Assembly: GCF_900120175.1 (NCBI RefSeq)
Contig: NZ_FQLF01000002.1
Coordinates: 1,054,001 to 1,118,000 of the forward strand
Direction of reading: 5' to 3'
DNA from: Oceanicoccus sp. KOV_DT_Chl
GTDB taxonomy: Bacteria > Pseudomonadota > Gammaproteobacteria > Pseudomonadales > Dasaniaceae
Length of the DNA stretch: 64,000 nucleotides
Part shown: piece after piece, positions 1 through 64,000 of the stretch
Layout: every line of letters begins with the position of its first letter
Position numbering within the stretch: the stretch's first letter is position 1
Translations under genes and position numbers: made by a program
The notes under the pieces: generated by a model
What the model was told of the DNA's origin: nothing
What the model saw: the letters and a program-made list of their open reading frames with translations, nothing else
Databases searched by the model: none

Positions 1-603
1 ACAAGGTAAATGTCGCATGTATGATTAACGGCGCAAGAAAACCGAACACCACGAAAGCGGCAAAGGCGGGACCTAACATCGTTCCAATTTGACTGGCCGC
101 ACCCAGCCGGCTTAATTGCGCGGTGCGCTGTGCCAATGGCACCGAGTCAACGACATAAGCAGAACTACTGGGTACGGTAGCACACATAAACCACACTAAC
201 GCCACCCGGGTGCCGACAAACAAGCCGTACATAAAAAACCCGAGACAAGCCCTGCTAAACCAAGGTAGCTAATACCACTAAAAATATACGTTCCAATAGA
301 ATAGCCAAGCAGCCCCACAATAATAATCGGCTTCCTGCCGGTCTTATCACTGCGACGTCCCCAATAGGGTGCGCCTAAAAAAAATGCCAAAGACGTTAAC
401 GCTGTCAGTGCAGTGATAGCTAATTCTTTTGGCTGAAAATAAATACCGAGTGCGGGTAAATCTACAATTAATAAATCAACACCCAGCTCTCTACCCAGCA
501 TTGGCAAAATCGCAAACACCACGGTTTGCCCCATGCCGATAGCCACTAGCGCACCGTACAATAAAACCTGAGTACGCCAGGGTAAACCGTTCGCTACAGA
601 CAT
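1..603 (-). CDS. MFS transporter, C-terminal part beyond the window, frameshifted
   Basis: Reads from the start at 603 towards base 1 and leaves the window. The first 122 or so residues carry membrane segments and the major facilitator motif A (GRRSDKTGRKP, about residues 82-92), typical of TetA/MdtG-like drug-proton antiporters in the inner membrane. The frame then runs into a stop at 196-198. Adding one A to the A6 run at 233-238 (T on the coding strand) restores an open frame to base 1 with more membrane-like sequence (starting MYGLFVGTRVALVWF). It lies 31 bp downstream of the GST gene on the same strand, so the two are probably co-transcribed. Substrate unknown. The break may be a base-calling error. 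Confidence 0.8.
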
Positions 604-634
604 GATTATTTCTCTGGCAACAGGGATAACAAGA

Positions 635-1363
635 TCACACCAGCGCCTTTTGGTCGGCAGCAGTGCCAGCAGGCAAGGTCAGTAAGTCCACCCGCTCGCG
701 CCAGGCCATTAAAGCAGGCAATTCCAACATCAAGGCATTCGCTTCCTGGGCGCGCTCTAACACGGTACACATACTCACAACACTGATATCGGCAATAGAT
801 AGCGCATCGCCTAACAAAAACTCATGCGCTGACACTACTGTATTTATCGCTGCAAAATGTTTAGCCACTTCGGCACACACAGCAGCAGGTTCTTTTCTAC
901 CGATACCTTGGGCACTCGCTTGCTTGCCAATAATTTTTCCAATCATTGGCCGCAACACCTTAACCAGCAAGCCCTTGTCGTCCATCAATAAATCGTCAGC
1001 TAATAAACCGGCATTATGCGGCCAGCAGCGCATGGTTAAATCATAAAAATACAAACTTTCATCAGCCCAATCTTCAAGAATATGCATCTGTGCCTGTAAC
1101 AATGGATCAGTAGGCGTTAACGGCTTACTACTATCCAGGGCATCTAAATACGCAACAATATCAGTGCTATCGGCTATAAACTTCCCAGCATGCTCCAGGA
1201 TAGGCGCCTTACCGCGTGGATTAATCTTTTTAATCTTCCCCGCACCACTGATACCGTAGTCAACAGTATCAAACGCTATTTGCTTGTAATACATGACGCG
1301 CCGTATCTTGGCTGCGAACGGCGATACCCGATATTGATGCAGTATAGGTTTATCAATAGCCAT
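635..1363 (-). CDS. Glutathione S-transferase family protein
   Basis: 242 residues, a normal GST length. The N-terminal thioredoxin-like half has SPFAAKIR near residues 14-21, the cis-proline loop GKAPIL (Pro54) and the glutathione-contacting acidic-Ser pair (D65-S66). The C-terminal half is helical with the N-capping motif region LSIADIS near residue 190. Cytosolic. The family conjugates, isomerises or dehalogenates electrophiles with glutathione. The substrate cannot be told here. It precedes an MFS pump by 31 bp, a pairing that suits detoxification. Confidence 0.85.
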   Translation of the reverse strand: MAIDKPILHQYRVSPFAAKIRRVMYYKQIAFDTVDYGISGAGKIKKINPRGKAPILEHAGKFIADSTDIVAYLDALDSSKPLTPTDPLLQAQMHILEDWADESLYFYDLTMRCWPHNAGLLADDLLMDDKGLLVKVLRPMIGKIIGKQASAQGIGRKEPAAVCAEVAKHFAAINTVVSAHEFLLGDALSIADISVVSMCTVLERAQEANALMLELPALMAWRERVDLLTLPAGTAADQKALV

Positions 1364-1439
1364 AAAAATTCACTTCATACAGTAATGAGCAGTGTAGCTA
1401 CTCAGGTTTTTGTTACGCAATGTAAGATACCGACGCACT

Positions 1440-1997
1440 TTACAATAATACGAAGCCGCCGCTGATATAAGGATGTAAATACAAGCCGCCACCATAAATA
1501 ACCGCGGTAACTATTAACCACAGTATATCTCTAGACACGGCAACAGCTGGCTTGGCTTGCGGTGGTTTTCTTCGCGTTAATGAGACGGTTTTAAAAATGG
1601 CAAACACGAAAAAACTGCCAAACAACAATACAGACGCCAAATCGCCATTAGCCGACAAATGCGCCAAACCCCAGAATGCAACAAATGCCAGCATAGGATG
1701 ATGTAATTTGCGCTTTATATTGGTGGGTAAAAAAATCGCAGCAAAACAAGCCATTGAAAGCAGCATCAAACCATGAGTAATATGCCTCCCCCATACCGGT
1801 GGCTGCCATAACTCTATAAACTCAGCCTGACCTTTGCCCTGTACCAATAACACCATCCCCAGCAAAGAAAGCAACGCATAAAAAGGCATATAACCTTTCT
1901 CGCCCATCACCCCAATTAATCTTGCCCGGGTATTACCAATATTGGGTATGCAATGTATTGCATAGAAAATAACTAAACCCACTACTAATGTATTCAT
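1440..1997 (-). CDS. NnrU family membrane protein
   Basis: 185 residues with about five hydrophobic segments. It shows NnrU hallmarks: HCIPN near residue 15, LARLI-type sequence RARLIGVMGEKGY, then HITHGLM and LHHPMLAFVAFWGLAHLSANGDLASVLLFG, where the histidines sit in the membrane helices. NnrU was named from denitrification loci and is related to NnrU/MAPEG-like isoprenoid enzymes. Its biochemical role is not settled. No denitrification genes are nearby. Stands between the GST and DMT genes on the same strand, with gaps of 55-80 bp. Confidence 0.85.
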   Translation of the reverse strand: MNTLVVGLVIFYAIHCIPNIGNTRARLIGVMGEKGYMPFYALLSLLGMVLLVQGKGQAEFIELWQPPVWGRHITHGLMLLSMACFAAIFLPTNIKRKLHHPMLAFVAFWGLAHLSANGDLASVLLFGSFFVFAIFKTVSLTRRKPPQAKPAVAVSRDILWLIVTAVIYGGGLYLHPYISGGFVLL

Positions 1998-2052
1998 TAT
2001 CCACCTATTATTTTTTTGGTTAAATTCATGGCTTTACTTTATCCGATAATTG

Positions 2053-2946
2053 TTAATGCCGGTTATTGCGCTTCAACAATAGTGAAAACATATTCTCGTA
2101 TAAAAATAGGCCTAACAAAATCAAGGCTGAACCAATCAGTGCGGTAGTGGTTAATTGTTCACCTGCTACAAACTTGCCGATCATTAATGCACCCACCGGT
2201 GTAATCAACAAAATCAGCGATACCAAGCCCACACTCACTCTTTTTAATACGTAAAAAAATGTTACGAAGCCGAGCAATGATCCAACTATTGCCAAATAGC
2301 CTATAGCGATGACACTGGTAGGACTAAACACCAGATGGATATTGCCATCCAGAAGCCACCAACCAAGCAACAAGCCTGGAATCGAAAACACCATGGAGCC
2401 TACCGTTTGATTCAACGGCGACATCGATTGCTCAGCCCCAAAACGTTTGACCAAAACCGCACTCAGTGAAAATAATAGGGTTGAACAAAGCACCAGACCG
2501 ATACCGATACCACTGCTGTTATCGACAACAATCTGCCCATAATAAATAGTGATCAAGCCAGCAATAGCAATAATTTGTGCAATCGTTTTTTGTACCGTAA
2601 ATAAGCTACCACCTAATAAAAAATAAGCAACAACACTGGTAACAAAAGGAGCCAAACCCATAATGACAGCGATTAACCCCGAACTTATCAATTCCGCGGC
2701 ATAGTAAATCAATACCAAATTAGGAAAAATCCCAATAGAACCTGCCAGATAAATTTTAAAATAACGCGGCCGTAAAACTTCACTGCGGCGGCTAATAGCA
2801 ATAATCAACGAACCCAACGCGACGGCCAACAAAGTACGTAACAAAATCGCCGCGATGGGTGTAACACTGTCATTGCTTAACTTTATCGCCAACGGAGTAG
2901 TAGACCATATAACGAGCGCTAATAAATACGCCAACTTAGTCAACAA
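2053..2946 (-). CDS. DMT superfamily (EamA) transporter
   Basis: 297 residues, about ten hydrophobic segments in two repeats of five, the usual EamA layout. The first repeat begins LAYLLALVIWSTTPLAIKLS and the second begins near residue 150 after a Ser/Gly-rich linker. The protein ends with a basic tail (LLLKRNNRH). Inner-membrane exporter of metabolites or amino acids in this family. Substrate not predictable. On the same strand as the carotenoid oxygenase 67 bp upstream of it, with which it might be co-transcribed. Confidence 0.85.
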   Translation of the reverse strand: MLTKLAYLLALVIWSTTPLAIKLSNDSVTPIAAILLRTLLAVALGSLIIAISRRSEVLRPRYFKIYLAGSIGIFPNLVLIYYAAELISSGLIAVIMGLAPFVTSVVAYFLLGGSLFTVQKTIAQIIAIAGLITIYYGQIVVDNSSGIGIGLVLCSTLLFSLSAVLVKRFGAEQSMSPLNQTVGSMVFSIPGLLLGWWLLDGNIHLVFSPTSVIAIGYLAIVGSLLGFVTFFYVLKRVSVGLVSLILLITPVGALMIGKFVAGEQLTTTALIGSALILLGLFLYENMFSLLLKRNNRH

Positions 2947-3013
2947 TTTCTGCTCCGCTTATTTCTTCCAGGTCAACTCGCGATATTAATTCGCGTGCAT
3001 AAAACAATACTCG

Positions 3014-4642
3014 TTAACTTAATTGCAAGTTATCGAGTTGCTGCTGATTGAGCCAACAACCATGCACCCCATAAGGCACTCGTTGTGGCAGATGCAATTT
3101 AGCAAGCTCTTCCATACTGGCCGCATCAATAATCACCACGTATGAACTCTCTTCCGACATTAATATATCAATAAGATAACCGTCATCCTCGGCACTGGCA
3201 TTAGCTTTAGCTACATATAGAGCTTCGCCGCCCAAGTGATCTCCATAGTCAAAATATTTGACTTCTTTTTCATTGAGTAAGTCGTACTTCATAACGCCCT
3301 TACCCATAATGCCGCCACTGCCTTGCTCATCCAGTAAATACGCATACTGTGTTTTTTGACCGATATAGGCCGTGTTATAACTGGGACGCTCATAAAAATG
3401 TTCCATTAGCTGCCGCTGCTCCGTCACTTCACCGGTATCCAGATTCAATCGATAAACATGCATCTGGGCATGCGGTTCCCTTGGCGAATGGATAGGCACA
3501 TCCGAAGGATAAGAGCGAAACACAGGCGTATACAACACAATATCAGTACCGCCATCGGCTCGCGTTTCTTCCCAGCCATTAATGGTATGCCATATATGCC
3601 CCGGCAGATCAGTCACAAACCAGCGGATAGCTTCACCTGCCTTGTGGTTACGATTAATCACCCCAAAACGCATTTTATAATCGGCATCAAAATAGAAAGG
3701 GCTCTTATGCTCACCGGTTAAACCCTTGCTATCAAAGCGCATAGACAGGTCTGGGAAAACGGTAAAGTTTTTAGTTAAAAAGTAATCATGTAAAAAACTT
3801 AATGCGGGCTTAGCTTCATACAATAAATCGTGACTCTTTAACTTACCTTCACTCACAATGCTGTAGTGAATCTTGCCACTCATAATATCAGTACTATAGG
3901 TATACCAATCACCAGTCGCCGGATCAATCTTGGGATGGGCGGTGAACGGCGTGTCTAGCTGATTACCAAATCTCTCCCACTCGCCGTCGCCATCAATATG
4001 CAATCGGCCTGCACTATTTTTTAGCTGCAGCGAAAACGGGTAACCCGTTTCCTGCAAACAATATAATTTCCCATGATGGTATTGGATAGCCGTAGTAGCA
4101 GAACTATTCTCACAATTATCCAAAGCAGGAATAACTTTGAAACGCTTTTTCAACAAATCTACAATGATTTTGAATAAAGCCGCTTTTCCGCCACCAGCAA
4201 GATCACCAAACTGACTGTAAATTTCATCTCCAGCAGCATCCTCGATTTTAAAACGAGGGGTTCTCACATAGGTATTGGAGTAAGTGGCCACGCCGTCTTT
4301 AATTTGAAGCTGATGCAACATGCCCGCGCCATTAAACATATGCATGCGGCTATTCGTATTTTCAAACTGGGTATTGGTGCCATTGCGAATATAAACGCCT
4401 TCCAAATCGGCAGGAATCGTCCCCTCTACTTTCACTTCAGCATGACTTAATTCGTTATGCACGGGAAGAAAACCCGGCTTTGAATAGGCGATGTTACGAT
4501 TATAATTTTCAATATCCAAAGCTTGCGCAATTTTTTTATCCGCTAATGACAGCAAGGGACGGGGAAATAGAACCAACAATATAATCAGCGCTAACGGCAC
4601 CGCTAGCAGACACAAAATAAGATAAGCGACAATTGATAACAT
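3014..4642 (-). CDS. Carotenoid oxygenase (RPE65 family), membrane-anchored
   Basis: 542 residues. The four iron-binding histidines of the carotenoid cleavage dioxygenase propeller are visible: His236 (FTAHPK), His285 (FLHDYF), His352 (WHTINGWE) and His527 (GVHGCW). The family splits a C=C bond of carotenoids, apocarotenoids or stilbenes with O2 and Fe(II). Unlike the other two copies here it has an N-terminal hydrophobic segment (about residues 5-27) followed by basic residues, so it is likely tethered to the inner membrane. That suits a lipophilic substrate. Only distantly similar to the copies at 9383 and 37175. Substrate unknown. Confidence 0.9.
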   Translation of the reverse strand: MLSIVAYLILCLLAVPLALIILLVLFPRPLLSLADKKIAQALDIENYNRNIAYSKPGFLPVHNELSHAEVKVEGTIPADLEGVYIRNGTNTQFENTNSRMHMFNGAGMLHQLQIKDGVATYSNTYVRTPRFKIEDAAGDEIYSQFGDLAGGGKAALFKIIVDLLKKRFKVIPALDNCENSSATTAIQYHHGKLYCLQETGYPFSLQLKNSAGRLHIDGDGEWERFGNQLDTPFTAHPKIDPATGDWYTYSTDIMSGKIHYSIVSEGKLKSHDLLYEAKPALSFLHDYFLTKNFTVFPDLSMRFDSKGLTGEHKSPFYFDADYKMRFGVINRNHKAGEAIRWFVTDLPGHIWHTINGWEETRADGGTDIVLYTPVFRSYPSDVPIHSPREPHAQMHVYRLNLDTGEVTEQRQLMEHFYERPSYNTAYIGQKTQYAYLLDEQGSGGIMGKGVMKYDLLNEKEVKYFDYGDHLGGEALYVAKANASAEDDGYLIDILMSEESSYVVIIDAASMEELAKLHLPQRVPYGVHGCWLNQQQLDNLQLS

Positions 4643-5032
4643 AATTTATTTTCCTGACACGATTGATAAGCATATGCAGGCCAATGACCCGCTAAAGGTA
4701 CGGAGATTAAATTTTAGTCATTATGGTCACACCCGGACTAACTTAAAATTATTGCCCAGATTTTTCCTATGTCGTCGCCGCTATCAGCCAAGACACAAAA
4801 CACAACACTAAATGGTTGCCAGTACAACATAGAAAGCGCCAAATCGCACTGGCCAAAGGGCTTAGTCGTTGCATTTGCTGTCTAACTGGAAAATCGATTA
4901 TATGAACCTTAAGACTTTAGTCGACTGGCAAATATCAGGATAAGGTTTAACATATCGCCCATCAGTAACGGTGAAATCTCTACCCCTCGTAAACTGAACG
5001 GCCTATTTTACAGTGAGCAATAACGCTATCGG
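4643..5032. other. Divergent intergenic region, 390 bp
   Basis: Separates the minus-strand carotenoid oxygenase from the plus-strand dienelactone hydrolase, so it must hold promoters for both. A short palindrome AGTCGACT occurs near 4918. No convincing gene, terminator or recognised operator was seen. Confidence 0.5.
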
Positions 5033-5764
5033 ATGCACTTAATGACCACCAAAGCCACCCACATTGATTACCACGACGGCAATACTATCTGCAAAGGTAT
5101 TTATTTTACCCCTGAAAATAGCCGCGAGCACTTGCCTGTTGTTTTAATTTGTCACGCATGGGATGGACTAGTACAGGAGGTGAAAGATAAAGCCATCAAG
5201 CTGGCAGAGTCTGGCTATATCGCTTTTGCCATTGATGTCTATGGCAACGGCAAAACACTGACGGATATGGCCGATATGATGCCTACCGTTGCACCGTTTA
5301 TGGCTGACCGCAAGGTGTTACTAAAGCGTTTGCGCGCCGCGGTAGACGCCGCAAAGATTATCCCTGGCGCTGACAGCAGCAAGATCGCTGCTATGGGCTA
5401 TTGCTTTGGCGGCCTCTGTGCTCTCGACCTGGCCCGTGGTGGCCACAACGATATCCAATCTGTTATTTCTTTTCATGGCTCCTTATTGCCTAACGGAATC
5501 GATACCCCGCATACAATTCCAGCAAAGATTCTTGCTATCCACGGCCACGACGACCCTATGGTCCCTCCTGAACAAGTGGCCGCGTTCCAACAGGAAATGA
5601 CGGACAAAAAAGCAGATTGGCAATTTATTGCTTACGGCCATACAGTGCACTCGTTTACTCGCCACGATGCCAACAACCCCGACTTAGGTACCGTCTACAA
5701 TGAAACCGCAGATCGTCGCTCATGGCTGACCATGCTTAACTTCTTAACTGAAACTTTACAATGA
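5033..5764 (+). CDS. Dienelactone hydrolase family protein
   Basis: 243 residues (240 if the second ATG at 5042 is used). Alpha/beta hydrolase with the DLH catalytic triad: nucleophile Cys124 in GYCFGG, an Asp in GHDDPMV (173/174) and His206 in YGHTVHSF. Cys instead of Ser is the hallmark of the DLH family, which opens enol-lactones and related esters in ring-cleavage pathways. Its stop overlaps the next start as ATGA, so translation of the three genes 5033-6689 is probably coupled. Confidence 0.9.
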   Translation: MHLMTTKATHIDYHDGNTICKGIYFTPENSREHLPVVLICHAWDGLVQEVKDKAIKLAESGYIAFAIDVYGNGKTLTDMADMMPTVAPFMADRKVLLKRLRAAVDAAKIIPGADSSKIAAMGYCFGGLCALDLARGGHNDIQSVISFHGSLLPNGIDTPHTIPAKILAIHGHDDPMVPPEQVAAFQQEMTDKKADWQFIAYGHTVHSFTRHDANNPDLGTVYNETADRRSWLTMLNFLTETLQ

Positions 5765-6219
5765 CACTGACTATGTCCATCCCCGCAGAAACAGAAATAA
5801 CCGGCTTAGTGGGTCATCAATTTCCAGGTGGCCGTTATACCATTGCCCACTGGGAAAATTTTTTACTGACCGGCTGCACTGGCGCCGAACCGCTAGCTAA
5901 TGGCGTTGTGCATCCAGTGGCACTTTTCCACGTACCGATTATGGGTGCCGGTACCAACATTGCTGAAATGTTTAAACTGGGTCAGGCCGAGTCAGACTTA
6001 TCCATCATTCCCGAAAGTTACGACTGGGAAATTTTCGAGCCACTCAAAGAAGACATGGAATATCATATCAGCGGAGAAATTGTTGCCGCTGAACGCCGCC
6101 ATAATGAACAGGGCCAAATTTACGATTGGCTGCAGTTTTGTTTTGAACTTAAAAACCCTAACCAGCAATTAACCGCACGCTCAATTATCACCTGGCAATA
6201 CACCAGAAATACATTATGA
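5761..6219 (+). CDS. MaoC-like hot-dog dehydratase, N-terminal (FAS1-type) subunit
   Basis: 152 residues, starting inside the stop of the dienelactone hydrolase (ATGA). It has the loose features of the FAS1-like dehydratase domain: an FPGGRYTIAHWEN opening, a central helix region (GAGTNIAEMFKLGQ) and a C-terminal strand with SIITWQYTR. Such subunits pair with a second hot-dog protein that brings the catalytic D-x-N-P-x-H motif, here the next gene. Expected role: hydration of an enoyl-CoA or similar intermediate. A start at the inner Met (5773) is also possible. Confidence 0.7.
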   Translation: MTLTMSIPAETEITGLVGHQFPGGRYTIAHWENFLLTGCTGAEPLANGVVHPVALFHVPIMGAGTNIAEMFKLGQAESDLSIIPESYDWEIFEPLKEDMEYHISGEIVAAERRHNEQGQIYDWLQFCFELKNPNQQLTARSIITWQYTRNTL

Positions 6220-6689
6220 GTCAGTCAACTGTGTTTAGCATCAACGGCCAGTTATTAAAGATTGGCCACCACATACCTGAATGGGAAATGGCCAGTGTCA
6301 GCCCAGAAAAAATGCGCACTATGGCAGCGATATTAAGAGATCCCAACCCATTACATTGGGATCGCACCGCCGTCGCTGCACTACCGCTTGGCCTGGGCAT
6401 GCGCACCATCAACCAAGGCCCTCTTGGCTTAAGCTACATGATCAATATGCTGCATTGCTGGACGGGGCCTGAATCGATAAAACGGTTGCATATGACGTTT
6501 CCGCAAGTTGTACTCGACGGGGAACACGTCGTCGCCAAGGGCACCATCACCCAATTACGTACTGAAAAAAATCAAGCACTAGTGGATTGTGATATTTGGT
6601 TAGAACATCAAGAAAGAGGCGTTTTATTATCTGGCAACGCTACTGTTTGCCTCAATACTAATGACGCAAATCCATTGAATAATGATTAA
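6216..6689 (+). CDS. MaoC-like hot-dog dehydratase, catalytic subunit
   Basis: 157 residues, again coupled by ATGA to the gene before. The hydratase-2 motif is clear: RDPNPLHWD near residues 41-49, supplying the catalytic Asp and His. With 5761-6219 it should form a two-chain enoyl-CoA hydratase/dehydratase. The downstream neighbour is convergent. The set dienelactone hydrolase plus split hydratase suggests processing of a ring-cleavage or terpene-chain intermediate as its CoA ester. Confidence 0.8.
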   Translation: MSQSTVFSINGQLLKIGHHIPEWEMASVSPEKMRTMAAILRDPNPLHWDRTAVAALPLGLGMRTINQGPLGLSYMINMLHCWTGPESIKRLHMTFPQVVLDGEHVVAKGTITQLRTEKNQALVDCDIWLEHQERGVLLSGNATVCLNTNDANPLNND

Positions 6690-6764
6690 GTCAAGTTGAC
6701 TGAGCCAACCCTGAGCACTTTACTGATAGCAGGGATTTAAGGCACTTCGCACTCAGCGAAATAA

Positions 6765-8143
6765 TCAAGTTTCATTAGTCCCCACTTTTTTGGGCCTGCG
6801 ACCCTCGATGTAATCATCAATCAACTCATGCAGCCGTTGGGTGCGGCTTTCCTGGCCGGATAAATACGCGCCTTTATAAGCTCTTGAACGCATGCCCTGC
6901 TGCTGAGCTGAAAATATTGCCAAGTCTTGATCGATCGTCATTCCCATTGACTGCTCGCCCAGCATAAACATTTCATGCTCCACTACTGCATCGCGCGCCA
7001 CGAAGCCATCAGTAGTAAATACCATTGACGTTACCCCCTCGGGCGCGGGAGCGTACCACCAGTTATCAAAAATACATTGCTCAGGGTCGGTAGGGTGTGG
7101 TCTGGCTCTTAGAAAGTGAAAACCATCAACCCACAATGACACGGCAAAATTAGGGAATAAGGTGTAATGATAAGCATCTGTTAACTGACTATCGTTCAGT
7201 TGATTAAAGTATTCATAACCTCGACCCGGCCCAAGTTTTCGCCGGGCTTGTTGCAAGGCTTCCCGGGTTTCCTCGCCGCGCCCTTGAAATCAGCGGGATC
7301 CAATTCCCACTCCCGCAAGATACTCGCTAACGGCTCGCCAATTTCTGCTTCTTTATCAATCGACGGGCCACCGTAACCACCTAACATAATCATCCGGCTG
7401 TGACCTTCATCAGCCATATCGAATCGAGTATTTTTGTAGTTGGTATCAACACCGGAATGGATACGTGATTTTTCGATACTGACACCCTTGGGACGGTGCA
7501 CGGTATTGACGTGATAGGACTCGTTAAAATTATCCATCACCACTTTCCAATTCACCGGCAACAACACACTTTTAGCGACATAGCGCTTCCAGTTTTCAAT
7601 ACCATAGACTTCCCAGTCATCCCACACCGGCCCCAAAAATTTCTTAAGACTAACACTCTCTGGATCCATATTAATCCAGATAAAACCGGCGAAGGTTTCA
7701 CTCTTAACTGGCTCGAGTGTTACCTTGCCGCAGGGATTACCCGCAGGAAAATCTTCAGGGTCCTGCACAAAATCCAGCTCACCATCACGGGTCCAGGCCC
7801 AGCTATGGTAGGGACAAACAAAACGCCTGACGCTACCTTTGGCTCGACTAACTAAACGCTGGCCCCGATGCTGACACACGTTATAAAACGCTTTGATACT
7901 GCCATCATCCTGTCGCACCATCAGTATCGATTCAGCACCCACTTCTTCTTGCTGCCAATCACCGGGATTTGGCAATTCATCTTCACGCCCTAACAGCAGC
8001 CACACTTCAGCCCACATATGCTCAAATTCTTTATCTGCAAATGCTTTCGATGTGTAGTGATAGCCTTCAATGTTATGTCCGCGCAATGCTTGTTGTGGCC
8101 ACCCAGGTAAATCCGACTTATGCTTGTTATTGTTCGCTGTCAC
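6765..8143 (-). CDS. Rieske aromatic ring-hydroxylating oxygenase alpha subunit, frameshifted
   Basis: Two overlapping frames make one protein of about 459 residues. The upstream part (start 8143) has the Rieske cluster ligands C90/H92 (NVCQHRG) and C110/H113 (CPYHSW) and the mononuclear iron site MDNFNESYHVNTVH. The downstream part (6765 to about 7280) supplies the C-terminal catalytic domain (EYFNQLNDSQLTDAYHYTLFPN). Adding one base to the CCC at 7281-7283 gives an unbroken join, FKGRGEETREALQQARRK. The enzyme would hydroxylate or demethylate an aromatic or other cyclic substrate with electrons from a ferredoxin. Divergent from a SnoaL gene. Confidence 0.88.
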
Positions 8144-8311
8144 AATTCATCCTCGGCCATCGTTGCGCGCCTTATCTTCAGTGCTAACTATGAATCTAAA
8201 AATAGAATAATGGCAGGGGTGCGATTAGTCACTAAGCTAAAAGTCTGATATTAAAGCCCGTTTTTTTTCGCATAATAGGATGATGGCAATCAAATTAAAG
8301 GAATACCTCTC

Positions 8312-8722
8312 ATGGCAAATCAAAACACCCTTGACCGCCAAGCAACCCAGGATGTGATGCTAAACTATGCTGCCGCCGTTGATGATCACGACCATGAACG
8401 CTATCAACACTGTTTTGCGCCGCAGGTAAACGTTTTCGGATTTGGAGAAGAAATATTTCGCGGACGAGAAGCATGGCTGGGTTACGTCTGGCCCGCACTG
8501 GAACAATACCAGAGCACCCAACATTTACTCGGCCCACAATTGGTGAACTTTAACGATGGCATTGCTGATACCCGCAATGACGTACAAGCGTTCCATCAAC
8601 TCAAGAACGATTCCAGCCAATTTATTCTGTGGGCAACCTACCATACCCAAATGCAATTCATTGATGGCGAATGGAAAATAACCCGCCATCAGCTAGTGGT
8701 ACGAGGCAGTAAAACACAGTAA
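8312..8722 (+). CDS. SnoaL-like / NTF2-fold protein
   Basis: 136 residues. Opening TLDRQATQDVMLNYAAAVDDHDHERYQHCFAPQV and closing WKITRHQLVVRGSK are typical of the SnoaL_4 nuclear transport factor 2-like group. These small cone-shaped proteins act as cyclases, isomerases or dehydratases, and the same fold forms the beta subunit of ring-hydroxylating dioxygenases. AAAGGA precedes the start by about 10 nt. Transcribed away from the Rieske gene at 8143, so the pair may share a control region. Confidence 0.8.
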   Translation: MANQNTLDRQATQDVMLNYAAAVDDHDHERYQHCFAPQVNVFGFGEEIFRGREAWLGYVWPALEQYQSTQHLLGPQLVNFNDGIADTRNDVQAFHQLKNDSSQFILWATYHTQMQFIDGEWKITRHQLVVRGSKTQ

Positions 8723-8820
8723 AACCTTATTCATCATCACGATGATAGCAAGGCTTAACGCCGTTTTTAAAACTCGCCCGCGAGATTGGTAAAGCACTAT
8801 CTTATTTTTTACTTAACATT

Positions 8821-9246
8821 CTATTGCAACTTTATTTCGACCCTGGTTACATCGCTGTCGACGGTAACTACAGCATCCTCAAACTTAGGCGGCCCAAATT
8901 TTCCCATCGGCTTGGAAAACCCAAACGGCTCTTTAGGGTAGCCAATAAAATTGGTATCCAGTTTTTTATTTTCGTTTAAGTCCTGAAAAATTGAAACGGC
9001 ATAGTTACCCTCAGGGATATCATCAATAATGATCGACACATTATCGGTAGAGCTAACAACATAAGCCGCCTCTTTAAAAGGCGGGTACTTTGGTTTCTTT
9101 TCCAACCAATCATCAGGCTTATCAATAATCGCAACTAATATTGTGCCCTTGGCATGCTCAATATTAGAGACTGATATTTCTAACTGTTCGGCCATACCCC
9201 ATGCAGAAGTAAGAGACAGCATCAACGTGACTATGATTTTTGGCAT
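8821..9246 (-). CDS. DUF2141 domain secreted protein
   Basis: 141 residues with a signal peptide (hydrophobic TLMLSLTSAWGMA, predicted cleavage near residue 19). The mature part matches the DUF2141 pattern: LEISVSNIEHAKGTILVAI, then a PEGNYAVSIFQDLNENKKLDTNFIGYPKEPFGFSK block and a beta-rich end. Likely a periplasmic beta-sandwich protein. DUF2141 has no settled function, though family members are often seen near carotenoid-related genes, and here it sits beside a carotenoid oxygenase. Confidence 0.8.
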   Translation of the reverse strand: MPKIIVTLMLSLTSAWGMAEQLEISVSNIEHAKGTILVAIIDKPDDWLEKKPKYPPFKEAAYVVSSTDNVSIIIDDIPEGNYAVSIFQDLNENKKLDTNFIGYPKEPFGFSKPMGKFGPPKFEDAVVTVDSDVTRVEIKLQ

Positions 9247-9338
9247 AACTATATTCCCTGATTATTATTTACTGATTATGATCACTTAATTAACTTAATT
9301 GATGAGACTATAGTCTTAGCGATAATAAAACCAACAAA

Positions 9339-9365
9339 AAAGGGCTGAGTATTAATCAGCCCTTT
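9339..9365 (-). terminator. Intrinsic terminator after the carotenoid oxygenase
   Basis: Perfect 10-bp inverted repeat AAAGGGCTGA / TCAGCCCTTT with a 7-nt loop. On the minus strand it is followed by a T-rich tract (from the A6 run ending at 9341), 18 bp past the stop at 9383. It may also insulate the DUF2141 promoter. Confidence 0.85.
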
Positions 9366-9382
9366 AGTCTTTATCGGCGTAA

Positions 9383-10828
9383 CTAGCTACCCGGACGCCA
9401 AGTACCATGAAACCCGACCGGCACTCTGTGTGATAAATGCGCTATCGCCAAAGGACCCTGCGCCAGGTTTAACGCATCCAGAATATATAAGCTGCTGTTT
9501 TTAGTTTCAAAACTGGTAACAACTGCCAGTAAATACCCTTCACCTTCCGCCGCGCCTGCGCTCTTAGGCACAAACATGGGTTCAGAGGTTGTTCCCTGCC
9601 CAAAAGAAAATCGATCAACTTTTTTTGTTTGGTGATCATAGTGCCCGACGCAATTATAATAACTGTCATTTTCTTTTAGATCACTTTTTAGCTCGCCATC
9701 GGGAGAGGCATACCAACCATGACGGTAGGGTTTACCCACATAGCGCGGGTCACATTGAGGAAATTCAGATTCGAATTCATCAATTTGTTGAAACTCGACA
9801 CGAGCATCGGGCTTATTAAGATCTATCGTCCAGCGATTTAAAAAGGGAGCAACGGCGCCAGTAAATTCACCATCTGCTGTCGGGAATAACGGCGGTTTTT
9901 CAAACTGCGAACCATCTATAGTGATTACGCCATCTTTATCAAAACCATTCATATAGTGAAAAACAAAATTGGTATCCATTTCTACCCAGCGCACATCTTC
10001 AGCCGTTGCGCCGACTTTGCGGGGTAACACTGCCACCTGCACACCGTAGCTTTCTGGCTCCCAGGCAAACGGAGGTCCGCCAACCATGGCACGATCCAGG
10101 CTGCCGGTAATCGGGAAGACTGGTATCACAATATAATTTTCGGTAATCACAAAATCGTGAACCATCGAGGAGTAAGGGGTGGGGATCAGAATCTTTTCCG
10201 TTACCACCCCTTCCGGGTTTACTTTGTAGACCATCACATCAGCAGAAAAAGGCCCCGTTGCCATGTAAGCAAAGAAAATCAATTCGCCGGTATCAGGGTC
10301 TACTTTGGGGTGAGCGGTCATCGCAGAGCTTAATTTGCCGCGGAACGTCCACATCCCGACAGACTCCAGGGTATCGGGATCCAGCTCATAGGGTGCGTGT
10401 CCTTCTTCCAGCGCCAATAACCGATCGCCATGCCAGACGACAGCGGTATTCGCCAATCCCTCTTTATCTACCAGCACAAAATCACTGTACTCCGGATCAC
10501 AATCAAAAGGGTTCATGGCATTAATCACTGCCCGTCCCTCTTTATCTTCAATATTAAACTTAGCCGTACGCACCCAGCGATTGTTGTAATCGACCTTGCC
10601 ATCCTTGATATGAAAACCATGAACCATCCCGTCCCCAGCAAATAAGTGGTAGTCACCGCGGGGCTTAAAGCGCTGATTGGGGCCATTGCGATAGAAACTG
10701 CCATGCAAGTCAGCCGGGATTTCACCCTCTACTACAAGATCACGCGCGTCGCATTCCATTTGGATAGGACCAAAGGGAAACTGTAAAAATGGATTATCTT
10801 TGGGCATTGGCTGCGCCATGGTTATCAC
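9383..10828 (-). CDS. Carotenoid oxygenase / lignostilbene-type dioxygenase
   Basis: 481 residues (or 478 from the inner Met of MAQPMPK). The four iron ligands are seen as His173 (TAHPK), His224 (MVHDF), His291 (FHYMNGF) and His474 (GFHGTW). It is soluble, lacking a membrane anchor, and its length fits the microbial carotenoid/stilbene cleavage group that takes apocarotenoids or phenolic stilbenes. The start faces a TetR gene across a region rich in TGTAAACAT half-sites, so it is probably controlled by that repressor. A strong terminator follows. Confidence 0.9.
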   Translation of the reverse strand: MITMAQPMPKDNPFLQFPFGPIQMECDARDLVVEGEIPADLHGSFYRNGPNQRFKPRGDYHLFAGDGMVHGFHIKDGKVDYNNRWVRTAKFNIEDKEGRAVINAMNPFDCDPEYSDFVLVDKEGLANTAVVWHGDRLLALEEGHAPYELDPDTLESVGMWTFRGKLSSAMTAHPKVDPDTGELIFFAYMATGPFSADVMVYKVNPEGVVTEKILIPTPYSSMVHDFVITENYIVIPVFPITGSLDRAMVGGPPFAWEPESYGVQVAVLPRKVGATAEDVRWVEMDTNFVFHYMNGFDKDGVITIDGSQFEKPPLFPTADGEFTGAVAPFLNRWTIDLNKPDARVEFQQIDEFESEFPQCDPRYVGKPYRHGWYASPDGELKSDLKENDSYYNCVGHYDHQTKKVDRFSFGQGTTSEPMFVPKSAGAAEGEGYLLAVVTSFETKNSSLYILDALNLAQGPLAIAHLSHRVPVGFHGTWRPGS

Positions 10829-10847
10829 CTCACTTTATTGTTGACGG

Positions 10848-10890
10848 TGTAAACATTAGCATCACTTTTTTATGTTTACAATATAAACAT
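10848..10890. promoter_or_regulatory. Probable TetR operator region (TGTAAACAT half-sites)
   Basis: Between divergent genes. A 9-bp inverted repeat TGTAAACAT (10848-10856) / ATGTTTACA (10872-10880) overlaps a second dyad ATGTTTA-N5-TAAACAT (10872-10890). So three related half-sites lie within 43 bp, placed to control both the carotenoid oxygenase and the TetR gene. The binding protein is inferred from position only. Confidence 0.65.
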
Positions 10891-10940
10891 GGAATTTTAT
10901 TTGGTATCATGACCACCCCATAAGCGAGAGAGCCACCCAC

Positions 10941-11558
10941 TTGCCAGATAATAAAAACCCATATCATCACGGCGATCTTCGTACCGCATTGCTGGAAGCG
11001 GCCCTCTCAATCATTACCGAATCCGGCCCGCAAGCGCTCACGATTCGCGAAGTTGCAAGGCGTGCTGGCGTTTCCCACGCAGCACCCTACCGCCATTTCG
11101 CTGATAAGGATGAGTTAATTCTTGCCGTAGTTGAACAGGGTTTTGCACTAATGCAAGCCACAATGACGACAGCCAAATCCCAGGCTGAACAAGAACCCCT
11201 CGCCCAGTTTGCGGCATCAGGAATGGCTTATATCGATTTCGCCTTGGAATATCCCGCTTATTATCGAGTGATGTATAGCGGCGACTTGCTTTCGAGTACC
11301 GGTCAACAATCCCTTCAACATACCAGCGCTGACACATTTAAAGACCTGATCAGCGATGTCCAAACCTGCCAACAGCTGAACATCATCCGCCCCGGAGACC
11401 CAGCCAAGCAAGCTCTTGCCTTGATCTCTATGGTGCATGGCTTTGTCACCCTGGCCAACGACAATCGCATCGCCGCTTTACTGGGAGAAAACTATCCGCT
11501 AGCCGAAATTCGCAACACCATCATGTCCGCCATTTTTGAAGGCATTGGCACGCAATAA
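10941..11558 (+). CDS. TetR/AcrR family repressor
   Basis: 205 residues. N-terminal HTH with LTIREVARRAGVSHAAPYRHFADKDELI (about 34-60) and a C-terminal ligand-binding part resembling the WHG subgroup (MVHGFVTLAND). The reading frame starts with TTG at 10941, preceded by GCGAGAG. No ATG lies close by in frame, and TTG gives the conserved NKNPYHHGDLRTALLEAA opening. Divergent from the carotenoid oxygenase at 10828 and most likely its local regulator, responding to a hydrophobic metabolite. Confidence 0.88.
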   Translation: MPDNKNPYHHGDLRTALLEAALSIITESGPQALTIREVARRAGVSHAAPYRHFADKDELILAVVEQGFALMQATMTTAKSQAEQEPLAQFAASGMAYIDFALEYPAYYRVMYSGDLLSSTGQQSLQHTSADTFKDLISDVQTCQQLNIIRPGDPAKQALALISMVHGFVTLANDNRIAALLGENYPLAEIRNTIMSAIFEGIGTQ

Positions 11559-11584
11559 TTGGTATTAATCCCCACTCTATAAAA

Positions 11585-11604
11585 ATCAGTCAAAACTGTT
11601 TGTT
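11585..11604. promoter_or_regulatory. 20-bp dyad, weaker member of the AACAGTCA-N4-TGACTGTT family
   Basis: ATCAGTCA-AAAC-TGTTTGTT, followed by more T. It matches the left half-site at 7 of 8 positions and the right at 6 of 8. It lies 150 bp before the lipoprotein gene and 27 bp after the TetR stop. Confidence 0.4.
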
Positions 11605-11754
11605 TTTGTTTATGCGCTTTGTTATCGTTGATTTCAGTGAGTGTTGTAAAACTGTGCATAAATTATCTTTATTGTTGTTAGCCCAAAGCTAATACTGCTA
11701 GACAGCCCACTCAAACAAAATACGTCAATAAATATAACAAGATGAGGTAAGACC

Positions 11755-14374
11755 ATGCCAACTACTGGCTTGTTTTCAATGGCGGCTGCTCGCTATCACT
11801 CAGCAATGAATTTCTCCAAAACTGCGCTATCTGCGATATCTATTGTTGCCGCTTTGTTGCTCAGCGGCTGCGGTGGTGGTAGCGGCAGCGATGACGGCGC
11901 TGAAAGTTATGATTTTGCGCCTGATACGGTTGTTAATGGCGCAGCAGTTGATGGCCCGCTATTGTTTGCCGATGTTGCGGTTTACCGCCTGGATTTAACC
12001 GCAGAAAATTTGCGCACAGGCGCAGCTTTAGCTACCGGCACCACCAATGATCAAGCCCGCATCATTGATTTAACTATTAGTGGTAACGATATTGGCACAG
12101 GCCCATTCCTGATTGAGTTTACCTGTGACAATGGCTGTGAAGATTCCGCCACTGGCGCTGCACCGGTTATTGGCACTCTACGATCTGTCATTTCTGCCGA
12201 ACAACTGATCGCCGGCGACAATGCTGTTTACGCCACCGCATTATCTACTTTAGCGTTAGAATTAGCCCACCAATATTTATTGGATAACAGCAATCTAAGC
12301 AATGACGCTGCGCTACTGGCTGCCCAACGGGCCGTGAGAAATGTTTACGGCTTTGATTTACTCGGCAGCGCCACAGATGCTATTGATTTATTCACCACCG
12401 CCCCATTACCTACCACCGGCGCAGACCAACAACAATCCCTAAACTATTTCATTGCTGCAGAAGTTTTCACCGCCATAATTAATAATATTAAAACCAGCGA
12501 CGCCACGGCGACTGCCGCCGATACACTTGAAATGCTGATCATAAAATTGGCACAGGATCTTAGCGACGGTGTTATTGATAGCGAAAAAAATAACACCCCA
12601 TTACCACGCTTAACAGCATCGCTAATCTAACGACTATCGTTACCACGCTCCCCTCTAATATCGCCGGCACATCCAGACCTGTCAGCGAACTTGGCACCCT
12701 GTTTTCAGAAATTGCTGGCAAAACCAATATCGCACTTTCGATTGCCACACCCACTGTCAGTAATCTTCGCACTCCGCAGCTAGGTCCCAATACTGATGGC
12801 GACAGCGCATTGGATATTAACGATTACTGCCCTGAAGATCCGCGCGGTACGACAATAAATGACTGTCCGGTTGCTTACGTTATTAGCGGTGCAGGTAGTT
12901 TACGTCCGCCTGCTAATGCCGAATATAGCTATGTGCAATCTGACTATGTATACACAGGTTCAGCCACAATAACCGGTAACTCACTGTTCTTTACTATAGA
13001 GCAAGAAACCATAGCGCTTGGTGGTGTCGGCACAGCCTTTATTTCCTCAATTGGTTTTTTTGATATCACCACCGGCGTGGGCCAGGCGACTATCACTAAC
13101 TGTACTGGCTTTATTGAAATCTGCCGTCCTATCAATACCAACATTGGTACGCCTGCTGCAACGGATACTTACAATAGCGGCCCACTGACAAATGAAGAAA
13201 CCAATCAGGTAATCACTTCGCTTGATGGTGTTAATAGTTTCAGCTGGTTTCAGGGTGGCGAGATCGATGCCACCGGTAGTGGCGGTTTTGCTACCAGTAG
13301 CTCAACGATTATCGCTACCCAGCCTACTGGTCGCGATGCCGATGGTGACGGTATCAGTGATGAACTGGATTTATGTCCAAACACCCCCCAGGTGTTGCAG
13401 TAGATGTGACAACCGGCTGCCAATTTGATGAAGACAGTGATGGTGTCGCTGACGGCGATGATTTGTGCCCGAACACTACCGCACAAAATGTTGATGCTGA
13501 CGGCTGTGATGCTGACACTGATGATGATGGTGTTATCGACGACAATGATCAATGTCCAAATACCGTTTTCAACCCTGTTGATAGTGACGGTTGTACTCTG
13601 GATAGTGATGGCGATGGCATTCTTAACTCTGCAGATCTTTGTCCTAACACCGTCGCTATGACTGATGTTACCAGCGAAGGTTGTCCGACTATTGATAGCG
13701 ACGGCGATGGCGTTCTAAATGGGGTTGATAGCTGCCCGGAGACTTACGTCTCTTCAGAGTTCGTGGACTCCATAGGCTGCGCCTTGACCGACCCTGATGA
13801 CGATGGCGTTGACAATGATGGAACGGATCAATGCCCTACTACACCGCTAGGCTCTGCTGTAGGCAGCGATGGCTGTGCGCTCGATATCAACATATCCGGC
13901 GCACAAATAGAAACCGTCGTCGCTTCAGTCGGTGGCCTCATTGATGGTACCACTAGCACATACTCACCTGCGCTAAGCTTTACCGGGACTTATAATCCTG
14001 ACAGCAATGCCTATTCGATTGCGTTTATCGATTATTCATTACTGCTGCACGTTCCGACACTTAGTGATGCCAACCTGGACATTTCTTCTGCCACTCAAAG
14101 CTCCAATGGCACTGTAGGCTCTCCGGTAACTGGGCCAGGAACAGAAAGTTCCAGCTCTATCGGATTGTTGACTACTGATTCAACGATAGACAGCTGTGTT
14201 GCAACCGTTCCTGCATTCCAAAGTTTTTTCTGCCCAGCCTCACCGGCAGCAGCCTACCCAATACTCACGGCGATTAGCTGGGATGGCAGTGACGGCGCTA
14301 TTGAAGTACAAATCGATTTAGGCGCACAGGGCGGCGTACAAACTGTTCACTACACCTTTCAACAGACACCTTAA
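11755..14374 (+). CDS. Lipoprotein with thrombospondin type-3 calcium repeats, two frameshifts
   Basis: Three reading frames join into about 873 residues. The N-terminus is a lipoprotein signal with lipobox LLSGC (Cys at residue 38; ATG at 11755 has the good RBS GAGG, an inner ATG at 11806 would shorten the signal). Residues up to about 290 are a helical domain. The second half has several D-x-D-x-D-G repeats with CPNT, the calcium-binding TSP3 pattern, for example DSDGDGILNSADLCPNT. One base added to C4 at 12596-12599 and one to C6 at 13384-13389 restores a single frame. Probably an outer-membrane surface protein working with the TonB receptor 77 bp downstream. Confidence 0.8.
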
Positions 14375-14384
14375 TCTCTAAACA

Positions 14385-14412
14385 GTTGGCACCGCCCAAT
14401 GGTGGTGCCAAC
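14385..14412 (+). other. Stem-loop between lipoprotein and TonB receptor genes
   Basis: Perfect 9-bp repeat GTTGGCACC / GGTGCCAAC with a 10-nt loop. No T tract follows, so it is more likely an mRNA-stabilising or attenuating hairpin than a terminator. Confidence 0.6.
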
Positions 14413-14451
14413 TAGCAATAACCGCAATAATCATAATTATCGGGGAAGGAC

Positions 14452-16914
14452 ATGCACCATAGAATCACTGCACTCGGACTGGCAATAACCGCATCCGCAC
14501 TATCTGGTTACGTCAATGCTCAAGAATCAAGTCCGTCATCAAAATTTGTCATCGAAGAAGTCATCGTCACCGCCAACAAACGCGAAGAAAAACTACAAGA
14601 AGTCCCTATGTCAGTATCCGCATTTAGTGGCGACTTTTTTAAAGAAGCCGGGGCTTCCGATTTCAGCTCACTGGAGCAATACACTCCCAGCCTGAAAATC
14701 CAACCCGGTGCAGATTCACGCTCTACCTCTATTCGTATTCGAGGCATTGGATCCGTAGGCTCTAACTCCGGCATTGATCCCAGTGTCGGTATTTTTATTG
14801 ATGGCATTTATCAAGGCCGCGCCGGCATGAGCATTAGTGACTTGATTGATATCGAACGGGTAGAAGTCTTGCGCGGTCCGCAGGGCACTCTCTACGGTAA
14901 AAACACCGCAGCCGGCGCTATCAACATCACCACTAAAAAACCCGCACCCGAGTTTGAAGCGGAAACCGAAATGGTTTACGACAGCGATGACCGCGCAGAA
15001 TTGCGCGGCATGGTTAACGTTCCCTTAGGTGCAAATGGCAATGCCATGCGTATGAGTGCCTTCGGCATCAATGGCAACCACCTTTACACCAACACTTACA
15101 ATGGCGAGCCGACCAATGACGCCAATAAATGGGGCGTAAAATCACGTTTCCTGTTTAATCTGGCCGCCAGTGAATTATTAATCAGCGTCGATTATTCCAA
15201 TGAAGATACTGATTGCTGTGCGTTAGCGGTGCTGGACTACAATGGCTTTTCTCCGACGGTTATCGGCGTACCAATGACTCGCCTCAAATCAGAAGAACTT
15301 CAAGGCATTATCCCCGGCTTCAGTTTTAATGCCCTGGAAGATGACCCGACTCAACCAGGCTCGCCACCCTTAGCCAATCCATACGATGGCAAATACTGGT
15401 TTAATGAGAATATACATAACGATGTAACCGTCGGCGGCATCGCAGCGGAGTGGAACGCAGACCTGGCTAATGATGACGGCATCACCTTTCTTAACGCATG
15501 GCGTCAATACACGTCTAATAGCGGCTTTGACGGTGACTTTTCTGCTTATGACGCAGTGGCAAAAAGCACCACAGACGTCACCTTAAATCAGTACTCTTCA
15601 GAACTGCGTATTACTTCACCCGGCGGCGCCACGCTTGATTATCAGGGTGGACTTTACGCCTATTATTCTGACTTTGAATCGGAAGGCACGCTGGGCATGA
15701 ATTATGCGCTGCTGAATAACTCAGGGTTACTGGGCGCATTGATACCGGCTGACGACATTGCGGCAGCAGCTGATGTCAATGACCTCGTTTCCAGAAACTT
15801 TGATACCAATGACTATCAAACTACCAGCTTCGCAACCTTCGGTCAGTTAACCTGGAACATTTCAGCGCAAATGAGCACAACGTTAGGCTTGCGCGTTAAC
15901 TATGAGAAAAAAGAACGCACCGGCGCACAAACGACTACACCCGCAACCAGCCTGGACATTGCGCCGATAGCAGGCCCTGATGTCGAGTTCGACCAAATGC
16001 GCGAAGATTTTGATGTATCGCCATCGATTAACCTACGTTACTTCTGGACCGATGAACTGATGACTTATGCAAGCGTCAGCCGAGGCTTTAAATCAGGCGG
16101 CTTCGATCAACGTCGAGTGGCTATCACCCTGATAGATGCCGACAATGACCCCAGCACACCGGGGATATTACCCAATCCCATTCCGGTCAACGGCGGCAAT
16201 GACAACAACGGCGAATTTGATGAAGAAATTGCCACCAACTATGAACTTGGCTGGAAAGGCAGCTGGATGGATCGCCGTCTCACTGTTAACGGCACCCTCT
16301 ACTATGTTGACTACGAAGATTTTCAATCACAATCGTTTGATGGCACCGGCATTAAAGTAACCAACGCCGGTTCTTTAGAAAGTTATGGTGTTGAACTCGA
16401 TGTGATGTTTATTGCTGCAGAAAATCTATCGATGGGCACAGCGATAGGGTATAACCACGCAGAATACGCTGAATTCGATAACGGCCAGTGTACTATCGAC
16501 AAGCAAATCTATACTGAGGTCATCGAAGGCTCAACTGTCCCTTGCACCACTGACCTAGCCGGCCAGCCTTTGGACAATGCACCGGAGTGGACCTTCAGCT
16601 CTTTTCTTCAACATGATTTGGCTGTTGGCGATGATTTAATGATCGTATCCCGACTTGAGCATAATTATATTGGTGGCTTTTTTCTGGATCAGGATCTAGA
16701 TCAAAACCTGTATAACGAAGAAGTGGATCTGGTTAACTTGCGCTTCACTTTAACCAATACCAATCGCGATTGGGAAATTGCACTCTGGGGTAAAAACATA
16801 TTAGGTGAAGAATATCTAGCCATGGGTATCGATATTCCTACGGTTGGCGGTTACGCCGGCGTGCCTGCACCCGATGAGAAATACGGCATTACCTTACGCT
16901 ATAATTTTTACTAA
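14452..16914 (+). CDS. TonB-dependent outer-membrane receptor
   Basis: 820 residues with a signal peptide (cleavage near NAQ, residue 23). A TonB-box-like segment EEVIVTANKREEKLQEVPMSVSAF leads into the plug domain, with the conserved VEVLRGPQGTLYGKNTAAGAINI near residues 138-160. The beta-barrel ends in an aromatic residue (LRYNFY). Energised uptake of a large or scarce ligand. Receptors of this style in catabolic marine bacteria often import hydrophobic organics rather than iron. RBS GGGGAAGGA is strong. A terminator follows at once. Confidence 0.93.
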   Translation: MHHRITALGLAITASALSGYVNAQESSPSSKFVIEEVIVTANKREEKLQEVPMSVSAFSGDFFKEAGASDFSSLEQYTPSLKIQPGADSRSTSIRIRGIGSVGSNSGIDPSVGIFIDGIYQGRAGMSISDLIDIERVEVLRGPQGTLYGKNTAAGAINITTKKPAPEFEAETEMVYDSDDRAELRGMVNVPLGANGNAMRMSAFGINGNHLYTNTYNGEPTNDANKWGVKSRFLFNLAASELLISVDYSNEDTDCCALAVLDYNGFSPTVIGVPMTRLKSEELQGIIPGFSFNALEDDPTQPGSPPLANPYDGKYWFNENIHNDVTVGGIAAEWNADLANDDGITFLNAWRQYTSNSGFDGDFSAYDAVAKSTTDVTLNQYSSELRITSPGGATLDYQGGLYAYYSDFESEGTLGMNYALLNNSGLLGALIPADDIAAAADVNDLVSRNFDTNDYQTTSFATFGQLTWNISAQMSTTLGLRVNYEKKERTGAQTTTPATSLDIAPIAGPDVEFDQMREDFDVSPSINLRYFWTDELMTYASVSRGFKSGGFDQRRVAITLIDADNDPSTPGILPNPIPVNGGNDNNGEFDEEIATNYELGWKGSWMDRRLTVNGTLYYVDYEDFQSQSFDGTGIKVTNAGSLESYGVELDVMFIAAENLSMGTAIGYNHAEYAEFDNGQCTIDKQIYTEVIEGSTVPCTTDLAGQPLDNAPEWTFSSFLQHDLAVGDDLMIVSRLEHNYIGGFFLDQDLDQNLYNEEVDLVNLRFTLTNTNRDWEIALWGKNILGEEYLAMGIDIPTVGGYAGVPAPDEKYGITLRYNFY

Positions 16915-16937
16915 AGACTACTCTCTCATTTAAACGC

Positions 16938-16964
16938 AAGCCCTGAAATTATCAGGGCTTTTTT
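16938..16964 (+). terminator. Intrinsic terminator after the TonB receptor
   Basis: Stem AAGCCCTGA / TCAGGGCTT with a 5-nt loop and T6 tail, 23 bp after the receptor stop. Confidence 0.9.
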
Positions 16965-17085
16965 ATAACATCGTTTTTATCGGGCGTTTTTATAACAAAG
17001 TATTGTATTAAACCATTTGCTTAACCGGCAGCATAAGCTGAAAATTCGAAGGGCCGATAGTGCCGCTATCAAAGGAGAATTGATT

Positions 17086-17892
17086 GTGACTCACAACACC
17101 ATCATTGCCAGTGATAAACCAGATAACCACGCTAACCTGCCAAAAAAATCAGGCTTATATGCCAACTGGGGACCACAAGCCTGGATTGATATGTGGATGT
17201 CCAACTCCATGTTGGTCAAGAAAGGCATGAACATCATCAGCCACACCTACCTGCCAATCCTGCGATTAACCGCTGGTGACAAAGAACAAATAGATCGCGA
17301 CTATGGCCTTATTCGCGCCCGCAGAGAAACCGTTCACTTTTTTGATTCACCCAGAGAAAAATGGCGCAAACGTTACGGCAATTTTGTCCGCGAATGTGAA
17401 TGGTGTTTATTAGAACTGCGTAAGTATTACAGTCAAAAACAATATGAAGAAATCGTCATCGGTACCAATGTTGATATCGGCAAAGAAACATCTGCCGATT
17501 TCATTGCCATGATGAAATCCATGTCAGATAAAAATAAAGGAAAAAAAACCAAACGCTCAAAAGACGGATCAACCAAACCGGGCCGCTGGAGTACTTTTTT
17601 ATTTGAAACATTTAATCCAGCCCACTGGCTCACCGGACCAGCTAGCATCACTGAGTTTGACCCCGCCAACGGCCTGACCGTGATGGAAATTCCTGACTGC
17701 GGTTGGCATACCTGCGCTAAAGCGGAGAGTCTGCCCAACCCTGGTGCGCTTCCACAAGAAGGCTGCCTTTTAATCTGCAAAGGACCATTTGAAGCTATGT
17801 TTAATGGTGAAGGTGGCGGCTTGAAAATGGAATTCGATCCACATTTACCCGAAACCTCCTGCACCGTTCGCATGAGTTGGGATGCTAGTTAA
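17086..17892 (+). CDS. Protein of unknown function, 268 residues
   Basis: I do not recognise the family with confidence. GTG at 17086 is the preferred start because AAAGGAG (17071-17077) sits 8 nt before it. The protein is soluble, with a basic Lys-rich stretch near residue 160 (KNKGKKTKRSKDGS) and a C-terminal part rich in Cys, Trp and His: IPDCGWHTC, then EGCLLICKGPFEAMF and ETSCTVRMSWD. The cysteines suggest metal binding or thiol chemistry. The layout recalls L-2-amino-thiazoline-4-carboxylate hydrolase-like proteins, but that is only a guess. Its stop overlaps the next start (TAATG). Confidence 0.7.
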   Translation: MTHNTIIASDKPDNHANLPKKSGLYANWGPQAWIDMWMSNSMLVKKGMNIISHTYLPILRLTAGDKEQIDRDYGLIRARRETVHFFDSPREKWRKRYGNFVRECEWCLLELRKYYSQKQYEEIVIGTNVDIGKETSADFIAMMKSMSDKNKGKKTKRSKDGSTKPGRWSTFLFETFNPAHWLTGPASITEFDPANGLTVMEIPDCGWHTCAKAESLPNPGALPQEGCLLICKGPFEAMFNGEGGGLKMEFDPHLPETSCTVRMSWDAS

Positions 17893-18074
17893 TGGCCGGG
17901 CTATTTTCTTTTTTCTCCAATCAGCATCGCATCATTACCCAGCAACAGGAAATAAAAAAACTACAGGCTGAATTAGAAAAATTACAACAGCAAAATGACA
18001 GTATGCGACAAGGCATGCGCCGCTGCGTCACTTGCGACTATCGAATTAAAGCACAGCAACACGACAAAAATTAA
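17892..18074 (+). CDS. Small coiled-coil protein with a CxxC motif
   Basis: 60 residues, starting inside the stop of the preceding gene (TAATG), which argues that it is real and co-translated. A heptad-like segment (about 18-42, rich in Gln, Glu, Lys and Leu) is followed by RRCVTCDYR, a CxxC pair in a basic setting. Possibly a partner or small subunit of the unknown protein before it. Function unknown. Confidence 0.6.
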   Translation: MAGLFSFFSNQHRIITQQQEIKKLQAELEKLQQQNDSMRQGMRRCVTCDYRIKAQQHDKN

Positions 18075-18107
18075 TCACAACTGACTCAAACAACAAAGAG
18101 GTTTTTT

Positions 18108-18998
18108 ATGTCTGTAATACTCGTCACTGGCGCCAGCACTGGTATTGGCCAGGAAACAGCACTGCATATGGCACGCAAAGGTCACACGGTCTATGGCGCT
18201 TGTCGAAATCCTGCCGGGGCAACCGAACTAAAAGAAAAGATCGACGCCGAAAATTTACCCGTTAGTATCATTAAACTGGATTTAGTCGATCCCGCCACTA
18301 TCAAAACCGCTGTTACTGAAATCATGGAAAAGCACGGCCGTATTGATGCACTGGTGAATAACGCAGGGATTGGCGGCGGTCGCGCCGTTGAAGAAACACC
18401 ACTGGAAGAAGTCCGGGAAATTTTCGAAACCAATTATTTCGGCAACGTCAGCGTGCTGCGCGAAGTCACGCCCATTATGCGCAAACAAAATTCTGGCCGT
18501 ATCGTCACGGTGGGCTCATTGGCAGGCCAGGTTGTTATGGGCTGTCACGCTCACTACTCTGCATCCAAGTGGGCAATGGAAGGCTTAAGCGAAGCGCTCG
18601 CCATGGAGATGGCGGAGTTCAACGTCAAGGTATCAATTATCGAACCCGGTGTCGTGTTAACTCCAATTTGGGCTAAAGGTAGCTTACCTGAAGGTGAAAC
18701 GCCTTACCGGAAAACACTGGATCGTTTAGCGCGGTTTTTTATGTTTGGTCATACTCGCCCGGCGATGCCGGATGATGTTGCCAGCGCGATTGCACACGCG
18801 ATCGAATCGGACAAGCCCCATTTCCGTTACCCAGTAGGGCCTGATGCCGTTGAGACCGTCGCTGCCAAAAACAAAGTCAGCAATGATGAATGGATGGAGA
18901 TTAACTGCCTACAGGGTGAAGAGTTTAATGAAAAAATGGCTAAGCTCGTGGGCGTTGATTATTATCGCGGCGAACTGAATTTTCCTAACGCAGAATAA
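18108..18998 (+). CDS. Short-chain dehydrogenase/reductase
   Basis: 296 residues, classical SDR. Cofactor motif TGASTGIG at 7-14, NNAG at 84-87, catalytic Ser137, Tyr150 and Lys154 (YSASK). The C-terminus is about 40 residues longer than a minimal SDR, which recalls the retinol/17-beta-hydroxysteroid dehydrogenase-like group. Oxidises or reduces an alcohol/ketone with NAD(P). RBS AAAGAGG is good. It follows the small CxxC gene by 33 bp and may be in the same operon. Confidence 0.9.
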   Translation: MSVILVTGASTGIGQETALHMARKGHTVYGACRNPAGATELKEKIDAENLPVSIIKLDLVDPATIKTAVTEIMEKHGRIDALVNNAGIGGGRAVEETPLEEVREIFETNYFGNVSVLREVTPIMRKQNSGRIVTVGSLAGQVVMGCHAHYSASKWAMEGLSEALAMEMAEFNVKVSIIEPGVVLTPIWAKGSLPEGETPYRKTLDRLARFFMFGHTRPAMPDDVASAIAHAIESDKPHFRYPVGPDAVETVAAKNKVSNDEWMEINCLQGEEFNEKMAKLVGVDYYRGELNFPNAE

Positions 18999-19006
18999 AC
19001 AATCAA

Positions 19007-19031
19007 TGCGGTTGAATAACCATCAACCGCA
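19007..19031 (+). terminator. Hairpin after the SDR gene
   Basis: TGCGGTTGA / TCAACCGCA, 9-bp stem with a 7-nt loop, 8 bp after the stop. The following T content is weak, so termination may be inefficient. Confidence 0.55.
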
Positions 19032-20057
19032 CCCTCGTTTAACTAATACTTGTCCGCACTAATCAACCTACTCTTTAACGCTGCCACTAGTGCAGCGTTA
19101 AAGTAGTCTCTTCGTAGAATGGCACTTACTTTAATCCCTCATACCCACAAAGGGCCCTACTGTCTGGAACAATCACCTACTCGTCATGCGGTTACTGACG
19201 GTGATGATATTCAGCTGAATAAAATCAGAGCCACTGTCAAACCATCCAACGAAGGAAAACGCAAGCTCGTCCAGCACCAAAGGGCTGGAGGACTTCCAAA
19301 GCAGCTTTAATATGCTATTTAATGGCGCAAATAATGGGGAATTGATTATCGATTTATAGCAGCCAGGGCCGCTTTAGGGACTAGAAAGGAGCAAAATAAT
19401 CACTGTCTCAGGCAGGCCAACAACCTCTCAGCCAATACAGCCCCAAATCAGGGCAACAAAGGAATAAAAAATCAATTTGTGTCGATATTTATTACAGAAC
19501 AGCAACATTGACACCACTAGAAATGTCAAAGTAGCACCAAAACCTTCCAGCCACCCTAAATTAGCCCAACTTTTAGCCACTCACTTAAACTTTGCTTCAA
19601 AGTACCCACTAATCCAAGCTAATAGTTATAAAAAAAACTCTGATATGCTTATTTTTGATAAAAACACCGTCTGATCCAGGCCAAAATGGGACCTATCGAA
19701 GCCACCGTTGAACGAACAGGCTCAAGATAATAGTTAAGCCACAAATTCGAACAAAATTAAAATCAATCTATCCGGTTTTCTTTGTCAATAAAAACATACT
19801 TGACGGTTTTTCTTACAGATTAAGTCGAGATCTGGGCCGCAAAAACTGCTCTACTCACGAACTAAAACATAAGCACCTGTTTTTATTAGCTATTTAATAC
19901 TTGGCACCATACTTGTATTAACCAAAGCAAGATACGAGGAAAGTTGACAGTAATCGGGTTTTAGATTGGTGCTATAACCAATCTATAAATGGAATTAAAA
20001 GGACTAACCCGTATCTGATAAGAAGAAACGTTATTCAAACTAATAAAACTAAATTGA
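19032..20057. other. About 1 kb without a convincing gene
   Basis: Holds a long bulged inverted repeat at 19071-19105 (CTTTAACGCTG and its complement around CACTAGTG). It also has a weak 50-residue minus-strand frame (19428-19580) with one hydrophobic segment but no ATG or good RBS. The rest is AT-rich. The right part must contain the promoter of the riboswitch-led PEP-CTERM transcript. Confidence 0.5.
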
Positions 20058-20182
20058 AGGCAAACGCCAAACCTGTCGTGAGGCAGGGACGGAAAACCAA
20101 GGGTCTTAAGAATTAGGTGGTCAAGCATAATGGATAGCTTGCAAAACAGGGATCAGTACCTAAGTAAGACAGCCGGTTACCC
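20058..20182 (+). promoter_or_regulatory. Predicted cyclic-di-GMP-I (GEMM-I) riboswitch aptamer
   Basis: The GEMM-I signature can be read in order. A GGCAA strand is followed by CCAAACC, then a hairpin closed by a GNRA loop (CTGTC-GTGA-GGCAG, 20072-20085), then GGGACGGAAAACC (20086-20098) and GGGTCTTA. A variable arm is closed by TAAGAC, which pairs with GTCTTA, and the element ends in AGCCGGTTACC. The TTACC end can pair imperfectly with the opening GGCAA. The class binds c-di-GMP and often controls matrix or motility genes, which suits the PEP-CTERM gene 28 bp downstream. Confidence 0.75.
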
Positions 20183-20184
20183 TT

Positions 20185-20202
20185 CTCGAGAAACCTCGAG
20201 GA
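20185..20202 (+). promoter_or_regulatory. RBS-sequestering hairpin, likely expression platform
   Basis: CTCGAG (20185-20190) and CTCGAG (20195-20200) can pair around a 4-nt loop. The second arm overlaps the ribosome binding site GAGGA (20198-20202) of the gene starting at 20210. This is what a translational riboswitch platform would look like. Confidence 0.6.
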
Positions 20203-20209
20203 TATAACA

Positions 20210-20761
20210 ATGAAAAAACTATTATTAGCAACTGCAATCGCTGTAACCGCTGCACAAGCAAACGCTGCAGTATTCAATGTAACTGGTACTCTTTCTGGTG
20301 CAACAAACGCGCAAGCAACTATCGTATTCAACCCTGCCGCTCCTGCTTTGGTTGGTACATTTGACGATTCCGATGGCTCATTCAGCTTCTCAGTTGAAGA
20401 CTACGACATGGATATCATTATCGCTCCTGGCTTGAATGCTCTTGTTGAACTGTCTGCAATCACTGTTACTGGTGACGGCGCAGGCCAAATTGGTGGTGCT
20501 GCAACCGTTGATAATTGTAGCGGATCATTCGAAGCCGCGGTTTGTCCTGGTGTTGGCACTCCTCCAACCTCTAATACCTACACTTATTCTTTTGATGGCT
20601 CTGTAGGTACTATCACCAATGATATTAATGGTGGTTTCAGTGGCGGTGGTAACACTTTGACTTATAGTTTTGAGACATCAGAAGTACCTGTACCAGCTGC
20701 AGCTTGGTTGTTTGGCTCAGCTCTTGTAGGTTTGGCGGGTATTGGCCGTAAGCGTAAGTAA
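20210..20761 (+). CDS. PEP-CTERM sorting-domain secreted protein
   Basis: 183 residues. Signal peptide 1-20 (ending AQANA), a Gly/Ser/Thr-rich beta-type middle with one Cys pair (DNCSGSFEAAVC), then the sorting tail VPVPAAAWLFGSALVGLAGIGRKRK: a PEP-like motif, a membrane helix and a basic end. Such proteins are processed by exosortase and usually go to the surface or extracellular matrix. No exosortase is in this window. Preceded by a predicted c-di-GMP riboswitch and followed by a strong terminator, so it forms a single-gene unit. Its middle resembles part of the TSP3 lipoprotein at 12900-13150 (CxGxxEIC-type segment). Confidence 0.9.
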   Translation: MKKLLLATAIAVTAAQANAAVFNVTGTLSGATNAQATIVFNPAAPALVGTFDDSDGSFSFSVEDYDMDIIIAPGLNALVELSAITVTGDGAGQIGGAATVDNCSGSFEAAVCPGVGTPPTSNTYTYSFDGSVGTITNDINGGFSGGGNTLTYSFETSEVPVPAAAWLFGSALVGLAGIGRKRK

Positions 20762-20784
20762 TTTTCGCTTCCCGGTACTCCCAT

Positions 20785-20812
20785 AAAAAAACCCGCTTCG
20801 GCGGGTTTTTTT
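20785..20812. terminator. Bidirectional intrinsic terminator
   Basis: A7-ACCCGC-TTCG-GCGGGT-T6: a UUCG-capped stem flanked by A and T runs. It lies between the convergent PEP-CTERM and monooxygenase genes and should serve both strands. Confidence 0.92.
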
Positions 20813-20837
20813 ATGCACATTGAATAACGCTATTGCC

Positions 20838-21242
20838 TCAGTGAAAAGCTTTCCACCAACCCTTAACCCCAATCGGAAAAGCCAACGCCTGTTTTTTAAC
20901 GGCTGCAGAAACACTCGCTGATACAGCTTGTTCCGCAGCGGGCATAAGTGGCGAAGCATTGGCAACAGGGTCAAGCGACTCCAGCCTCAAATCTTCAATA
21001 CATGCGACAAAATCCTGCATATAGCCTTCATGATGATCGCTCGCCTGATGCTCCCAAAAATCCTGATTGGTTTTATACGACAGCAAACAATAATAAAATC
21101 CTTCTTTCTCACCACGCCAATATTCATAGCGTAAACAGTTGGGCTCAGTGGCATGAGTAATACGGTACATTTCTTTCATGACATTTTCAAAATCGGCTTC
21201 CTTGCCTGAAAATACCTGTATATGAGCTAATAGTGTGGCCAT
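20838..21242 (-). CDS. Antibiotic biosynthesis monooxygenase (ABM) domain protein
   Basis: 134 residues. The first 95 form the ABM ferredoxin-like fold: LLAHIQVFSGKEADFENVMKEM, then EPNCLRYEYWRGEKEGFYYCLLSYKTNQDFWEHQASDHHE. The C-terminal 40 residues are an Ala/Val-rich extension, not part of the domain. Members are cofactor-free quinone-forming monooxygenases or heme-degrading enzymes, and many are of unknown function. Faces the PEP-CTERM gene across a terminator. Confidence 0.8.
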   Translation of the reverse strand: MATLLAHIQVFSGKEADFENVMKEMYRITHATEPNCLRYEYWRGEKEGFYYCLLSYKTNQDFWEHQASDHHEGYMQDFVACIEDLRLESLDPVANASPLMPAAEQAVSASVSAAVKKQALAFPIGVKGWWKAFH

Positions 21243-21324
21243 ATTTCCTTCACGCCTGGTTTTATTATTTTGCTAGCTTTTCTCGCCGGATCGCTTCCCG
21301 CTTTCGCGCGCTATTGCTCAGGAT

Positions 21325-21380
21325 AAATCTGAAACACTATAAATAAGCCAAAGTTATCATCGACTTGATCGGGAATGACA
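21325..21380 (-). repeat. Dispersed repeat, copy A
   Basis: Shares AAATCTGAAACACTATAAAT-AAGCC and the GATCGGGAATGAC end with the copies at 36841-37000 (opposite strand) and 49294-49515. Lies between the monooxygenase promoter region and the alcohol dehydrogenase stop. Confidence 0.55.
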
Positions 21381-21406
21381 AGAAAAAGAGAGAGCTATCA
21401 CTACCC

Positions 21407-22441
21407 CTAGCCGATTTTAGTTAACACCTTGCACTGATTACTGGGTGTTTTTAATGCTTCGAACGCATCAGGCAAGTCATCAAGACCTATCACATCAGTA
21501 ATCATCGGCGATATATCAATCCGTTTATCCGCTAACATCGCTATCGAGGTTTCAAAATCATCTTTGGTATAAGCAATAGCAAATTGAATATTCAGCTCTT
21601 TAATCAAACCGAAAAAGGGCATGATATTGTCTGGCTGTTCACAAACACCCACGGGAATAATTTTTCCACCGTAAGGTGCCATTTCCATGCATTGCTGCAA
21701 TAAACCGGGAGCACCCACACATTCGAAAATAATATCGGGAGCTGCACCTGTGAGATCACTAAACTGAGTTAACAAACCTTCCGCACCTGCGGTTAAATCA
21801 GGTTTTATCACATGGTTAGCGCCCATTTTTTTAGCTAGCTGTGCTCGTGAATCTGCCAATTCACTAACCACCACATCGCGAGCACCAAAGAATTTAGCCC
21901 ACAGCGCCACCGTCAGCCCTATCGGCCCCGCGCCCATTATTAATATACGACTACCTGCTTTTAAATCGGCAACGCGAACCGCATGCAAACTTACCGCCAG
22001 CGGCTCAACCAAAGCGGCGGTTTTTAAATCCAAACTGTCTGGCAGCAAAATAGTTTCACGGCAACCTGTGGTCACGTACTCGGCAAAACCACCCTGGTCA
22101 TCAACGCCGGATACTTTTTTATTCATGCATTGAAAAAACTGGCCGCCGGCACAGGCTAAACATTTACCACAGGCAATAAAAGGCAAGGCGCAGACTCTAT
22201 CACCTACTCGCCAATCACCCTCCGCCTCTTTGCCGACCTCAGCAATTTCACCAACGTATTCATGACCTAAAATCTGGCCGCAGCAGGCGGTCGTTAAACC
22301 TTCGCGAGTAGCATGTAAATCAGTGCCACAAATCCCGCAGTACGACACTTTCATCACCAATTCGGAGGATGCTGGCGCCGGGTCAGCTACCGATTCGACA
22401 CTGAGTGGTTTACCCACCTCTTTAAACACAGCCGCTTTCAT
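21407..22441 (-). CDS. Zinc-dependent medium-chain alcohol dehydrogenase
   Basis: 344 residues. Catalytic zinc ligands Cys38 (GICGTDLH) and His60-Glu61 (GHE) and the structural zinc cluster Cys91, Cys94, Cys97, Cys105 are all present. The Rossmann motif is GAGPIG near residue 171. It resembles the 2,3-butanediol/sorbitol/threonine dehydrogenase group that oxidises secondary alcohols or diols with NAD. First in reading order come ThuA and GST genes on the same strand upstream, with gaps of about 30-40 bp, so 23985-21407 is probably one operon. Confidence 0.9.
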   Translation of the reverse strand: MKAAVFKEVGKPLSVESVADPAPASSELVMKVSYCGICGTDLHATREGLTTACCGQILGHEYVGEIAEVGKEAEGDWRVGDRVCALPFIACGKCLACAGGQFFQCMNKKVSGVDDQGGFAEYVTTGCRETILLPDSLDLKTAALVEPLAVSLHAVRVADLKAGSRILIMGAGPIGLTVALWAKFFGARDVVVSELADSRAQLAKKMGANHVIKPDLTAGAEGLLTQFSDLTGAAPDIIFECVGAPGLLQQCMEMAPYGGKIIPVGVCEQPDNIMPFFGLIKELNIQFAIAYTKDDFETSIAMLADKRIDISPMITDVIGLDDLPDAFEALKTPSNQCKVLTKIG

Positions 22442-22481
22442 GGGTTAATCCTTCATTTATTAATGGTTAAGATAGTCAATG

Positions 22482-23321
22482 TTAATGATTTTTTGAGCGC
22501 GCCCAACGTTTTGCTTCATCGCTGGACACCCACTTAATAGCATTACTCAGCAAGCGCTGAAAATCCAAATTTTCATAAGCAGACTGGCTATCACCACACT
22601 GCAAATACACAATCGGGCTATTGCGGTAGTGCTTTATCCAGCCGATAAGATTATGGCCCGGCTGATGCCGCCATCCTTCGCGGCTAAAAAGATTGCCTTT
22701 TACCGCTTGCTGCGCAGAATAAAAATTATCTTCGCAGTAGTCATAATCACTGGTCAGTATTGGGATAACCGCATCATGAAAGACATGATTAAGATACAAC
22801 TCATCCGTTATTGAAAACTGTGGCGACACCCCTGTCGTCACCGGATGCTCAAGCGTAACAGTAACCGTATGATCAACCTCGTGACGATAGCCATCATCAG
22901 GATAGGGTTGCCCCTCTATAACGTCGGGTCTGTATAAAAACTTCCCGCCCACAATTTCGGCATACTCTGGCCATGACGGCCAAGCGGCAATACTGTGGTG
23001 TAGAAACACAAAGCCGTGCCCCAACGCCAATAAATGTAAAAAATCATCTTGAAACGCTACCGGCGGATCAATATATTCCGGTGCCACGCCATCACTCGCC
23101 GCGGCCATAAAGTTCATACCGGGCATGTCGTAGAGCACAAAAGCATCATAGGCCTTCGCCTGCTCCGGATTAAAAAATACTTGCGCAGCAGGCTGTTCAA
23201 CTGCAGTCGCTTCAATATCGGGTAAACGATCAAAGACAGAGAAAAAATCTTCGCGGTTAAACGGATGCCCTTTAGTCATCACCAACACTTTGTGCTTAGC
23301 GGTGTAATTAATAAAGGACAT
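22482..23321 (-). CDS. ThuA-like domain protein
   Basis: 279 residues. The ThuA class I glutamine amidotransferase-like fold is suggested by KVLVMTKGHPFNREDFFSVF at the start, LALGHGFVFLHHSIAAWPSWPEYAEIVGGKF in the middle and VTVTLEHPVTTGVSPQFSITDELY. This last block is typical of ThuA proteins (EHPIxxGxxxFxxxDELY). ThuA proteins were linked to trehalose/sugar uptake, but the reaction is unknown. A second, distinct ThuA-like gene lies at 25166-25927, so two copies flank the divergent promoter. Confidence 0.8.
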   Translation of the reverse strand: MSFINYTAKHKVLVMTKGHPFNREDFFSVFDRLPDIEATAVEQPAAQVFFNPEQAKAYDAFVLYDMPGMNFMAAASDGVAPEYIDPPVAFQDDFLHLLALGHGFVFLHHSIAAWPSWPEYAEIVGGKFLYRPDVIEGQPYPDDGYRHEVDHTVTVTLEHPVTTGVSPQFSITDELYLNHVFHDAVIPILTSDYDYCEDNFYSAQQAVKGNLFSREGWRHQPGHNLIGWIKHYRNSPIVYLQCGDSQSAYENLDFQRLLSNAIKWVSSDEAKRWARSKNH

Positions 23322-23349
23322 CGCAATAACTCAACTTAGCGTAATAATA

Positions 23350-23985
23350 TTAGCCAGCTTCAGACGGGTGCACACTGGCGGCAAAACTGGGACGGCCTGC
23401 CACTCTCTCAAACCAGGCAAGTAAATTTTTACACTCGGCCGGGATACCCTGACCAATTAAGTTGCCGAAGTCAGCAAAAATAAATAGCTGAATATCAGCC
23501 AACGTAAAACGTTCTCCACAAATAAAACTATTACCTGCCATCAAACCATCTAACCACTGCCAGTTTTCTTGCACGGTGGCTTTTAAATCATCTGCGGCCT
23601 GAGGAATAACATGGCAGCGGTTTTCAAATAGCGCCAAAGCCTCTGCACTGCGAAAGGCCAACGACATCGGTTCTAAAATACGCACATCTATACGCCGGTT
23701 CCACATTCTCGTTTCAGCAGACTCTTCAGGGGTAGAACCCACTAATGACTCACCTTCAGAGATTTCATCCAGATACTGACAGATAACGGTGATTTCTGAA
23801 ATCGCAGTACCGTCATCCAAAACCAAACAGGGTGTTTGTGCCGACGGGTTCAATTGCTTATAGCTATCACCTAGATTTTCTCCCCCCATGATATCGACTT
23901 CAACCGTTTCAATATCAATCCCTCGCTCCGCCATAAACATACGAACAACGCGAGGATTAGGTCCAACCGAACTATATAACTTCAT
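23350..23985 (-). CDS. Glutathione S-transferase family protein
   Basis: 211 residues from ATG at 23985, chosen because TTTGGAG lies 7 nt before it; a TTG at 23997 would overlap that RBS. Thioredoxin-fold half with LYSSVGPNPRVVRMFMAERGI, cis-Pro in SAQTPCLVL and the EISEITVICQYLDE helix, then an all-helical half with FTLADIQLFIFADF. Cytosolic. It leads the minus-strand operon with ThuA and alcohol dehydrogenase. Confidence 0.88.
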   Translation of the reverse strand: MKLYSSVGPNPRVVRMFMAERGIDIETVEVDIMGGENLGDSYKQLNPSAQTPCLVLDDGTAISEITVICQYLDEISEGESLVGSTPEESAETRMWNRRIDVRILEPMSLAFRSAEALALFENRCHVIPQAADDLKATVQENWQWLDGLMAGNSFICGERFTLADIQLFIFADFGNLIGQGIPAECKNLLAWFERVAGRPSFAASVHPSEAG

Positions 23986-24100
23986 CTTATACTCCAAAAT
24001 ATAATTGTTATTTAATGAGCACTTTCATGACCTGTTTAGCAGGCATATTAATGGCGCCAATCAGCGGTAATAATCACAACAGACTATCGGAATCAAAATA

Positions 24101-24120
24101 AACAGTCAAATCTGATTGTT
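24101..24120. promoter_or_regulatory. 20-bp dyad AACAGTCA-AATC-TGATTGTT
   Basis: Near-perfect inverted repeat (one mismatch between arms) followed by a T run. It lies between the divergent GST (23985) and SDR (24239) genes, 119 bp before the SDR start. Member of the family also found at 33883, 37080 and 43111. Confidence 0.7.
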
Positions 24121-24238
24121 TTTTTTAGGGAGGTTTGATACCTTGATTTCTTACTAAAACACCCATAAAAAACAAGCTGCCCACAACCATGCCATCAGGC
24201 TCGACAGGGTTGCCTCAAATACTCACTAGGAGATCGCT

Positions 24239-25000
24239 ATGGACCTTGGACTATCTGGCAAAAAAGCCATCATTACTGGCTCTACTCGTGGCATTGGCCG
24301 CGCCATTGCTAATTTATTAGCCGATGAAGGCGTAGATGTCGCCATCTGCTCACGCAACCAGGCAGAAGTCGATGCAGCCATTAAGGAAATTGGTGCCAAA
24401 GGCGTCAAGGTAACCGGTGCCGTAGTTGATGTTGCAGATAAGGCTAGCTATCAGGCCTGGATTGCCAGTGCTGCTGCTGAATTAGGCGGTGTCGATATAT
24501 TTGTACCGAACGTCAGTGCTGGTGGTGGTGCCGTTGGCGACGAAGCCTGGCAGGCCAACCTGGATATTGACCTTTTAGGCACTACCCGTGGTATAGAAGC
24601 GTGCATGCCATTTTTAGAGAAATCGGACGCTGCTTCAGTGGTCATCATTTCAAGTACTGCAGGTGTAGAAACGTTCATGCAACCCGCTCCCTACAATGCT
24701 ATTAAAGGCGCCCTTATTGTTCACGGCAAGCAGCTCAGTCAAGCATTAGCCCCACAAGGCATTCGTGTTAACTGCGTATCACCCGGCCCAGTCTTTATTG
24801 AAGGCGGCGCCTGGGACTTTATCAAAAACAACATGGCTGAAGTATACGAAGGTACTCTGGCCCAGTGCCCTCAGGGCCGCATGGGTACTGCCGAAGAAAT
24901 CGCTAATAGCGTGGCATTCTTAGCCAGCCCTGCTGCTAGCTTGATCACCGGTGTAAATCTGGTGGCTGACGGCGGTTTCACCAAACGTGTGCAGCTGTAA
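24239..25000 (+). CDS. Short-chain dehydrogenase/reductase
   Basis: 253 residues, classical SDR. TGSTRGIG at 13-20, Ser139/Ser140, Tyr152 and Lys156 (YNAIK), and the C-terminal GVNLVADGG. The usual NNAG is replaced by PNVSAGG (about 90-96), a change seen in some 3-oxoacyl-reductase-like members. RBS CTAGGAG. First gene of a plus-strand series SDR, ThuA-like, acyl-CoA dehydrogenase, Rieske oxygenase. Confidence 0.9.
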   Translation: MDLGLSGKKAIITGSTRGIGRAIANLLADEGVDVAICSRNQAEVDAAIKEIGAKGVKVTGAVVDVADKASYQAWIASAAAELGGVDIFVPNVSAGGGAVGDEAWQANLDIDLLGTTRGIEACMPFLEKSDAASVVIISSTAGVETFMQPAPYNAIKGALIVHGKQLSQALAPQGIRVNCVSPGPVFIEGGAWDFIKNNMAEVYEGTLAQCPQGRMGTAEEIANSVAFLASPAASLITGVNLVADGGFTKRVQL

Positions 25001-25009
25001 TAACGGCAA

Positions 25010-25112
25010 GGAGGGTCTTCGACCCTCCACGCTACAATAAAATGGTTAAACATCGGGTAGCTGGTGGATCAAGCCCCACCCTACCAACATGGGCCGCAGC
25101 ATCATTGCGGCC
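25010..25112 (+). other. Three consecutive hairpins in the SDR-ThuA gap
   Basis: First GGAGGGTC-TTC-GACCCTCC (25010-25028). Second GGTAG-CT-GGTGG paired with CCACC-CTACC (25056-25085). Third GGCCGCA-N7-TGCGGCC (25092-25112), which is followed by a T-rich stretch and could terminate. Together they may set the relative output of the genes on each side. Confidence 0.6.
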
Positions 25113-25124
25113 TATTTATTAACG

Positions 25125-25152
25125 ATGTTCAAAACAACTATTGGTTGAACAT
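25125..25152. promoter_or_regulatory. Inverted repeat before the ThuA-like gene
   Basis: Perfect 8-bp arms ATGTTCAA / TTGAACAT with a 12-nt spacer, ending 13 nt before the ATG at 25166. Either an operator or a leader hairpin close to the ribosome binding site. Confidence 0.5.
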
Positions 25153-25165
25153 AAGAGTTGGGACT

Positions 25166-25927
25166 ATGAGTAAAAGTGATCGTTTAGACGTTTATCTGGT
25201 TGCCGGTGGAAAATACCATAATATTGACCATGCCCGGGTTGAGATTTTAAAGTTATTGGCTGAGCAGCCCCGCATTAAAGTTAAAGTCGGCGCTGATTAC
25301 AGCGACATCGATACCATTTGTGAATCTGACATCATCATTACTTATACCTGTGACGTTTTACCCTCCGATGAAGAAACTACCCGCCTCTGCGAATTTATTC
25401 GCAGCGGCAAAAAATGGTTCGCTCTGCATGGTACCAACTCGATTTTAAGGTTCCTTGAACCCGATGACGGTGGTGAATTTAAAGTTGACTGCCCGGAAGA
25501 AAATATCGCGTTTATGGAAATGCTTGGCAGCCAATTCATGTCACATCCACCTATTCACGAATATGAAGTCGTGGCCACAGAGCCGGATCACCCCTTGGTA
25601 AAAGATATTCCGCCATTCAAAGTGGACGATGAACTTTATCTGTGTAAATTTCATGGCGAACACCACACACTGATGCACACCCACTGGTCAGACCACGTGG
25701 TGAACTTTGTTCGTGATGACTGGAAGAAAGATACCGACATACAACCTGTGCTTTACATTCATCCATACGGTGAAGGACAGGTACTCTATTTCACTCTAGG
25801 CCATTGTCGCGGCAAATATGACATGCAACCACTTATTGAAGAATACCCGGTACCAGAAGAAGGCGCTTGGCAGACAGAAGAGTTTTACGAAGTACTTCGT
25901 CGCGGCATCGTTTGGGCAATGAACTAA
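25166..25927 (+). CDS. ThuA-like domain protein
   Basis: 253 residues from ATG at 25166; upstream in-frame codons would run back through hairpins and are unlikely to be translated. ThuA-type features are RLDVYLVAGGKYHNIDHARVEIL, SGKKWFALHGTNS, HPPIHEYEVVATEPDHPLVKDIPPFKVDDELYLC and GEGQVLYFTLGHCRGKYD. The last two blocks are the most family-like. Different enough from 22482-23321 not to be a recent duplicate. Its place before an acyl-CoA dehydrogenase and Rieske gene suggests a catabolic role, but the reaction is unknown. Confidence 0.8.
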   Translation: MSKSDRLDVYLVAGGKYHNIDHARVEILKLLAEQPRIKVKVGADYSDIDTICESDIIITYTCDVLPSDEETTRLCEFIRSGKKWFALHGTNSILRFLEPDDGGEFKVDCPEENIAFMEMLGSQFMSHPPIHEYEVVATEPDHPLVKDIPPFKVDDELYLCKFHGEHHTLMHTHWSDHVVNFVRDDWKKDTDIQPVLYIHPYGEGQVLYFTLGHCRGKYDMQPLIEEYPVPEEGAWQTEEFYEVLRRGIVWAMN

Positions 25928-25936
25928 AACCCGCAG

Positions 25937-25954
25937 GGTGAATCTTGATTCACC
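25937..25954 (+). other. Short hairpin after the ThuA-like gene
   Basis: GGTGAATC-TT-GATTCACC, 8-bp arms, 10 bp past the stop and 52 bp before the acyl-CoA dehydrogenase. No T tract. Confidence 0.5.
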
Positions 25955-26005
25955 ATCTTCGCGGCAAAGCCCGCTCTGCGACATATTACATTTGAGGTCA
26001 TTACA

Positions 26006-27193
26006 ATGGATTTATCTTTCAGCCAAGAAGAGCTTCAGTTTCAACAAAAAGTTCGCCAGTTTCTTGCTGATAATCTGCCAGCGCATATTATTGCAGCCAC
26101 CAAAACCAATAGCAGCGTATTCGTTGAAAAAGATATTGCATTGGAGTGGCAGGCCATATTAGTGGCGAAAGGCTGGGCGGTTCCGCAGTGGCCTGTTGAA
26201 CACGGCGGCACCGATTGGACTCCCTCACAGAAGTACCTTTTTAGTAAGGAATGTTATCTAGCCGGCGCACCGATGCTAATCCCACTGGGTTTACTGATGC
26301 TTGCGCCAGTCATTATGGCATTTGGCACCGAGCAACAAAAAGCAGACATCCTACCCAAAATACTCAGCGGCGAAAATTACTGGTGTCAGGGGTATTCCGA
26401 ACCCGGTTCTGGCTCAGACTTAGCCAGCTTAAAACTCAAAGCCGAAGCCGATGGTGACGATTATATTGTTAACGGCTCAAAAATCTGGACCACACACGCC
26501 CATCTGGCTGATCAGATTTTTTGTCTGGTACGCACCGATAACACGGGCAAGCCCCAGCATGGCATCAGCTTTCTGCTAATCGATATGAACACGCCTGGAG
26601 TCACCGTTGAGCCAATTATTACTATGGCCGATGATCACGAAGTCAATCAGGTCTTTTTTGATAATGTGCGCGTGCCAAAAGCCAACCGTATCGGCGAAGA
26701 AAATAAAGGCTGGACTTACGCTAAATATTTATTGGAATTCGAACGGGGCGGCGGTTTCAACGGCGATCGTATCCGTCATGAATTAGGTCACTTGAAACAA
26801 TTAATAAAAGACACACAGGCCAGTACGCCTAGCTTTGACAGCAGCGGCAGTATTGCCCGCAAAGTTGCTAAAGTAGAAATTGATTTAAAAGCACTGGAAA
26901 TTACCGAGCTGCGAATCTTGTCTTCGGTCAGCGGCGGTGGCAACCCCGGCCCAGAGTCATCCATTATGAAACTGACCGGCACCAGTCTTGAGCAAACTAT
27001 TAACGAACTTGCTATGGACGTCATTGGCTACCAGGGGTTTGCCATGGATCCACCGGCAGATGGCAGCCCCTATCGCGCCGATTTCATTAGCTCTATTGTG
27101 CCGCGCTATTTGAATAACCGTGCCGCGTCTATTTTTGGTGGCTCGCAGGAGATTCAGCGCAACATAATTGCAAAAATGGTCTTAGGTCTTTAA
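26006..27193 (+). CDS. Acyl-CoA dehydrogenase
   Basis: 395 residues, full length. N-terminal helical domain LSFSQEELQFQQKVRQFLADNLP, FAD/substrate region WCQGYSEPGSGSDLASLK (about 126-143) and IVNGSKIWTTHA, and a C-terminal domain with GGSQEIQRNIIAKMVLGL. FAD enzyme that introduces an alpha,beta double bond into an acyl-CoA and passes electrons to ETF. The style (VPQWPVEHGGTDW) is that of the steroid/terpenoid side-chain group rather than straight-chain fatty acid enzymes. RBS TGAGG. Confidence 0.9.
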   Translation: MDLSFSQEELQFQQKVRQFLADNLPAHIIAATKTNSSVFVEKDIALEWQAILVAKGWAVPQWPVEHGGTDWTPSQKYLFSKECYLAGAPMLIPLGLLMLAPVIMAFGTEQQKADILPKILSGENYWCQGYSEPGSGSDLASLKLKAEADGDDYIVNGSKIWTTHAHLADQIFCLVRTDNTGKPQHGISFLLIDMNTPGVTVEPIITMADDHEVNQVFFDNVRVPKANRIGEENKGWTYAKYLLEFERGGGFNGDRIRHELGHLKQLIKDTQASTPSFDSSGSIARKVAKVEIDLKALEITELRILSSVSGGGNPGPESSIMKLTGTSLEQTINELAMDVIGYQGFAMDPPADGSPYRADFISSIVPRYLNNRAASIFGGSQEIQRNIIAKMVLGL

Positions 27194-27400
27194 TACCGCT
27201 TTAAAAATTTCGGCAACCGAAAATAGAACCAATATCGTTCTTTTCGGCCGACATGAAGAGACTCACTTTGCAATTTAGAAGTAATTAAAACACTGCGATA
27301 GTTTAAACGCAGATTATGCAGACTTAGATCAACAAAACAACAACGTATAAACATTACAATAAACACTCTAAATAGCATCCGTATTCCGCAGGAGACCATC

Positions 27401-28549
27401 ATGCAACGCCCCGGATTGATTCAAGAAATTAAAACGCTAATGGAGTTAGTGGCCAATAAGACCACTGTAATGACTGATAGCGTCATGGAAATTGACGTCA
27501 ACGAGTACTCCAACCCTGATCAATTTGAGCGCGAAAAATTAGAATTATTTCGCAACTATGCGCAATTTGTCGGCCCCAGCTGCATACTTCCAAACCCAGG
27601 CGATTATTTCACTTTCGATGATACTGGCGTGCCTATTTTGATAGTGCGTACAGCTGAAGGCGGCCTAAATGCTTTCGTCAATATTTGCTCTCACCGTGGT
27701 GCCCCATTGACTGAGGAAGCTTGCGGTCAGGCGAAAAAAGGTAAAATGTTCTCCTGCCCTTATCACGGATGGAGCTATAATCTTGAAGGTGATTTGATCG
27801 GCATTCCTTTTGGCAACGAAGGCTTTCCCGGTCTTGATCGCAGCACTCTTGGCCTAAAAAAATTACAGATTGAAGAAAAGTACGGCATGATATTCGTGAT
27901 GCCCAACCCTGAAAAAACCTTTGATATCGATGAAGTCCTAGGCGGCATTCAGGATCGCTTATCCGGCTTTGGCTTTGAAGATCATTACTATCTGGGGGCA
28001 AAGCAAGTTCACACCAACTTCAGCTGGAAGCTCAACATGGACACCTTCCATGAGTACTACCATTTTGAGTTTTTACACCCTAACAGCATTGCCACCATGG
28101 CCTACAGCAACATAGCCAATTACCTTCAGTATGGTCGCAACCATTCGATGGGATCACCTTCGTTACAAATTAATGATCTTAAAAATGTGTCCGAAGAAGA
28201 ATGGCAACCCCGTGAATATAGCTCCTACGTAAACTACATCTTCCCTAACACGGTTATTTTTGTCGTTAACGATCACTTTCAAACCTGGCGGGTATATCCC
28301 ATTAGCCCGGATCGCTCAGTGGTCTATCACAGTATGTTTATCCCAAACAAACCTAAAGATGCAGCCGAACAAAAAACGTTTGAAGACTATTTTCAGATGA
28401 TTAACGATGTTGCGGTGGCAGAAGATTACGGTTTAGTCGATAAAGTGCATCGTGGCTTACAAGCAGGCATTGATCGAAAAGTTATTATTGGCCGCAATGA
28501 GCCGGGCGTACAAAACATGCATCGTCAATTGCATGACATCCTCGGCTAA
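27401..28549 (+). CDS. Rieske non-heme iron oxygenase alpha subunit
   Basis: 382 residues. Rieske ligands Cys96/His98 (CSHRG) and Cys119/His122 (CPYHGW). The mononuclear iron site is in LNMDTFHEYYHFEFLHP, with the bridging Asp. RBS CAGGAGA fits the ATG at 27401. Shorter than the 460-residue copies at 38640 and 49568 and clearly another subfamily. Gap of 207 bp after the acyl-CoA dehydrogenase, so it may have its own promoter. Substrate unknown; needs a ferredoxin and reductase not encoded beside it. Confidence 0.9.
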   Translation: MQRPGLIQEIKTLMELVANKTTVMTDSVMEIDVNEYSNPDQFEREKLELFRNYAQFVGPSCILPNPGDYFTFDDTGVPILIVRTAEGGLNAFVNICSHRGAPLTEEACGQAKKGKMFSCPYHGWSYNLEGDLIGIPFGNEGFPGLDRSTLGLKKLQIEEKYGMIFVMPNPEKTFDIDEVLGGIQDRLSGFGFEDHYYLGAKQVHTNFSWKLNMDTFHEYYHFEFLHPNSIATMAYSNIANYLQYGRNHSMGSPSLQINDLKNVSEEEWQPREYSSYVNYIFPNTVIFVVNDHFQTWRVYPISPDRSVVYHSMFIPNKPKDAAEQKTFEDYFQMINDVAVAEDYGLVDKVHRGLQAGIDRKVIIGRNEPGVQNMHRQLHDILG

Positions 28550-28631
28550 GCATCCGACACTAGAAATAAAATACCTTGAAAAAAGCGTGGCTCATATCGC
28601 GCCTTTAACACTTTGTAGCCATGATAGTGTA

Positions 28632-28661
28632 TTAAAAAAAACTCCCACCGAAGCGGGAGTT
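28632..28661 (-). terminator. Intrinsic terminator after the second TonB receptor
   Basis: On the minus strand the stem AACTCCC / GGGAGTT, extended inwards and closed by a CTTCGG loop, is followed by T8. It lies about 54 bp past the receptor stop at 28715. Confidence 0.9.
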
Positions 28662-28714
28662 ATATTATGGTATCAAGCCCCATTAAAACCGGAGCTTGAT
28701 GCTTTCACAGAACA

Positions 28715-31030
28715 TTAAAATTTAGCAGTAAACTCAATACCGTAATTACGTGGCGGGTTGTACTGACCAAAGGTCGAAATACCAATGGGAATTGCGCGAA
28801 CAAAACGTTCATCAGTCAAGTTACGACCATAGACACTGACCTTGTATTTCTCATCAATGGTCAAATCCAAACTGGCATTATGGAAACCAGCTGAATCAGC
28901 AAGCCCACGCTCATCATTAGTCAAGACAGAGTGGACCTCATCGCGCCAGCGGTAGTTATAATGTGCACCAAATTCACCAACACTGATGAGCGTTACATAA
29001 TCCACACCAATGGCAATAGTGGTATCCGGTGCATTGCGCAACTCACGATCCGATACATCAACAGTGACACCGGGGCTACCTAATACTCCAACTTCAAAAT
29101 CAGTAAACTCTGCATCCAATAACCCAATATTTAAAAACGCGCTAAAATCAGCAGTAACTTGTCCTGTCAGCTCTATTTCAAGACCCTGGATTTTAGCATC
29201 AGCAGCATTGTAAACGATCGTGGTTACATTACCGCCACCCGTATCAATCACTTCCTCTTCCTGCTTATCCGTGTAGTCACTGTAAAATGCTGTGGCATTA
29301 AATCGTACCCGGTTGTTTAACCACTCGCTCTTCATACCAATTTCATAGGTATCGACATACTCTGGGTCAAAGGAAGTAATATCATCTGTATTCTGGGTAC
29401 GAGCAAAGAAACCACCACTTTTAAAGCCGCTGGAAAAAGAACCAAACACCATCACGTCTTCATTAATCGTGTACTGCAAAGCCACGCGTGGTGAAAACTC
29501 TGACCAATCATCTTTAAACTTCTGCAAAGGTCCGGAGGGAGAAATTTCTACTGGAGCACCTAAATTTAATACAAAATTAGGAGTTCGACCTTCTAAACGT
29601 CTCTCTTCTTCTGTTTGACGAGCACCAATATTTAACAATAGCTTATCAGTCAACTGCCAATCCAAAGAGGCAAAAACCGCATAAGAGGTATTTTGACCGA
29701 CACTTCCCAGCTGCGATGAAACCGCACCAGGTGGAAGACCTCCATCCGGGCCAAATAAAGTAGCGGTAACAACCGGGTCACTACCTGGAACTGGAAGCGG
29801 AATGTAATACCACATATCAAACGATTCCTGAAACTGGTCATATTCCGAATCAAAATAATAGACACCCGCAGTCAGTTTCATTTTATCGTTGATATCACCA
29901 TTAATACGAAACTCTTGAGTCGTTTGCTCATAGTCCTGAGTACCGTTGACGTATAAAAACTCGACTTGACTGGCATCATATTCCAAACGAAATTCTTCAT
30001 CTCGTGTTGTATAACCGGTAATAGAGGTTAGGCTCCAGCTGTTACCTAGATCCCAATTCATCGTCAAGTTATACATCTCTGTAGTCGTTTCACTACTATT
30101 AGGTGCGTTTTGTGAACTATGATCTTCATCACTATTTGCATCGAATTCACTACAACCACTACCAATAGGTGGATTGCTTGGATCTGGCGTAACAGCACCT
30201 ACAGAAATCAAACAATTCAAATCAGCGAAATCATTTAAATTGGCAAACGCACCTGCGTCCGAATCATCATCAATTTTCTCAGCCGTAAAAGAAATATCAA
30301 ACTTATCAGTAATATCAAAAGCAATAGTGGCACCGAACTGCTGATAGTCCAGAATACCTACATCCGTATCAGCGATATTATTTTCAATATAACCATCATG
30401 TTCTTCTTTATTAACGAAAAACTTTAACCCGCCTTTGCTTGTCAGTGGCGTATTAACAACCGCTTGTACTTGTTGTTTATCCCAACTACCGAAGCCTACT
30501 CTAACTTTGGCGCCTAGCTCTTTGGTTGGCGCGGTACGAATCACGTTTAACGCACCTGCTGTGGTGTTCTTACCAAACAACGTTCCCTGCGGGCCACGCA
30601 ATACTTCTACGCGCTCCAGATCAAAGTTATTCAACAAGCCACCCGCTATAGTTCCCTGATAAACGCCATCAAGGATGACACCAACAGGTGCATCCATACT
30701 TTTATCTGGATCCTGGAAGCTGATACCACGAATCGAAATCGATGCGCCATTGTTGGTCGCAATGCGATTAATCTGTACGTTGGGCACATAGTCCTGCAAG
30801 TCTTGTAAGCTTTGCAATGACGAACGGTTCAGCGCCTCAGTAATGGACGTTACCGTTACAGGAATGTCTTGCATTGATTCTTGACGTTTACGAGCAGTAA
30901 CCAAAACTTCTTCAAGTGCGACTTTCTTTTCAGCGACTTGTGCGACCACAGGTAAAGCCGTGAGTGGTAATGCTGTAGCACAAGCCAGGGTTAGAACCTT
31001 AAGTTTGTATTGCTGTATAGGTGTTCTCAT
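28715..31030 (-). CDS. TonB-dependent outer-membrane receptor
   Basis: 771 residues from ATG at 31030, which gives a normal signal peptide (basic RTPIQQYKLK, then hydrophobic, ending VVAQVA). A GTG 39 nt further upstream is possible but less likely. TonB-box region KKVALEEVLVTARKRQESMQDIPVTV, plug motif VEVLRGPQGTLFGKNTTAGALNV, and C-terminal barrel ending GIEFTAKF. Imports a specific ligand across the outer membrane. It is divergent from a TetR gene, its likely regulator. Confidence 0.93.
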   Translation of the reverse strand: MRTPIQQYKLKVLTLACATALPLTALPVVAQVAEKKVALEEVLVTARKRQESMQDIPVTVTSITEALNRSSLQSLQDLQDYVPNVQINRIATNNGASISIRGISFQDPDKSMDAPVGVILDGVYQGTIAGGLLNNFDLERVEVLRGPQGTLFGKNTTAGALNVIRTAPTKELGAKVRVGFGSWDKQQVQAVVNTPLTSKGGLKFFVNKEEHDGYIENNIADTDVGILDYQQFGATIAFDITDKFDISFTAEKIDDDSDAGAFANLNDFADLNCLISVGAVTPDPSNPPIGSGCSEFDANSDEDHSSQNAPNSSETTTEMYNLTMNWDLGNSWSLTSITGYTTRDEEFRLEYDASQVEFLYVNGTQDYEQTTQEFRINGDINDKMKLTAGVYYFDSEYDQFQESFDMWYYIPLPVPGSDPVVTATLFGPDGGLPPGAVSSQLGSVGQNTSYAVFASLDWQLTDKLLLNIGARQTEEERRLEGRTPNFVLNLGAPVEISPSGPLQKFKDDWSEFSPRVALQYTINEDVMVFGSFSSGFKSGGFFARTQNTDDITSFDPEYVDTYEIGMKSEWLNNRVRFNATAFYSDYTDKQEEEVIDTGGGNVTTIVYNAADAKIQGLEIELTGQVTADFSAFLNIGLLDAEFTDFEVGVLGSPGVTVDVSDRELRNAPDTTIAIGVDYVTLISVGEFGAHYNYRWRDEVHSVLTNDERGLADSAGFHNASLDLTIDEKYKVSVYGRNLTDERFVRAIPIGISTFGQYNPPRNYGIEFTAKF

Positions 31031-31070
31031 AATTATTTCTCGCGTCTCATTTTTTAAATTATTAGACACA

Positions 31071-31442
31071 GCAATGTAAATTTCCCCGTTACATCGCTGC
31101 CGCCAACCCCCGTTAGCAATCAGCGTAGGAAAAGTGTAACCTATTCCTCACAAACAAAACAGTCTAGGTTGTTTTTTTATAAGCAAAGAAGGTATTAGAA
31201 TGAATAACTACCTTAAGCCTTATAGTTATGTGCTCGTTTCTGTCATCTAAAGAGCAGACACCCTGATGCTATAAGTAAAATAAAATACGTTTAAGCGTCC
31301 ATACCATGATTGCTTCAACCAACAGAGCCGAAAATAATTAGTTATATAAAAGGTTAAATTCTCCACTTATTGTTATTAAGAACAGATTTTATGTCATATT
31401 AGTCATTTTTTTAGGCCACAGTCTTTAAGGAATTCGAGCTCA
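31071..31442. other. Divergent control region between TonB receptor and TetR genes
   Basis: 372 bp, AT-rich. Contains a loose dyad near 31153-31173 (AACAA ... TTGTT), distantly like the 20-bp sites elsewhere but with different spacing. No gene was seen. Confidence 0.4.
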
Positions 31443-32123
31443 ATGTCGCAGCTAATATTAAAAGAACCCAATGAAGCAGCGCCTAATTGGCAAGCACAAA
31501 AAAGTGCCATGACTCGAGACAGTATTCTTGATGCAACGATCAGTGGCTTTATTAAACTGGGATACAACAAACTAACAACCACAAAAGTCGCCGATATGGC
31601 TGGCATATCAAGGGGGGCTATGCGTTATCATTTCGCCTCCAAAAAAGAACTCATCCAGTCCGCTATCATCCACTTGCACAAAAAGATGCTAAACGGCTAT
31701 GTAAAGAATATTTCGCTGATTCCTGATTCCCTTGCAGGTAGAGCGCTCATTCGCGCACGTGTGGATGCCTATTGGAACTACCTTAATAGTGATCTTTATC
31801 TCGTCTATCAAGAGCTTTGCTCATCAGCTCGAACGGAGCCTGAACTTAAAGAACCGCTAGATGATGTGATTAAAGATTTTGATGAGAGTGGCCGACAATC
31901 TGCGCTAAGCCTATTTCCTGAGTGGGATGAGACAAATAGCAGCCAGCTGTTTTTTATTATTGATACAACCCGATTTACACTAGAAGGGTTGGCCCGCTTG
32001 CAATGGCAAATATCAATAGATAGAGATGTGTTAGTTGAACGCCAATTAGAATATTTAGCTTTTTGTATCGAACAAATTGTCAATGATGACGGCAATACTG
32101 AGCTCTCTAAATTCTTTAGCTAG
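31443..32123 (+). CDS. TetR/AcrR family transcriptional regulator
   Basis: 226 residues. HTH with LTTTKVADMAGISRGAMRYHFASKKELIQSAI (about 45-76), then a helical ligand-binding half. ATG at 31443 is preceded by TAAGGAA. Divergent from the TonB receptor at 31030 and followed by convergent SnoaL and SDR genes. Effector unknown, probably a hydrophobic catabolite. Confidence 0.9.
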   Translation: MSQLILKEPNEAAPNWQAQKSAMTRDSILDATISGFIKLGYNKLTTTKVADMAGISRGAMRYHFASKKELIQSAIIHLHKKMLNGYVKNISLIPDSLAGRALIRARVDAYWNYLNSDLYLVYQELCSSARTEPELKEPLDDVIKDFDESGRQSALSLFPEWDETNSSQLFFIIDTTRFTLEGLARLQWQISIDRDVLVERQLEYLAFCIEQIVNDDGNTELSKFFS

Positions 32124-32182
32124 CGACAAAATCAGCAACTATCGCGTGCAAAACCCCATTACAAAACGCTTTATAATTAGAC

Positions 32183-32683
32183 CTACTGACTCATAGCTTT
32201 AGCAACAGCCTGATCGAATAATTCAATATTACCGCTAGACCAATGAACGTCTAGTGCTGATTTTGATATTTTCCAAAGACCATCTACTTTTTTATAGTTA
32301 TTTTTATACTCACCCACAACAGTAGCAATATTTTCCGGGCCGATAATATGCACCTCAGGATCCGGAAAAATAATATGATCTGCAATTAGGTAGGCGGTGC
32401 AACTGAGACTTTCACCATCGACAGTAAGCCGATGATTGGTAATGGTGTGACGGGTAATATCAAACCCATTAATCGCCATCTGTAACTGCATCAACCAATC
32501 ATCGGCTCTTCTTGGCACCTCGGGCGCGCCCGTAGGCGCGCTGATAAAACCATAATCAATATAAATCTCGTCCGCAAAACAACTCCTAACCAAATCCCAG
32601 TTCTTTGTGTCCAAGCCCTGAGCGTAAGCGTTATAATTAGCTCTAAAATCAGATTCAAGTTGTAAAAAATTATTATCGGACAT
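32183..32683 (-). CDS. SnoaL-like / NTF2-fold protein
   Basis: 166 residues. Typical opening ESDFRANYNAYAQGLDTKNWDLVRSCFADEIYIDYG and closing YKKVDGLWKISKSALDVHWSSG. Small alpha+beta cone protein, possible isomerase, dehydratase or oxygenase small subunit. Downstream of the SDR on the same strand (94-bp gap), so the two may act together. Confidence 0.82.
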   Translation of the reverse strand: MSDNNFLQLESDFRANYNAYAQGLDTKNWDLVRSCFADEIYIDYGFISAPTGAPEVPRRADDWLMQLQMAINGFDITRHTITNHRLTVDGESLSCTAYLIADHIIFPDPEVHIIGPENIATVVGEYKNNYKKVDGLWKISKSALDVHWSSGNIELFDQAVAKAMSQ

Positions 32684-32777
32684 TGCCCTATTCGCTCTCT
32701 TATTTTTTATGGATATTAATATTAGGCCTGCAAACTAAATCGTTTTTCAACTTGCTTACCTCCTATCGATTATTTTA

Positions 32778-33548
32778 TTAATGCTTGGGAACCACGCCCT
32801 CAGTTATAGTCACTGTGTTATCAACCACCATTTCTGCACCGTTAACTGAAGCCGATTCATCCGACGCCAAAAACAGCACCATATTAGCGATATCAATGGG
32901 CTGCCCCACCCAAATACCATCCATCTCGGCGGCTGTTTTTGGGTCATGCGCACGCACTATATCCATCATTCCATGCAACATTGGAGTAGACATATTTCCA
33001 GGATGCACTGAATTACAACGAAACCCGTATCCCTCCTGAGAACTTAAACATGCAATGGATTTTGTCATGCCGCGAATAGCACTCTTGGAAGCCGCGTACG
33101 CAAAAATTTGCGGCCCGCCCTGAATACTTGCTGTAGAACACATATTAATAATTGAGCCGCTGTGTTGCTCTTTCATGACACGCACCGCATGCTTACAGCC
33201 GAAGAAAGTACCATCAGTCCCCACCGCATTAATTTTGCGCCAGAGCTCTTCACTGGTATTTTCAATACTCGCCAACTGCACGATACCCGCGCAATTGAGT
33301 AAAATATCCAGGCAACCAAAATCTGCGACCACCTTGTTAACTAATCCTTCCCACGCCTGCTCGCTAGTAACATCGTGTTGAATAAAAACCGCACCCTTAA
33401 TATTGGCCGCAGCCGCTATGCCCTGCTCAACATTAATATCCGTCATGACTACTTTCGCGCCTTCCTCCGCCAACCGCTGAGCGGAGGCCAAACCTAAACC
33501 CGAGGCAGCACCAGTAATAATCGCAACTTTATTCTCAACCCGTCCCAT
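32778..33548 (-). CDS. Short-chain dehydrogenase/reductase
   Basis: 256 residues. TGAASGLG at 12-19, NCAG at 85-88 (Cys replaces the second Asn), Ser138-type serine, Tyr151 and Lys155 (YAASK). Overall like cyclopentanol or hydroxysteroid dehydrogenases of catabolic clusters (NAVGTDGTFFGCKHAVRVMKE). NAD(P)-dependent alcohol oxidation. Confidence 0.9.
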   Translation of the reverse strand: MGRVENKVAIITGAASGLGLASAQRLAEEGAKVVMTDINVEQGIAAAANIKGAVFIQHDVTSEQAWEGLVNKVVADFGCLDILLNCAGIVQLASIENTSEELWRKINAVGTDGTFFGCKHAVRVMKEQHSGSIINMCSTASIQGGPQIFAYAASKSAIRGMTKSIACLSSQEGYGFRCNSVHPGNMSTPMLHGMMDIVRAHDPKTAAEMDGIWVGQPIDIANMVLFLASDESASVNGAEMVVDNTVTITEGVVPKH

Positions 33549-33882
33549 ATGACTTTCTCACAATCTGTTTGTATAAATGGCCAGCAGGCAGAATAGCGAC
33601 ACCCACCGCTTTATCACCTTAATTATTCTATTTTTTTACTTATTTAGTGTTCACCACTTTGCTGCGCAATTATCCTTCTGGCTTGCTTACAACACTGGCA
33701 AAAGTACTAATCTGTACTCTGGTAACTACTGGCCAGCACCAAAACAACACCCTAAATTATTGATAATATTAACTTTTATCTATGTCTATGGCAGCAATCC
33801 CAGCTGCCCTCTGCCAACTAATTACTGATAAAACCCAGAACGCTCGCTTGCATTAATCTTTCACCGTGATACTTTACCAAAA
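33549..33882. other. Intergenic, no gene seen
   Basis: Between the minus-strand SDR start and the LuxR-type gene. A plus-strand frame of 83 codons at 33577 has no RBS or recognisable protein. Serves as a divergent promoter region. Confidence 0.4.
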
Positions 33883-33902
33883 AACAATCAATCTGTACTG
33901 TT
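33883..33902. promoter_or_regulatory. 20-bp dyad AACAATCA-ATCT-GTACTGTT
   Basis: Member of the AACAGTCA-N4-TGACTGTT family, 39 bp before the ATG of the LuxR/MalT-type regulator. Its place suggests autoregulation. Confidence 0.6.
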
Positions 33903-33941
33903 TGTTGAATAAAAATTTATGTATTCAGCACAAGGGTTACC

Positions 33942-36715
33942 ATGGCAAAGGCAAAAATATCCGTAAAAAGTCCCTCTCAAGCGACTGAGATGCCATCTGG
34001 TGCCAGCTCTGAGATGCTACTTAATGCGTTTGCCCCCCCGTGCTGCCTGTACAAATTATTGCGCGCCGGTTACTGAGCAATCCATTTTCACTCACCGTTT
34101 TACCCCAGCTAATTACGCTGGAAGCCGCTGCAGGATTTGGCAAAACCTGCACTACACAATGGTGGCTACAAAACTCAGACCTTGAATACCGCTGGCTCAC
34201 ACTCGCTAATAGCACCAAATGGCAGCAGCATAATGCCCGGATTTTTTGGCAATACTTATTAGCCGCTTGCCAACAATTACTGCCTGACTTTATTTCACCA
34301 AACGCTGCAGCAGCCACCGACGAAGCCTTTATTGTTGGGTTTTTGAACGCCTTAACCACTAGTTGCAGTAACAATCCAGAGCAATCTTTTGTACTGGTAA
34401 TTGATAATCTTCACCATCTTGATGACGATCTCTTGCTCAAATGGCTAGATTTTTTTAGTAGCCACCTCCCCATTAATTTAACCCTGGTTTTATTGAGCCG
34501 CCGCAACATCACGTTAAAGCACCGCACCAGTCGCCTGGCCGCTGGCAAATTAATTAGTATTAATTCTCAACAATTAAGTTTTAGTGATGATGAGTCAGTA
34601 GAATTTTTACAGCATGCAATGGACGATGCCTCTATATGCACGATCACTAAAACCAGCTCGGAATTAATTGGCTGGCCACTAGGTTTAAAACTTGCCAGTC
34701 TGGACGCTGCGCAGCATTCAAATCAGGGACTGTCTAAACACCAAACACGGCTAATTCATAACTTTTTGATTGAAGATGTGTTCAGTGTTTTACCTCAACC
34801 ATTAGCCGACTTGGTTACTAACACTATTGGTTTAGCTCAGCTCAACCCGGAAGTCATTACTGAACTGGTCACTGGTATTAATGGTAATGACTGTGTTGAG
34901 CTACTTAAAACCAATGGCCTTTTTCTAACATCCAGCGTGGATAATGCGTTTTATTCTTATCAGCCATTATTTAGAACCGCAGTACTCCAGCACCTGCAAG
35001 ACAACGATGCAGAAACATATGTTCAGATTAGATCCAAGACAGCTACAGCACTTGAAAGCCATGGGTTTATTTTCGCAGCTATAGAGCAGCTAGTCGCTAT
35101 TGAGCAATGGACCCAGGCTAGCGCACTCATTATCAACGCTAGCATCGACCGTATCCGCTCTGGTGATCATCAATCTATTTACGAGTGGCTATCTCTACTC
35201 CCTAAGCACTGGCTTAGCCAAAACCCCAGACTGCTTTATCTCAATGTATTGACGGCAACCAGAACCCGTCATTTATCGCTGGACTCTCAATACTCGCAGC
35301 TCGATATTGCTGAACAAATTTTGTTAAACACTATTGAAACTGACAACAATCAAACCATTTCCCGAATACAGAATATTGCGTTTGATAACGCCAAAAACAC
35401 TACCGAATTGTTGGAAGAAATTTATAATTTACGCGCCGAACTGGCACGCAACCAGGGCCACTCTGAACAATACGAAAATATCTCCTGGGATACGGTAAGA
35501 CGCGCTTCAAAATCAAATTTACTGCTGGGCAGCGCCACTGACCTTGGCCGTGGCATGGAGCTGTACTTACGCGGAAAAACACAAGCAGCGGAAAGCGCTT
35601 TTGAAGATGCTATTCGCCACGCGCAACAGGAAAACTATCAACTAGTGCTGGTCATTGCCGCTAATTATCTAGCCATCGTCCTGCATATGATGGGACGCCC
35701 TCTGGATGGTATTCGTCGATTGGATAGCGTTCTGGAGTGGATAAAAACTCAGGACTTGCAACCCTTCCCTGGTACTTATTTAAACAAAGGTTGCAGTGCT
35801 CCTATTCATTGTGAACTCAACCAGTTAGAGCAAGCAGAAAAAGAATTAGCACCTTATTTAAATTTCGCTGCTAACACTGATCTGGAAGCAACACAACGCT
35901 ACACCACACAAATTATCGGCTTTCACTTATTGCGCAGCAAAGGTGAGTACGATCAAGCAGAAATGGCTCTGTCTAATGCACAAGCTATCGTGCTGGATGA
36001 ATTAGATAACTGGAACTGGTATATCACTCCGCTGGCCGCCTACCGCGCACACTTGGCTTTATTACGTGGCGACATAATAACCGCAGGTCAATGGGCAGAA
36101 TCCAGAGAACAACAGTTAATAAATGCGACTGAATTCAGAAGCGAAGAAGAACGTTTAATACTTGCCAGCGTATGGATTAAACAGTCACGTTATAAAGACG
36201 CACTGACATTATTAAACAAGTTGCGAAATTCTGCCGACATTGGCAACCGTATATTGCACAGTATAAAAAGTTTGATTCTGGAAGCACTTTGTCACTCCGC
36301 AATGAACAATAAAAGTTCAGCACAAACCGCTATACATAAAGCACTACAGATGGCGGAGCCCTGTCAATTCCAGCGTGTATTTCTTGATGAAGGTGACGAT
36401 ATAGCTCCCTTGCTGCAACTGGCGATTGAAAAAAACACTGCACCAAATTTCTGTCGTACGCTATTAAAGAGCTACACACAACATAATAAGCAAACGGTAT
36501 TTACTGGCCAAGGCGTTTTAATCGAACCACTCAGCAGCCGGGAAGTTGAAATCTTGCAGCGGGTTAGCGATGGTCTCAGAAATAAAGATATTGCCGAAAA
36601 TCTCTCGATCTCAATATCCACAGTGAAGGCCCATATCTACAACATATTTTCCAAACTGCAAGTTAAAAGCCGTACCGAAGCGGTTGCGCAAGGCCGTAAA
36701 CTCGGTATCACCTAA
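33942..36715 (+). CDS. MalT-type LuxR family transcriptional activator, frameshifted near its start
   Basis: About 924 residues once joined. ATG at 33942 (AAGGG 6 nt upstream) opens a 30-codon frame ending at LNAFAPP. One base added to the C7 run at 34033-34039 continues it into VLPVQIIARRLL, the usual lead-in of this family. Then come Walker A AAAGFGKT, Walker B FVLVIDNLHHLDD, a large helical/TPR-like sensor middle and a C-terminal LuxR HTH (LSSREVEILQRVSDGLRNKDIAENLSISISTVKAHIYNIFSKLQ). Such proteins bind ATP and an inducer, then activate catabolic operons. A 20-bp dyad before it is repeated before the operon that follows, making it the best candidate regulator. Confidence 0.9.
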
Positions 36716-36840
36716 TTCTAATAATCCAGAGCGACACAGTGAGGAAAAGTATTTTCCTTCAGCGTTTAACTAAAGCGTTCAACTCAGCACTTCGTATCAA
36801 TGAATTCCTGCCTGCGCGCATTACTGCCTGAGATAAATTA

Positions 36841-37000
36841 GCAGTTTTAGAGTTTCAGCCTCACTACTAGCACGAAACGTGTCGAAATAAAGTAGAGACT
36901 CAATTTTTTATTCGTCATTCCCGACTTGATCAGGGATGAGTTCGGCTTATTTATGGTGCTTTAGATTTAACCCGGACAGCAGTGCGCCTGTGGGAATGAC
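36841..37000 (+). repeat. Dispersed repeat, copy B, with short terminal inverted repeats
   Basis: An 87-bp core is bounded by GTCATTCCC (36914-36922) and GGGAATGAC (36992-37000). The core and the flank from 36841 (CAGTTTTAGAGT, ACGAAAC, GTAGAGRCTC) align with the opposite-strand copy at 49294-49515, and the core also with 21325-21380. No coding frame inside: a small non-autonomous element or REP-like repeat. Confidence 0.6.
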
Positions 37001-37079
37001 AAATGGTTTTAGCACATCACCCAGCCCTTTCTGCCTTCTCCATAAAATATTGATCTAGATCATTCTTACTCCAATTAAA

Positions 37080-37099
37080 AACAGTCAGTCCTGACTTTT
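37080..37099. promoter_or_regulatory. 20-bp dyad AACAGTCA-GTCC-TGACTTTT
   Basis: Same family as 24101 and 43111. It is followed by TTAATT, as is the 43111 copy. It lies 75 bp before the carotenoid oxygenase that opens the large catabolic operon. Confidence 0.7.
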
Positions 37100-37174
37100 T
37101 TAATTTCATCCTGATAGTATCTTTTTAACAGCACAATACTGTGATTAACGCATACGATATTTCAGGAGTATTTT

Positions 37175-38584
37175 ATGGACCTTAGCCGTTTTCCTTACTT
37201 GCAAGGTAATTACGCACCGGTTGCAACCGAAAATGATTTTGACCACCACGAGCTCACCATTGAAGGAAAAATACCGCATGATCTGGTCGGAGCATTTATG
37301 CGCAACGGGGCCAATACCGCCTATGAACCCAACCACTATGTGTACCCGCTAGATGGCGATGGCATGATTCACGCTGTTTATATAAAAGACGGCAAAGCGC
37401 ACTACCGTAACCGCTGGGTGCAAACCAGCCATCTAAAAACCGAGCGCCAATTCAATCGCACTCTATATGGCAGCTGTGGCAAATTAATGCCTGTTCCTCA
37501 GGAAGTCATTGACGCCGGCGGTGAACCCAACCCACTGCGTAATACCTCCAACACCAATGTCATTCAGCACGGCGGCAAGGTGCTTTCCATGTGGGAAGGT
37601 GGCTTCCCGCACTTAATGAGCCCAGGCCTTGATACTGTTGAATTACACGATTATGAAGGCGCCCTGAAGCCCGGTGATGCATTTTTTGCCCATCCTAAAA
37701 TCTGCCCCGATAGCGGCGATATGGTGACTTGTATTCAACGCTGGGAAGCGCCCTTCTTTACAGTAAAAATTGTTGATAAGAACGGACAAATAATCAATTC
37801 CATACCGGTCGATCTGCCAGCAAAAGCGATTATCCACGACCTGCAAATCACTGAAAATTACGTCATTATTTTTAACTCACCCGGCTTTCACGATCTAGAA
37901 AAAGCCAAAGCAGGTGCAGACCCTTTCCGTTGGGAACCCGAAAAAGGCACCCAGGTGATTGCCATACCACGTAAAGGTGGCGAGCCTATCTGGTTTCAAA
38001 CGGATGCTTTTTTTAGCTGGCACTTCTGCAACGGCTACGAGAAAGACGGAAAAATTATTGTCGACTATGTGTGGATGAAACAAATCCCTTTCACTCAGGC
38101 AATGGATTCCGGTCTGGAAAAACAAACTCGCAATATGCATCGCATGACCCTGGACCTGACAACCAAAGCCGTCGTCGATACCAAAATTGGCGACATTTAT
38201 TGCGAATTTTCCCGCTGTGCGGATAACCGCTGCGGCAAAGAATACCGCTATGGTTTTGCCACTGCGTCCAACCGTCAATGGGCTGATGCCCACGGTTATA
38301 ACTGCACCCTGCGTTACGATATGAATACCGGCGAACACCAACTATGGGAATACGGCCCAGAAGCAAACGCAGGGGAACCGGTACATGTACCTAACCCAAA
38401 CAGCGATAAAGAAGAAGACGGTTACATCATGTGCTACGTCTACAACCCGGGTGAAGATCCGTTTTTATCAATTTTGAGCGCGGGCAATATTGCCGCCGGA
38501 CCGATTGCCAAAATTCATATTCCAGTACGCGTGCCCAATGGTTTTCACGCTAACTGGATGCAGGATTTGCAACTTGGCGAATAA
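37175..38584 (+). CDS. Carotenoid oxygenase family protein
   Basis: 469 residues, soluble. The four iron histidines are His173 (FAHPK), His221 (IIHDL), His283 (SWHFCNGYE) and His458 (GFHANW). RBS TCAGGAG. It resembles the apocarotenoid/lignostilbene cleavage group. It opens a plus-strand series with Rieske oxygenase, P450, SDR and TIM-barrel isomerase (gaps 55, 36, 139 and 18 bp), preceded by a 20-bp dyad. This suggests that cleavage of a conjugated double bond is one step of a single inducible pathway. Confidence 0.92.
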   Translation: MDLSRFPYLQGNYAPVATENDFDHHELTIEGKIPHDLVGAFMRNGANTAYEPNHYVYPLDGDGMIHAVYIKDGKAHYRNRWVQTSHLKTERQFNRTLYGSCGKLMPVPQEVIDAGGEPNPLRNTSNTNVIQHGGKVLSMWEGGFPHLMSPGLDTVELHDYEGALKPGDAFFAHPKICPDSGDMVTCIQRWEAPFFTVKIVDKNGQIINSIPVDLPAKAIIHDLQITENYVIIFNSPGFHDLEKAKAGADPFRWEPEKGTQVIAIPRKGGEPIWFQTDAFFSWHFCNGYEKDGKIIVDYVWMKQIPFTQAMDSGLEKQTRNMHRMTLDLTTKAVVDTKIGDIYCEFSRCADNRCGKEYRYGFATASNRQWADAHGYNCTLRYDMNTGEHQLWEYGPEANAGEPVHVPNPNSDKEEDGYIMCYVYNPGEDPFLSILSAGNIAAGPIAKIHIPVRVPNGFHANWMQDLQLGE

Positions 38585-38639
38585 GTTATACGACATCCAC
38601 CGCAAGCCTCTGCGGATAACATAATTGTAGGAGAACACC

Positions 38640-40034
38640 ATGGATGCAAATACCAAAACATTAACAGCAGAACACATTGCCGCTCGCTCACCTGGGCCGT
38701 CCTATCAAGACTTACTCGATAAAGAAGTTAATCCAGTACCAGATAGTCTGCGCGAAAACACCAATCCCTATTTAGGCTCGGACAATTTATCGGTGGATCG
38801 CTATCTGTCGCGGGAATTTCATGAGCTGGAAGTAGAGCATATCTGGAAGCGCACTTGGCAAGCAGTGTGCCGTGTAACCGAAGTCGGCGAGCCCGGTGAT
38901 ACCTTTGTCTATGATATCGCCACTATGTCTATTGTAGTGACTCGCACTGAACAGGGCACATTAAAAGCATTTAAAAACGCCTGCCTGCACCGAGGTCGTC
39001 AGCTGGTAGATAAAACCGGCAACTACAAAGATTTACGCTGCCCCTATCACGCCTTCACCTGGAGTCTGGACGGTGAGTTCAAAGGCGCTCCCTGTAAATG
39101 GGACTTCCCCCATCTGGATGAAGACCAGTTCGGCTTACCTGAAGTGTTAGTAGATACTTGGGGCGGCTGGGTGTTTATCAATATGGATAGAAACTCCCAG
39201 TCTCTGCACGACTACTTAGGCGTGCTGCCAGCACATTTTGAACGGTGGAAACCGGAAAACGCTTACAAAATGATTCACGTTGAAAAAGTTATCCCCTGTA
39301 ATTGGAAAGTCGGCTGGGAAGCGTTTATTGAGTCCTATCATGCCGTTGCCACTCATCCGCAAATTTTGCCTTACACAGATGATGCCGATTCCCAGTACGA
39401 TGTCTGGGGGCCCCATATTAGCCGCACTATCACTGCGTTAGGTGTTCCCAGTTTCCACTTGAAGAATTTAGTGGACCAGGATGTGGTCGATACTATGCTG
39501 GGAGTTTCGCCTATGGTCGCTCGACCCACCGAAGCAGAAGTGCCAGCGGGAATGACTGCACGGGAATTTATCGGCCAGTTAAACGCTGACGAGTTCAGTA
39601 AAAATCACGACACCCGGCTGGACACCTTCGCCACTAATTCCGAGCGTATGGATTCTATTTTATATTCTATATTTCCCAACTTTGCGCCCTGGGCGGGCTT
39701 TCATCCCAATATCACTTATCGCTTTCGGCCTAACGGTGATGATCATACCAGTGCGCTGATGGAAATTATTGTGATTTGCCAACTGGCCAGCGATGCCGAG
39801 CGCCCCAAAGATGTTCCCGTGCGGCGACTGGGCGACAATGAATTATTCTCTCAAGCACCGGAACTCGGAGAAAGCTTAGGGACTATTTTCGATCAGGATC
39901 TATTCAATATGCCAATGATTCAAAAAGGCATGAACAATGTGGAATCTCGCGAGTTAATTCTGGCTAATTACCACGAAGTCAGAATTCGTCACTTTCATCA
40001 AACCATCGACAAATATATTAACGGCGAGCTGTAA
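38640..40034 (+). CDS. Rieske non-heme iron oxygenase alpha subunit
   Basis: 464 residues. Rieske ligands Cys115/His117 (CLHRG) and Cys134/His137 (CPYHAF). Mononuclear iron site EAFIESYHAVATHP (His234, His239). The N-terminal 50 residues before the domain (PSYQDLLDKEVNPVPDSL) are shared in style with the copy at 49568, so these two are the closest pair in the window. RBS TAGGAGA. No beta subunit, ferredoxin or reductase adjoins it. Hydroxylation of a cyclic or aromatic product of the cleavage step is plausible but not shown. Confidence 0.92.
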   Translation: MDANTKTLTAEHIAARSPGPSYQDLLDKEVNPVPDSLRENTNPYLGSDNLSVDRYLSREFHELEVEHIWKRTWQAVCRVTEVGEPGDTFVYDIATMSIVVTRTEQGTLKAFKNACLHRGRQLVDKTGNYKDLRCPYHAFTWSLDGEFKGAPCKWDFPHLDEDQFGLPEVLVDTWGGWVFINMDRNSQSLHDYLGVLPAHFERWKPENAYKMIHVEKVIPCNWKVGWEAFIESYHAVATHPQILPYTDDADSQYDVWGPHISRTITALGVPSFHLKNLVDQDVVDTMLGVSPMVARPTEAEVPAGMTAREFIGQLNADEFSKNHDTRLDTFATNSERMDSILYSIFPNFAPWAGFHPNITYRFRPNGDDHTSALMEIIVICQLASDAERPKDVPVRRLGDNELFSQAPELGESLGTIFDQDLFNMPMIQKGMNNVESRELILANYHEVRIRHFHQTIDKYINGEL

Positions 40035-40070
40035 TCGAGCTCTCGCTAACACCCGATACAGGAAACTATT

Positions 40071-41321
40071 ATGAGTAAATGCCCGGTAGATTTTAATTTC
40101 TTTGACGAAGAAGTCTTAAACTGTCCCTACGACTTTTACCAAACGCTGCAGGAGCAAGCCCCCGTCTATCAATTGCCTGACACCAATATTTTTATGGTGA
40201 CACGCCATGCTGATATTAGACAACTGTTAAAAGATACGGCGACCTATTCCAATAACTTTAATGACTTGCTTAAAGGCCCGGAACCAGCCCCGGAAGTCAC
40301 TGCCATCTATGCCAAAGCCTGGCAGCCGGTAGACACACTGGTGACCGCAGACCCACCAAAACATAAAACCTATCGCACCCTGGTCAACAAAGTATTTAAC
40401 GCTAAACGTGTTAATGCGATGGAAGCCTATATGAAAGAAATTGTGCATGAACTTATCGATAGTTTTATCGACAAAGGAGAATGTGATTTTGTCCGTGAAT
40501 TCACCACACCATTGCCCGTGTATGTGATCGCTGACCAACTCGGTGTACCGCGCAAAGACCTGGAGGAATTTAAAGAGTGGTCAGACTCCTTTGCCCGTCG
40601 ATTGAGCCAACTGGCAACACCGGCAGAACAAATTGAAGACGCTGAAAATATTGTAGCGTTTCAGTTTTACTTTGCCGACATGATTGCAGAACGTCGGAAA
40701 AACCCCAAAGACGATATGATCACCGATCTGGTTAACACCGTCATTGAAGATGCCGAAACGGGGGAAACTCGTCAGCTAAATATGGAAGAACTACAAAATC
40801 TGTTACAGCAGTTGATGGTGGCAGGTAATGAAACAACCACCTCGGCCATTACCAGCGGCATGGTTAGCCTGATCCAAAACCCTGAACAACTGCAAGCACT
40901 ACAAGATGATCCCGGTAAAATAGAAAATGCCGTCGAAGAAATACTTCGCATGGAATCACCCAGCGCAGGTATGTGGCGCGTAGTAAAAAAAGACAGCGAA
41001 TTTCAGGGCGTGAAAATCCCCAAGGACTCCTTGCTGATGTTGCGCTATCACGCGGCCAACCGCGACCGTGAACTATTTGACGATCCCAATACTATTGATA
41101 TCGAGCGCAGCAATGCCGGTGACCATATTGCCTTCGGCAAGGGTATCCACTTTTGCCCCGGTGCGATGTTGGCAAGAAAGGAAATGCTCGTCGCGCTGAC
41201 AGCATTGCTCGAAAGAATGACCCATTTTCAGATTGTTGAAGAAAAGTCAGATTTGAACTTCTGGCCTAATATTGTGCTTCGAGGAAGAAAGGGCCTCTAT
41301 CTCACGTTTGAAAAGCGCTAG
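40071..41321 (+). CDS. Cytochrome P450
   Basis: 416 residues, soluble bacterial class I type. Heme ligand Cys362 in FGKGIHFCPG, I-helix AGNETTTSAI (oxygen-activating Glu-Thr), K-helix ExxR as EILR. Needs ferredoxin and reductase partners. Clearly a paralogue of the P450 at 43179: both have MVAGNETTT and MWRV before the heme domain. 36 bp after the Rieske gene, in the same likely operon, with a hairpin just past its stop. Confidence 0.93.
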   Translation: MSKCPVDFNFFDEEVLNCPYDFYQTLQEQAPVYQLPDTNIFMVTRHADIRQLLKDTATYSNNFNDLLKGPEPAPEVTAIYAKAWQPVDTLVTADPPKHKTYRTLVNKVFNAKRVNAMEAYMKEIVHELIDSFIDKGECDFVREFTTPLPVYVIADQLGVPRKDLEEFKEWSDSFARRLSQLATPAEQIEDAENIVAFQFYFADMIAERRKNPKDDMITDLVNTVIEDAETGETRQLNMEELQNLLQQLMVAGNETTTSAITSGMVSLIQNPEQLQALQDDPGKIENAVEEILRMESPSAGMWRVVKKDSEFQGVKIPKDSLLMLRYHAANRDRELFDDPNTIDIERSNAGDHIAFGKGIHFCPGAMLARKEMLVALTALLERMTHFQIVEEKSDLNFWPNIVLRGRKGLYLTFEKR

Positions 41322-41326
41322 CAGCC

Positions 41327-41357
41327 CAGTCCTTACCGGCGACGCTGGTAAGGACTG
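41327..41357 (+). other. Hairpin after the first P450
   Basis: Perfect 11-bp arms CAGTCCTTACC / GGTAAGGACTG, 9-nt loop, no T tract. Possibly a 3-prime stabiliser of the upstream mRNA or a partial terminator before the SDR. Confidence 0.65.
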
Positions 41358-41460
41358 CTCTACCACACTATCTTCATAGACTAATCAAAAGTATGAGTCA
41401 TCTCGCGGCAACAACCGCTATGATTAAGCATCGATAATAAAAGCATCGGGGCAACATAGT

Positions 41461-42282
41461 ATGAGCAGATTCACAGGACACACCGTTATTGTCACCGGCG
41501 GCGCCAGCGGCATCGGCGAAGCTACCGTAAGAGCCATTGTGCGCGAAGGCGGTAAAGTACTGATCGCCGACCTGCAGGAAAAAGAAGGCGAGGCATTGGC
41601 GCAACAGCTAGGCGATGCCGCTATTTTTCAAAAAACAGATGTGACTAACGAAGCCGATATTATCGCCGCCGTTGCCCGCGCCGAACAAGCTCTGGGACCA
41701 CTGACAGGCATGGTTAACAATGCCGGCATTATTGGCGCTGTTGGCTCAATTACCGAAACCACCGTCGAAGCCTTTGATCGCACCATGGCGATTTTGTCAC
41801 GGGCAGTGTTCCTCGGCGTGAAACATGCCACCAAAGCGATGAAGCCCCACGGCAAAGGTGCCATCGTTTCACTGGCAAGCAGCGCGGGCGTGATGGGCGG
41901 CTTAGGCCCACACACCTATACTATGGCGAAACACGGTGTGGTCGGTTTAACCAAATCTGCCGCCAGCGAATTAAGTGGTTACGGCATTCGCATCAACGCT
42001 GTCGCCCCCGGCGGTACCGTGACACCACTGACGGCCGCACTCACCGGTGGCGACACCGAAGCAATAACCGAATTTATAAAATCCAGCACACCACTGGGTA
42101 TTCCATGCTTGCCTGAAGATATTGCTGGCGGTATTTTATACCTGCTAAGTGATGAAGCCCGTTTTGTTACCGGTCACACCTTAGCGATCGATGGCGGCAT
42201 TACTACCAGCGTTCTAAACACAAGCTTTCATCACGATGACTCCGAGATCCTGTTACACGCTGGCCAAAGAACAGAGCAATAA
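41461..42282 (+). CDS. Short-chain dehydrogenase/reductase
   Basis: 273 residues. TGGASGIG at 12-19, NNAG at 86-89, Ser141-type serine, Tyr153 and Lys157 (YTMAK), and GHTLAIDGG near the end. A 25-residue C-terminal tail extends past the usual SDR end. NAD(P)-dependent. Probably oxidises an alcohol formed by the P450 or Rieske enzyme. 18 bp before the TIM-barrel gene. Confidence 0.9.
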   Translation: MSRFTGHTVIVTGGASGIGEATVRAIVREGGKVLIADLQEKEGEALAQQLGDAAIFQKTDVTNEADIIAAVARAEQALGPLTGMVNNAGIIGAVGSITETTVEAFDRTMAILSRAVFLGVKHATKAMKPHGKGAIVSLASSAGVMGGLGPHTYTMAKHGVVGLTKSAASELSGYGIRINAVAPGGTVTPLTAALTGGDTEAITEFIKSSTPLGIPCLPEDIAGGILYLLSDEARFVTGHTLAIDGGITTSVLNTSFHHDDSEILLHAGQRTEQ

Positions 42283-42300
42283 TCTAGCAGAGCCAAGCTG

Positions 42301-43094
42301 ATGCCACTACTTTCACTAGCCGCCGGGGTTCTGCCCGATCACTCTGCAGTAACGCTAATTGAAAATGCAGCGGCGGCAGGGTTTGACGCGGCCGGAGTTT
42401 GGTACGATGCCGACACTTGGACCGACACCACCACAGAGCAAGTGTGTCAGGCATTGCAGCAACACCAACTATTTGCTCTGGATATTGAGCCGGTATGGTT
42501 CCACCCGGGTGAAGATAGCAACAGCCATCAGCACTTGGTTGAAGTCGCCAAGGCGATCAAGGCACGCAATATTCTTTGTGTTAGCACTGAACCGGAATTG
42601 ATTGATACCCAGCGTCGCTTTGAACAACTCTGCCAAAAAGTTGCAGGCACCGACATCAACGTCACTCTGGAGTTTTTAGCGTTATCCAGTATTAAAACCC
42701 TCGACCAAGCCTGACTGTGGTCAACACTGTCAACCATCCCAATGGCGGCATACTGGTCGATGCATTGCATTTACACCGCAACGGTCATACACCCAGCGAA
42801 CTTCTGACTATCAAGCCGCAACTACTGCCCTATTGGCAACTGTGTGACGCCAGCGCAGCTCAACCCAAAGCCGATGACATAGACGCTCTGTTAGAAGACG
42901 CCTTGCAGCAACGACTGCTGCCCGGTGAAGGCGAACTTCCCCTGCAGCAGCTCTATCATGTCATGCAAGATAAACCCATCAGCGTGGAGATTCGCTCTCG
43001 AGCCCTCGCCGCACACTACCCCACACCGCTAGCCCGCGCCAAAGCAGTGTATGACAGCACCCGCCTGTTTTTAGATCGAAGCCAGCAAGCATAA
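42301..43094 (+). CDS. Sugar phosphate isomerase/epimerase-like TIM barrel, frameshifted
   Basis: Two adjacent frames join into about 264 residues. The first ends LEFLALSSIKTLDQA and the second continues LTVVNTVNHPNGGILVDALHLHR, once one base is added near 42710 (GCC). Together they show the xylose-isomerase-like/AP-endonuclease-2 barrel metal sites: Glu in LEF, Asp in LVDALHLHR and Asp in QLCDA. Members isomerise or dehydrate small polyols and keto acids. The joined length is normal. Coupled closely to the SDR before it. Confidence 0.8.
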
Positions 43095-43110
43095 AAAGGA
43101 TGGTAAAAAT

Positions 43111-43130
43111 TACAGTCAGAGTTGACTGTT
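43111..43130. promoter_or_regulatory. 20-bp dyad TACAGTCA-GAGT-TGACTGTT
   Basis: Perfect 7-bp inner dyad ACAGTCA / TGACTGT, followed by TTTTAATT. It lies 48 bp before the GTG of the second P450, so that gene probably has its own regulated promoter although it closes the operon. Confidence 0.75.
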
Positions 43131-43178
43131 TTTTAATTGCCCCGCATAATTAGCCAAAAATTAGAATGGAGACACACC

Positions 43179-44435
43179 GTGACAGCACCAACCGTCAATG
43201 ACACTCGCGCTCTGGCCGATATGCCACTGTTTGATAACGAAACCCTGAAATGCCCCTATCATTTTGATAAAACCTTGCGCGAAACCGCTCCTGTTTTTAA
43301 GGACCCCACTTCCGGTGTGTATGTCGTCTCTACCTATGATTTAGTCCGCGAAGCGCATAAAAAACCGGAAGTCTTTTCCAATGATTTTGCCCTGGCCAAA
43401 GGCGCCGGCGAAAGTATTGATGAAGACGTAGCAGCGGTCATGAGCCAAACCTATGATTTAGGTAAAGGCACACTGTTAACCGTCGATGATCCTGTACACA
43501 AAACCTATCGCGATGAATTAAAAGATTTTTTCCTACTCAATAACGTCGCCAAATACCGCCCGTGGATCACCGAGCTGGCAGATGACTTATTTAGCCAATT
43601 GAAACTGGGGGAACCGGTTAATTTCGTTGAGCATTTTACCCGCCCACTGCCTTTGTCGGTGATTATGCACGTGCTGGGTATGCCGCTGGAAATGCGCGAT
43701 TTGGCCTTTAAATGGACTGTCGATAATGTCACGGTATTATCGCAAGTCGGCGACAAACAAACACTGCTAGCCGCCCACGCAGGTTTAAAAGATGAATATG
43801 ATTGGTTTGTGAATGCGCTCAATGAGCGCCGCGAAAACCCGCGTGATGATTTATTGAATCTGGTAGCACACGCTACTTACGAAGGCCGCCCACTCACTAT
43901 TGAAGAACAGTTATCACACTGCACCCAATTTATGGTAGCCGGTAACGAAACCACCACAGCAACTCTGGCTGAAGGGATGCGTCAACTTTGTCTTAACCCT
44001 GAACAGCAAAAAATGATTCGTGAAGATCGATCGTTGATTCCAAACCTGGTGGATGAATCGTTACGTGTAGCCTCCCCTACCTCCAATATGTGGCGCGTAG
44101 CTAAAGCCGACTACGATCTTGGCGGCACTACTATCCCTGCCGGCAGCATGGTGCTATTAAAATACTTTTCATCCAACCACGATGAAAGCATGTTTGAAAA
44201 CCCGCTGGAATTTGATGTCACCCGTGCCAATGCCAAGCGCCACATTTCTTTCGGTTTTGGTTCGCATGTATGCATAGGCCAGCATTTGTCCAAATTGGAA
44301 ATGACCATCGCCTGGGAAAAGCTGTTTGACAGCAGCAGCAACTTTACTTTGGCCTGCGACCCCAGCGAACTGGAATATATGCCCAATATTTTATTGCGCG
44401 GGCTGGAAGAGATACCGGTTATTATTGAAGCGTAA
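43179..44435 (+). CDS. Cytochrome P450
   Basis: 418 residues from GTG at 43179, preferred because GGAGA (43168-43172) stands 6 nt before it. Reading from TTG at 43137 would start inside the dyad promoter. Heme ligand Cys365 in FGFGSHVCIG, I-helix AGNETTTATLAE, ExxR as ESLR. Paralogue of 40071-41321. Soluble class I enzyme. A long hairpin terminator follows, marking the end of the catabolic block. Confidence 0.92.
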   Translation: MTAPTVNDTRALADMPLFDNETLKCPYHFDKTLRETAPVFKDPTSGVYVVSTYDLVREAHKKPEVFSNDFALAKGAGESIDEDVAAVMSQTYDLGKGTLLTVDDPVHKTYRDELKDFFLLNNVAKYRPWITELADDLFSQLKLGEPVNFVEHFTRPLPLSVIMHVLGMPLEMRDLAFKWTVDNVTVLSQVGDKQTLLAAHAGLKDEYDWFVNALNERRENPRDDLLNLVAHATYEGRPLTIEEQLSHCTQFMVAGNETTTATLAEGMRQLCLNPEQQKMIREDRSLIPNLVDESLRVASPTSNMWRVAKADYDLGGTTIPAGSMVLLKYFSSNHDESMFENPLEFDVTRANAKRHISFGFGSHVCIGQHLSKLEMTIAWEKLFDSSSNFTLACDPSELEYMPNILLRGLEEIPVIIEA

Positions 44436-44445
44436 AGTTCAATGA

Positions 44446-44499
44446 ACTGACTATAAGCGTAGCAAACTTTGCTTATAGTCAGTGTTTAACAGTATTTTT
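44446..44499 (+). terminator. Terminator closing the carotenoid oxygenase-P450 block
   Basis: Perfect 13-bp arms ACTGACTATAAGC (44446-44458) and GCTTATAGTCAGT (44471-44483), then a T6 run some 10 nt later. Unusually long and strong. Confidence 0.8.
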
Positions 44500-44763
44500 T
44501 AGTTAAGACCGCTTTCCTGTACTTCGTAAGATCACCTGTGACTGTCAATCAGCAATTAAGTTAAATCCTCCCCCAACCCAGACACACATCAACAACGTCA
44601 CTTTTTCTATCTAACACGAACCAGTAAACTAAAGTCTTAAACCACCTGAAATTTTTTATTAAAGGTTTGAATTAACTAACTTCTGATTTATGATCATTTA
44701 AAAGCACATGGACAATAATAGAAAGAGATTAGGCTTAGCGAAAAATCAAAGGGTAAACTTAAG

Positions 44764-45105
44764 ATGACTCAATTCAGAATTCTCCTAGCGATAGTTTTTA
44801 TAGGCATCACGCTGTATACCATTGTCACCATCTCAGAACATGGCTGGTCGCTGCTTCCTGTGTTTTTCGGAGATATGGCCAAGATGGAATGGCCTGGTCA
44901 ATTCAATTTCGACTTTATGTGTTTTCTTATTCTTTCTGGCTTGTGGGTATCCTGGCGTCACAACTTCTCGGCGGCGGGGATATTGTTAGGCTTAGTCGCG
45001 GTATTCGGTGGTGCACTATTTCTTAGCGCTTATCTTTTTATATATAGCTATAAGGTTAACGGGGATATAAATGCTCTACTGCTTGGCTCCCAACGCGCAG
45101 TCTAA
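44764..45105 (+). CDS. Small membrane protein of unknown function
   Basis: 113 residues with three or four hydrophobic segments (about 5-24, 48-64, 70-98). Conserved-looking block MEWPGQFNFDFMCFLILSGLWVSWRHNFS. The start ATG at 44764 follows AAACTTAAG. Inner membrane. I do not know a function. A hairpin follows the stop, so it is a single-gene unit. Confidence 0.7.
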   Translation: MTQFRILLAIVFIGITLYTIVTISEHGWSLLPVFFGDMAKMEWPGQFNFDFMCFLILSGLWVSWRHNFSAAGILLGLVAVFGGALFLSAYLFIYSYKVNGDINALLLGSQRAV

Positions 45106-45131
45106 CACGAATATTCTTAGCAATATTCTTA

Positions 45132-45165
45132 GGACAGGCACTGCTAATATTCGGAGTGCCTGTCC
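45132..45165. terminator. Hairpin between the membrane protein and TetR genes
   Basis: Perfect 11-bp arms GGACAGGCACT / AGTGCCTGTCC with a 12-nt loop, between convergent genes. Preceded by a direct repeat AATATTCTTAG (two copies, 45110 and 45123). No clear T tract. Confidence 0.55.
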
Positions 45166-45223
45166 CGCAATTAGTGCGCAATTAACACAGACTACAGGTC
45201 CCTGCATTACGTTCCTACAGACT

Positions 45224-45847
45224 CTATCCTTGATCTTTCAGTCCTGATAAGAATAAACGCATTGCCCCACTGAAACGTGCTCTCAGTTGTTTTTCGGTAG
45301 CATCATCGTCCATTAGCCAGCGGCCCACAATATCATTGCGCAATGCATCGTATATGTGACAGATTTCCGTAGCCTCGATGTCATTTCTAATACTTCCCTG
45401 CTGCTGAGCTTCGCGTACTCGCGTTAAGCGGTTTTGGAAGTGGCTCTCCATGTAAGGTGCTACCGTCAGGTCGGTAGTTTCAGAGGAAGGAGTGAAATTG
45501 TTGAACAACTGGGAGTGCAGAACAACCATTTTCAGAAATTTACGATGCCTGACAATTACATCTAAGCGCTTATTTAATTCTGGCGGGGCGACGGCTTCAG
45601 GGGTGCCTTCACCGCCGATCATGATTTCGAACAAGGTACTGTGGCGGCTGAACCAGTCTATTGCCAGTGCTTCAAGCAATTTTTCCTTGCTTGCAAAGTA
45701 GTTAAAAAATGTCATTCGGCTGATATTTACCTGGGCTGCAATTTCGTCAACAGTGGTAGCCGGAAATCCTTGCAGATCAAATAGGGTGGCAGCGACTGCC
45801 ATTAAGCGTTGGCGGGTTTGTTGTTTTTTCTGTTGTCTTAATCCCAC
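45224..45847 (-). CDS. TetR/AcrR family transcriptional regulator
   Basis: 207 residues from GTG at 45847. HTH TTVDEIAAQVNISRMTFFNYFASKEKLLEA (about 31-60). C-terminal half typical of TetR ligand pockets, with RLFLSGL at the end. Divergent from the phosphodiesterase gene at 45958, with an ATTATACT dyad in between. Likely represses that gene and itself. Confidence 0.88.
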   Translation of the reverse strand: MGLRQQKKQQTRQRLMAVAATLFDLQGFPATTVDEIAAQVNISRMTFFNYFASKEKLLEALAIDWFSRHSTLFEIMIGGEGTPEAVAPPELNKRLDVIVRHRKFLKMVVLHSQLFNNFTPSSETTDLTVAPYMESHFQNRLTRVREAQQQGSIRNDIEATEICHIYDALRNDIVGRWLMDDDATEKQLRARFSGAMRLFLSGLKDQG

Positions 45848-45904
45848 AGGGTTCTCTGTCTGGAGGTGTTCATTTGTGTGCTAATGGTAACATAAGGGTA
45901 TTTT

Positions 45905-45938
45905 ATTATACTAAATACAATATTATACTCAGTATAAT
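45905..45938. promoter_or_regulatory. Probable TetR operator (ATTATACT half-sites)
   Basis: Perfect dyad ATTATACT-C-AGTATAAT (45922-45938) plus a further direct half-site ATTATACT at 45905-45912. It ends 20 bp before the phosphodiesterase start and overlaps the expected promoter. Confidence 0.7.
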
Positions 45939-45957
45939 TATATTAGGAGAAAGAATC

Positions 45958-47352
45958 ATGCTGAAGTCCTTTTTGAACATATTGTGTCTGTTATTAGCGG
46001 TGCCAGCTGTGGCCTTGGCAGAAAAACCGGATCAGCAACACGTCATTGTAATCTCAATCGATGGTTTGCGCCCCGAAGTCTATATGAGCCCTGATGCCAG
46101 AGGGTTGAAGGTGCCGAACTTAAGGGCATTAGCCGCGTCAGGTACGCGAGCAGAGCGGATGATCAGTGTTTTTCCATCGGTGACCTATCCGGCCCACACC
46201 AGCCTGGTAACCGGGATGAATCCGGCCCGCCACGGGATCGTCAACAATTTCAAGGGGCAGACTGTAGAGTGGTATTTGCAGGCTGCGGATATCAAGGGCC
46301 AGACCCTCTGGCAATCTGCCCAGCAGAATGGTTTGCGGACTGGGATTGTGACCTGGCCAGTGACTTATGGGGCAAATGTCGATTATCTGGTGCCAGAAAA
46401 TCTATCCTTCGGGCTGAGTAATCCCGTGGAGTCAATAAGGCAGGGTAGTACTCCGGGGCTGTACGAAGCGCTGTCTGATAAGGGGGCAGCAACATCTATC
46501 GTTTCCTTCGATCATCCCGACGGAGGTGAAGAGCTGGACGAGCTGACAACACATCTGGCAGTCAATTTGATCAAAAAGAAAAAGCCGCAGCTGTTGTTAG
46601 TTCATTTTCTGGATGCGGATCATCGCCAGCATTTCTCAGGCCCTGAGGATGCGGACTCAATGCATGCCTTTGAACTTGTCGATCAGTCTATCGGAAAACT
46701 TCGTGATGCGGTCAGACAGGCTGGTTTGGAACACAAGACCAACTTCATCATTGTTGGCGATCATGGCTTTTTGCCCGTACATACCGGTATCAATGTCTAT
46801 GCACTCCTGGGACAGTTGGCCGGTGGTGATCGTGTAGCTATGGGGGCATTGGCCCCGATGGTGCTGGGCGGATCAGGTGCTTTTTATCCTGGTGATCAGG
46901 CGACAGCTGAGCAAGTCGCGGCAATGACCGCAAAGTTTAAACATTTCACTGAAACGAGACTTCGCCACCTGGTTTCGTTTGTTGCCAAGGATGAACTTGA
47001 GAGGATGGGGTCATACCCCGGAGCAGAATTTGCACTAGCGGCGGCACCAGGCTATATGCTAACTGGCGCAAAAACTTCGGAAGTTTTTCTCCCTTTGTCA
47101 GGCATAAAGGGGATGCATGGTTATCTCCCTGAGGTTCCTGAAATGGCAACGGGGTTTATTGCCTCAGGGCCGGCTTTCAGAACGAACTATACAATACCGC
47201 TCATTCGTATAATCGATGTTGCACCTACTATTGCAAAACTATGGGACGCCGAGTTAGCGGAGGCTGATGGTGTGGTAGTGACAGGCATCTATCGTCAAAG
47301 TGACGTCATATCTGATGATCCAATGGGCTTTAAAATGGGTAACGAGCACTGA
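45958..47352 (+). CDS. Secreted nucleotide pyrophosphatase/phosphodiesterase (alkaline phosphatase fold)
   Basis: 464 residues from ATG at 45958 (AGGAGA 7 nt upstream); an earlier in-frame GTG-like opening would lie inside the operator. Signal peptide LNILCLLLAVPAVALA. NPP-type features: ISIDGLRPE (metal Asp), nucleophile Thr in FPSVTYPAHTSLVTG, HFLDADHRQH, and GDHGF. Periplasmic or surface enzyme that hydrolyses nucleotide, phospholipid or other phosphodiesters. The coding strand is rich in G (GGG, GTG, GAG), unlike the A/C-rich neighbours. With its TetR gene it may be a transferred two-gene unit. Confidence 0.9.
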   Translation: MLKSFLNILCLLLAVPAVALAEKPDQQHVIVISIDGLRPEVYMSPDARGLKVPNLRALAASGTRAERMISVFPSVTYPAHTSLVTGMNPARHGIVNNFKGQTVEWYLQAADIKGQTLWQSAQQNGLRTGIVTWPVTYGANVDYLVPENLSFGLSNPVESIRQGSTPGLYEALSDKGAATSIVSFDHPDGGEELDELTTHLAVNLIKKKKPQLLLVHFLDADHRQHFSGPEDADSMHAFELVDQSIGKLRDAVRQAGLEHKTNFIIVGDHGFLPVHTGINVYALLGQLAGGDRVAMGALAPMVLGGSGAFYPGDQATAEQVAAMTAKFKHFTETRLRHLVSFVAKDELERMGSYPGAEFALAAAPGYMLTGAKTSEVFLPLSGIKGMHGYLPEVPEMATGFIASGPAFRTNYTIPLIRIIDVAPTIAKLWDAELAEADGVVVTGIYRQSDVISDDPMGFKMGNEH

Positions 47353-47736
47353 GGGACGCTGTTGAAAAGACCCAGTCCCCGGGACATATAGCGATAAAAT
47401 GGCGGCTCCCATCTTGAAACTTCTGCAATATAGCGCAATGCCAGCGCCATATTGCATCAGCCGACGGGCTGGCCGATCATCTTTGGAGCAATCATTCATA
47501 ACATTCAGCGCGGTGTTGAGGTCGTCGGTTCGATCCAGCTTAATTCCACCATGTACCCTCTATTTAGTGCCCGTCGTTACTATTATTGCCGTTATCGGTT
47601 TTTATGTCGCCAGCACTTAGCATTTTTACCATTCAATAGACGCACACTAACGCTTAACAAAATCACTCACTGACTTTGACCAAAGATTGCTTTACGATTA
47701 ATTACGCTGTAAATCATCACTCAACGCCGACAAACT
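47353..47736. other. Intergenic stretch with a possible decayed membrane gene
   Basis: 384 bp. Plus-strand frames near 47452-47625 give broken pieces (IIHNIQRGVEVVGSIQLNST, then LYLVPVVTIIAVIGFYV) that would join into one hydrophobic C-terminus after a frameshift. No start or family is clear. Confidence 0.3.
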
Positions 47737-47991
47737 ATGGAAAATGTAAGAATAATTATATTAATTACCGCCAGTATTCTAATACTGTTTGGCTATCTAC
47801 GATTTATCACGGATGAGCACGGCAACATTAATTTGAATAATTACCGGTTTACCGGCGGGCTTGGTTTGGTCATTGGCGGCTTGCTGGAAGGAACGCGTGA
47901 TTTATGTTCGTTTGATATTTCTAAAAACGGCCTGTCTGCATTGGCAATGTATACCGGCGGACTACTGTTTTATATTGGCTTCACTTTTTGA
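47737..47991 (+). CDS. Small two-helix membrane protein
   Basis: 84 residues, with hydrophobic segments at about 5-20 and 64-83 and a Gly-rich middle (FTGGLGLVIGGLLEG). No ribosome binding site of note. Function unknown. Reading frame and membrane pattern look genuine, but support is modest. Confidence 0.5.
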   Translation: MENVRIIILITASILILFGYLRFITDEHGNINLNNYRFTGGLGLVIGGLLEGTRDLCSFDISKNGLSALAMYTGGLLFYIGFTF

Positions 47992-48056
47992 ACATCATCT
48001 TGATATAGCTGGTTACGTTCAATCAAGATAGCAAGCGTGCCGCTAAGCCACCACCA

Positions 48057-48587
48057 TTATCGCTCAAATTTTTTCCTTCTAGCCTCACGATCATAAACCG
48101 CATCATCAAGCTTCCCCGCCAACAACGTTGCTGGCACCTGCTCAAAATACGGGTCACAGGTCTCGGTGGTTCTGCTCCAATCAACCCGCTCTGAACGATA
48201 AGCCATTTTCCACACACCCTGACGGCATTCATAGCGATCAAGATAGCGTCCAGCAACAATCATATCGTAAAAAACACCCTCAATATTTATTTTGTGATAG
48301 GCGTGAAAATACACTTCGCCGAAGGCCTCATCACCTTCCAGCTCGATAAGAATGTTACCCAGCAAATGCTGGTTGGCTTGATGTTTTTTTAATTCAGTCA
48401 CAGCAAAATTGACAAACTCATCGGCGCTACCATTTAAAAACCCGTATTCGCAGTAAGCATCATCAAAAAAAACGGCGCGCAGTGTGTTGGCATCAGCGCG
48501 ATCCAGGCCGCGCATATAGCGTGCGGATAATTCGGTGATTGTTTGTTTGGCATGTAACTCTTTAATGACCTGTTCCATTATCGACAC
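48057..48587 (-). CDS. SnoaL-like / NTF2-fold protein
   Basis: 176 residues. LHAKQTITELSARYMRGLDRADANTLRAVFFDDAYCEYGF and the end WKMAYRSERVDWSRTTET are the SnoaL_4 pattern. Adjacent paralogue 48599-49132 on the same strand, 11 bp upstream. The length and fold match beta subunits of ring-hydroxylating dioxygenases, and a Rieske alpha subunit is divergently encoded at 49568. Confidence 0.85.
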   Translation of the reverse strand: MSIMEQVIKELHAKQTITELSARYMRGLDRADANTLRAVFFDDAYCEYGFLNGSADEFVNFAVTELKKHQANQHLLGNILIELEGDEAFGEVYFHAYHKINIEGVFYDMIVAGRYLDRYECRQGVWKMAYRSERVDWSRTTETCDPYFEQVPATLLAGKLDDAVYDREARRKKFER

Positions 48588-48598
48588 TCTTGTTGGCT

Positions 48599-49132
48599 CT
48601 AACGATTCAGTAATGCGTACAGTGGGTCGGCCTTGGCGCCTCCTCCTTTGGCAAGATCGGCAAAGGCGGGGCTAGTGCGCTCATCGACAACTGCCTGCCG
48701 CCGACTCCAATCCATCACCACTTGCCGGTGCATGAGTTTCCAGACATTATCCCTGCAGCTAAAAACATCCAGATAGCGACCGGAAAAAACCAGTTCCTCA
48801 TCACCAGCCGGCAGCAAGTGATAGGCCGTTACATAAGACTCGGCTCTCGCACTATCACTACCAGGCGCTAACGTGATCAAGCTATTACCCAGCGCATGCT
48901 GAGTCAGCTGATATTGCTCAGCCAGCACCGGGATTACCAACTCAGCAAACTGATGTGCACTGCCTTTAAAGCTGCCGTAATCGACTTCAGCCTCCGGCCA
49001 ATAGCAAGCTTTTAAAATGTCTACATCCAGCCGATCAATACCGCGACTGTGAAGAAAAATAATATCTGTAATGGCTAATCGACTGGCAACATCGCTAGCA
49101 CTGGCTATTTGACCGGGTTCTGCACTCATCAC
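48599..49132 (-). CDS. SnoaL-like / NTF2-fold protein
   Basis: 177 residues, paralogue of the gene just downstream: SRLAITDIIFLHSRGIDRLDVDILKACYWPEAEVDYGSF and VWKLMHRQVVMDWSRRQAV align with it block by block, pointing to an old tandem duplication. Probably co-transcribed and possibly forming a heteromer. Confidence 0.85.
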   Translation of the reverse strand: MMSAEPGQIASASDVASRLAITDIIFLHSRGIDRLDVDILKACYWPEAEVDYGSFKGSAHQFAELVIPVLAEQYQLTQHALGNSLITLAPGSDSARAESYVTAYHLLPAGDEELVFSGRYLDVFSCRDNVWKLMHRQVVMDWSRRQAVVDERTSPAFADLAKGGGAKADPLYALLNR

Positions 49133-49293
49133 TCTATCCTTTATTGTTATTCAATGTGTGGTGGTTAGTAATACAGTCTAGCCCGCTCTGTTACATTGCC
49201 AATCAGCCAAAAGTCGGATGCGGGCATTATTCATTCAGGTAATACTCAAGCAATGACAATAATGGTGGTGCAACTTACAACTGCACGGAATAC

Positions 49294-49515
49294 ATCTGAA
49301 ACACTATATATGTCGACGTCACCCCCAGTGGTCGGGGACCCAAAGCTATAGGGTGAGGAATAGCTAGTGTGGGCTAGAGTATATTTAAATCGCCATACTT
49401 AGCACTTCGTAGCTCTGGATTCCCGATCAGGTCGGGAATGATAAATAAAAATCGAGCCTCTACCTTAACTCGATATGTTTCGTACTTTATTAGCAAACTG
49501 GCACTCTAAAACTGA
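49294..49515 (-). repeat. Dispersed repeat, copy C
   Basis: Reverse complement of the 36841-37000 copy. It shares CAGTTTTAGAGT, ACGAAAC, GGTAGAGGCTCGA and CATTCCCGACCTGATCGGG, with an insertion between the palindromic core (49420-49441) and the TGTTTCAGAT end (49294-49303). Fills the gap between the SnoaL pair and the Rieske gene. Confidence 0.55.
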
Positions 49516-49567
49516 TCATTTATTACGGACACTACTGCACCAACACTACAACCAAAATGGCTAAGCT

Positions 49568-50953
49568 ATGAGCAATACTGACAACAAAACACTGAAAGCA
49601 GCTGGACTGGCCAGAGCCAGCGGACCCACTATTGCTGACACGCTACAAGCTGACGGCAATCCACCCCCAGCGCCATTACTAGAAAGCCATTATGAATTTT
49701 TAGGTGATAACGACATTCCCACCAGCCGCTATACCTCAGCCGAATTTGAGCAACAGGAAATGCAAAAATTGTGGCCCAAAGCCTGGCAATGGGCCTGTCG
49801 CGAAGAGCATATTCCCGATGCGGGCGATAGCTATGTGTACGATATTGGTAATTACTCAATCATTATTGTGCGGGTAGACGAGCACACTATTAACGCCTAC
49901 CTGAATAGTTGCACCCATCGCGGTACGCGACTGCTGGCGGAAGAAGGCAGTAATTACAGCCCCGGCTTTAGTTGTCCGTTTCACGGCTGGTCATGGCAGG
50001 TAGATGGCACACTTAACCCCCTTCCAGGTCAATGGGATTTTCCGCACGTGGCCAATGGCAGCCATAATTTACAAGCGGTTAAATGCGAACAATGGGGCGG
50101 ATTTGTTTTTTTTAATATCGACCCCGAAGCAAAACCCTTAGCTGATTATCTGGATGTACTGCCTGAACATTTCTCTCACTTTCCATTAGACCGACGACGT
50201 ATAAAAGTACATGTGCAAAAAATTCTACCGGCTAATTGGAAAGCAGCGCAGGAAGCCTTTATGGAGGCTTACCATAATTTTGAAACCCATGACTCCCCCA
50301 CCGGTGCCAACGCGCAGTACGATATTTTTGGTAAATATGTCAGCCGCTTTATTCATAACATCGGTAATTACAGCCCGCAATCACTCTCCGATTACCCTGG
50401 CGATAAATGGCGCGAACCGCCATTAACGGAACAACAATTATTGGAAATGCTAGCGATTGAAGACCGGGTATTAGCCGAGGGCGAAACCGCACGCAGCGTC
50501 GCAGCACAAACCATGCGCGACACTATGAGTAGCAGCTTGGGCGTCGATTTATCCACTTGCAGCGATAGCATCATGCTGGATTCTATCGAGTACCATTTAT
50601 TTCCCAATATGTTTTTCTTCCCCGGCATCGCTATCCCGATGGTGTATCGATTCCGTCCTATGGGTAATGATGTTGATCACTGTATTTTCGACATGATGAT
50701 TTTAGAGCCCCTGGCTGAAGGCGCATCCCACCCGGAACCCCCCGAGCCGATCAAACTCAGTGTTGAGCAATCTTATACCGAAGCCGAAGCACTGGGGTGG
50801 CTGGGGAGCATTTATGATGAAGATACCGGCAACCTGCAACTGCAACAACAAGGTTTTAAAACCACCAGAAAAGGCTTAACGCTGGGTAATTACCAGGAAG
50901 CAAGAATTCGACGGGTGCATTTAACGCTGGAAGAATTTTTAGGCAGCCATTAA
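49568..50953 (+). CDS. Rieske non-heme iron oxygenase alpha subunit
   Basis: 461 residues. Rieske ligands Cys115/His117 (CTHRG) and Cys136/His139 (CPFHGW). Iron site AQEAFMEAYHNFETH (His236, His241). Closest in the window to 38640-40034, sharing the long N-terminal lead. It is the only one with a partner ferredoxin directly behind it (15-bp gap), so a two-component or three-component system with an outside reductase is likely. Confidence 0.92.
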   Translation: MSNTDNKTLKAAGLARASGPTIADTLQADGNPPPAPLLESHYEFLGDNDIPTSRYTSAEFEQQEMQKLWPKAWQWACREEHIPDAGDSYVYDIGNYSIIIVRVDEHTINAYLNSCTHRGTRLLAEEGSNYSPGFSCPFHGWSWQVDGTLNPLPGQWDFPHVANGSHNLQAVKCEQWGGFVFFNIDPEAKPLADYLDVLPEHFSHFPLDRRRIKVHVQKILPANWKAAQEAFMEAYHNFETHDSPTGANAQYDIFGKYVSRFIHNIGNYSPQSLSDYPGDKWREPPLTEQQLLEMLAIEDRVLAEGETARSVAAQTMRDTMSSSLGVDLSTCSDSIMLDSIEYHLFPNMFFFPGIAIPMVYRFRPMGNDVDHCIFDMMILEPLAEGASHPEPPEPIKLSVEQSYTEAEALGWLGSIYDEDTGNLQLQQQGFKTTRKGLTLGNYQEARIRRVHLTLEEFLGSH

Positions 50954-50968
50954 TAGAAGAACCATATT

Positions 50969-51289
50969 ATGACTAACAACGAATACCAAACGGTTGCCAA
51001 GAGCACCGACATTCCATTAGGCAAAACGCTGTGCGTCAATGTTAACGGAAAAGAAATTTTACTCTGCCACAGCAATGAAGGCTTTTATGCCGTTGACAAT
51101 TTATGCTCCCACGCCGAGGCAAAACTGAGTGAGGGAAAACTCAAAGGCTGCCGCATTTTATGCCCCTTACACGGCGCTGCATTTGATATCCGTGATGGTC
51201 AAGCGCTGAGTAAACCAGCATCGAAATCGATAAAAAGCTACCCGCTGCAAGTGCTGGAGGATCAGATACAAATCCAATTGGGCGAGTGA
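50969..51289 (+). CDS. Rieske-type [2Fe-2S] ferredoxin
   Basis: 106 residues. Cluster ligands Cys46/His48 (CSHAEAKLSEG) and Cys65/His68 (CPLHGAAFD), the biphenyl dioxygenase ferredoxin pattern. Passes electrons from a reductase to the oxygenase encoded 15 bp upstream and perhaps to other Rieske enzymes and P450s here. A bidirectional terminator follows. Confidence 0.92.
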   Translation: MTNNEYQTVAKSTDIPLGKTLCVNVNGKEILLCHSNEGFYAVDNLCSHAEAKLSEGKLKGCRILCPLHGAAFDIRDGQALSKPASKSIKSYPLQVLEDQIQIQLGE

Positions 51290-51348
51290 GTTTTACGATG
51301 AACATTCTTTCTACTTCGCTGTTTGCGCAATAAACCATTGACACAATA

Positions 51349-51382
51349 AAAAAGGCCCTTACCAAACAGTAAAGGCCTTTTT
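51349..51382. terminator. Bidirectional intrinsic terminator
   Basis: AAAAAGGCC / GGCCTTTTT arms, extended inwards by TTA/TAA with small bulges. It lies between the convergent ferredoxin and PEP-CTERM genes. Confidence 0.88.
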
Positions 51383-51412
51383 GAATCATTCCTTTCGAGG
51401 CATAAACCGCCC

Positions 51413-52000
51413 TTATTTTTTTCGCTTAACACCGACCAATAATGTTAAGGCCGAACCGAATAACCAAAGCGCAGCAGGTACTGGCACTGGCGAAGGGCCA
51501 CTGCCACAGGCTTCACCCATACACAATGAACCGTAGACCTCATCATTTTCTGCACTGGAATCATCAACGAAATAGTAAGAGACGAAAATAGATTCTTCGC
51601 TAAGACTTAACGATGTAATGGTAAATTCGTTATTGCCACGATAAAGGTCGTAATCCAATTCACGCTGCTTAACTTCAATACTCCAGCCATCATCGTTATG
51701 ATAACCGATACCTTGGTCAACTGAAATTTCAGAACCAGGAGAGTTAACTTCTATTTCCCAGTCCTCATTAAACGGCAGCTCCTCCTCGCCTTCGTTTATG
51801 CCAGTTACATCTATAGTCAAAATACTATCGCTAATTTTGGTGTCCCAATTAAAGATATAGCCTTCACTTAAAGTAACGTCATCACCACCTATGTTATAAG
51901 TAAAGTAATCTGCGGAAGCGGGAGCCGCGATAGCGCACAAGGTTAATGATATGGCTAACAGACGGGCGCGAATTGATCGGGTAGTTTCCAGAGTTTTCAT
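51413..52000 (-). CDS. PEP-CTERM sorting-domain secreted protein
   Basis: 195 residues. Signal peptide (LLAISLTLCAIAAPASA), an acidic beta-rich body with no known domain, and the sorting tail SPVPVPAALWLFGSALTLLVGVKRKK. Same tail type as 20210-20761, so the same exosortase should process both. No riboswitch was seen before this one. Confidence 0.88.
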   Translation of the reverse strand: MKTLETTRSIRARLLAISLTLCAIAAPASADYFTYNIGGDDVTLSEGYIFNWDTKISDSILTIDVTGINEGEEELPFNEDWEIEVNSPGSEISVDQGIGYHNDDGWSIEVKQRELDYDLYRGNNEFTITSLSLSEESIFVSYYFVDDSSAENDEVYGSLCMGEACGSGPSPVPVPAALWLFGSALTLLVGVKRKK

Positions 52001-52318
52001 CAGGCAATCCTTTAGGGCTATTGTTATTTTTAATTAAAGCGCTTTTTATAAGCGTCTTTTATCTCAAGGTGCTAACATTTTAGCGAGACTACCCCGGTTA
52101 ATACAATAAATTTACCTAATTTTTTTTAATCTTAGCTGCAACTTTTTATAAAAAATAATGTTAGCGGCTGCGATTTTTTTGCTTGGCGTCTATTTATAAA
52201 ATATTCTTCCTATGAAAAACATTAGCAAAACGCCGAGAAAACAAGCCTTAAGATAATTTTGCTTCCTTTGCAGCAAAACATGGCTTATAACATTATTGCA
52301 ACACGTGTAACACAGCGT
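52001..52318. other. Intergenic, no gene seen
   Basis: AT-rich region holding the promoter of the PEP-CTERM gene (minus strand). Nothing else could be supported. Confidence 0.4.
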
Positions 52319-52350
52319 AAAAAAAGGCCTCAACTATAAACAGTGAGGCC
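52319..52350 (-). terminator. Intrinsic terminator after the VOC lipoprotein
   Basis: Stem GGCCTCA / TGAGGCC with an 11-nt loop. On the minus strand it is followed by T7. It begins 24 bp past the stop at 52375. Confidence 0.9.
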
Positions 52351-52374
52351 CTGGCTATTTCACACTAAAATCTA

Positions 52375-53802
52375 TCAGTTATTGTATTGCACTAACTCAA
52401 TCACGGTACCGTCTGGATCTTCAAACGCGACGTAACGTAAAAAACTCAGTGGTCCGGAAGGCACAACCGCTTCTTCGGTATAAAAGTCTACACCATTGGC
52501 AGTAAGGACTTTGATATCCTGATCGAGATTAGTGGTCTCGATAGCAATACGGGCAATACCCAAATGGTTTACATCTTCATAAGCCTGATCCGTACTGGTC
52601 GACTCGGTCAGGGTGATATGACGACCATCCTGCAGCGCAATGGTAGCGATATTATTGTTTGTAGTTATCAACCTAAAACCGGCTTGCTGATAAAAAGTAA
52701 TAGCACTGGCCAAATCACTGACATTGATATTGGTAGAAAACACACCGTGAATATAGGTTTCACCCGAACGGTTAATACCTTTATTTGCGAACACCTGAGT
52801 CAACAAAATAATGGTGCCATCAGGGTCGGCGAAACGAATCACTACTGGCTGACCATTGTTGGCTAGAAATACGCTATAAGGAATACTATGGGCTTGTAGC
52901 ACACTGATATCCGCCTGCAGGTTATCGGTCTTTAAGCTGAGCGTTGCCAGGCCTAAACTGTAAATATCATTATGTGGCGCTTCAGCATCATAAGGGCTGT
53001 AAAACTGAATCAGATCAATAAGGAAACCATCGCCCAATGCCATTGGTGCTGCTTTTAGCGTATACGGCGGTAAATTTAAGCCCTGCGCTTCGGCCGGGTC
53101 AGATACATCGACGTCGGCTTCCAGCAATACACCAAAGCCCAGCAATTGATAAAAACTTTTTGATGCCTCAAAGTCGCTAACATTGATATTGTAGTGCAAC
53201 AATTTACGCGTATTTACAGCAAACGGTGAACCGGTGCCGAAAATTTCCTGATCGTCGTACTCGCCATCACCATCGGTATCCGCTTTGGTTGCTGAGGTTC
53301 CATAATGCGTTTCTGCCGCATCACAGATACCATCGCCATCGCTGTCAGCCGCGCCAACCAAACACTGATACACAGTCGGCACTGAAGTAATCAGATAATC
53401 ACTACCTTCATAACTGTGTTGCTGAAAGTCCGGCGTATAGTCCAGCCAAATATCCTGATAGCCCTGTTTGCTGAATTGCAGCTTATAAAAACTTTCCGCC
53501 GAGCCATTGGCTACACCTATAGACATAGCATCTTCAGCAGCCACCATCTCACCATAGGGATCAAAAAAATAAGCACCATCGGCATTAGAAGACACCTGAT
53601 AACCTGTTAGGGTTGCAGCTGGGGTAACGGTCTCTACTTCGCTGCTATCACAGCCGGCACCACTACATTCACCATAAGCAATGACGTCAACATCTGTGAG
53701 CGCTTGGTTAGCGGTATCTTTAACATAGCCTGTAGTACAAGCCGTTAAGAAGCCAAGCAGAACTATAAAAAGGGATCTATTAATGTATTTTATTTTTATC
53801 AT
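52375..53802 (-). CDS. Lipoprotein with calcium-type repeats and two VOC (glyoxalase-fold) domains
   Basis: 475 residues from ATG at 53802 (CGGAGA 6 nt upstream), giving signal IVLLGFLTAC with lipid-bearing Cys at about residue 22. Then a beta-sandwich-like segment, a TSP3-like DSDGDGICDAAETHYGTSATKADTDGDGEYDDQE stretch, and two VOC modules: LLHYNINVSDFEASKSFYQLLGFGVLLE and FSTNINVSDLASAITFYQQAGFRLI, each ending FADPDGTIILL or FEDPDGTVIEL. VOC enzymes are normally cytosolic metal isomerases or extradiol dioxygenases, so a lipid-anchored pair is unusual. Substrate unknown. Confidence 0.85.
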   Translation of the reverse strand: MIKIKYINRSLFIVLLGFLTACTTGYVKDTANQALTDVDVIAYGECSGAGCDSSEVETVTPAATLTGYQVSSNADGAYFFDPYGEMVAAEDAMSIGVANGSAESFYKLQFSKQGYQDIWLDYTPDFQQHSYEGSDYLITSVPTVYQCLVGAADSDGDGICDAAETHYGTSATKADTDGDGEYDDQEIFGTGSPFAVNTRKLLHYNINVSDFEASKSFYQLLGFGVLLEADVDVSDPAEAQGLNLPPYTLKAAPMALGDGFLIDLIQFYSPYDAEAPHNDIYSLGLATLSLKTDNLQADISVLQAHSIPYSVFLANNGQPVVIRFADPDGTIILLTQVFANKGINRSGETYIHGVFSTNINVSDLASAITFYQQAGFRLITTNNNIATIALQDGRHITLTESTSTDQAYEDVNHLGIARIAIETTNLDQDIKVLTANGVDFYTEEAVVPSGPLSFLRYVAFEDPDGTVIELVQYNN

Positions 53803-53945
53803 AGACGGTCTCCGAATAATGCGTTTGATACGAGGGGGAAAGATAATAACAGCTGCGCCACAAATAAAACAAGCTGAACTGTTTATTTTTGACACAGGCA
53901 TGCACTGTTTTTACGCCCAGCGATGAATGACAGAGTGACCATCGA

Positions 53946-54838
53946 CTACATATTGAATTTTATCTCCGTTAATAGCTGTCGCAACCAACGATTAGCTTGA
54001 TCGTTATCTGCACTTTTATGCCAATACAAAAACCAATCCAGTGTCGACAACTCAAAAGGTAGCTCAACAGTCTTTAGTTTTAAGTGCTGGGCCAATGCCC
54101 GTGGCACTGTCCACGCCAGGTCGGTATAACGAATAATCCTGGGAGCGACCATATGATGCTGGACGCGCACCGCAATATTGCGCTGCAAACCGGATTTAGA
54201 CAGTGCCACATCCACATGTCCGGCACCGCTGCGACGGCTGGAAACATGTAAATGATCCAGTGCCAGGTACTGTTTCATGGTGATTTTTTTATTGACGAGA
54301 GGATGAGCATCCCGCACCGCACACACATAACTTTCACTGGATAACGGCTGCCGACATAAATTGGGATCGTTCGCCAAGGGCACATCAATCGCAAAATCAA
54401 GCTGACCGGACGCTAACTCTTTCACCACCTCATCGCGGGCAATGTAATAACTACTGGCGCGGATTTGTGGCGCCTGAACACTGAGCTGCTCCAACAAGGG
54501 GGCAACAATAAAAACTCGGACAAATCATTCATGCTTAAGCGGAACGTTTTATCCGTGCGATTAGGATCAAAATTAGCCCCCTCATTCAGACTAAAATCCA
54601 GTAAGGTCAAGGCTTCGCGAACCTGACCAATAATATTGTCAGCCACCGGGGTTGGCTCCATGCCTCTGGGGTGGCGCACAAATAACTCATCGCCAAAAAC
54701 GTCGCGCAAGCGGTTTAAGGCATTGCTCACCGCCGGCTGGGTGAGATTCAGCACCTGTGCTGCACGGGTTAAATTACGCTCTGTATAGATCGCGTCGAAC
54801 ATCACAAACAAATTCAAATCCATTCTATCCAAGCGCAT
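53946..54838 (-). CDS. LysR family transcriptional regulator, frameshifted
   Basis: Two overlapping frames join into about 297 residues, the normal LysR length. The first gives the winged HTH (MDLNLFVMFDAIYTERNLTRAAQVLNLTQPAVSNALNRLRDVFGDELFVR) up to NDLSEFLLLPP. One base added to the G5 run at 54498-54502 continues it as LLEQLSVQAPQIRASSYY, through the substrate-binding domain to the end. It resembles NodD/SyrM- or PcaQ-like members that respond to aromatic compounds. Divergent from the histidine phosphatase gene at 55037, so probably regulating that cluster. Confidence 0.87.
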
Positions 54839-55036
54839 GACAACGACTCCAGCAGTTCTGGCAATTGAAAAATAATCAGGCTTATCAGCAATAATGGCTG
54901 CATTATCGATATTAATACTATGAATATCTAGCTATCAATATAATAAATTTTAACAATATTCAATAATCACTTACTCTAGCGCCATAGCGATCCATCAAGC
55001 CGGCACCATCGAATCAGTAGCAGTAAGCGAGCAACC

Positions 55037-55708
55037 ATGACTGAAATCACCCTGGTCAGACACGGACAGGCCTCATTCAATAGTGACAATTATGATCAAC
55101 TCAGCCCAGTCGGCGAGCAACAAGCTGGCTGGCTGGGCGACTATTTTGCTGAACGCGACATTCAATTTGACCGGATTGTCATCGGCAGCCAATTGCGCCA
55201 CAAGCAAACTGCCACGGGCATTAGCAAAGCGCTGGCCTCAGCGCCAGAGTTTGAAATACACCCGGGGTTTAATGAATACGATTTCCATGCTTTAGTGCAT
55301 GCCTTCTCGACGCAATATCCCGAGCAGTTGAATACCGGTTATAGTGATCGCCGGCATTTTTATGCGCTGCTGCGACTAGCGCTGGTCGCCTGGTCCGAAG
55401 ATCAACTGTCGGCGGCGTTGCCCGAAAGCTGGCAGGCGTTTACCGACCGCATTGTGGACGCCATGACATTTGCCAGTAGCGAGCGTCAACAAAAAGTACT
55501 GGTCGTCAGCTCTGGCGGGCCTATCTCCATGATCATGAAACAAACGCTGGCCCTGGCCACTGAGCAAATGATTAGTCTCAACCTGCAGGTCATCAACGCC
55601 AGCTTTAGCCGCCTGTTAAAAACACGCAGGGGCATGCAGCTCATCAGTTTTAATAATATTCCCCATCTCGATCAACCAACACGCACTGACACTATCACCT
55701 ACAGTTAA
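55037..55708 (+). CDS. Histidine phosphatase family protein lacking the second catalytic His
   Basis: 223 residues. The phosphoglycerate mutase-like RHG motif is at 8-10 (LVRHGQASF), followed by IGSQLRHKQTA. The usual second histidine (VSHGG) is replaced by Ser159 in VVSSGG. That may reduce or change phosphatase activity, unless another residue serves. It precedes an acyl-CoA dehydrogenase and a kinase-like gene, an arrangement that suits handling of a phosphorylated acyl-CoA. Confidence 0.85.
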   Translation: MTEITLVRHGQASFNSDNYDQLSPVGEQQAGWLGDYFAERDIQFDRIVIGSQLRHKQTATGISKALASAPEFEIHPGFNEYDFHALVHAFSTQYPEQLNTGYSDRRHFYALLRLALVAWSEDQLSAALPESWQAFTDRIVDAMTFASSERQQKVLVVSSGGPISMIMKQTLALATEQMISLNLQVINASFSRLLKTRRGMQLISFNNIPHLDQPTRTDTITYS

Positions 55709-55745
55709 ATCACTTTTTACTCAGCCACTTTATAGGTAAGCGATT

Positions 55746-56957
55746 ATGCATTTTGAATTCAGCGACAAAGTTAAAAACCTCCAACAGCGCCTCACCGATT
55801 TTATGGAAGAACATGTCTATCCCGTCGAGCAAGAATACAACGCGTATTTTCTCAGCGCTGAAAATCCGTGGGCAACGGCACCGATGATGGAAGCCTTAAA
55901 AGAGAAAGCCCGTGCAGCAGGTTTATGGAATTTATTTTTAGCCAAGGGCCATGGCGGTGACCTCACCAACTTGGAATACGCACCGCTGGCTGAAATTATG
56001 GGCCGCGTTATTTGGGCACCGGAGATTTTTAACTGTAATGCACCAGACACTGGCAACATGGAAACGCTGGTACTCTATGGCACCGAGGAACAAAAACAAC
56101 GCTGGTTGACACCATTAATGGAAGGCCGTATCCGTTCCGGCTTTGCCATGACCGAACCGGCGGTTGCTTCAAGTGACGCGACCAATATTGCCTGCTCTAT
56201 CGTCCGCGATGGCGACGAGTATGTGATCAACGGGCGCAAATGGTTCACCACCGGCGGCATGCGCGACAGCTGTGAAATTTATATTCTGATGGGTAAAACC
56301 GACCCGGAAAATCCTAATCGCCACCAACAGCAATCAATGATTCTGGTGCCTAAAAACACCCCGGGGTTAACCACTGTTCGCTCCACTTCGACCCTTGGGT
56401 TTAGAGAGTACCCTTTCGGTGAAGCGGAAACTATTTTTGATAATGTTCGCGTCCCTGCCAGCAATTTATTACTCGGTGAAGGCCGCGGTTTTGAAATCGC
56501 CCAGGGCCGCCTTGGGCCTGGCCGAATTCATCACTGCATGCGTTTGATCGGCTGCGCACAACGAGCACTGGAATTAATGGTTAAACGTGCCGATGAGCGT
56601 ATAGCTTTCGGCCAACCCATTTCAAAACAGCAATCAGTGCGTGAAGATATTGCCAAGTCTTATTGTGAAATAGAACAAGCGCGCTTGCTAACACTGAAAG
56701 CAGCCGATCAGATGGATCGCTACGGTAATAAAGTGGCCAAAGATATTATTGCTGCGATTAAAATAACCGCACCGATGATGGCCTGTACCGTTATCGACCG
56801 CGCCATTCAAATACACGGTGCTGCCGGCATGACTGAAGACTTTCCCTTTGCCGAAAGCTACAATTATGCCCGCCAAATTCGTTTAGCAGATGGCCCCGAC
56901 CAAGTCCATATGATGGCGCTTGGCCGACAACTGATTCAACAATACGCGGTGAAATAA
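55746..56957 (+). CDS. Acyl-CoA dehydrogenase (ACAD10/11-like)
   Basis: 403 residues. [20 protein letters not shown] and [12 protein letters not shown] mark the FAD/substrate region. [22 protein letters not shown] and [15 protein letters not shown] belong to the C-terminal domain. The RIHHCMR form is characteristic of the ACAD10/11 and LvaC group rather than beta-oxidation enzymes. The stop is 1 nt from the next start, so it is tightly coupled to the kinase-like gene, as in human ACAD11 where the two are fused. Confidence 0.9.
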
Positions 56958-56958
56958 T

Positions 56959-57977
56959 ATGACTGCAACAGCTGATTTCGATACCGAAAAACTGGCGGCC
57001 TATTTAGAGCAACACATTGCGGGTTTTAAAGGCCCGCTTAGCGCAGAAAAATTTGCCGGTGGGCAATCCAACCCCACTTTTGCCATCACCGCAGCCAGTG
57101 GTCGCTATGTGTTGCGCCGCAAACCCGCCGGGGTTTTATTAAAATCGGCCCATGCAGTGGACCGCGAATTTAGAGTCATTCAGGCGTTAGCTGAGACTGA
57201 TGTGCCGGTCGCCAAGGTCTACCACTTATGTGAAGACGATTCGATTATCGGCAGCATGTTTTATGTGATGGAGTTTGTTAACGGTACCGTCTACTGGGAC
57301 CCCACGCTACCGACAATGAATAACAGCGAACGCAGCACTATCTACGATGAAATGAACCGCGTACTGGCAGCATTGCATAGCGTCGATGTAGACGCGGTAG
57401 GCTTAACCGATTACGGCAAACCGGGAAACTATTTTGAACGACAAATCAGTCGCTGGAGCAAACAGTACCGCGCATCAGAAACAGAACCCTACCTGCTATG
57501 GAAACATTGCTGCAATGGCTGCCGGACAATGTCCCCGCCGACGATGGCAAAGTCAGCTTAGTCCACGGCGACTTTCGGCTAGACAATATGATGTTCGACC
57601 CCGACACCCATAAAGTCCTTGCGTTGGTCGATTGGGAACTTTCTACACTAGGCCACCCCTATGCAGACCTCGCCTACCAGTGCATGCAACTGCAACTGCC
57701 CGCAGGTGGAAATCTTTCAGGGTTACAAGGGGCAGATAGAAAAGCGCTCGGTATTCCCACCGAGGCAGAATATGTTGCCAGCTACTGCCAACGTATGGGA
57801 ATCGCAACAATCGATAACTGGAATTTTTATCTCGCCTTCAGTTTTTTCCGTTTAGCCGCTATTTTACAAGGCGTTAAAAAACGCGCGCTGGACGGCAATG
57901 CCTCCAGCGCTAAAGCGATTGAAATGGGTGAATTAGTAAAGCCGTTGGCAGAGTTGGGGATTGAGTCGATAACGTAA
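56959..57977 (+). CDS. Aminoglycoside-phosphotransferase-like kinase (LvaA/ACAD11 type), frameshifted
   Basis: Two overlapping frames join into about 339 residues. N-lobe FAGGQSNPTFAI and YVLRRKPAG (nucleotide lysine region). After the break come the catalytic loop VHGDFRLDNMMFD and the metal site LALVDWELSTLGHPYADLAY. One A added after CCC at 57487-57489 gives the family-like junction ETEPIPAMETLLQWLP. Members phosphorylate 4-hydroxyacyl-CoA so that an acyl-CoA dehydrogenase-like partner can eliminate phosphate. Frame aside, all motifs are intact. Confidence 0.87.
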
Positions 57978-57984
57978 ACAACTA

Positions 57985-58400
57985 AGCTCTTTAATAGAGT
58001 TAACTGCAATAAACTCACAAAAAACCGGCGCGTTTTGGCAGTAGTCTTTACCACCACCTCACCCAGTTCACTGGCAGCCAGACTATGACCATCGTCAGCA
58101 ACCACTTTTATTTGTGGAGCAGCGCCGGGGGATTGTCTACAGAAATAACACCAGCCAGAGCCAAATCCACCAGGCTACGATGCGCAACCACAACACCTTT
58201 CAGCTTACCGGTAGTGCCACTGGCATAGATCTAAATGAAGGTATCATCCATTTCGGTAACTGACGCGATAGCAGTGGCAGGTATGTGTTGCATAGCGGGC
58301 AACTTCTGCAAAGCCTAGCGTCATATCATCCTGAATTAATGCCAATGCCCGTGGTCACTGCAAGGCGTGGTACTGCACAATGTTATCGTCTCGCATGACT
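57985..58400 (-). pseudogene. Decayed acyl-CoA ligase (AMP-binding enzyme) remnant
   Basis: Minus-strand pieces of the ANL superfamily survive in order. ALIQDDMTLGFAEVAR (N-terminal lead-in, near 58330) is followed by the adenylate-forming A3 motif IYASGTTGKLKGVVVAHRSLV (near 58190-58235) and, in another frame, PQIKVVADDGHSLAASELGEVVVK (near 58045-58115). Stops, frame changes and large internal deletions (over a hundred residues missing) separate them. So this is true decay and not a single base error. It sits where an LvaE-like CoA ligase would complete the cluster. Confidence 0.7.
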
Positions 58401-58487
58401 TGCCTTTCTTTAAGCTTGGGATTTTACAAAACATATGGGATTTTACAAAACATAGTGGAATTAAAAATGCATCACTGCCAAGCACTC

Positions 58488-59327
58488 TTAATCGAAGCGG
58501 GCACCACCATCGACATTAATCGTTTGCCCAGTGACATAACTGGCATCATCGGAGCAAACAAAGGACACCACAGCAGCCAACTCAGAAGCTTTACCCTGTC
58601 GGCCCATAGGGATGAAACCTTCTAACGACTCTTGATAGGCGCCATCGGCTAAATTATATTTTTCTGATGTTCTGGCAATCGTTCCGTCCATCATATCGGT
58701 GCTGTGCGAACCAGGGCTTACACAATTAACGCGAATGCCGGTTTTGGCTAGTTCCAGTGCTAATTGCTGGGTAAAACCCACGACAGCAAATTTGGACGCA
58801 CAGTAAGCACCGTAATCAGCCAAACCAACACGTCCAGCCAAAGAGGCGATCATCACAATACTGCCACCAGCGCCGCACTCCAGCATATATCGGCCACCGT
58901 ACTTGCTCACCAAAAAGACACCGTTAATATTAATATCAATGGTTTTATTCCACACCGCCTCATCGGTTTCAAAAATCGGTGATACCCCTGCATTGCTGGC
59001 ATCACCGGCGTTATTCACAATCACATCAAGACGACCAAATTCATCACGCACCGAAGCGATCATTGCTATCACCTCGTCTTTGCTGGTGACATCGCAGTAA
59101 ATTGCTTTGGCCTTGCCACCCTGCGCTTCAATTTCTGCCACCAAGGATGGTAATCCTAACCAGCCCATAGCCTGCTCAGGCGCTGGAAAAGTATCCGGCG
59201 ATTTATTGCGTCCACAGATGACGATGTCCGCGCCATCGGCAGCCAATCGCAACGCAATGGCTCGACCCAAACCGCGATATCGCGCCGCACCGGTTATCAG
59301 TGCCACTTTACCTGTTAACTTAGCCAT
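58488..59327 (-). CDS. Short-chain dehydrogenase/reductase
   Basis: 279 residues. Cofactor motif TGAARYRGLG is two residues longer than usual (TGxxxxxGxG), NNAG at 105-108, Tyr175 and Lys179 (YCASK), C-terminal GQTINVDGG. An insertion at about 42-62 (KSPDTFPAPEQAMGWLGLP) is not typical of the family. Likely acts on a hydroxyacyl intermediate of the neighbouring kinase-dehydrogenase module (LvaD-like role by context only). Confidence 0.88.
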   Translation of the reverse strand: MAKLTGKVALITGAARYRGLGRAIALRLAADGADIVICGRNKSPDTFPAPEQAMGWLGLPSLVAEIEAQGGKAKAIYCDVTSKDEVIAMIASVRDEFGRLDVIVNNAGDASNAGVSPIFETDEAVWNKTIDININGVFLVSKYGGRYMLECGAGGSIVMIASLAGRVGLADYGAYCASKFAVVGFTQQLALELAKTGIRVNCVSPGSHSTDMMDGTIARTSEKYNLADGAYQESLEGFIPMGRQGKASELAAVVSFVCSDDASYVTGQTINVDGGARFD

Positions 59328-59382
59328 CCCTTACTCCCATTATTCTTTTAATTTTTGTTTTTAGCGTCGATTATTAATAGTA

Positions 59383-59832
59383 CTAGGCGCGCCAAACACG
59401 CTTATTCCCAGTACCAAACATTTCCGACAGCTCAACTCGAAACGGTTCAATTTTAATCGCCACAAAATCTTTTGACGACGGACCGTCGGGCCAGAACTGA
59501 GCAAGGTCATAATCAATGACATTCCAGGCATGATCCTTGGTTGCCTGATCACTAAAGATACTGGCCTTACCACGCACTAACAAATGAATAAAATCAGGAG
59601 GTGCTACTTGAAACTGCACATCGACAATGGGCTGCGCTGCAATTTGTAGCGCTTTCGGTGTCGTCGGCCCAGTCGCAAACCACAGCGTATCCCCCTCCCA
59701 CGTAGGATGCACCATGCGTACTCGTGGCTCACCATCTTCCACTGTTGCCAGAGCTGACCAAATCGCTTGTTTGGCCGCCGCATTGACCTGGATAAAAAAT
59801 TCTTCTTTCTCTTTTTCGGTAACTACGCCCAT
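59383..59832 (-). CDS. Pyridoxamine 5-phosphate oxidase-like (split-barrel flavin) protein
   Basis: 149 residues. AIWSALATVEDGEPRVRMVHPTWEGDTLWFATGPTTPKALQIAAQPIVDVQFQ is the split barrel of the PNPOx-like group, which binds FMN, F420 or heme. The end resembles other general stress/flavin members. Reaction unknown. Upstream of the SDR on the same strand (55-bp gap). Confidence 0.82.
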   Translation of the reverse strand: MGVVTEKEKEEFFIQVNAAAKQAIWSALATVEDGEPRVRMVHPTWEGDTLWFATGPTTPKALQIAAQPIVDVQFQVAPPDFIHLLVRGKASIFSDQATKDHAWNVIDYDLAQFWPDGPSSKDFVAIKIEPFRVELSEMFGTGNKRVWRA

Positions 59833-59894
59833 CGCATCCTCACTTTTTTAATTCACCAGACTATTACTTCACTTTGACTTAAAACAATTACTAC

Positions 59895-61136
59895 TTAGTT
59901 TTCAATAAACGGCTGCAACAATGGAGCCACCGCCAGACTCGGTGGAATATTGTGTAGGCCTATTATCTCATCCAATGCTTCGTGCCGATGATAAATACGC
60001 TGCTCTAAATAGGACAGCGGCATACCCGTAATAGCACCGGTTTCCATTGACTGCTGCTGACTCGCTAAAAACTGCACATCTTCTTGTAACACCACATCAA
60101 ATATCGCTAATTTTTCTAACCACGCTGGCGATAAAAACTCCTGTTGCCGCTGCCACACATTATCCGTCACCTTACTCTTGCCATCATCAGCACCAAACCA
60201 GAGTACATCCATTCGGGTATTGGCTTTATCAATTGGCCAGAACAGCAATAGCGGAAAACCTGCCGCATCTAACGGCATCACCATGTTGGGAAAAACGCTA
60301 TAGGCTAAATTACTGATTCGAGGCAATTCCCCCACCGAGGTGATGTCTACAAATTCGTCAGGCGTCGTTAGCAAACCTTCGCGGTTGGGGGTATACATTT
60401 TATTATGGCCCTGCTCCAACAAAGCAATAACCGTCCCTTTGTGGTCGAGCAATTGATTAACCGTGTGCGGGTGAATATGTTGCAGGTGATAGGTTTCCAT
60501 AAAGGAGTCGGTGCAGGCTTTCCAATTAGCGGCTATAGGAATACTGTGCTTGTCATAGAGCCGTAAATTTGCCAAATCAAACTGCTCTAGCTCGGGCGCT
60601 ATTGGAGCGATAAAATCCTGCAAGGGTTTCGCCTGCGCATCGCGATTGACAAATATCCACTTCCCCCAGGATTCACAGCGTAACTCCTTGAGCCGGTAAC
60701 AGGCTTTATCCAAATCAACAAAATCACGCTGATCCGGTACGCCGATTAACTCGCCGGCATAATTGTAAGTCCAACCATGATAACCACATTGTAAGCGTGA
60801 TTGCCGGGAATACTCCTCTACTACTAACGGCCCGCCACGGTGCTGACAGGTATTGTAAAAAGCCCGGTACTGATCAGCCCCTTCATTGATAATAACGATG
60901 GGAACACCGCTATCGCGCCATAATTTACAACTACCCGGCGCAGGCAGCTCATCAGCATGGGCAGCAAATAACCACGACCGTGGCCAAAGATGTTGTTGCT
61001 CTGCCTGCCAAAACGCGTCTGAGGTATAACGACCGGTGGCAATTTCCGGCAACTTGGGGAAATCAAGCGGCGGGCCTGAGCGCTCAAAAGCCGCAGCAAT
61101 CCGCTGTTTTATTTTCTCCTCATAGTGCGCATTCAT
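59895..61136 (-). CDS. Rieske non-heme iron oxygenase alpha subunit
   Basis: 413 residues. Rieske ligands Cys97/His99 (CQHRG) and Cys117/His120 (CGYHGW). Iron site CTDSFMETYHLQHIHPHTV (His217, His222). The shorter length and motif spacing differ from the 38640/49568 pair. A 20-bp dyad-like site lies 66 bp upstream at 61202. Electron partners are not adjacent. First gene of a minus-strand run with the flavin protein and SDR. Confidence 0.92.
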   Translation of the reverse strand: MNAHYEEKIKQRIAAAFERSGPPLDFPKLPEIATGRYTSDAFWQAEQQHLWPRSWLFAAHADELPAPGSCKLWRDSGVPIVIINEGADQYRAFYNTCQHRGGPLVVEEYSRQSRLQCGYHGWTYNYAGELIGVPDQRDFVDLDKACYRLKELRCESWGKWIFVNRDAQAKPLQDFIAPIAPELEQFDLANLRLYDKHSIPIAANWKACTDSFMETYHLQHIHPHTVNQLLDHKGTVIALLEQGHNKMYTPNREGLLTTPDEFVDITSVGELPRISNLAYSVFPNMVMPLDAAGFPLLLFWPIDKANTRMDVLWFGADDGKSKVTDNVWQRQQEFLSPAWLEKLAIFDVVLQEDVQFLASQQQSMETGAITGMPLSYLEQRIYHRHEALDEIIGLHNIPPSLAVAPLLQPFIEN

Positions 61137-61201
61137 CAGCTATTCCGTCGTAAGCTTTATCATTATTTCAGGCCATCATGCTAGCAAATCACACCCATAA
61201 A

Positions 61202-61221
61202 ACAAACCGTATTGCTTGTTT
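61202..61221. promoter_or_regulatory. 20-bp dyad, weak member: AACAAACC-GTAT-TGCTTGTT
   Basis: Outer arms AACAA / TTGTT match the family, but the inner bases differ. It lies between the divergent Rieske gene (61136) and the secreted-protein gene (61308). Confidence 0.35.
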
Positions 61222-61307
61222 TATTATTGACCAAAATACTCTACACTCATCTCTATAATTAGACTAACCCCACCTAATTACTAGCTTGCCGTTAAGGATT
61301 AGACATC

Positions 61308-61730
61308 ATGTCACTGCACTATCGCATAAATGGAAAGGCCTGCTCGCTTTTGATGTATTTATGGATTGCGCTAATCGCCAGCAGCGCGGCTGTTAGCAAC
61401 GAACAAAACCCGGCCAATTCTAAATTGCACCAGCTGCTTAATGGCAATTCTATTTATGGCTTATATGGTGAGTTAGTCTTCAAACAGATATTACATACTG
61501 ATGGCCGTCTTACGGTAGCCGTTAAAGGCGGCGACCCGGAAATTTTACAGGCCCAGTGGTTTATCAATAAAGCGGGCAAGTACTGCGAACAATGGCCAGA
61601 CCATCAGGCCTGTTTTGATATCACTGAGGGCGAGCAGGATTACCTGAACGTGACCGCCCTCGGCAAACACAGCGACATTACTATTAAAGCGCAATTGTAC
61701 CGTGGCCAAATTCCACTAACGTTCGACTAA
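61308..61730 (+). CDS. Secreted protein of unknown function
   Basis: 140 residues. Signal peptide with a long n-region (about 1-30, ending IASSAAVS). The mature part has two Cys (YCEQWPDHQACF) likely to form a disulfide and the block DGRLTVAVKGGDPEILQAQWFINKAGKYCEQW. It resembles small periplasmic proteins with a conserved WF-xxx-G-xxC core. Function unknown. Followed by a P450 48 bp downstream. Confidence 0.65.
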   Translation: MSLHYRINGKACSLLMYLWIALIASSAAVSNEQNPANSKLHQLLNGNSIYGLYGELVFKQILHTDGRLTVAVKGGDPEILQAQWFINKAGKYCEQWPDHQACFDITEGEQDYLNVTALGKHSDITIKAQLYRGQIPLTFD

Positions 61731-61778
61731 TAATTACTACGCACACCGATAACAATAAAAGTGTTAAGGAATAAGCCG

Positions 61779-63128
61779 ATGGGTGTCAAAACACCAAATC
61801 ATACACTAAGCCCTGCCCGCTGCCCGCTATCGCTGGAAGACGTAGACTTATTCGCTGCGGGCGCGCAGGAGCATTGGTATGAAAGTTACCCTATCCTGCA
61901 TAGCGAGGCTCCCGTTCAAATACTTCACGGCGAGGGCCCGGATGGAGAGTCTGATGCCTTTGTACTAACCAAATACGAAGACATAGAAACGGTCGTCAAA
62001 GACGCTGATAGATTTGTGCCATTAATGAGCTTGCTAGTTAACGACTTACAGCGACTCGCCGATCAAGGTATCAAACCACCGCGGGACCCGGCAAATTTTA
62101 ATATCGCACTGGAGTCGGTGCGCACCCTGCGACCCACAGATGAATTATGGCGTGCCCATAGGCAAGAACTAACCGATCCGTGGGTAGGTCCAGGGGCCAA
62201 ACGTCACACTGAAATGATCACCCAGGTGGTAGATAGCTTAATAGATAAGTGGATTAACAACCATAATGCTCAAGCCATGGGTAAGGTCGAATTTATTGCA
62301 GAATTTGCCCGCCCGCTACCACAATTAGTGATGGCAAAAATTCTGGGCTTTCCTGAAGAAGATGTGCCTAAATTACAGCAATGGGGAACAGCGCAGGTCA
62401 AACAGTTTGTTTATGGCAAAGGGCATTTCAACGTACTTTCAGAAAAAGAGGCTACTGAACAGGCACAACAACTGCAAGGCTTCAGTGAATACGTAGAGCA
62501 ACAGGTCAACAAAAAACGTCAACACCCTGAAGACGATATGATCAGCGCACTCACTCAAACAACATACCAGGCGCTTGGCAGAAAACTCACCTTCGATGAA
62601 ATTAATGGCATTGTTTACTTTATGGTACTGGGCGGCTTGGAAACCACCCAGTATGCGCTAGACCAGCAAGCGCAGCTATTATGCGAACAACCCCAGCTGT
62701 TTAAAGACCTGCGAAAAAACCCGGAAAAAATTCGTGTATTTACTGAGGAAGCCATGCGCTTACGCGCTCCGACTCAAGGCCTATCAACACGCATCACCAC
62801 GCAAGTTGAAACTTTTCAGGGAGTCACTATTCCCAAAGGCTCCATCCTGCATTTGCGTTTTGGCGCTGGCAATGTCGACCCCGATCAATATGATTGCCCT
62901 TATGAATTAAACCTGGAACGCAAAGCTATCGGTAATCATCTCACTTTTTCACAAGGACCAAGAACCTGCCCTGGCGCGGGGATATCAAGACTGGAGCAAC
63001 AAATTGCATGGTCGCGGTTACTCAAACGGTTGAGCGCATTAAAATACGCCAAAGGCAATACCTTTTTGCACCAGCCCGGCATTATGTTGGGAACACTGGA
63101 GCTGAACCTCGAATTTAAAAAAGCATAG
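61779..63128 (+). CDS. Cytochrome P450
   Basis: 449 residues from ATG at 61779, with AAGGAA 8 nt upstream; an in-frame GTG at 61761 precedes that RBS and is less likely. Heme ligand Cys397 in FSQGPRTCPG, I-helix LGGLETTQYALD, ExxR as EAMR. Unlike the other two P450s here it has GGLETT and longer N-terminal and F-G regions, so it belongs to another family. Substrate unknown. Confidence 0.92.
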   Translation: MGVKTPNHTLSPARCPLSLEDVDLFAAGAQEHWYESYPILHSEAPVQILHGEGPDGESDAFVLTKYEDIETVVKDADRFVPLMSLLVNDLQRLADQGIKPPRDPANFNIALESVRTLRPTDELWRAHRQELTDPWVGPGAKRHTEMITQVVDSLIDKWINNHNAQAMGKVEFIAEFARPLPQLVMAKILGFPEEDVPKLQQWGTAQVKQFVYGKGHFNVLSEKEATEQAQQLQGFSEYVEQQVNKKRQHPEDDMISALTQTTYQALGRKLTFDEINGIVYFMVLGGLETTQYALDQQAQLLCEQPQLFKDLRKNPEKIRVFTEEAMRLRAPTQGLSTRITTQVETFQGVTIPKGSILHLRFGAGNVDPDQYDCPYELNLERKAIGNHLTFSQGPRTCPGAGISRLEQQIAWSRLLKRLSALKYAKGNTFLHQPGIMLGTLELNLEFKKA

Positions 63129-63345
63129 ACTTAGAGAATATTTTTTACTCACCTTAGCTAGCAACAATACAGCCCCTCACTTATGACACTCTGCTCTCCA
63201 TGGCAAAATTCTCCAGCGCAAGCCGGTTTGATGCCGCTAACAAACATTCAACCAAACACAAAAGCATTAGAAAAGCCCCCATATCGATAATTTTTGATAC
63301 AATTACCGGCTATCAGCAGACAGAGTCGTAACCTATACACTTTTT

Positions 63346-64000
63346 ATGGAAATTAAATCAGCCCCCTCACCAACAGAACAACTGGAAGCCCTGCTAGCGG
63401 TGTGCAAAGCCGGCGGCGACCAAATGCGAGTCAAAGTACTGCACCTGCTAAATCAGGAGTCCTATGGTGTACTTGAGCTTTGCCGGCTATTTAATTGTAA
63501 ACAACCCACCATGAGTCACCACCTAAAAACCTTAACCAAGGCAGGACTGGTTACCAGCCGCCGTGAAGGCAGCACTATTTTCTACCGACGGATACATCGT
63601 CCCGCTAGTGATCATCTTGCCGAGCTACAAGACTCTTTATTAAAAGCTATTGATGCATTATCCACCCCGAAAGAAATACAGGAAAAAATTGAGCTTGTTA
63701 AACAAGATAGAGCTAGCAACTCCAGACGTTTTTTCACTGAAAACTTTCAACAGGTTAACCAACAACAAGCACAGGTTGCCGCTTACGAAATCTATGCTAA
63801 AAGTACCATCGAGCTGATCAAAAAGTACGGAAAGGGAAAAACCCGCAGCACCAATGTATTGGAGATAGGGCCCGGGGATGGCAGTTTTTTAACCACGCTA
63901 TCACCATTATTTGATCAGGTTTACGCACTCGATAATTCAAAAGAAATGCTGGAACTGGCCACTGCACACACAGCAGAGACCGGTTTAACAAACGTACACT
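63346..64000 (+). CDS. ArsR-type HTH regulator fused to a SAM methyltransferase, partial
   Basis: Open frame from ATG at 63346 to the window edge, 218 codons seen. The N-terminal ArsR winged helix (LHLLNQESYGVLELCRLFNCKQPTMSHHLKTLTKAGLVTSRREGSTIFYRR) lacks the cysteine metal box of arsenic sensors. After a linker, TNVLEIGPGDGSFLTTLSPLFDQVYALDNSKEMLELA is the SAM-binding motif I and II of a class I methyltransferase. Such fusions are often found near methionine/SAM genes. The end is not in this window. Confidence 0.88.
   Translation, partial: MEIKSAPSPTEQLEALLAVCKAGGDQMRVKVLHLLNQESYGVLELCRLFNCKQPTMSHHLKTLTKAGLVTSRREGSTIFYRRIHRPASDHLAELQDSLLKAIDALSTPKEIQEKIELVKQDRASNSRRFFTENFQQVNQQQAQVAAYEIYAKSTIELIKKYGKGKTRSTNVLEIGPGDGSFLTTLSPLFDQVYALDNSKEMLELATAHTAETGLTNVH

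Follow-up and report, generated by a model that had tools for sequence, protein, structure and literature searches.

A conserved mirror-image dyad marks a candidate catabolic regulon and is probably read by a clade of TetR-family regulators

Introduction

Copies of a mirror-image dyad stand before catabolic genes and a MalT/LuxR-type regulator gene in a 64-kb window of the genome of Oceanicoccus sp. KOV_DT_Chl (the whole stretch of DNA analysed, 64,000 nucleotides, to which unprefixed coordinates refer). This raises two questions: whether the copies unite distant genes in one regulon, and which protein reads them. The first-pass annotation assigned the dyads to the MalT/LuxR-type protein. The present analysis suggests instead that they are, with high probability, the operators at which a TetR-family clade acts, most likely as a repressor released by a ligand. 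This provides a proposed regulator, with its operator, for a widespread, uncharacterised oxygenase set (RPE65-type, Rieske and P450).

Dyads and Genes in the Window

Both strands of the window were scanned with the strict 20-mer AACARTCA-N4-TGAYTGTT. Six matches were found, compared with a mean of 0.28 after shuffling, and none of 100 shuffles contained six. The sites at 24101, 37080 and 43111 have one mismatch each, while 33883, 11585 and 20448 (within an ORF) have three. Scored as half-sites, AACARTC-N6-GAYTGTT (gap 6, with gap 2 as the alternative), 24101 has no mismatch, 33883, 37080 and 43111 have one each, and 11585 and 61201 have two. By this sequence measure, 33883 fits the half-site model better than the strict consensus implies. 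The four 20-bp dyads first described as having common half-sites are thus borne out, with at most one half-site mismatch each. With either gap and no more than one mismatch, the window holds five sites: these four and a gap-2 dyad at 31158, which had been overlooked. The two looser copies proposed earlier fare differently. The one at 11585 (11585..11600) can also be read as ATCAGTC-N2-AACTGTT, gap 2 with two mismatches, and its 16-mer is found unchanged next to the TetRa orthologue of another genome, G005 (L189:1432); the copy at 61202 remains weak.

The genes downstream of the dyads are those originally named, an SDR at 24239, an RPE65 operon at 37175 and a second P450. The gap-6 dyad at 24101..24120 lies between the divergent GST (23350-23997, minus strand) and SDRb genes, and the dyad also stands 5' of SDRb homologues in six other genomes. 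By Pfam, genes for SDRb, ThuA, an acyl-CoA dehydrogenase and a Rieske oxygenase occupy 24239..28549 on the plus strand. The gap-2 dyad AACAGTC-N2-GGTTGTT (31158..31173, one mismatch) separates a TonB receptor gene (28715-31069, minus strand) from the divergent TetRb gene (31443..32123, plus strand). The gap-6 dyad at 33883..33902 lies between SDRc (32778..33548, minus strand), a homologue of which adjoins a TetR gene at many other loci, and the MalT/LuxR gene; a similar but weaker site is found 5' of SDRc in genome G039. The dyad at 37080..37099 precedes the RPE65 operon (RPE65b, Rieske, P450a, SDRd and two small genes; 37175..43094, plus strand, from ORFs and domain searches) and has a counterpart with two mismatches in G005 (L050:3242). 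The dyad at 43111..43130 precedes P450b (43179..44435, plus strand), for which the GTG at 43179 is a more likely start than the mechanical ORF start at 43137, and P450b homologues have upstream sites in G005 (L048:12674) and G039 (L044:15243 and 15290). The weaker 11585 dyad is located 3' of TetRa (10941-11558) and 5' of an ORF at 11755. As was noted at first, TTAATT follows 37080 and 43111; it is absent after 24101 and 33883.

Conservation in the Host Genome and the Order

Across the 4.83-Mb genome, 16 AACARTC/GAYTGTT pairs (gap 2 or 6, at most one mismatch) were found, nine of them within 88 kb, including five in the window. Beside one perfect gap-2 dyad, at C7:89300, no clear gene is seen. 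The 18-mer core with zero or one mismatch occurs three times genome-wide, each time inside the window, and at up to two mismatches it falls to background (14 places in the whole genome, against 19 for the reversed control).

In 57 relatives, the core with up to one mismatch did not discriminate (25 of 57, against 18 of 57 for the reversed control), and the exact 20-mer was therefore adopted as the marker. Of 390 genomes of the order, 14 contain the latter and one contains its reversed control; 12 of its 17 sites face homologues of window genes. Conservation in relatives had been named beforehand as a check, and the sites do persist. Around the 18-mer matches at loci L051-L054 and L056-L061, no window homologue was found at E<=1e-20 save a 27% Rieske match in L060, and from their surroundings these matches look like chance sites. 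Judged from sequence, the mirror-image dyad is a real, conserved element that marks a putative regulon. The dyads join the SDR operon, the RPE65/Rieske/P450 operon, the second P450, as well as loci to the left of 24101 at distances of up to 69 kb. The idea that they link distant genes is thus supported in the form of a single candidate regulon, which other genera and families also retain.

The MalT/LuxR-Type Protein as a Target

The MalT/LuxR gene had been described as one frame at 33942-36715. The frame that opens at 33942 runs for 44 residues to a stop; the long ORF spans 34040..36715 (plus strand), with Pfam TPR_MalT and GerE domains, that is, MalT-like TPRs and a LuxR-type HTH. It shares these domains with MalT-type LuxR regulators; however, its score against NCBIfam MalT, 226.7 bits, is below the cut-off of 537, and it does not co-travel with the dyad.

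That this protein binds the dyads, including one in its own promoter, and activates the pathway would be compatible with the data from the host and G005 alone: the protein has a suitable type of HTH, its gene sits amid the dyads, and a dyad precedes this gene (33883) and also the G005 homologue (30% identity), where it lies about 40 bp 5' of the start. Against this, a homologue at E<=1e-20 was found in four of the 14 exact-dyad genomes and in none of the other ten, eight of which carry a dyad 5' of window-gene homologues. The best identity in other genomes is 33%, and two genomes with exact dyads, G039 and G012, yielded no homologue at E<=1e-30. The co-occurrence of regulator and site expected of a MalT/LuxR regulon is thus not seen, and on these grounds MalT was discarded as the binder; such binding is now most improbable. 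Because a dyad precedes the MalT gene here and its homologue in G005, the gene is instead a likely target of the dyad regulator, as far as its position indicates. The G005 site also weakens the notion that 33883 serves SDRc alone. This reading corrects what was a plausible assignment to the adjacent LuxR-type gene. Binding by an unlinked regulator had been named as grounds for abandoning the MalT proposal, and linkage does point elsewhere, to a TetR clade.

A TetR Clade as the Candidate Binder

The clade that includes TetRb occurs in 10 of the 14 exact-dyad genomes and in 16 of the remaining 376 (Fisher p 2.3e-10, or 2.4e-9 without the host genome; both values are optimistic, given that genomes and loci are related). 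In nine of these ten genomes, the TetR gene and an exact dyad share a contig, 4 to 85 kb apart. Many TetR loci have SDRc, SDRb, ThuA and Rieske homologues as neighbours.

TetR genes also carry the half-sites in their promoters, and their upstream regions were left out of matrix building. Upstream of TetR, all 49 loci of the set L108-L156 have a gap-2 or gap-6 pair with up to three mismatches, the background counts being 68 of 1795 for windows elsewhere and 18 of 490 for Markov sequences; a gap-3 control gives 21 of 49 at this threshold and 0 of 49 at two mismatches, and the loose threshold is therefore not fully specific. At up to two mismatches, a gap-2 pair precedes the X-type TetR gene at 12 of 31 loci and is missing at 19 (19 of 1205 windows elsewhere; 1 of 310 Markov sequences). 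In G000, G005 and G039 the X gene has a gap-2 dyad 30-33 bp 5' of its start, and in G195 two dyads lie directly 5' of a weaker TetR homologue. A palindromic operator candidate in the gene's own or a divergent promoter is found clade-wide; that of TetRb, 31158, lies 285 bp 5' of its start, closer to the divergent receptor. Conservation, clustering, position, TetR linkage and the dyads in TetR promoters are all computed.

Clade members share W-Q-[AS]-[QR]-K-S near the N-terminus and a recognition segment, S-R-G-A-M-x-x-H-F, whose invariance in L077-L156 is partly due to selection, these loci having been retrieved by peptide patterns that include it. TetRb matches Pfam PF00440 (TetR_N) with 38.6 bits (cut-off 24). 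Its AlphaFold model (mean pLDDT 88.6) has an all-helical TetR fold, and the listed top matches in the PDB are regulators of the TetR family. The best reading is that the binder in the host would be TetRb and/or TetR-X, a TetRb relative encoded at C2:1044.1 kb, with a frame that is broken in the present assembly.

Another, unlinked regulator that merely shares the distribution of the TetR clade and of the pathway might bind the dyads in its place. Such a regulator could account for the 16 of 26 TetR-positive genomes that have no exact dyad, which count against the TetR reading, and for the four dyad genomes without a strong clade member (among the 14, G140 has none at E<=1e-10, G323 has weak matches and G012 a C-terminal piece). 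Nevertheless, the half-sites in the promoters of the TetR genes themselves, across many genomes, make it highly unlikely. Of the other TetR proteins, TetRc was rejected, since the four other genomes tested gave no match to it at E<=1e-15. TetRa has matches in 11 of the 14 dyad genomes at E<=1e-15; beyond the G005 orthologue (75%) they are paralogues with 29-41% identity, of which a genome often has several, and TetRa is judged an unlikely binder.

Comparison with Known Systems

In Pseudomonas, the TetR repressors AtuR and RdmA control the catabolism of terpenes or DSF (PMC9973270, available portion). As in the proposal made here, a TetR repressor adjoins a catabolic cluster with inverted repeats in its promoters and is released by a substrate-like compound. 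However, their operator, AGCAAGCGCTTGG/CCAAGCGCTTGCT, is unrelated to AACARTC and their enzyme set is different; compared by eye, the dyad does not match AGCAAGCGCTTGG (PMC9973270). No description of an AACARTC operator or regulon was found in searches of an open-licence library, including the available portions of PMC9973270, PMC9430723 and PMC12997858. TetR proteins of solved structure such as Rv0078 (5wm9, 6c31) and EilR (5vl9) resemble the predicted TetRb fold (TM-score about 0.6 by query), with the HTH matched by sequence; at 16-18% identity over the fold match, neither ligand nor operator can be inferred from them.

Promoter Geometry and Proposed Mechanism

An alignment of nine promoters conserves the dyad, which lies over the predicted -35 box, and a TTTG-N-TA block. 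Reading this alignment gives a predicted SDRb promoter at 24116..24144 (plus strand): a -35 box TTGTTT (24116-24121) within the right half-site of the 24101 dyad, followed after 17 bases by a -10 box TACCTT (24139-24144) with a preceding TG. Since promoters of this type have their predicted -35 box under the dyad, a bound TetR dimer would block RNA polymerase. We infer TetR binding and repression, as well as a ligand and a substrate. The repressor would be autoregulated and control the RPE65/P450/Rieske/SDR catabolic set; once it was released by a compound of the pathway, the SDR, ThuA, acyl-CoA dehydrogenase, Rieske, P450 and RPE65 genes would be turned on, and release at 33883 would do the same for the MalT/LuxR gene. 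The operator could be used to list pathway genes in genomes with the TetR clade.

The position of the dyad is in itself compatible with a repressor or an activator. Activation by the same clade, from a site centred near -40, would suit the poor predicted -35 TTGTTT and a dyad centre about 40 bases 5' of the predicted start. Yet dyads in TetR promoters fit negative autoregulation, and the TetR proteins studied are mostly repressors (PMC3511530, available portion), which makes activation very improbable.

Under the repressor reading, the spacing of the half-sites may also matter. AACARTC and its complement stand six bases apart (gap 6) at catabolic promoters, and two bases apart (gap 2) at the X-type TetR gene promoter and several RPE65 promoters. 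It is tempting to speculate that a single TetR clade reads both, with two dimers at gap 6 (AACARTCAGNNCTGAYTGTT) and one dimer at gap 2, although this is tentative; the gap-6 consensus AACARTCAGNNCTGAYTGTT could be seen as a pair of gap-2 units (CAG-N6-CTG) that overlap with a 4-bp shift. If catabolic sites take two dimers while the site at the regulator's own gene takes one, the outcome would be graded control of an as yet undescribed degradation route in Gammaproteobacteria, perhaps terpenoid- or apocarotenoid-like. The use of one half-site at two spacings is directly testable.

The Dyad in the Window and in the Genome

The first-pass annotation described four 20-bp dyads of the form AACAGTCA-N4-TGACTGTT. 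Those at 24101, 37080 and 43111, which precede SDRb, the RPE65 operon and the P450b gene, depart from this consensus by one base. The copy at 33883, before the MalT/LuxR gene, is three bases off, and has one mismatch when scored as the half-sites AACARTC and GAYTGTT. Six strict matches (up to three mismatches) lie in the window against 0.28 expected, and 0 of 100 shuffles give that many as six. Searching the 4.83-Mb genome for the 18-base core at 0-1 mismatch yields three copies, all inside the window; at up to two mismatches the core is at background genome-wide (14 places, 19 for the reversed control). The P450b ORF is listed from TTG 43137, but GTG 43179, after a GGAGA stretch, is the likelier start, which puts the dyad end 48 bp upstream.

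When no more than one mismatch is allowed, this genome has seven half-site pairs with two bases between the half-sites (gap 2) and nine with six (gap 6). Because the reversed controls give 3 and 7, the total alone is unimpressive; the impressive part is the clustering. Nine of the 16 sites fall within 88 kb (C2:1008796-1097130), for which a binomial estimate is 2.4e-12, with limits chosen after the sites were seen. Five of the seven non-clustered sites are within an ORF of at least 100 aa. Among eight inspected clustered sites, one is inside a frame (115 aa, overlapping the TetR-X gene), and 24101, the last of the nine, falls between ORFs. At G000:C7:89300-89315 (L173), a perfect gap-2 dyad, AACAGTC-N2-GACTGTT, has no clear adjoining gene and is possibly an outlying site or a chance occurrence.

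Conservation across the Order

The exact 20-mer AACARTCA-N4-TGAYTGTT is found in 14 of 390 genomes of the order, at 17 sites in total, and its reversed control in one genome. SDRb homologues face seven of these sites (own genome included) and an acyl-CoA dehydrogenase homologue faces two. Single sites face P450b, RPE65a together with a TonB receptor, a homologue of a molybdopterin oxidoreductase encoded some 20 kb to the left of the window, a 35% TonB-receptor match, and a TetR homologue; one is located where a ThuA homologue has its edge, and two (G140, G323) face no homologue of the tested genes. An alignment of nine promoters has three shared elements, namely the dyad, a block reading TTTG-N-TA, and the ribosome site plus start, with little kept between them. 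The distances fit a putative promoter whose -35, TTGTTT, falls within the right half-site and is followed after 17 bases by a TAC(C/T)TT-like -10.

The Candidate Regulator

The MalT/LuxR protein had been named as the dyad binder, which the distribution of the gene argues against: a homologue (E<=1e-20) is present in just 4 of the 14 dyad genomes, with at most 33% identity outside our genome, and at E<=1e-30 in 5 of 57 relatives, own genome counted. Since a dyad lies upstream of this gene here, as well as about 40 bp before the start of its G005 homologue (30% identity), where it is shared with a divergent RPE65 gene, MalT/LuxR is probably a target of the regulon.

The TetR clade, represented in the window by the open frame TetRb (31443-32123, + strand), occurs at E<=1e-40 in 26 of 390 genomes. 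It is present in 10 of the 14 dyad genomes versus 16 of the remaining 376 (Fisher p 2.3e-10, or 2.4e-9 without our genome, for genomes that are related and not independent). The exact dyad and the TetR gene share a contig in nine of the ten, 4 to 85 kb apart, and are on separate contigs in G297. Of the four remaining dyad genomes, G195 carries two dyads immediately upstream of a weaker TetR homologue, G012 matches with a C-terminal piece only, G323 has weak matches, and G140 has no clade match at E<=1e-10. As for the other TetR genes, TetRc is absent at E<=1e-15 from four other genomes tested; TetRa is matched by a 75% orthologue in G005 and, in nine further dyad genomes, by paralogues at 29-41%.

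The TetR promoters, which had no part in building the site matrix, were examined over the 250 bp preceding the matched TetR region. In L108-L156, a gap-2 or gap-6 pair with up to three mismatches is present at 49/49 loci, against 68/1795 windows elsewhere there and 18/490 Markov sequences; at two mismatches the figures are 17/49, 37/1795 and 0/490. A contrary result is that gap 3 also appears in 21/49 at three mismatches, falling to 0/49 at two; for gaps 4, 5, 7 and 8 the counts range from 0 to 3 of 49. At the X-type loci (L077-L107), gap-2 pairs with up to two mismatches are found in 12/31, against 19/1205 windows and 1/310 Markov sequences, and gap 6 in 1/31. The X genes of our genome, G005 and G039 have a gap-2 dyad (one or two mismatches) 30-33 bp before the start.

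The recognition segment S-R-G-A-M-x-x-H-F is invariant in 19 aligned members, six found without it as search pattern and 13 fetched by patterns including it. In this assembly, TetR-X (C2:1044.1 kb), a relative of TetRb, has a frame change within the DNA-binding part (HTH part, L017:10112-10806), with intact relatives in G005 and G039. There is also one in the MalT/LuxR gene, near the N-terminus (33942-34080). Both may be sequencing errors or real decay.

Many of the loci L109-L155 have the TetR gene and SDRc in divergent orientation, with SDRb, ThuA and a Rieske gene after SDRc; across 80 TetR loci, 43 have SDRc and 34 SDRb homologues. In 21/21 loci examined in L109-L156, the interval that separates SDRc from the divergent TetR gene contains a putative tandem operator, two dyads (up to four mismatches each) exactly 19 bases apart.

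Two Spacings

Pairs with up to one mismatch were counted at gaps 0-15 near TetR-clade genes from other genomes, at 80 loci that represent the best of 458 relatives. L077-L107 and L108-L156 hold, respectively, 7 and 26 pairs at gap 2, 34 and 19 at gap 6, 13 and 1 at gap 10, 0 and 1 at gap 12, and 2 and 1 at gap 14; all other gaps in this range have zero, and resampled sequence yields at most 0.7 pairs per gap. The gap-10 pairs seem to be a product of overlapping half-sites. Across 51 distinct gap-6 sites (up to one mismatch, chance sites included), 53% of half-sites have a G at position 9, giving AACARTCAGNNCTGAYTGTT. This contains CAG-N6-CTG twice, offset by four bases, and the gap-2 site contains it once. 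Two putative dimers on a gap-6 site and one on a gap-2 site would account for both spacings.

Proposed Mechanism and Pathway

The proposed regulon probably works like known TetR catabolic regulons. A TetR dimer would occupy the -35 region of SDRb-type promoters, as well as the RPE65, P450b and its own promoters, probably repressing them, and a pathway compound would release it from DNA. AtuR and RdmA have an operator other than the window dyad (PMC9973270). The best structural matches of the predicted TetRb model are Rv0078 and EilR, at 16-18% identity. No description of this operator or regulon was found in the literature searched. Metagenome contigs titled Klebsiella pneumoniae (L105, L112, L117) also carry the TetR clade; by gene content, they are apparently mislabelled.

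Close to the dyads lie genes for RPE65-type oxygenases, P450s, Rieske oxygenases, SDRs, ThuA, acyl-CoA and aldehyde dehydrogenases, a molybdopterin oxidoreductase and TonB receptors. The best model for RPE65b is an apo-carotenoid cleaving dioxygenase (293 bits, below the cut-off of 675), followed by lignostilbene dioxygenase (237 bits, below 800). As a guess, the substrate might be terpenoid-like. The window holds three RPE65-type genes (3014-4642, 9383-10828 and 37175-38584), accompanied by three P450 genes and at least four Rieske genes, and further RPE65-type copies lie about 55-65 kb upstream (L015).
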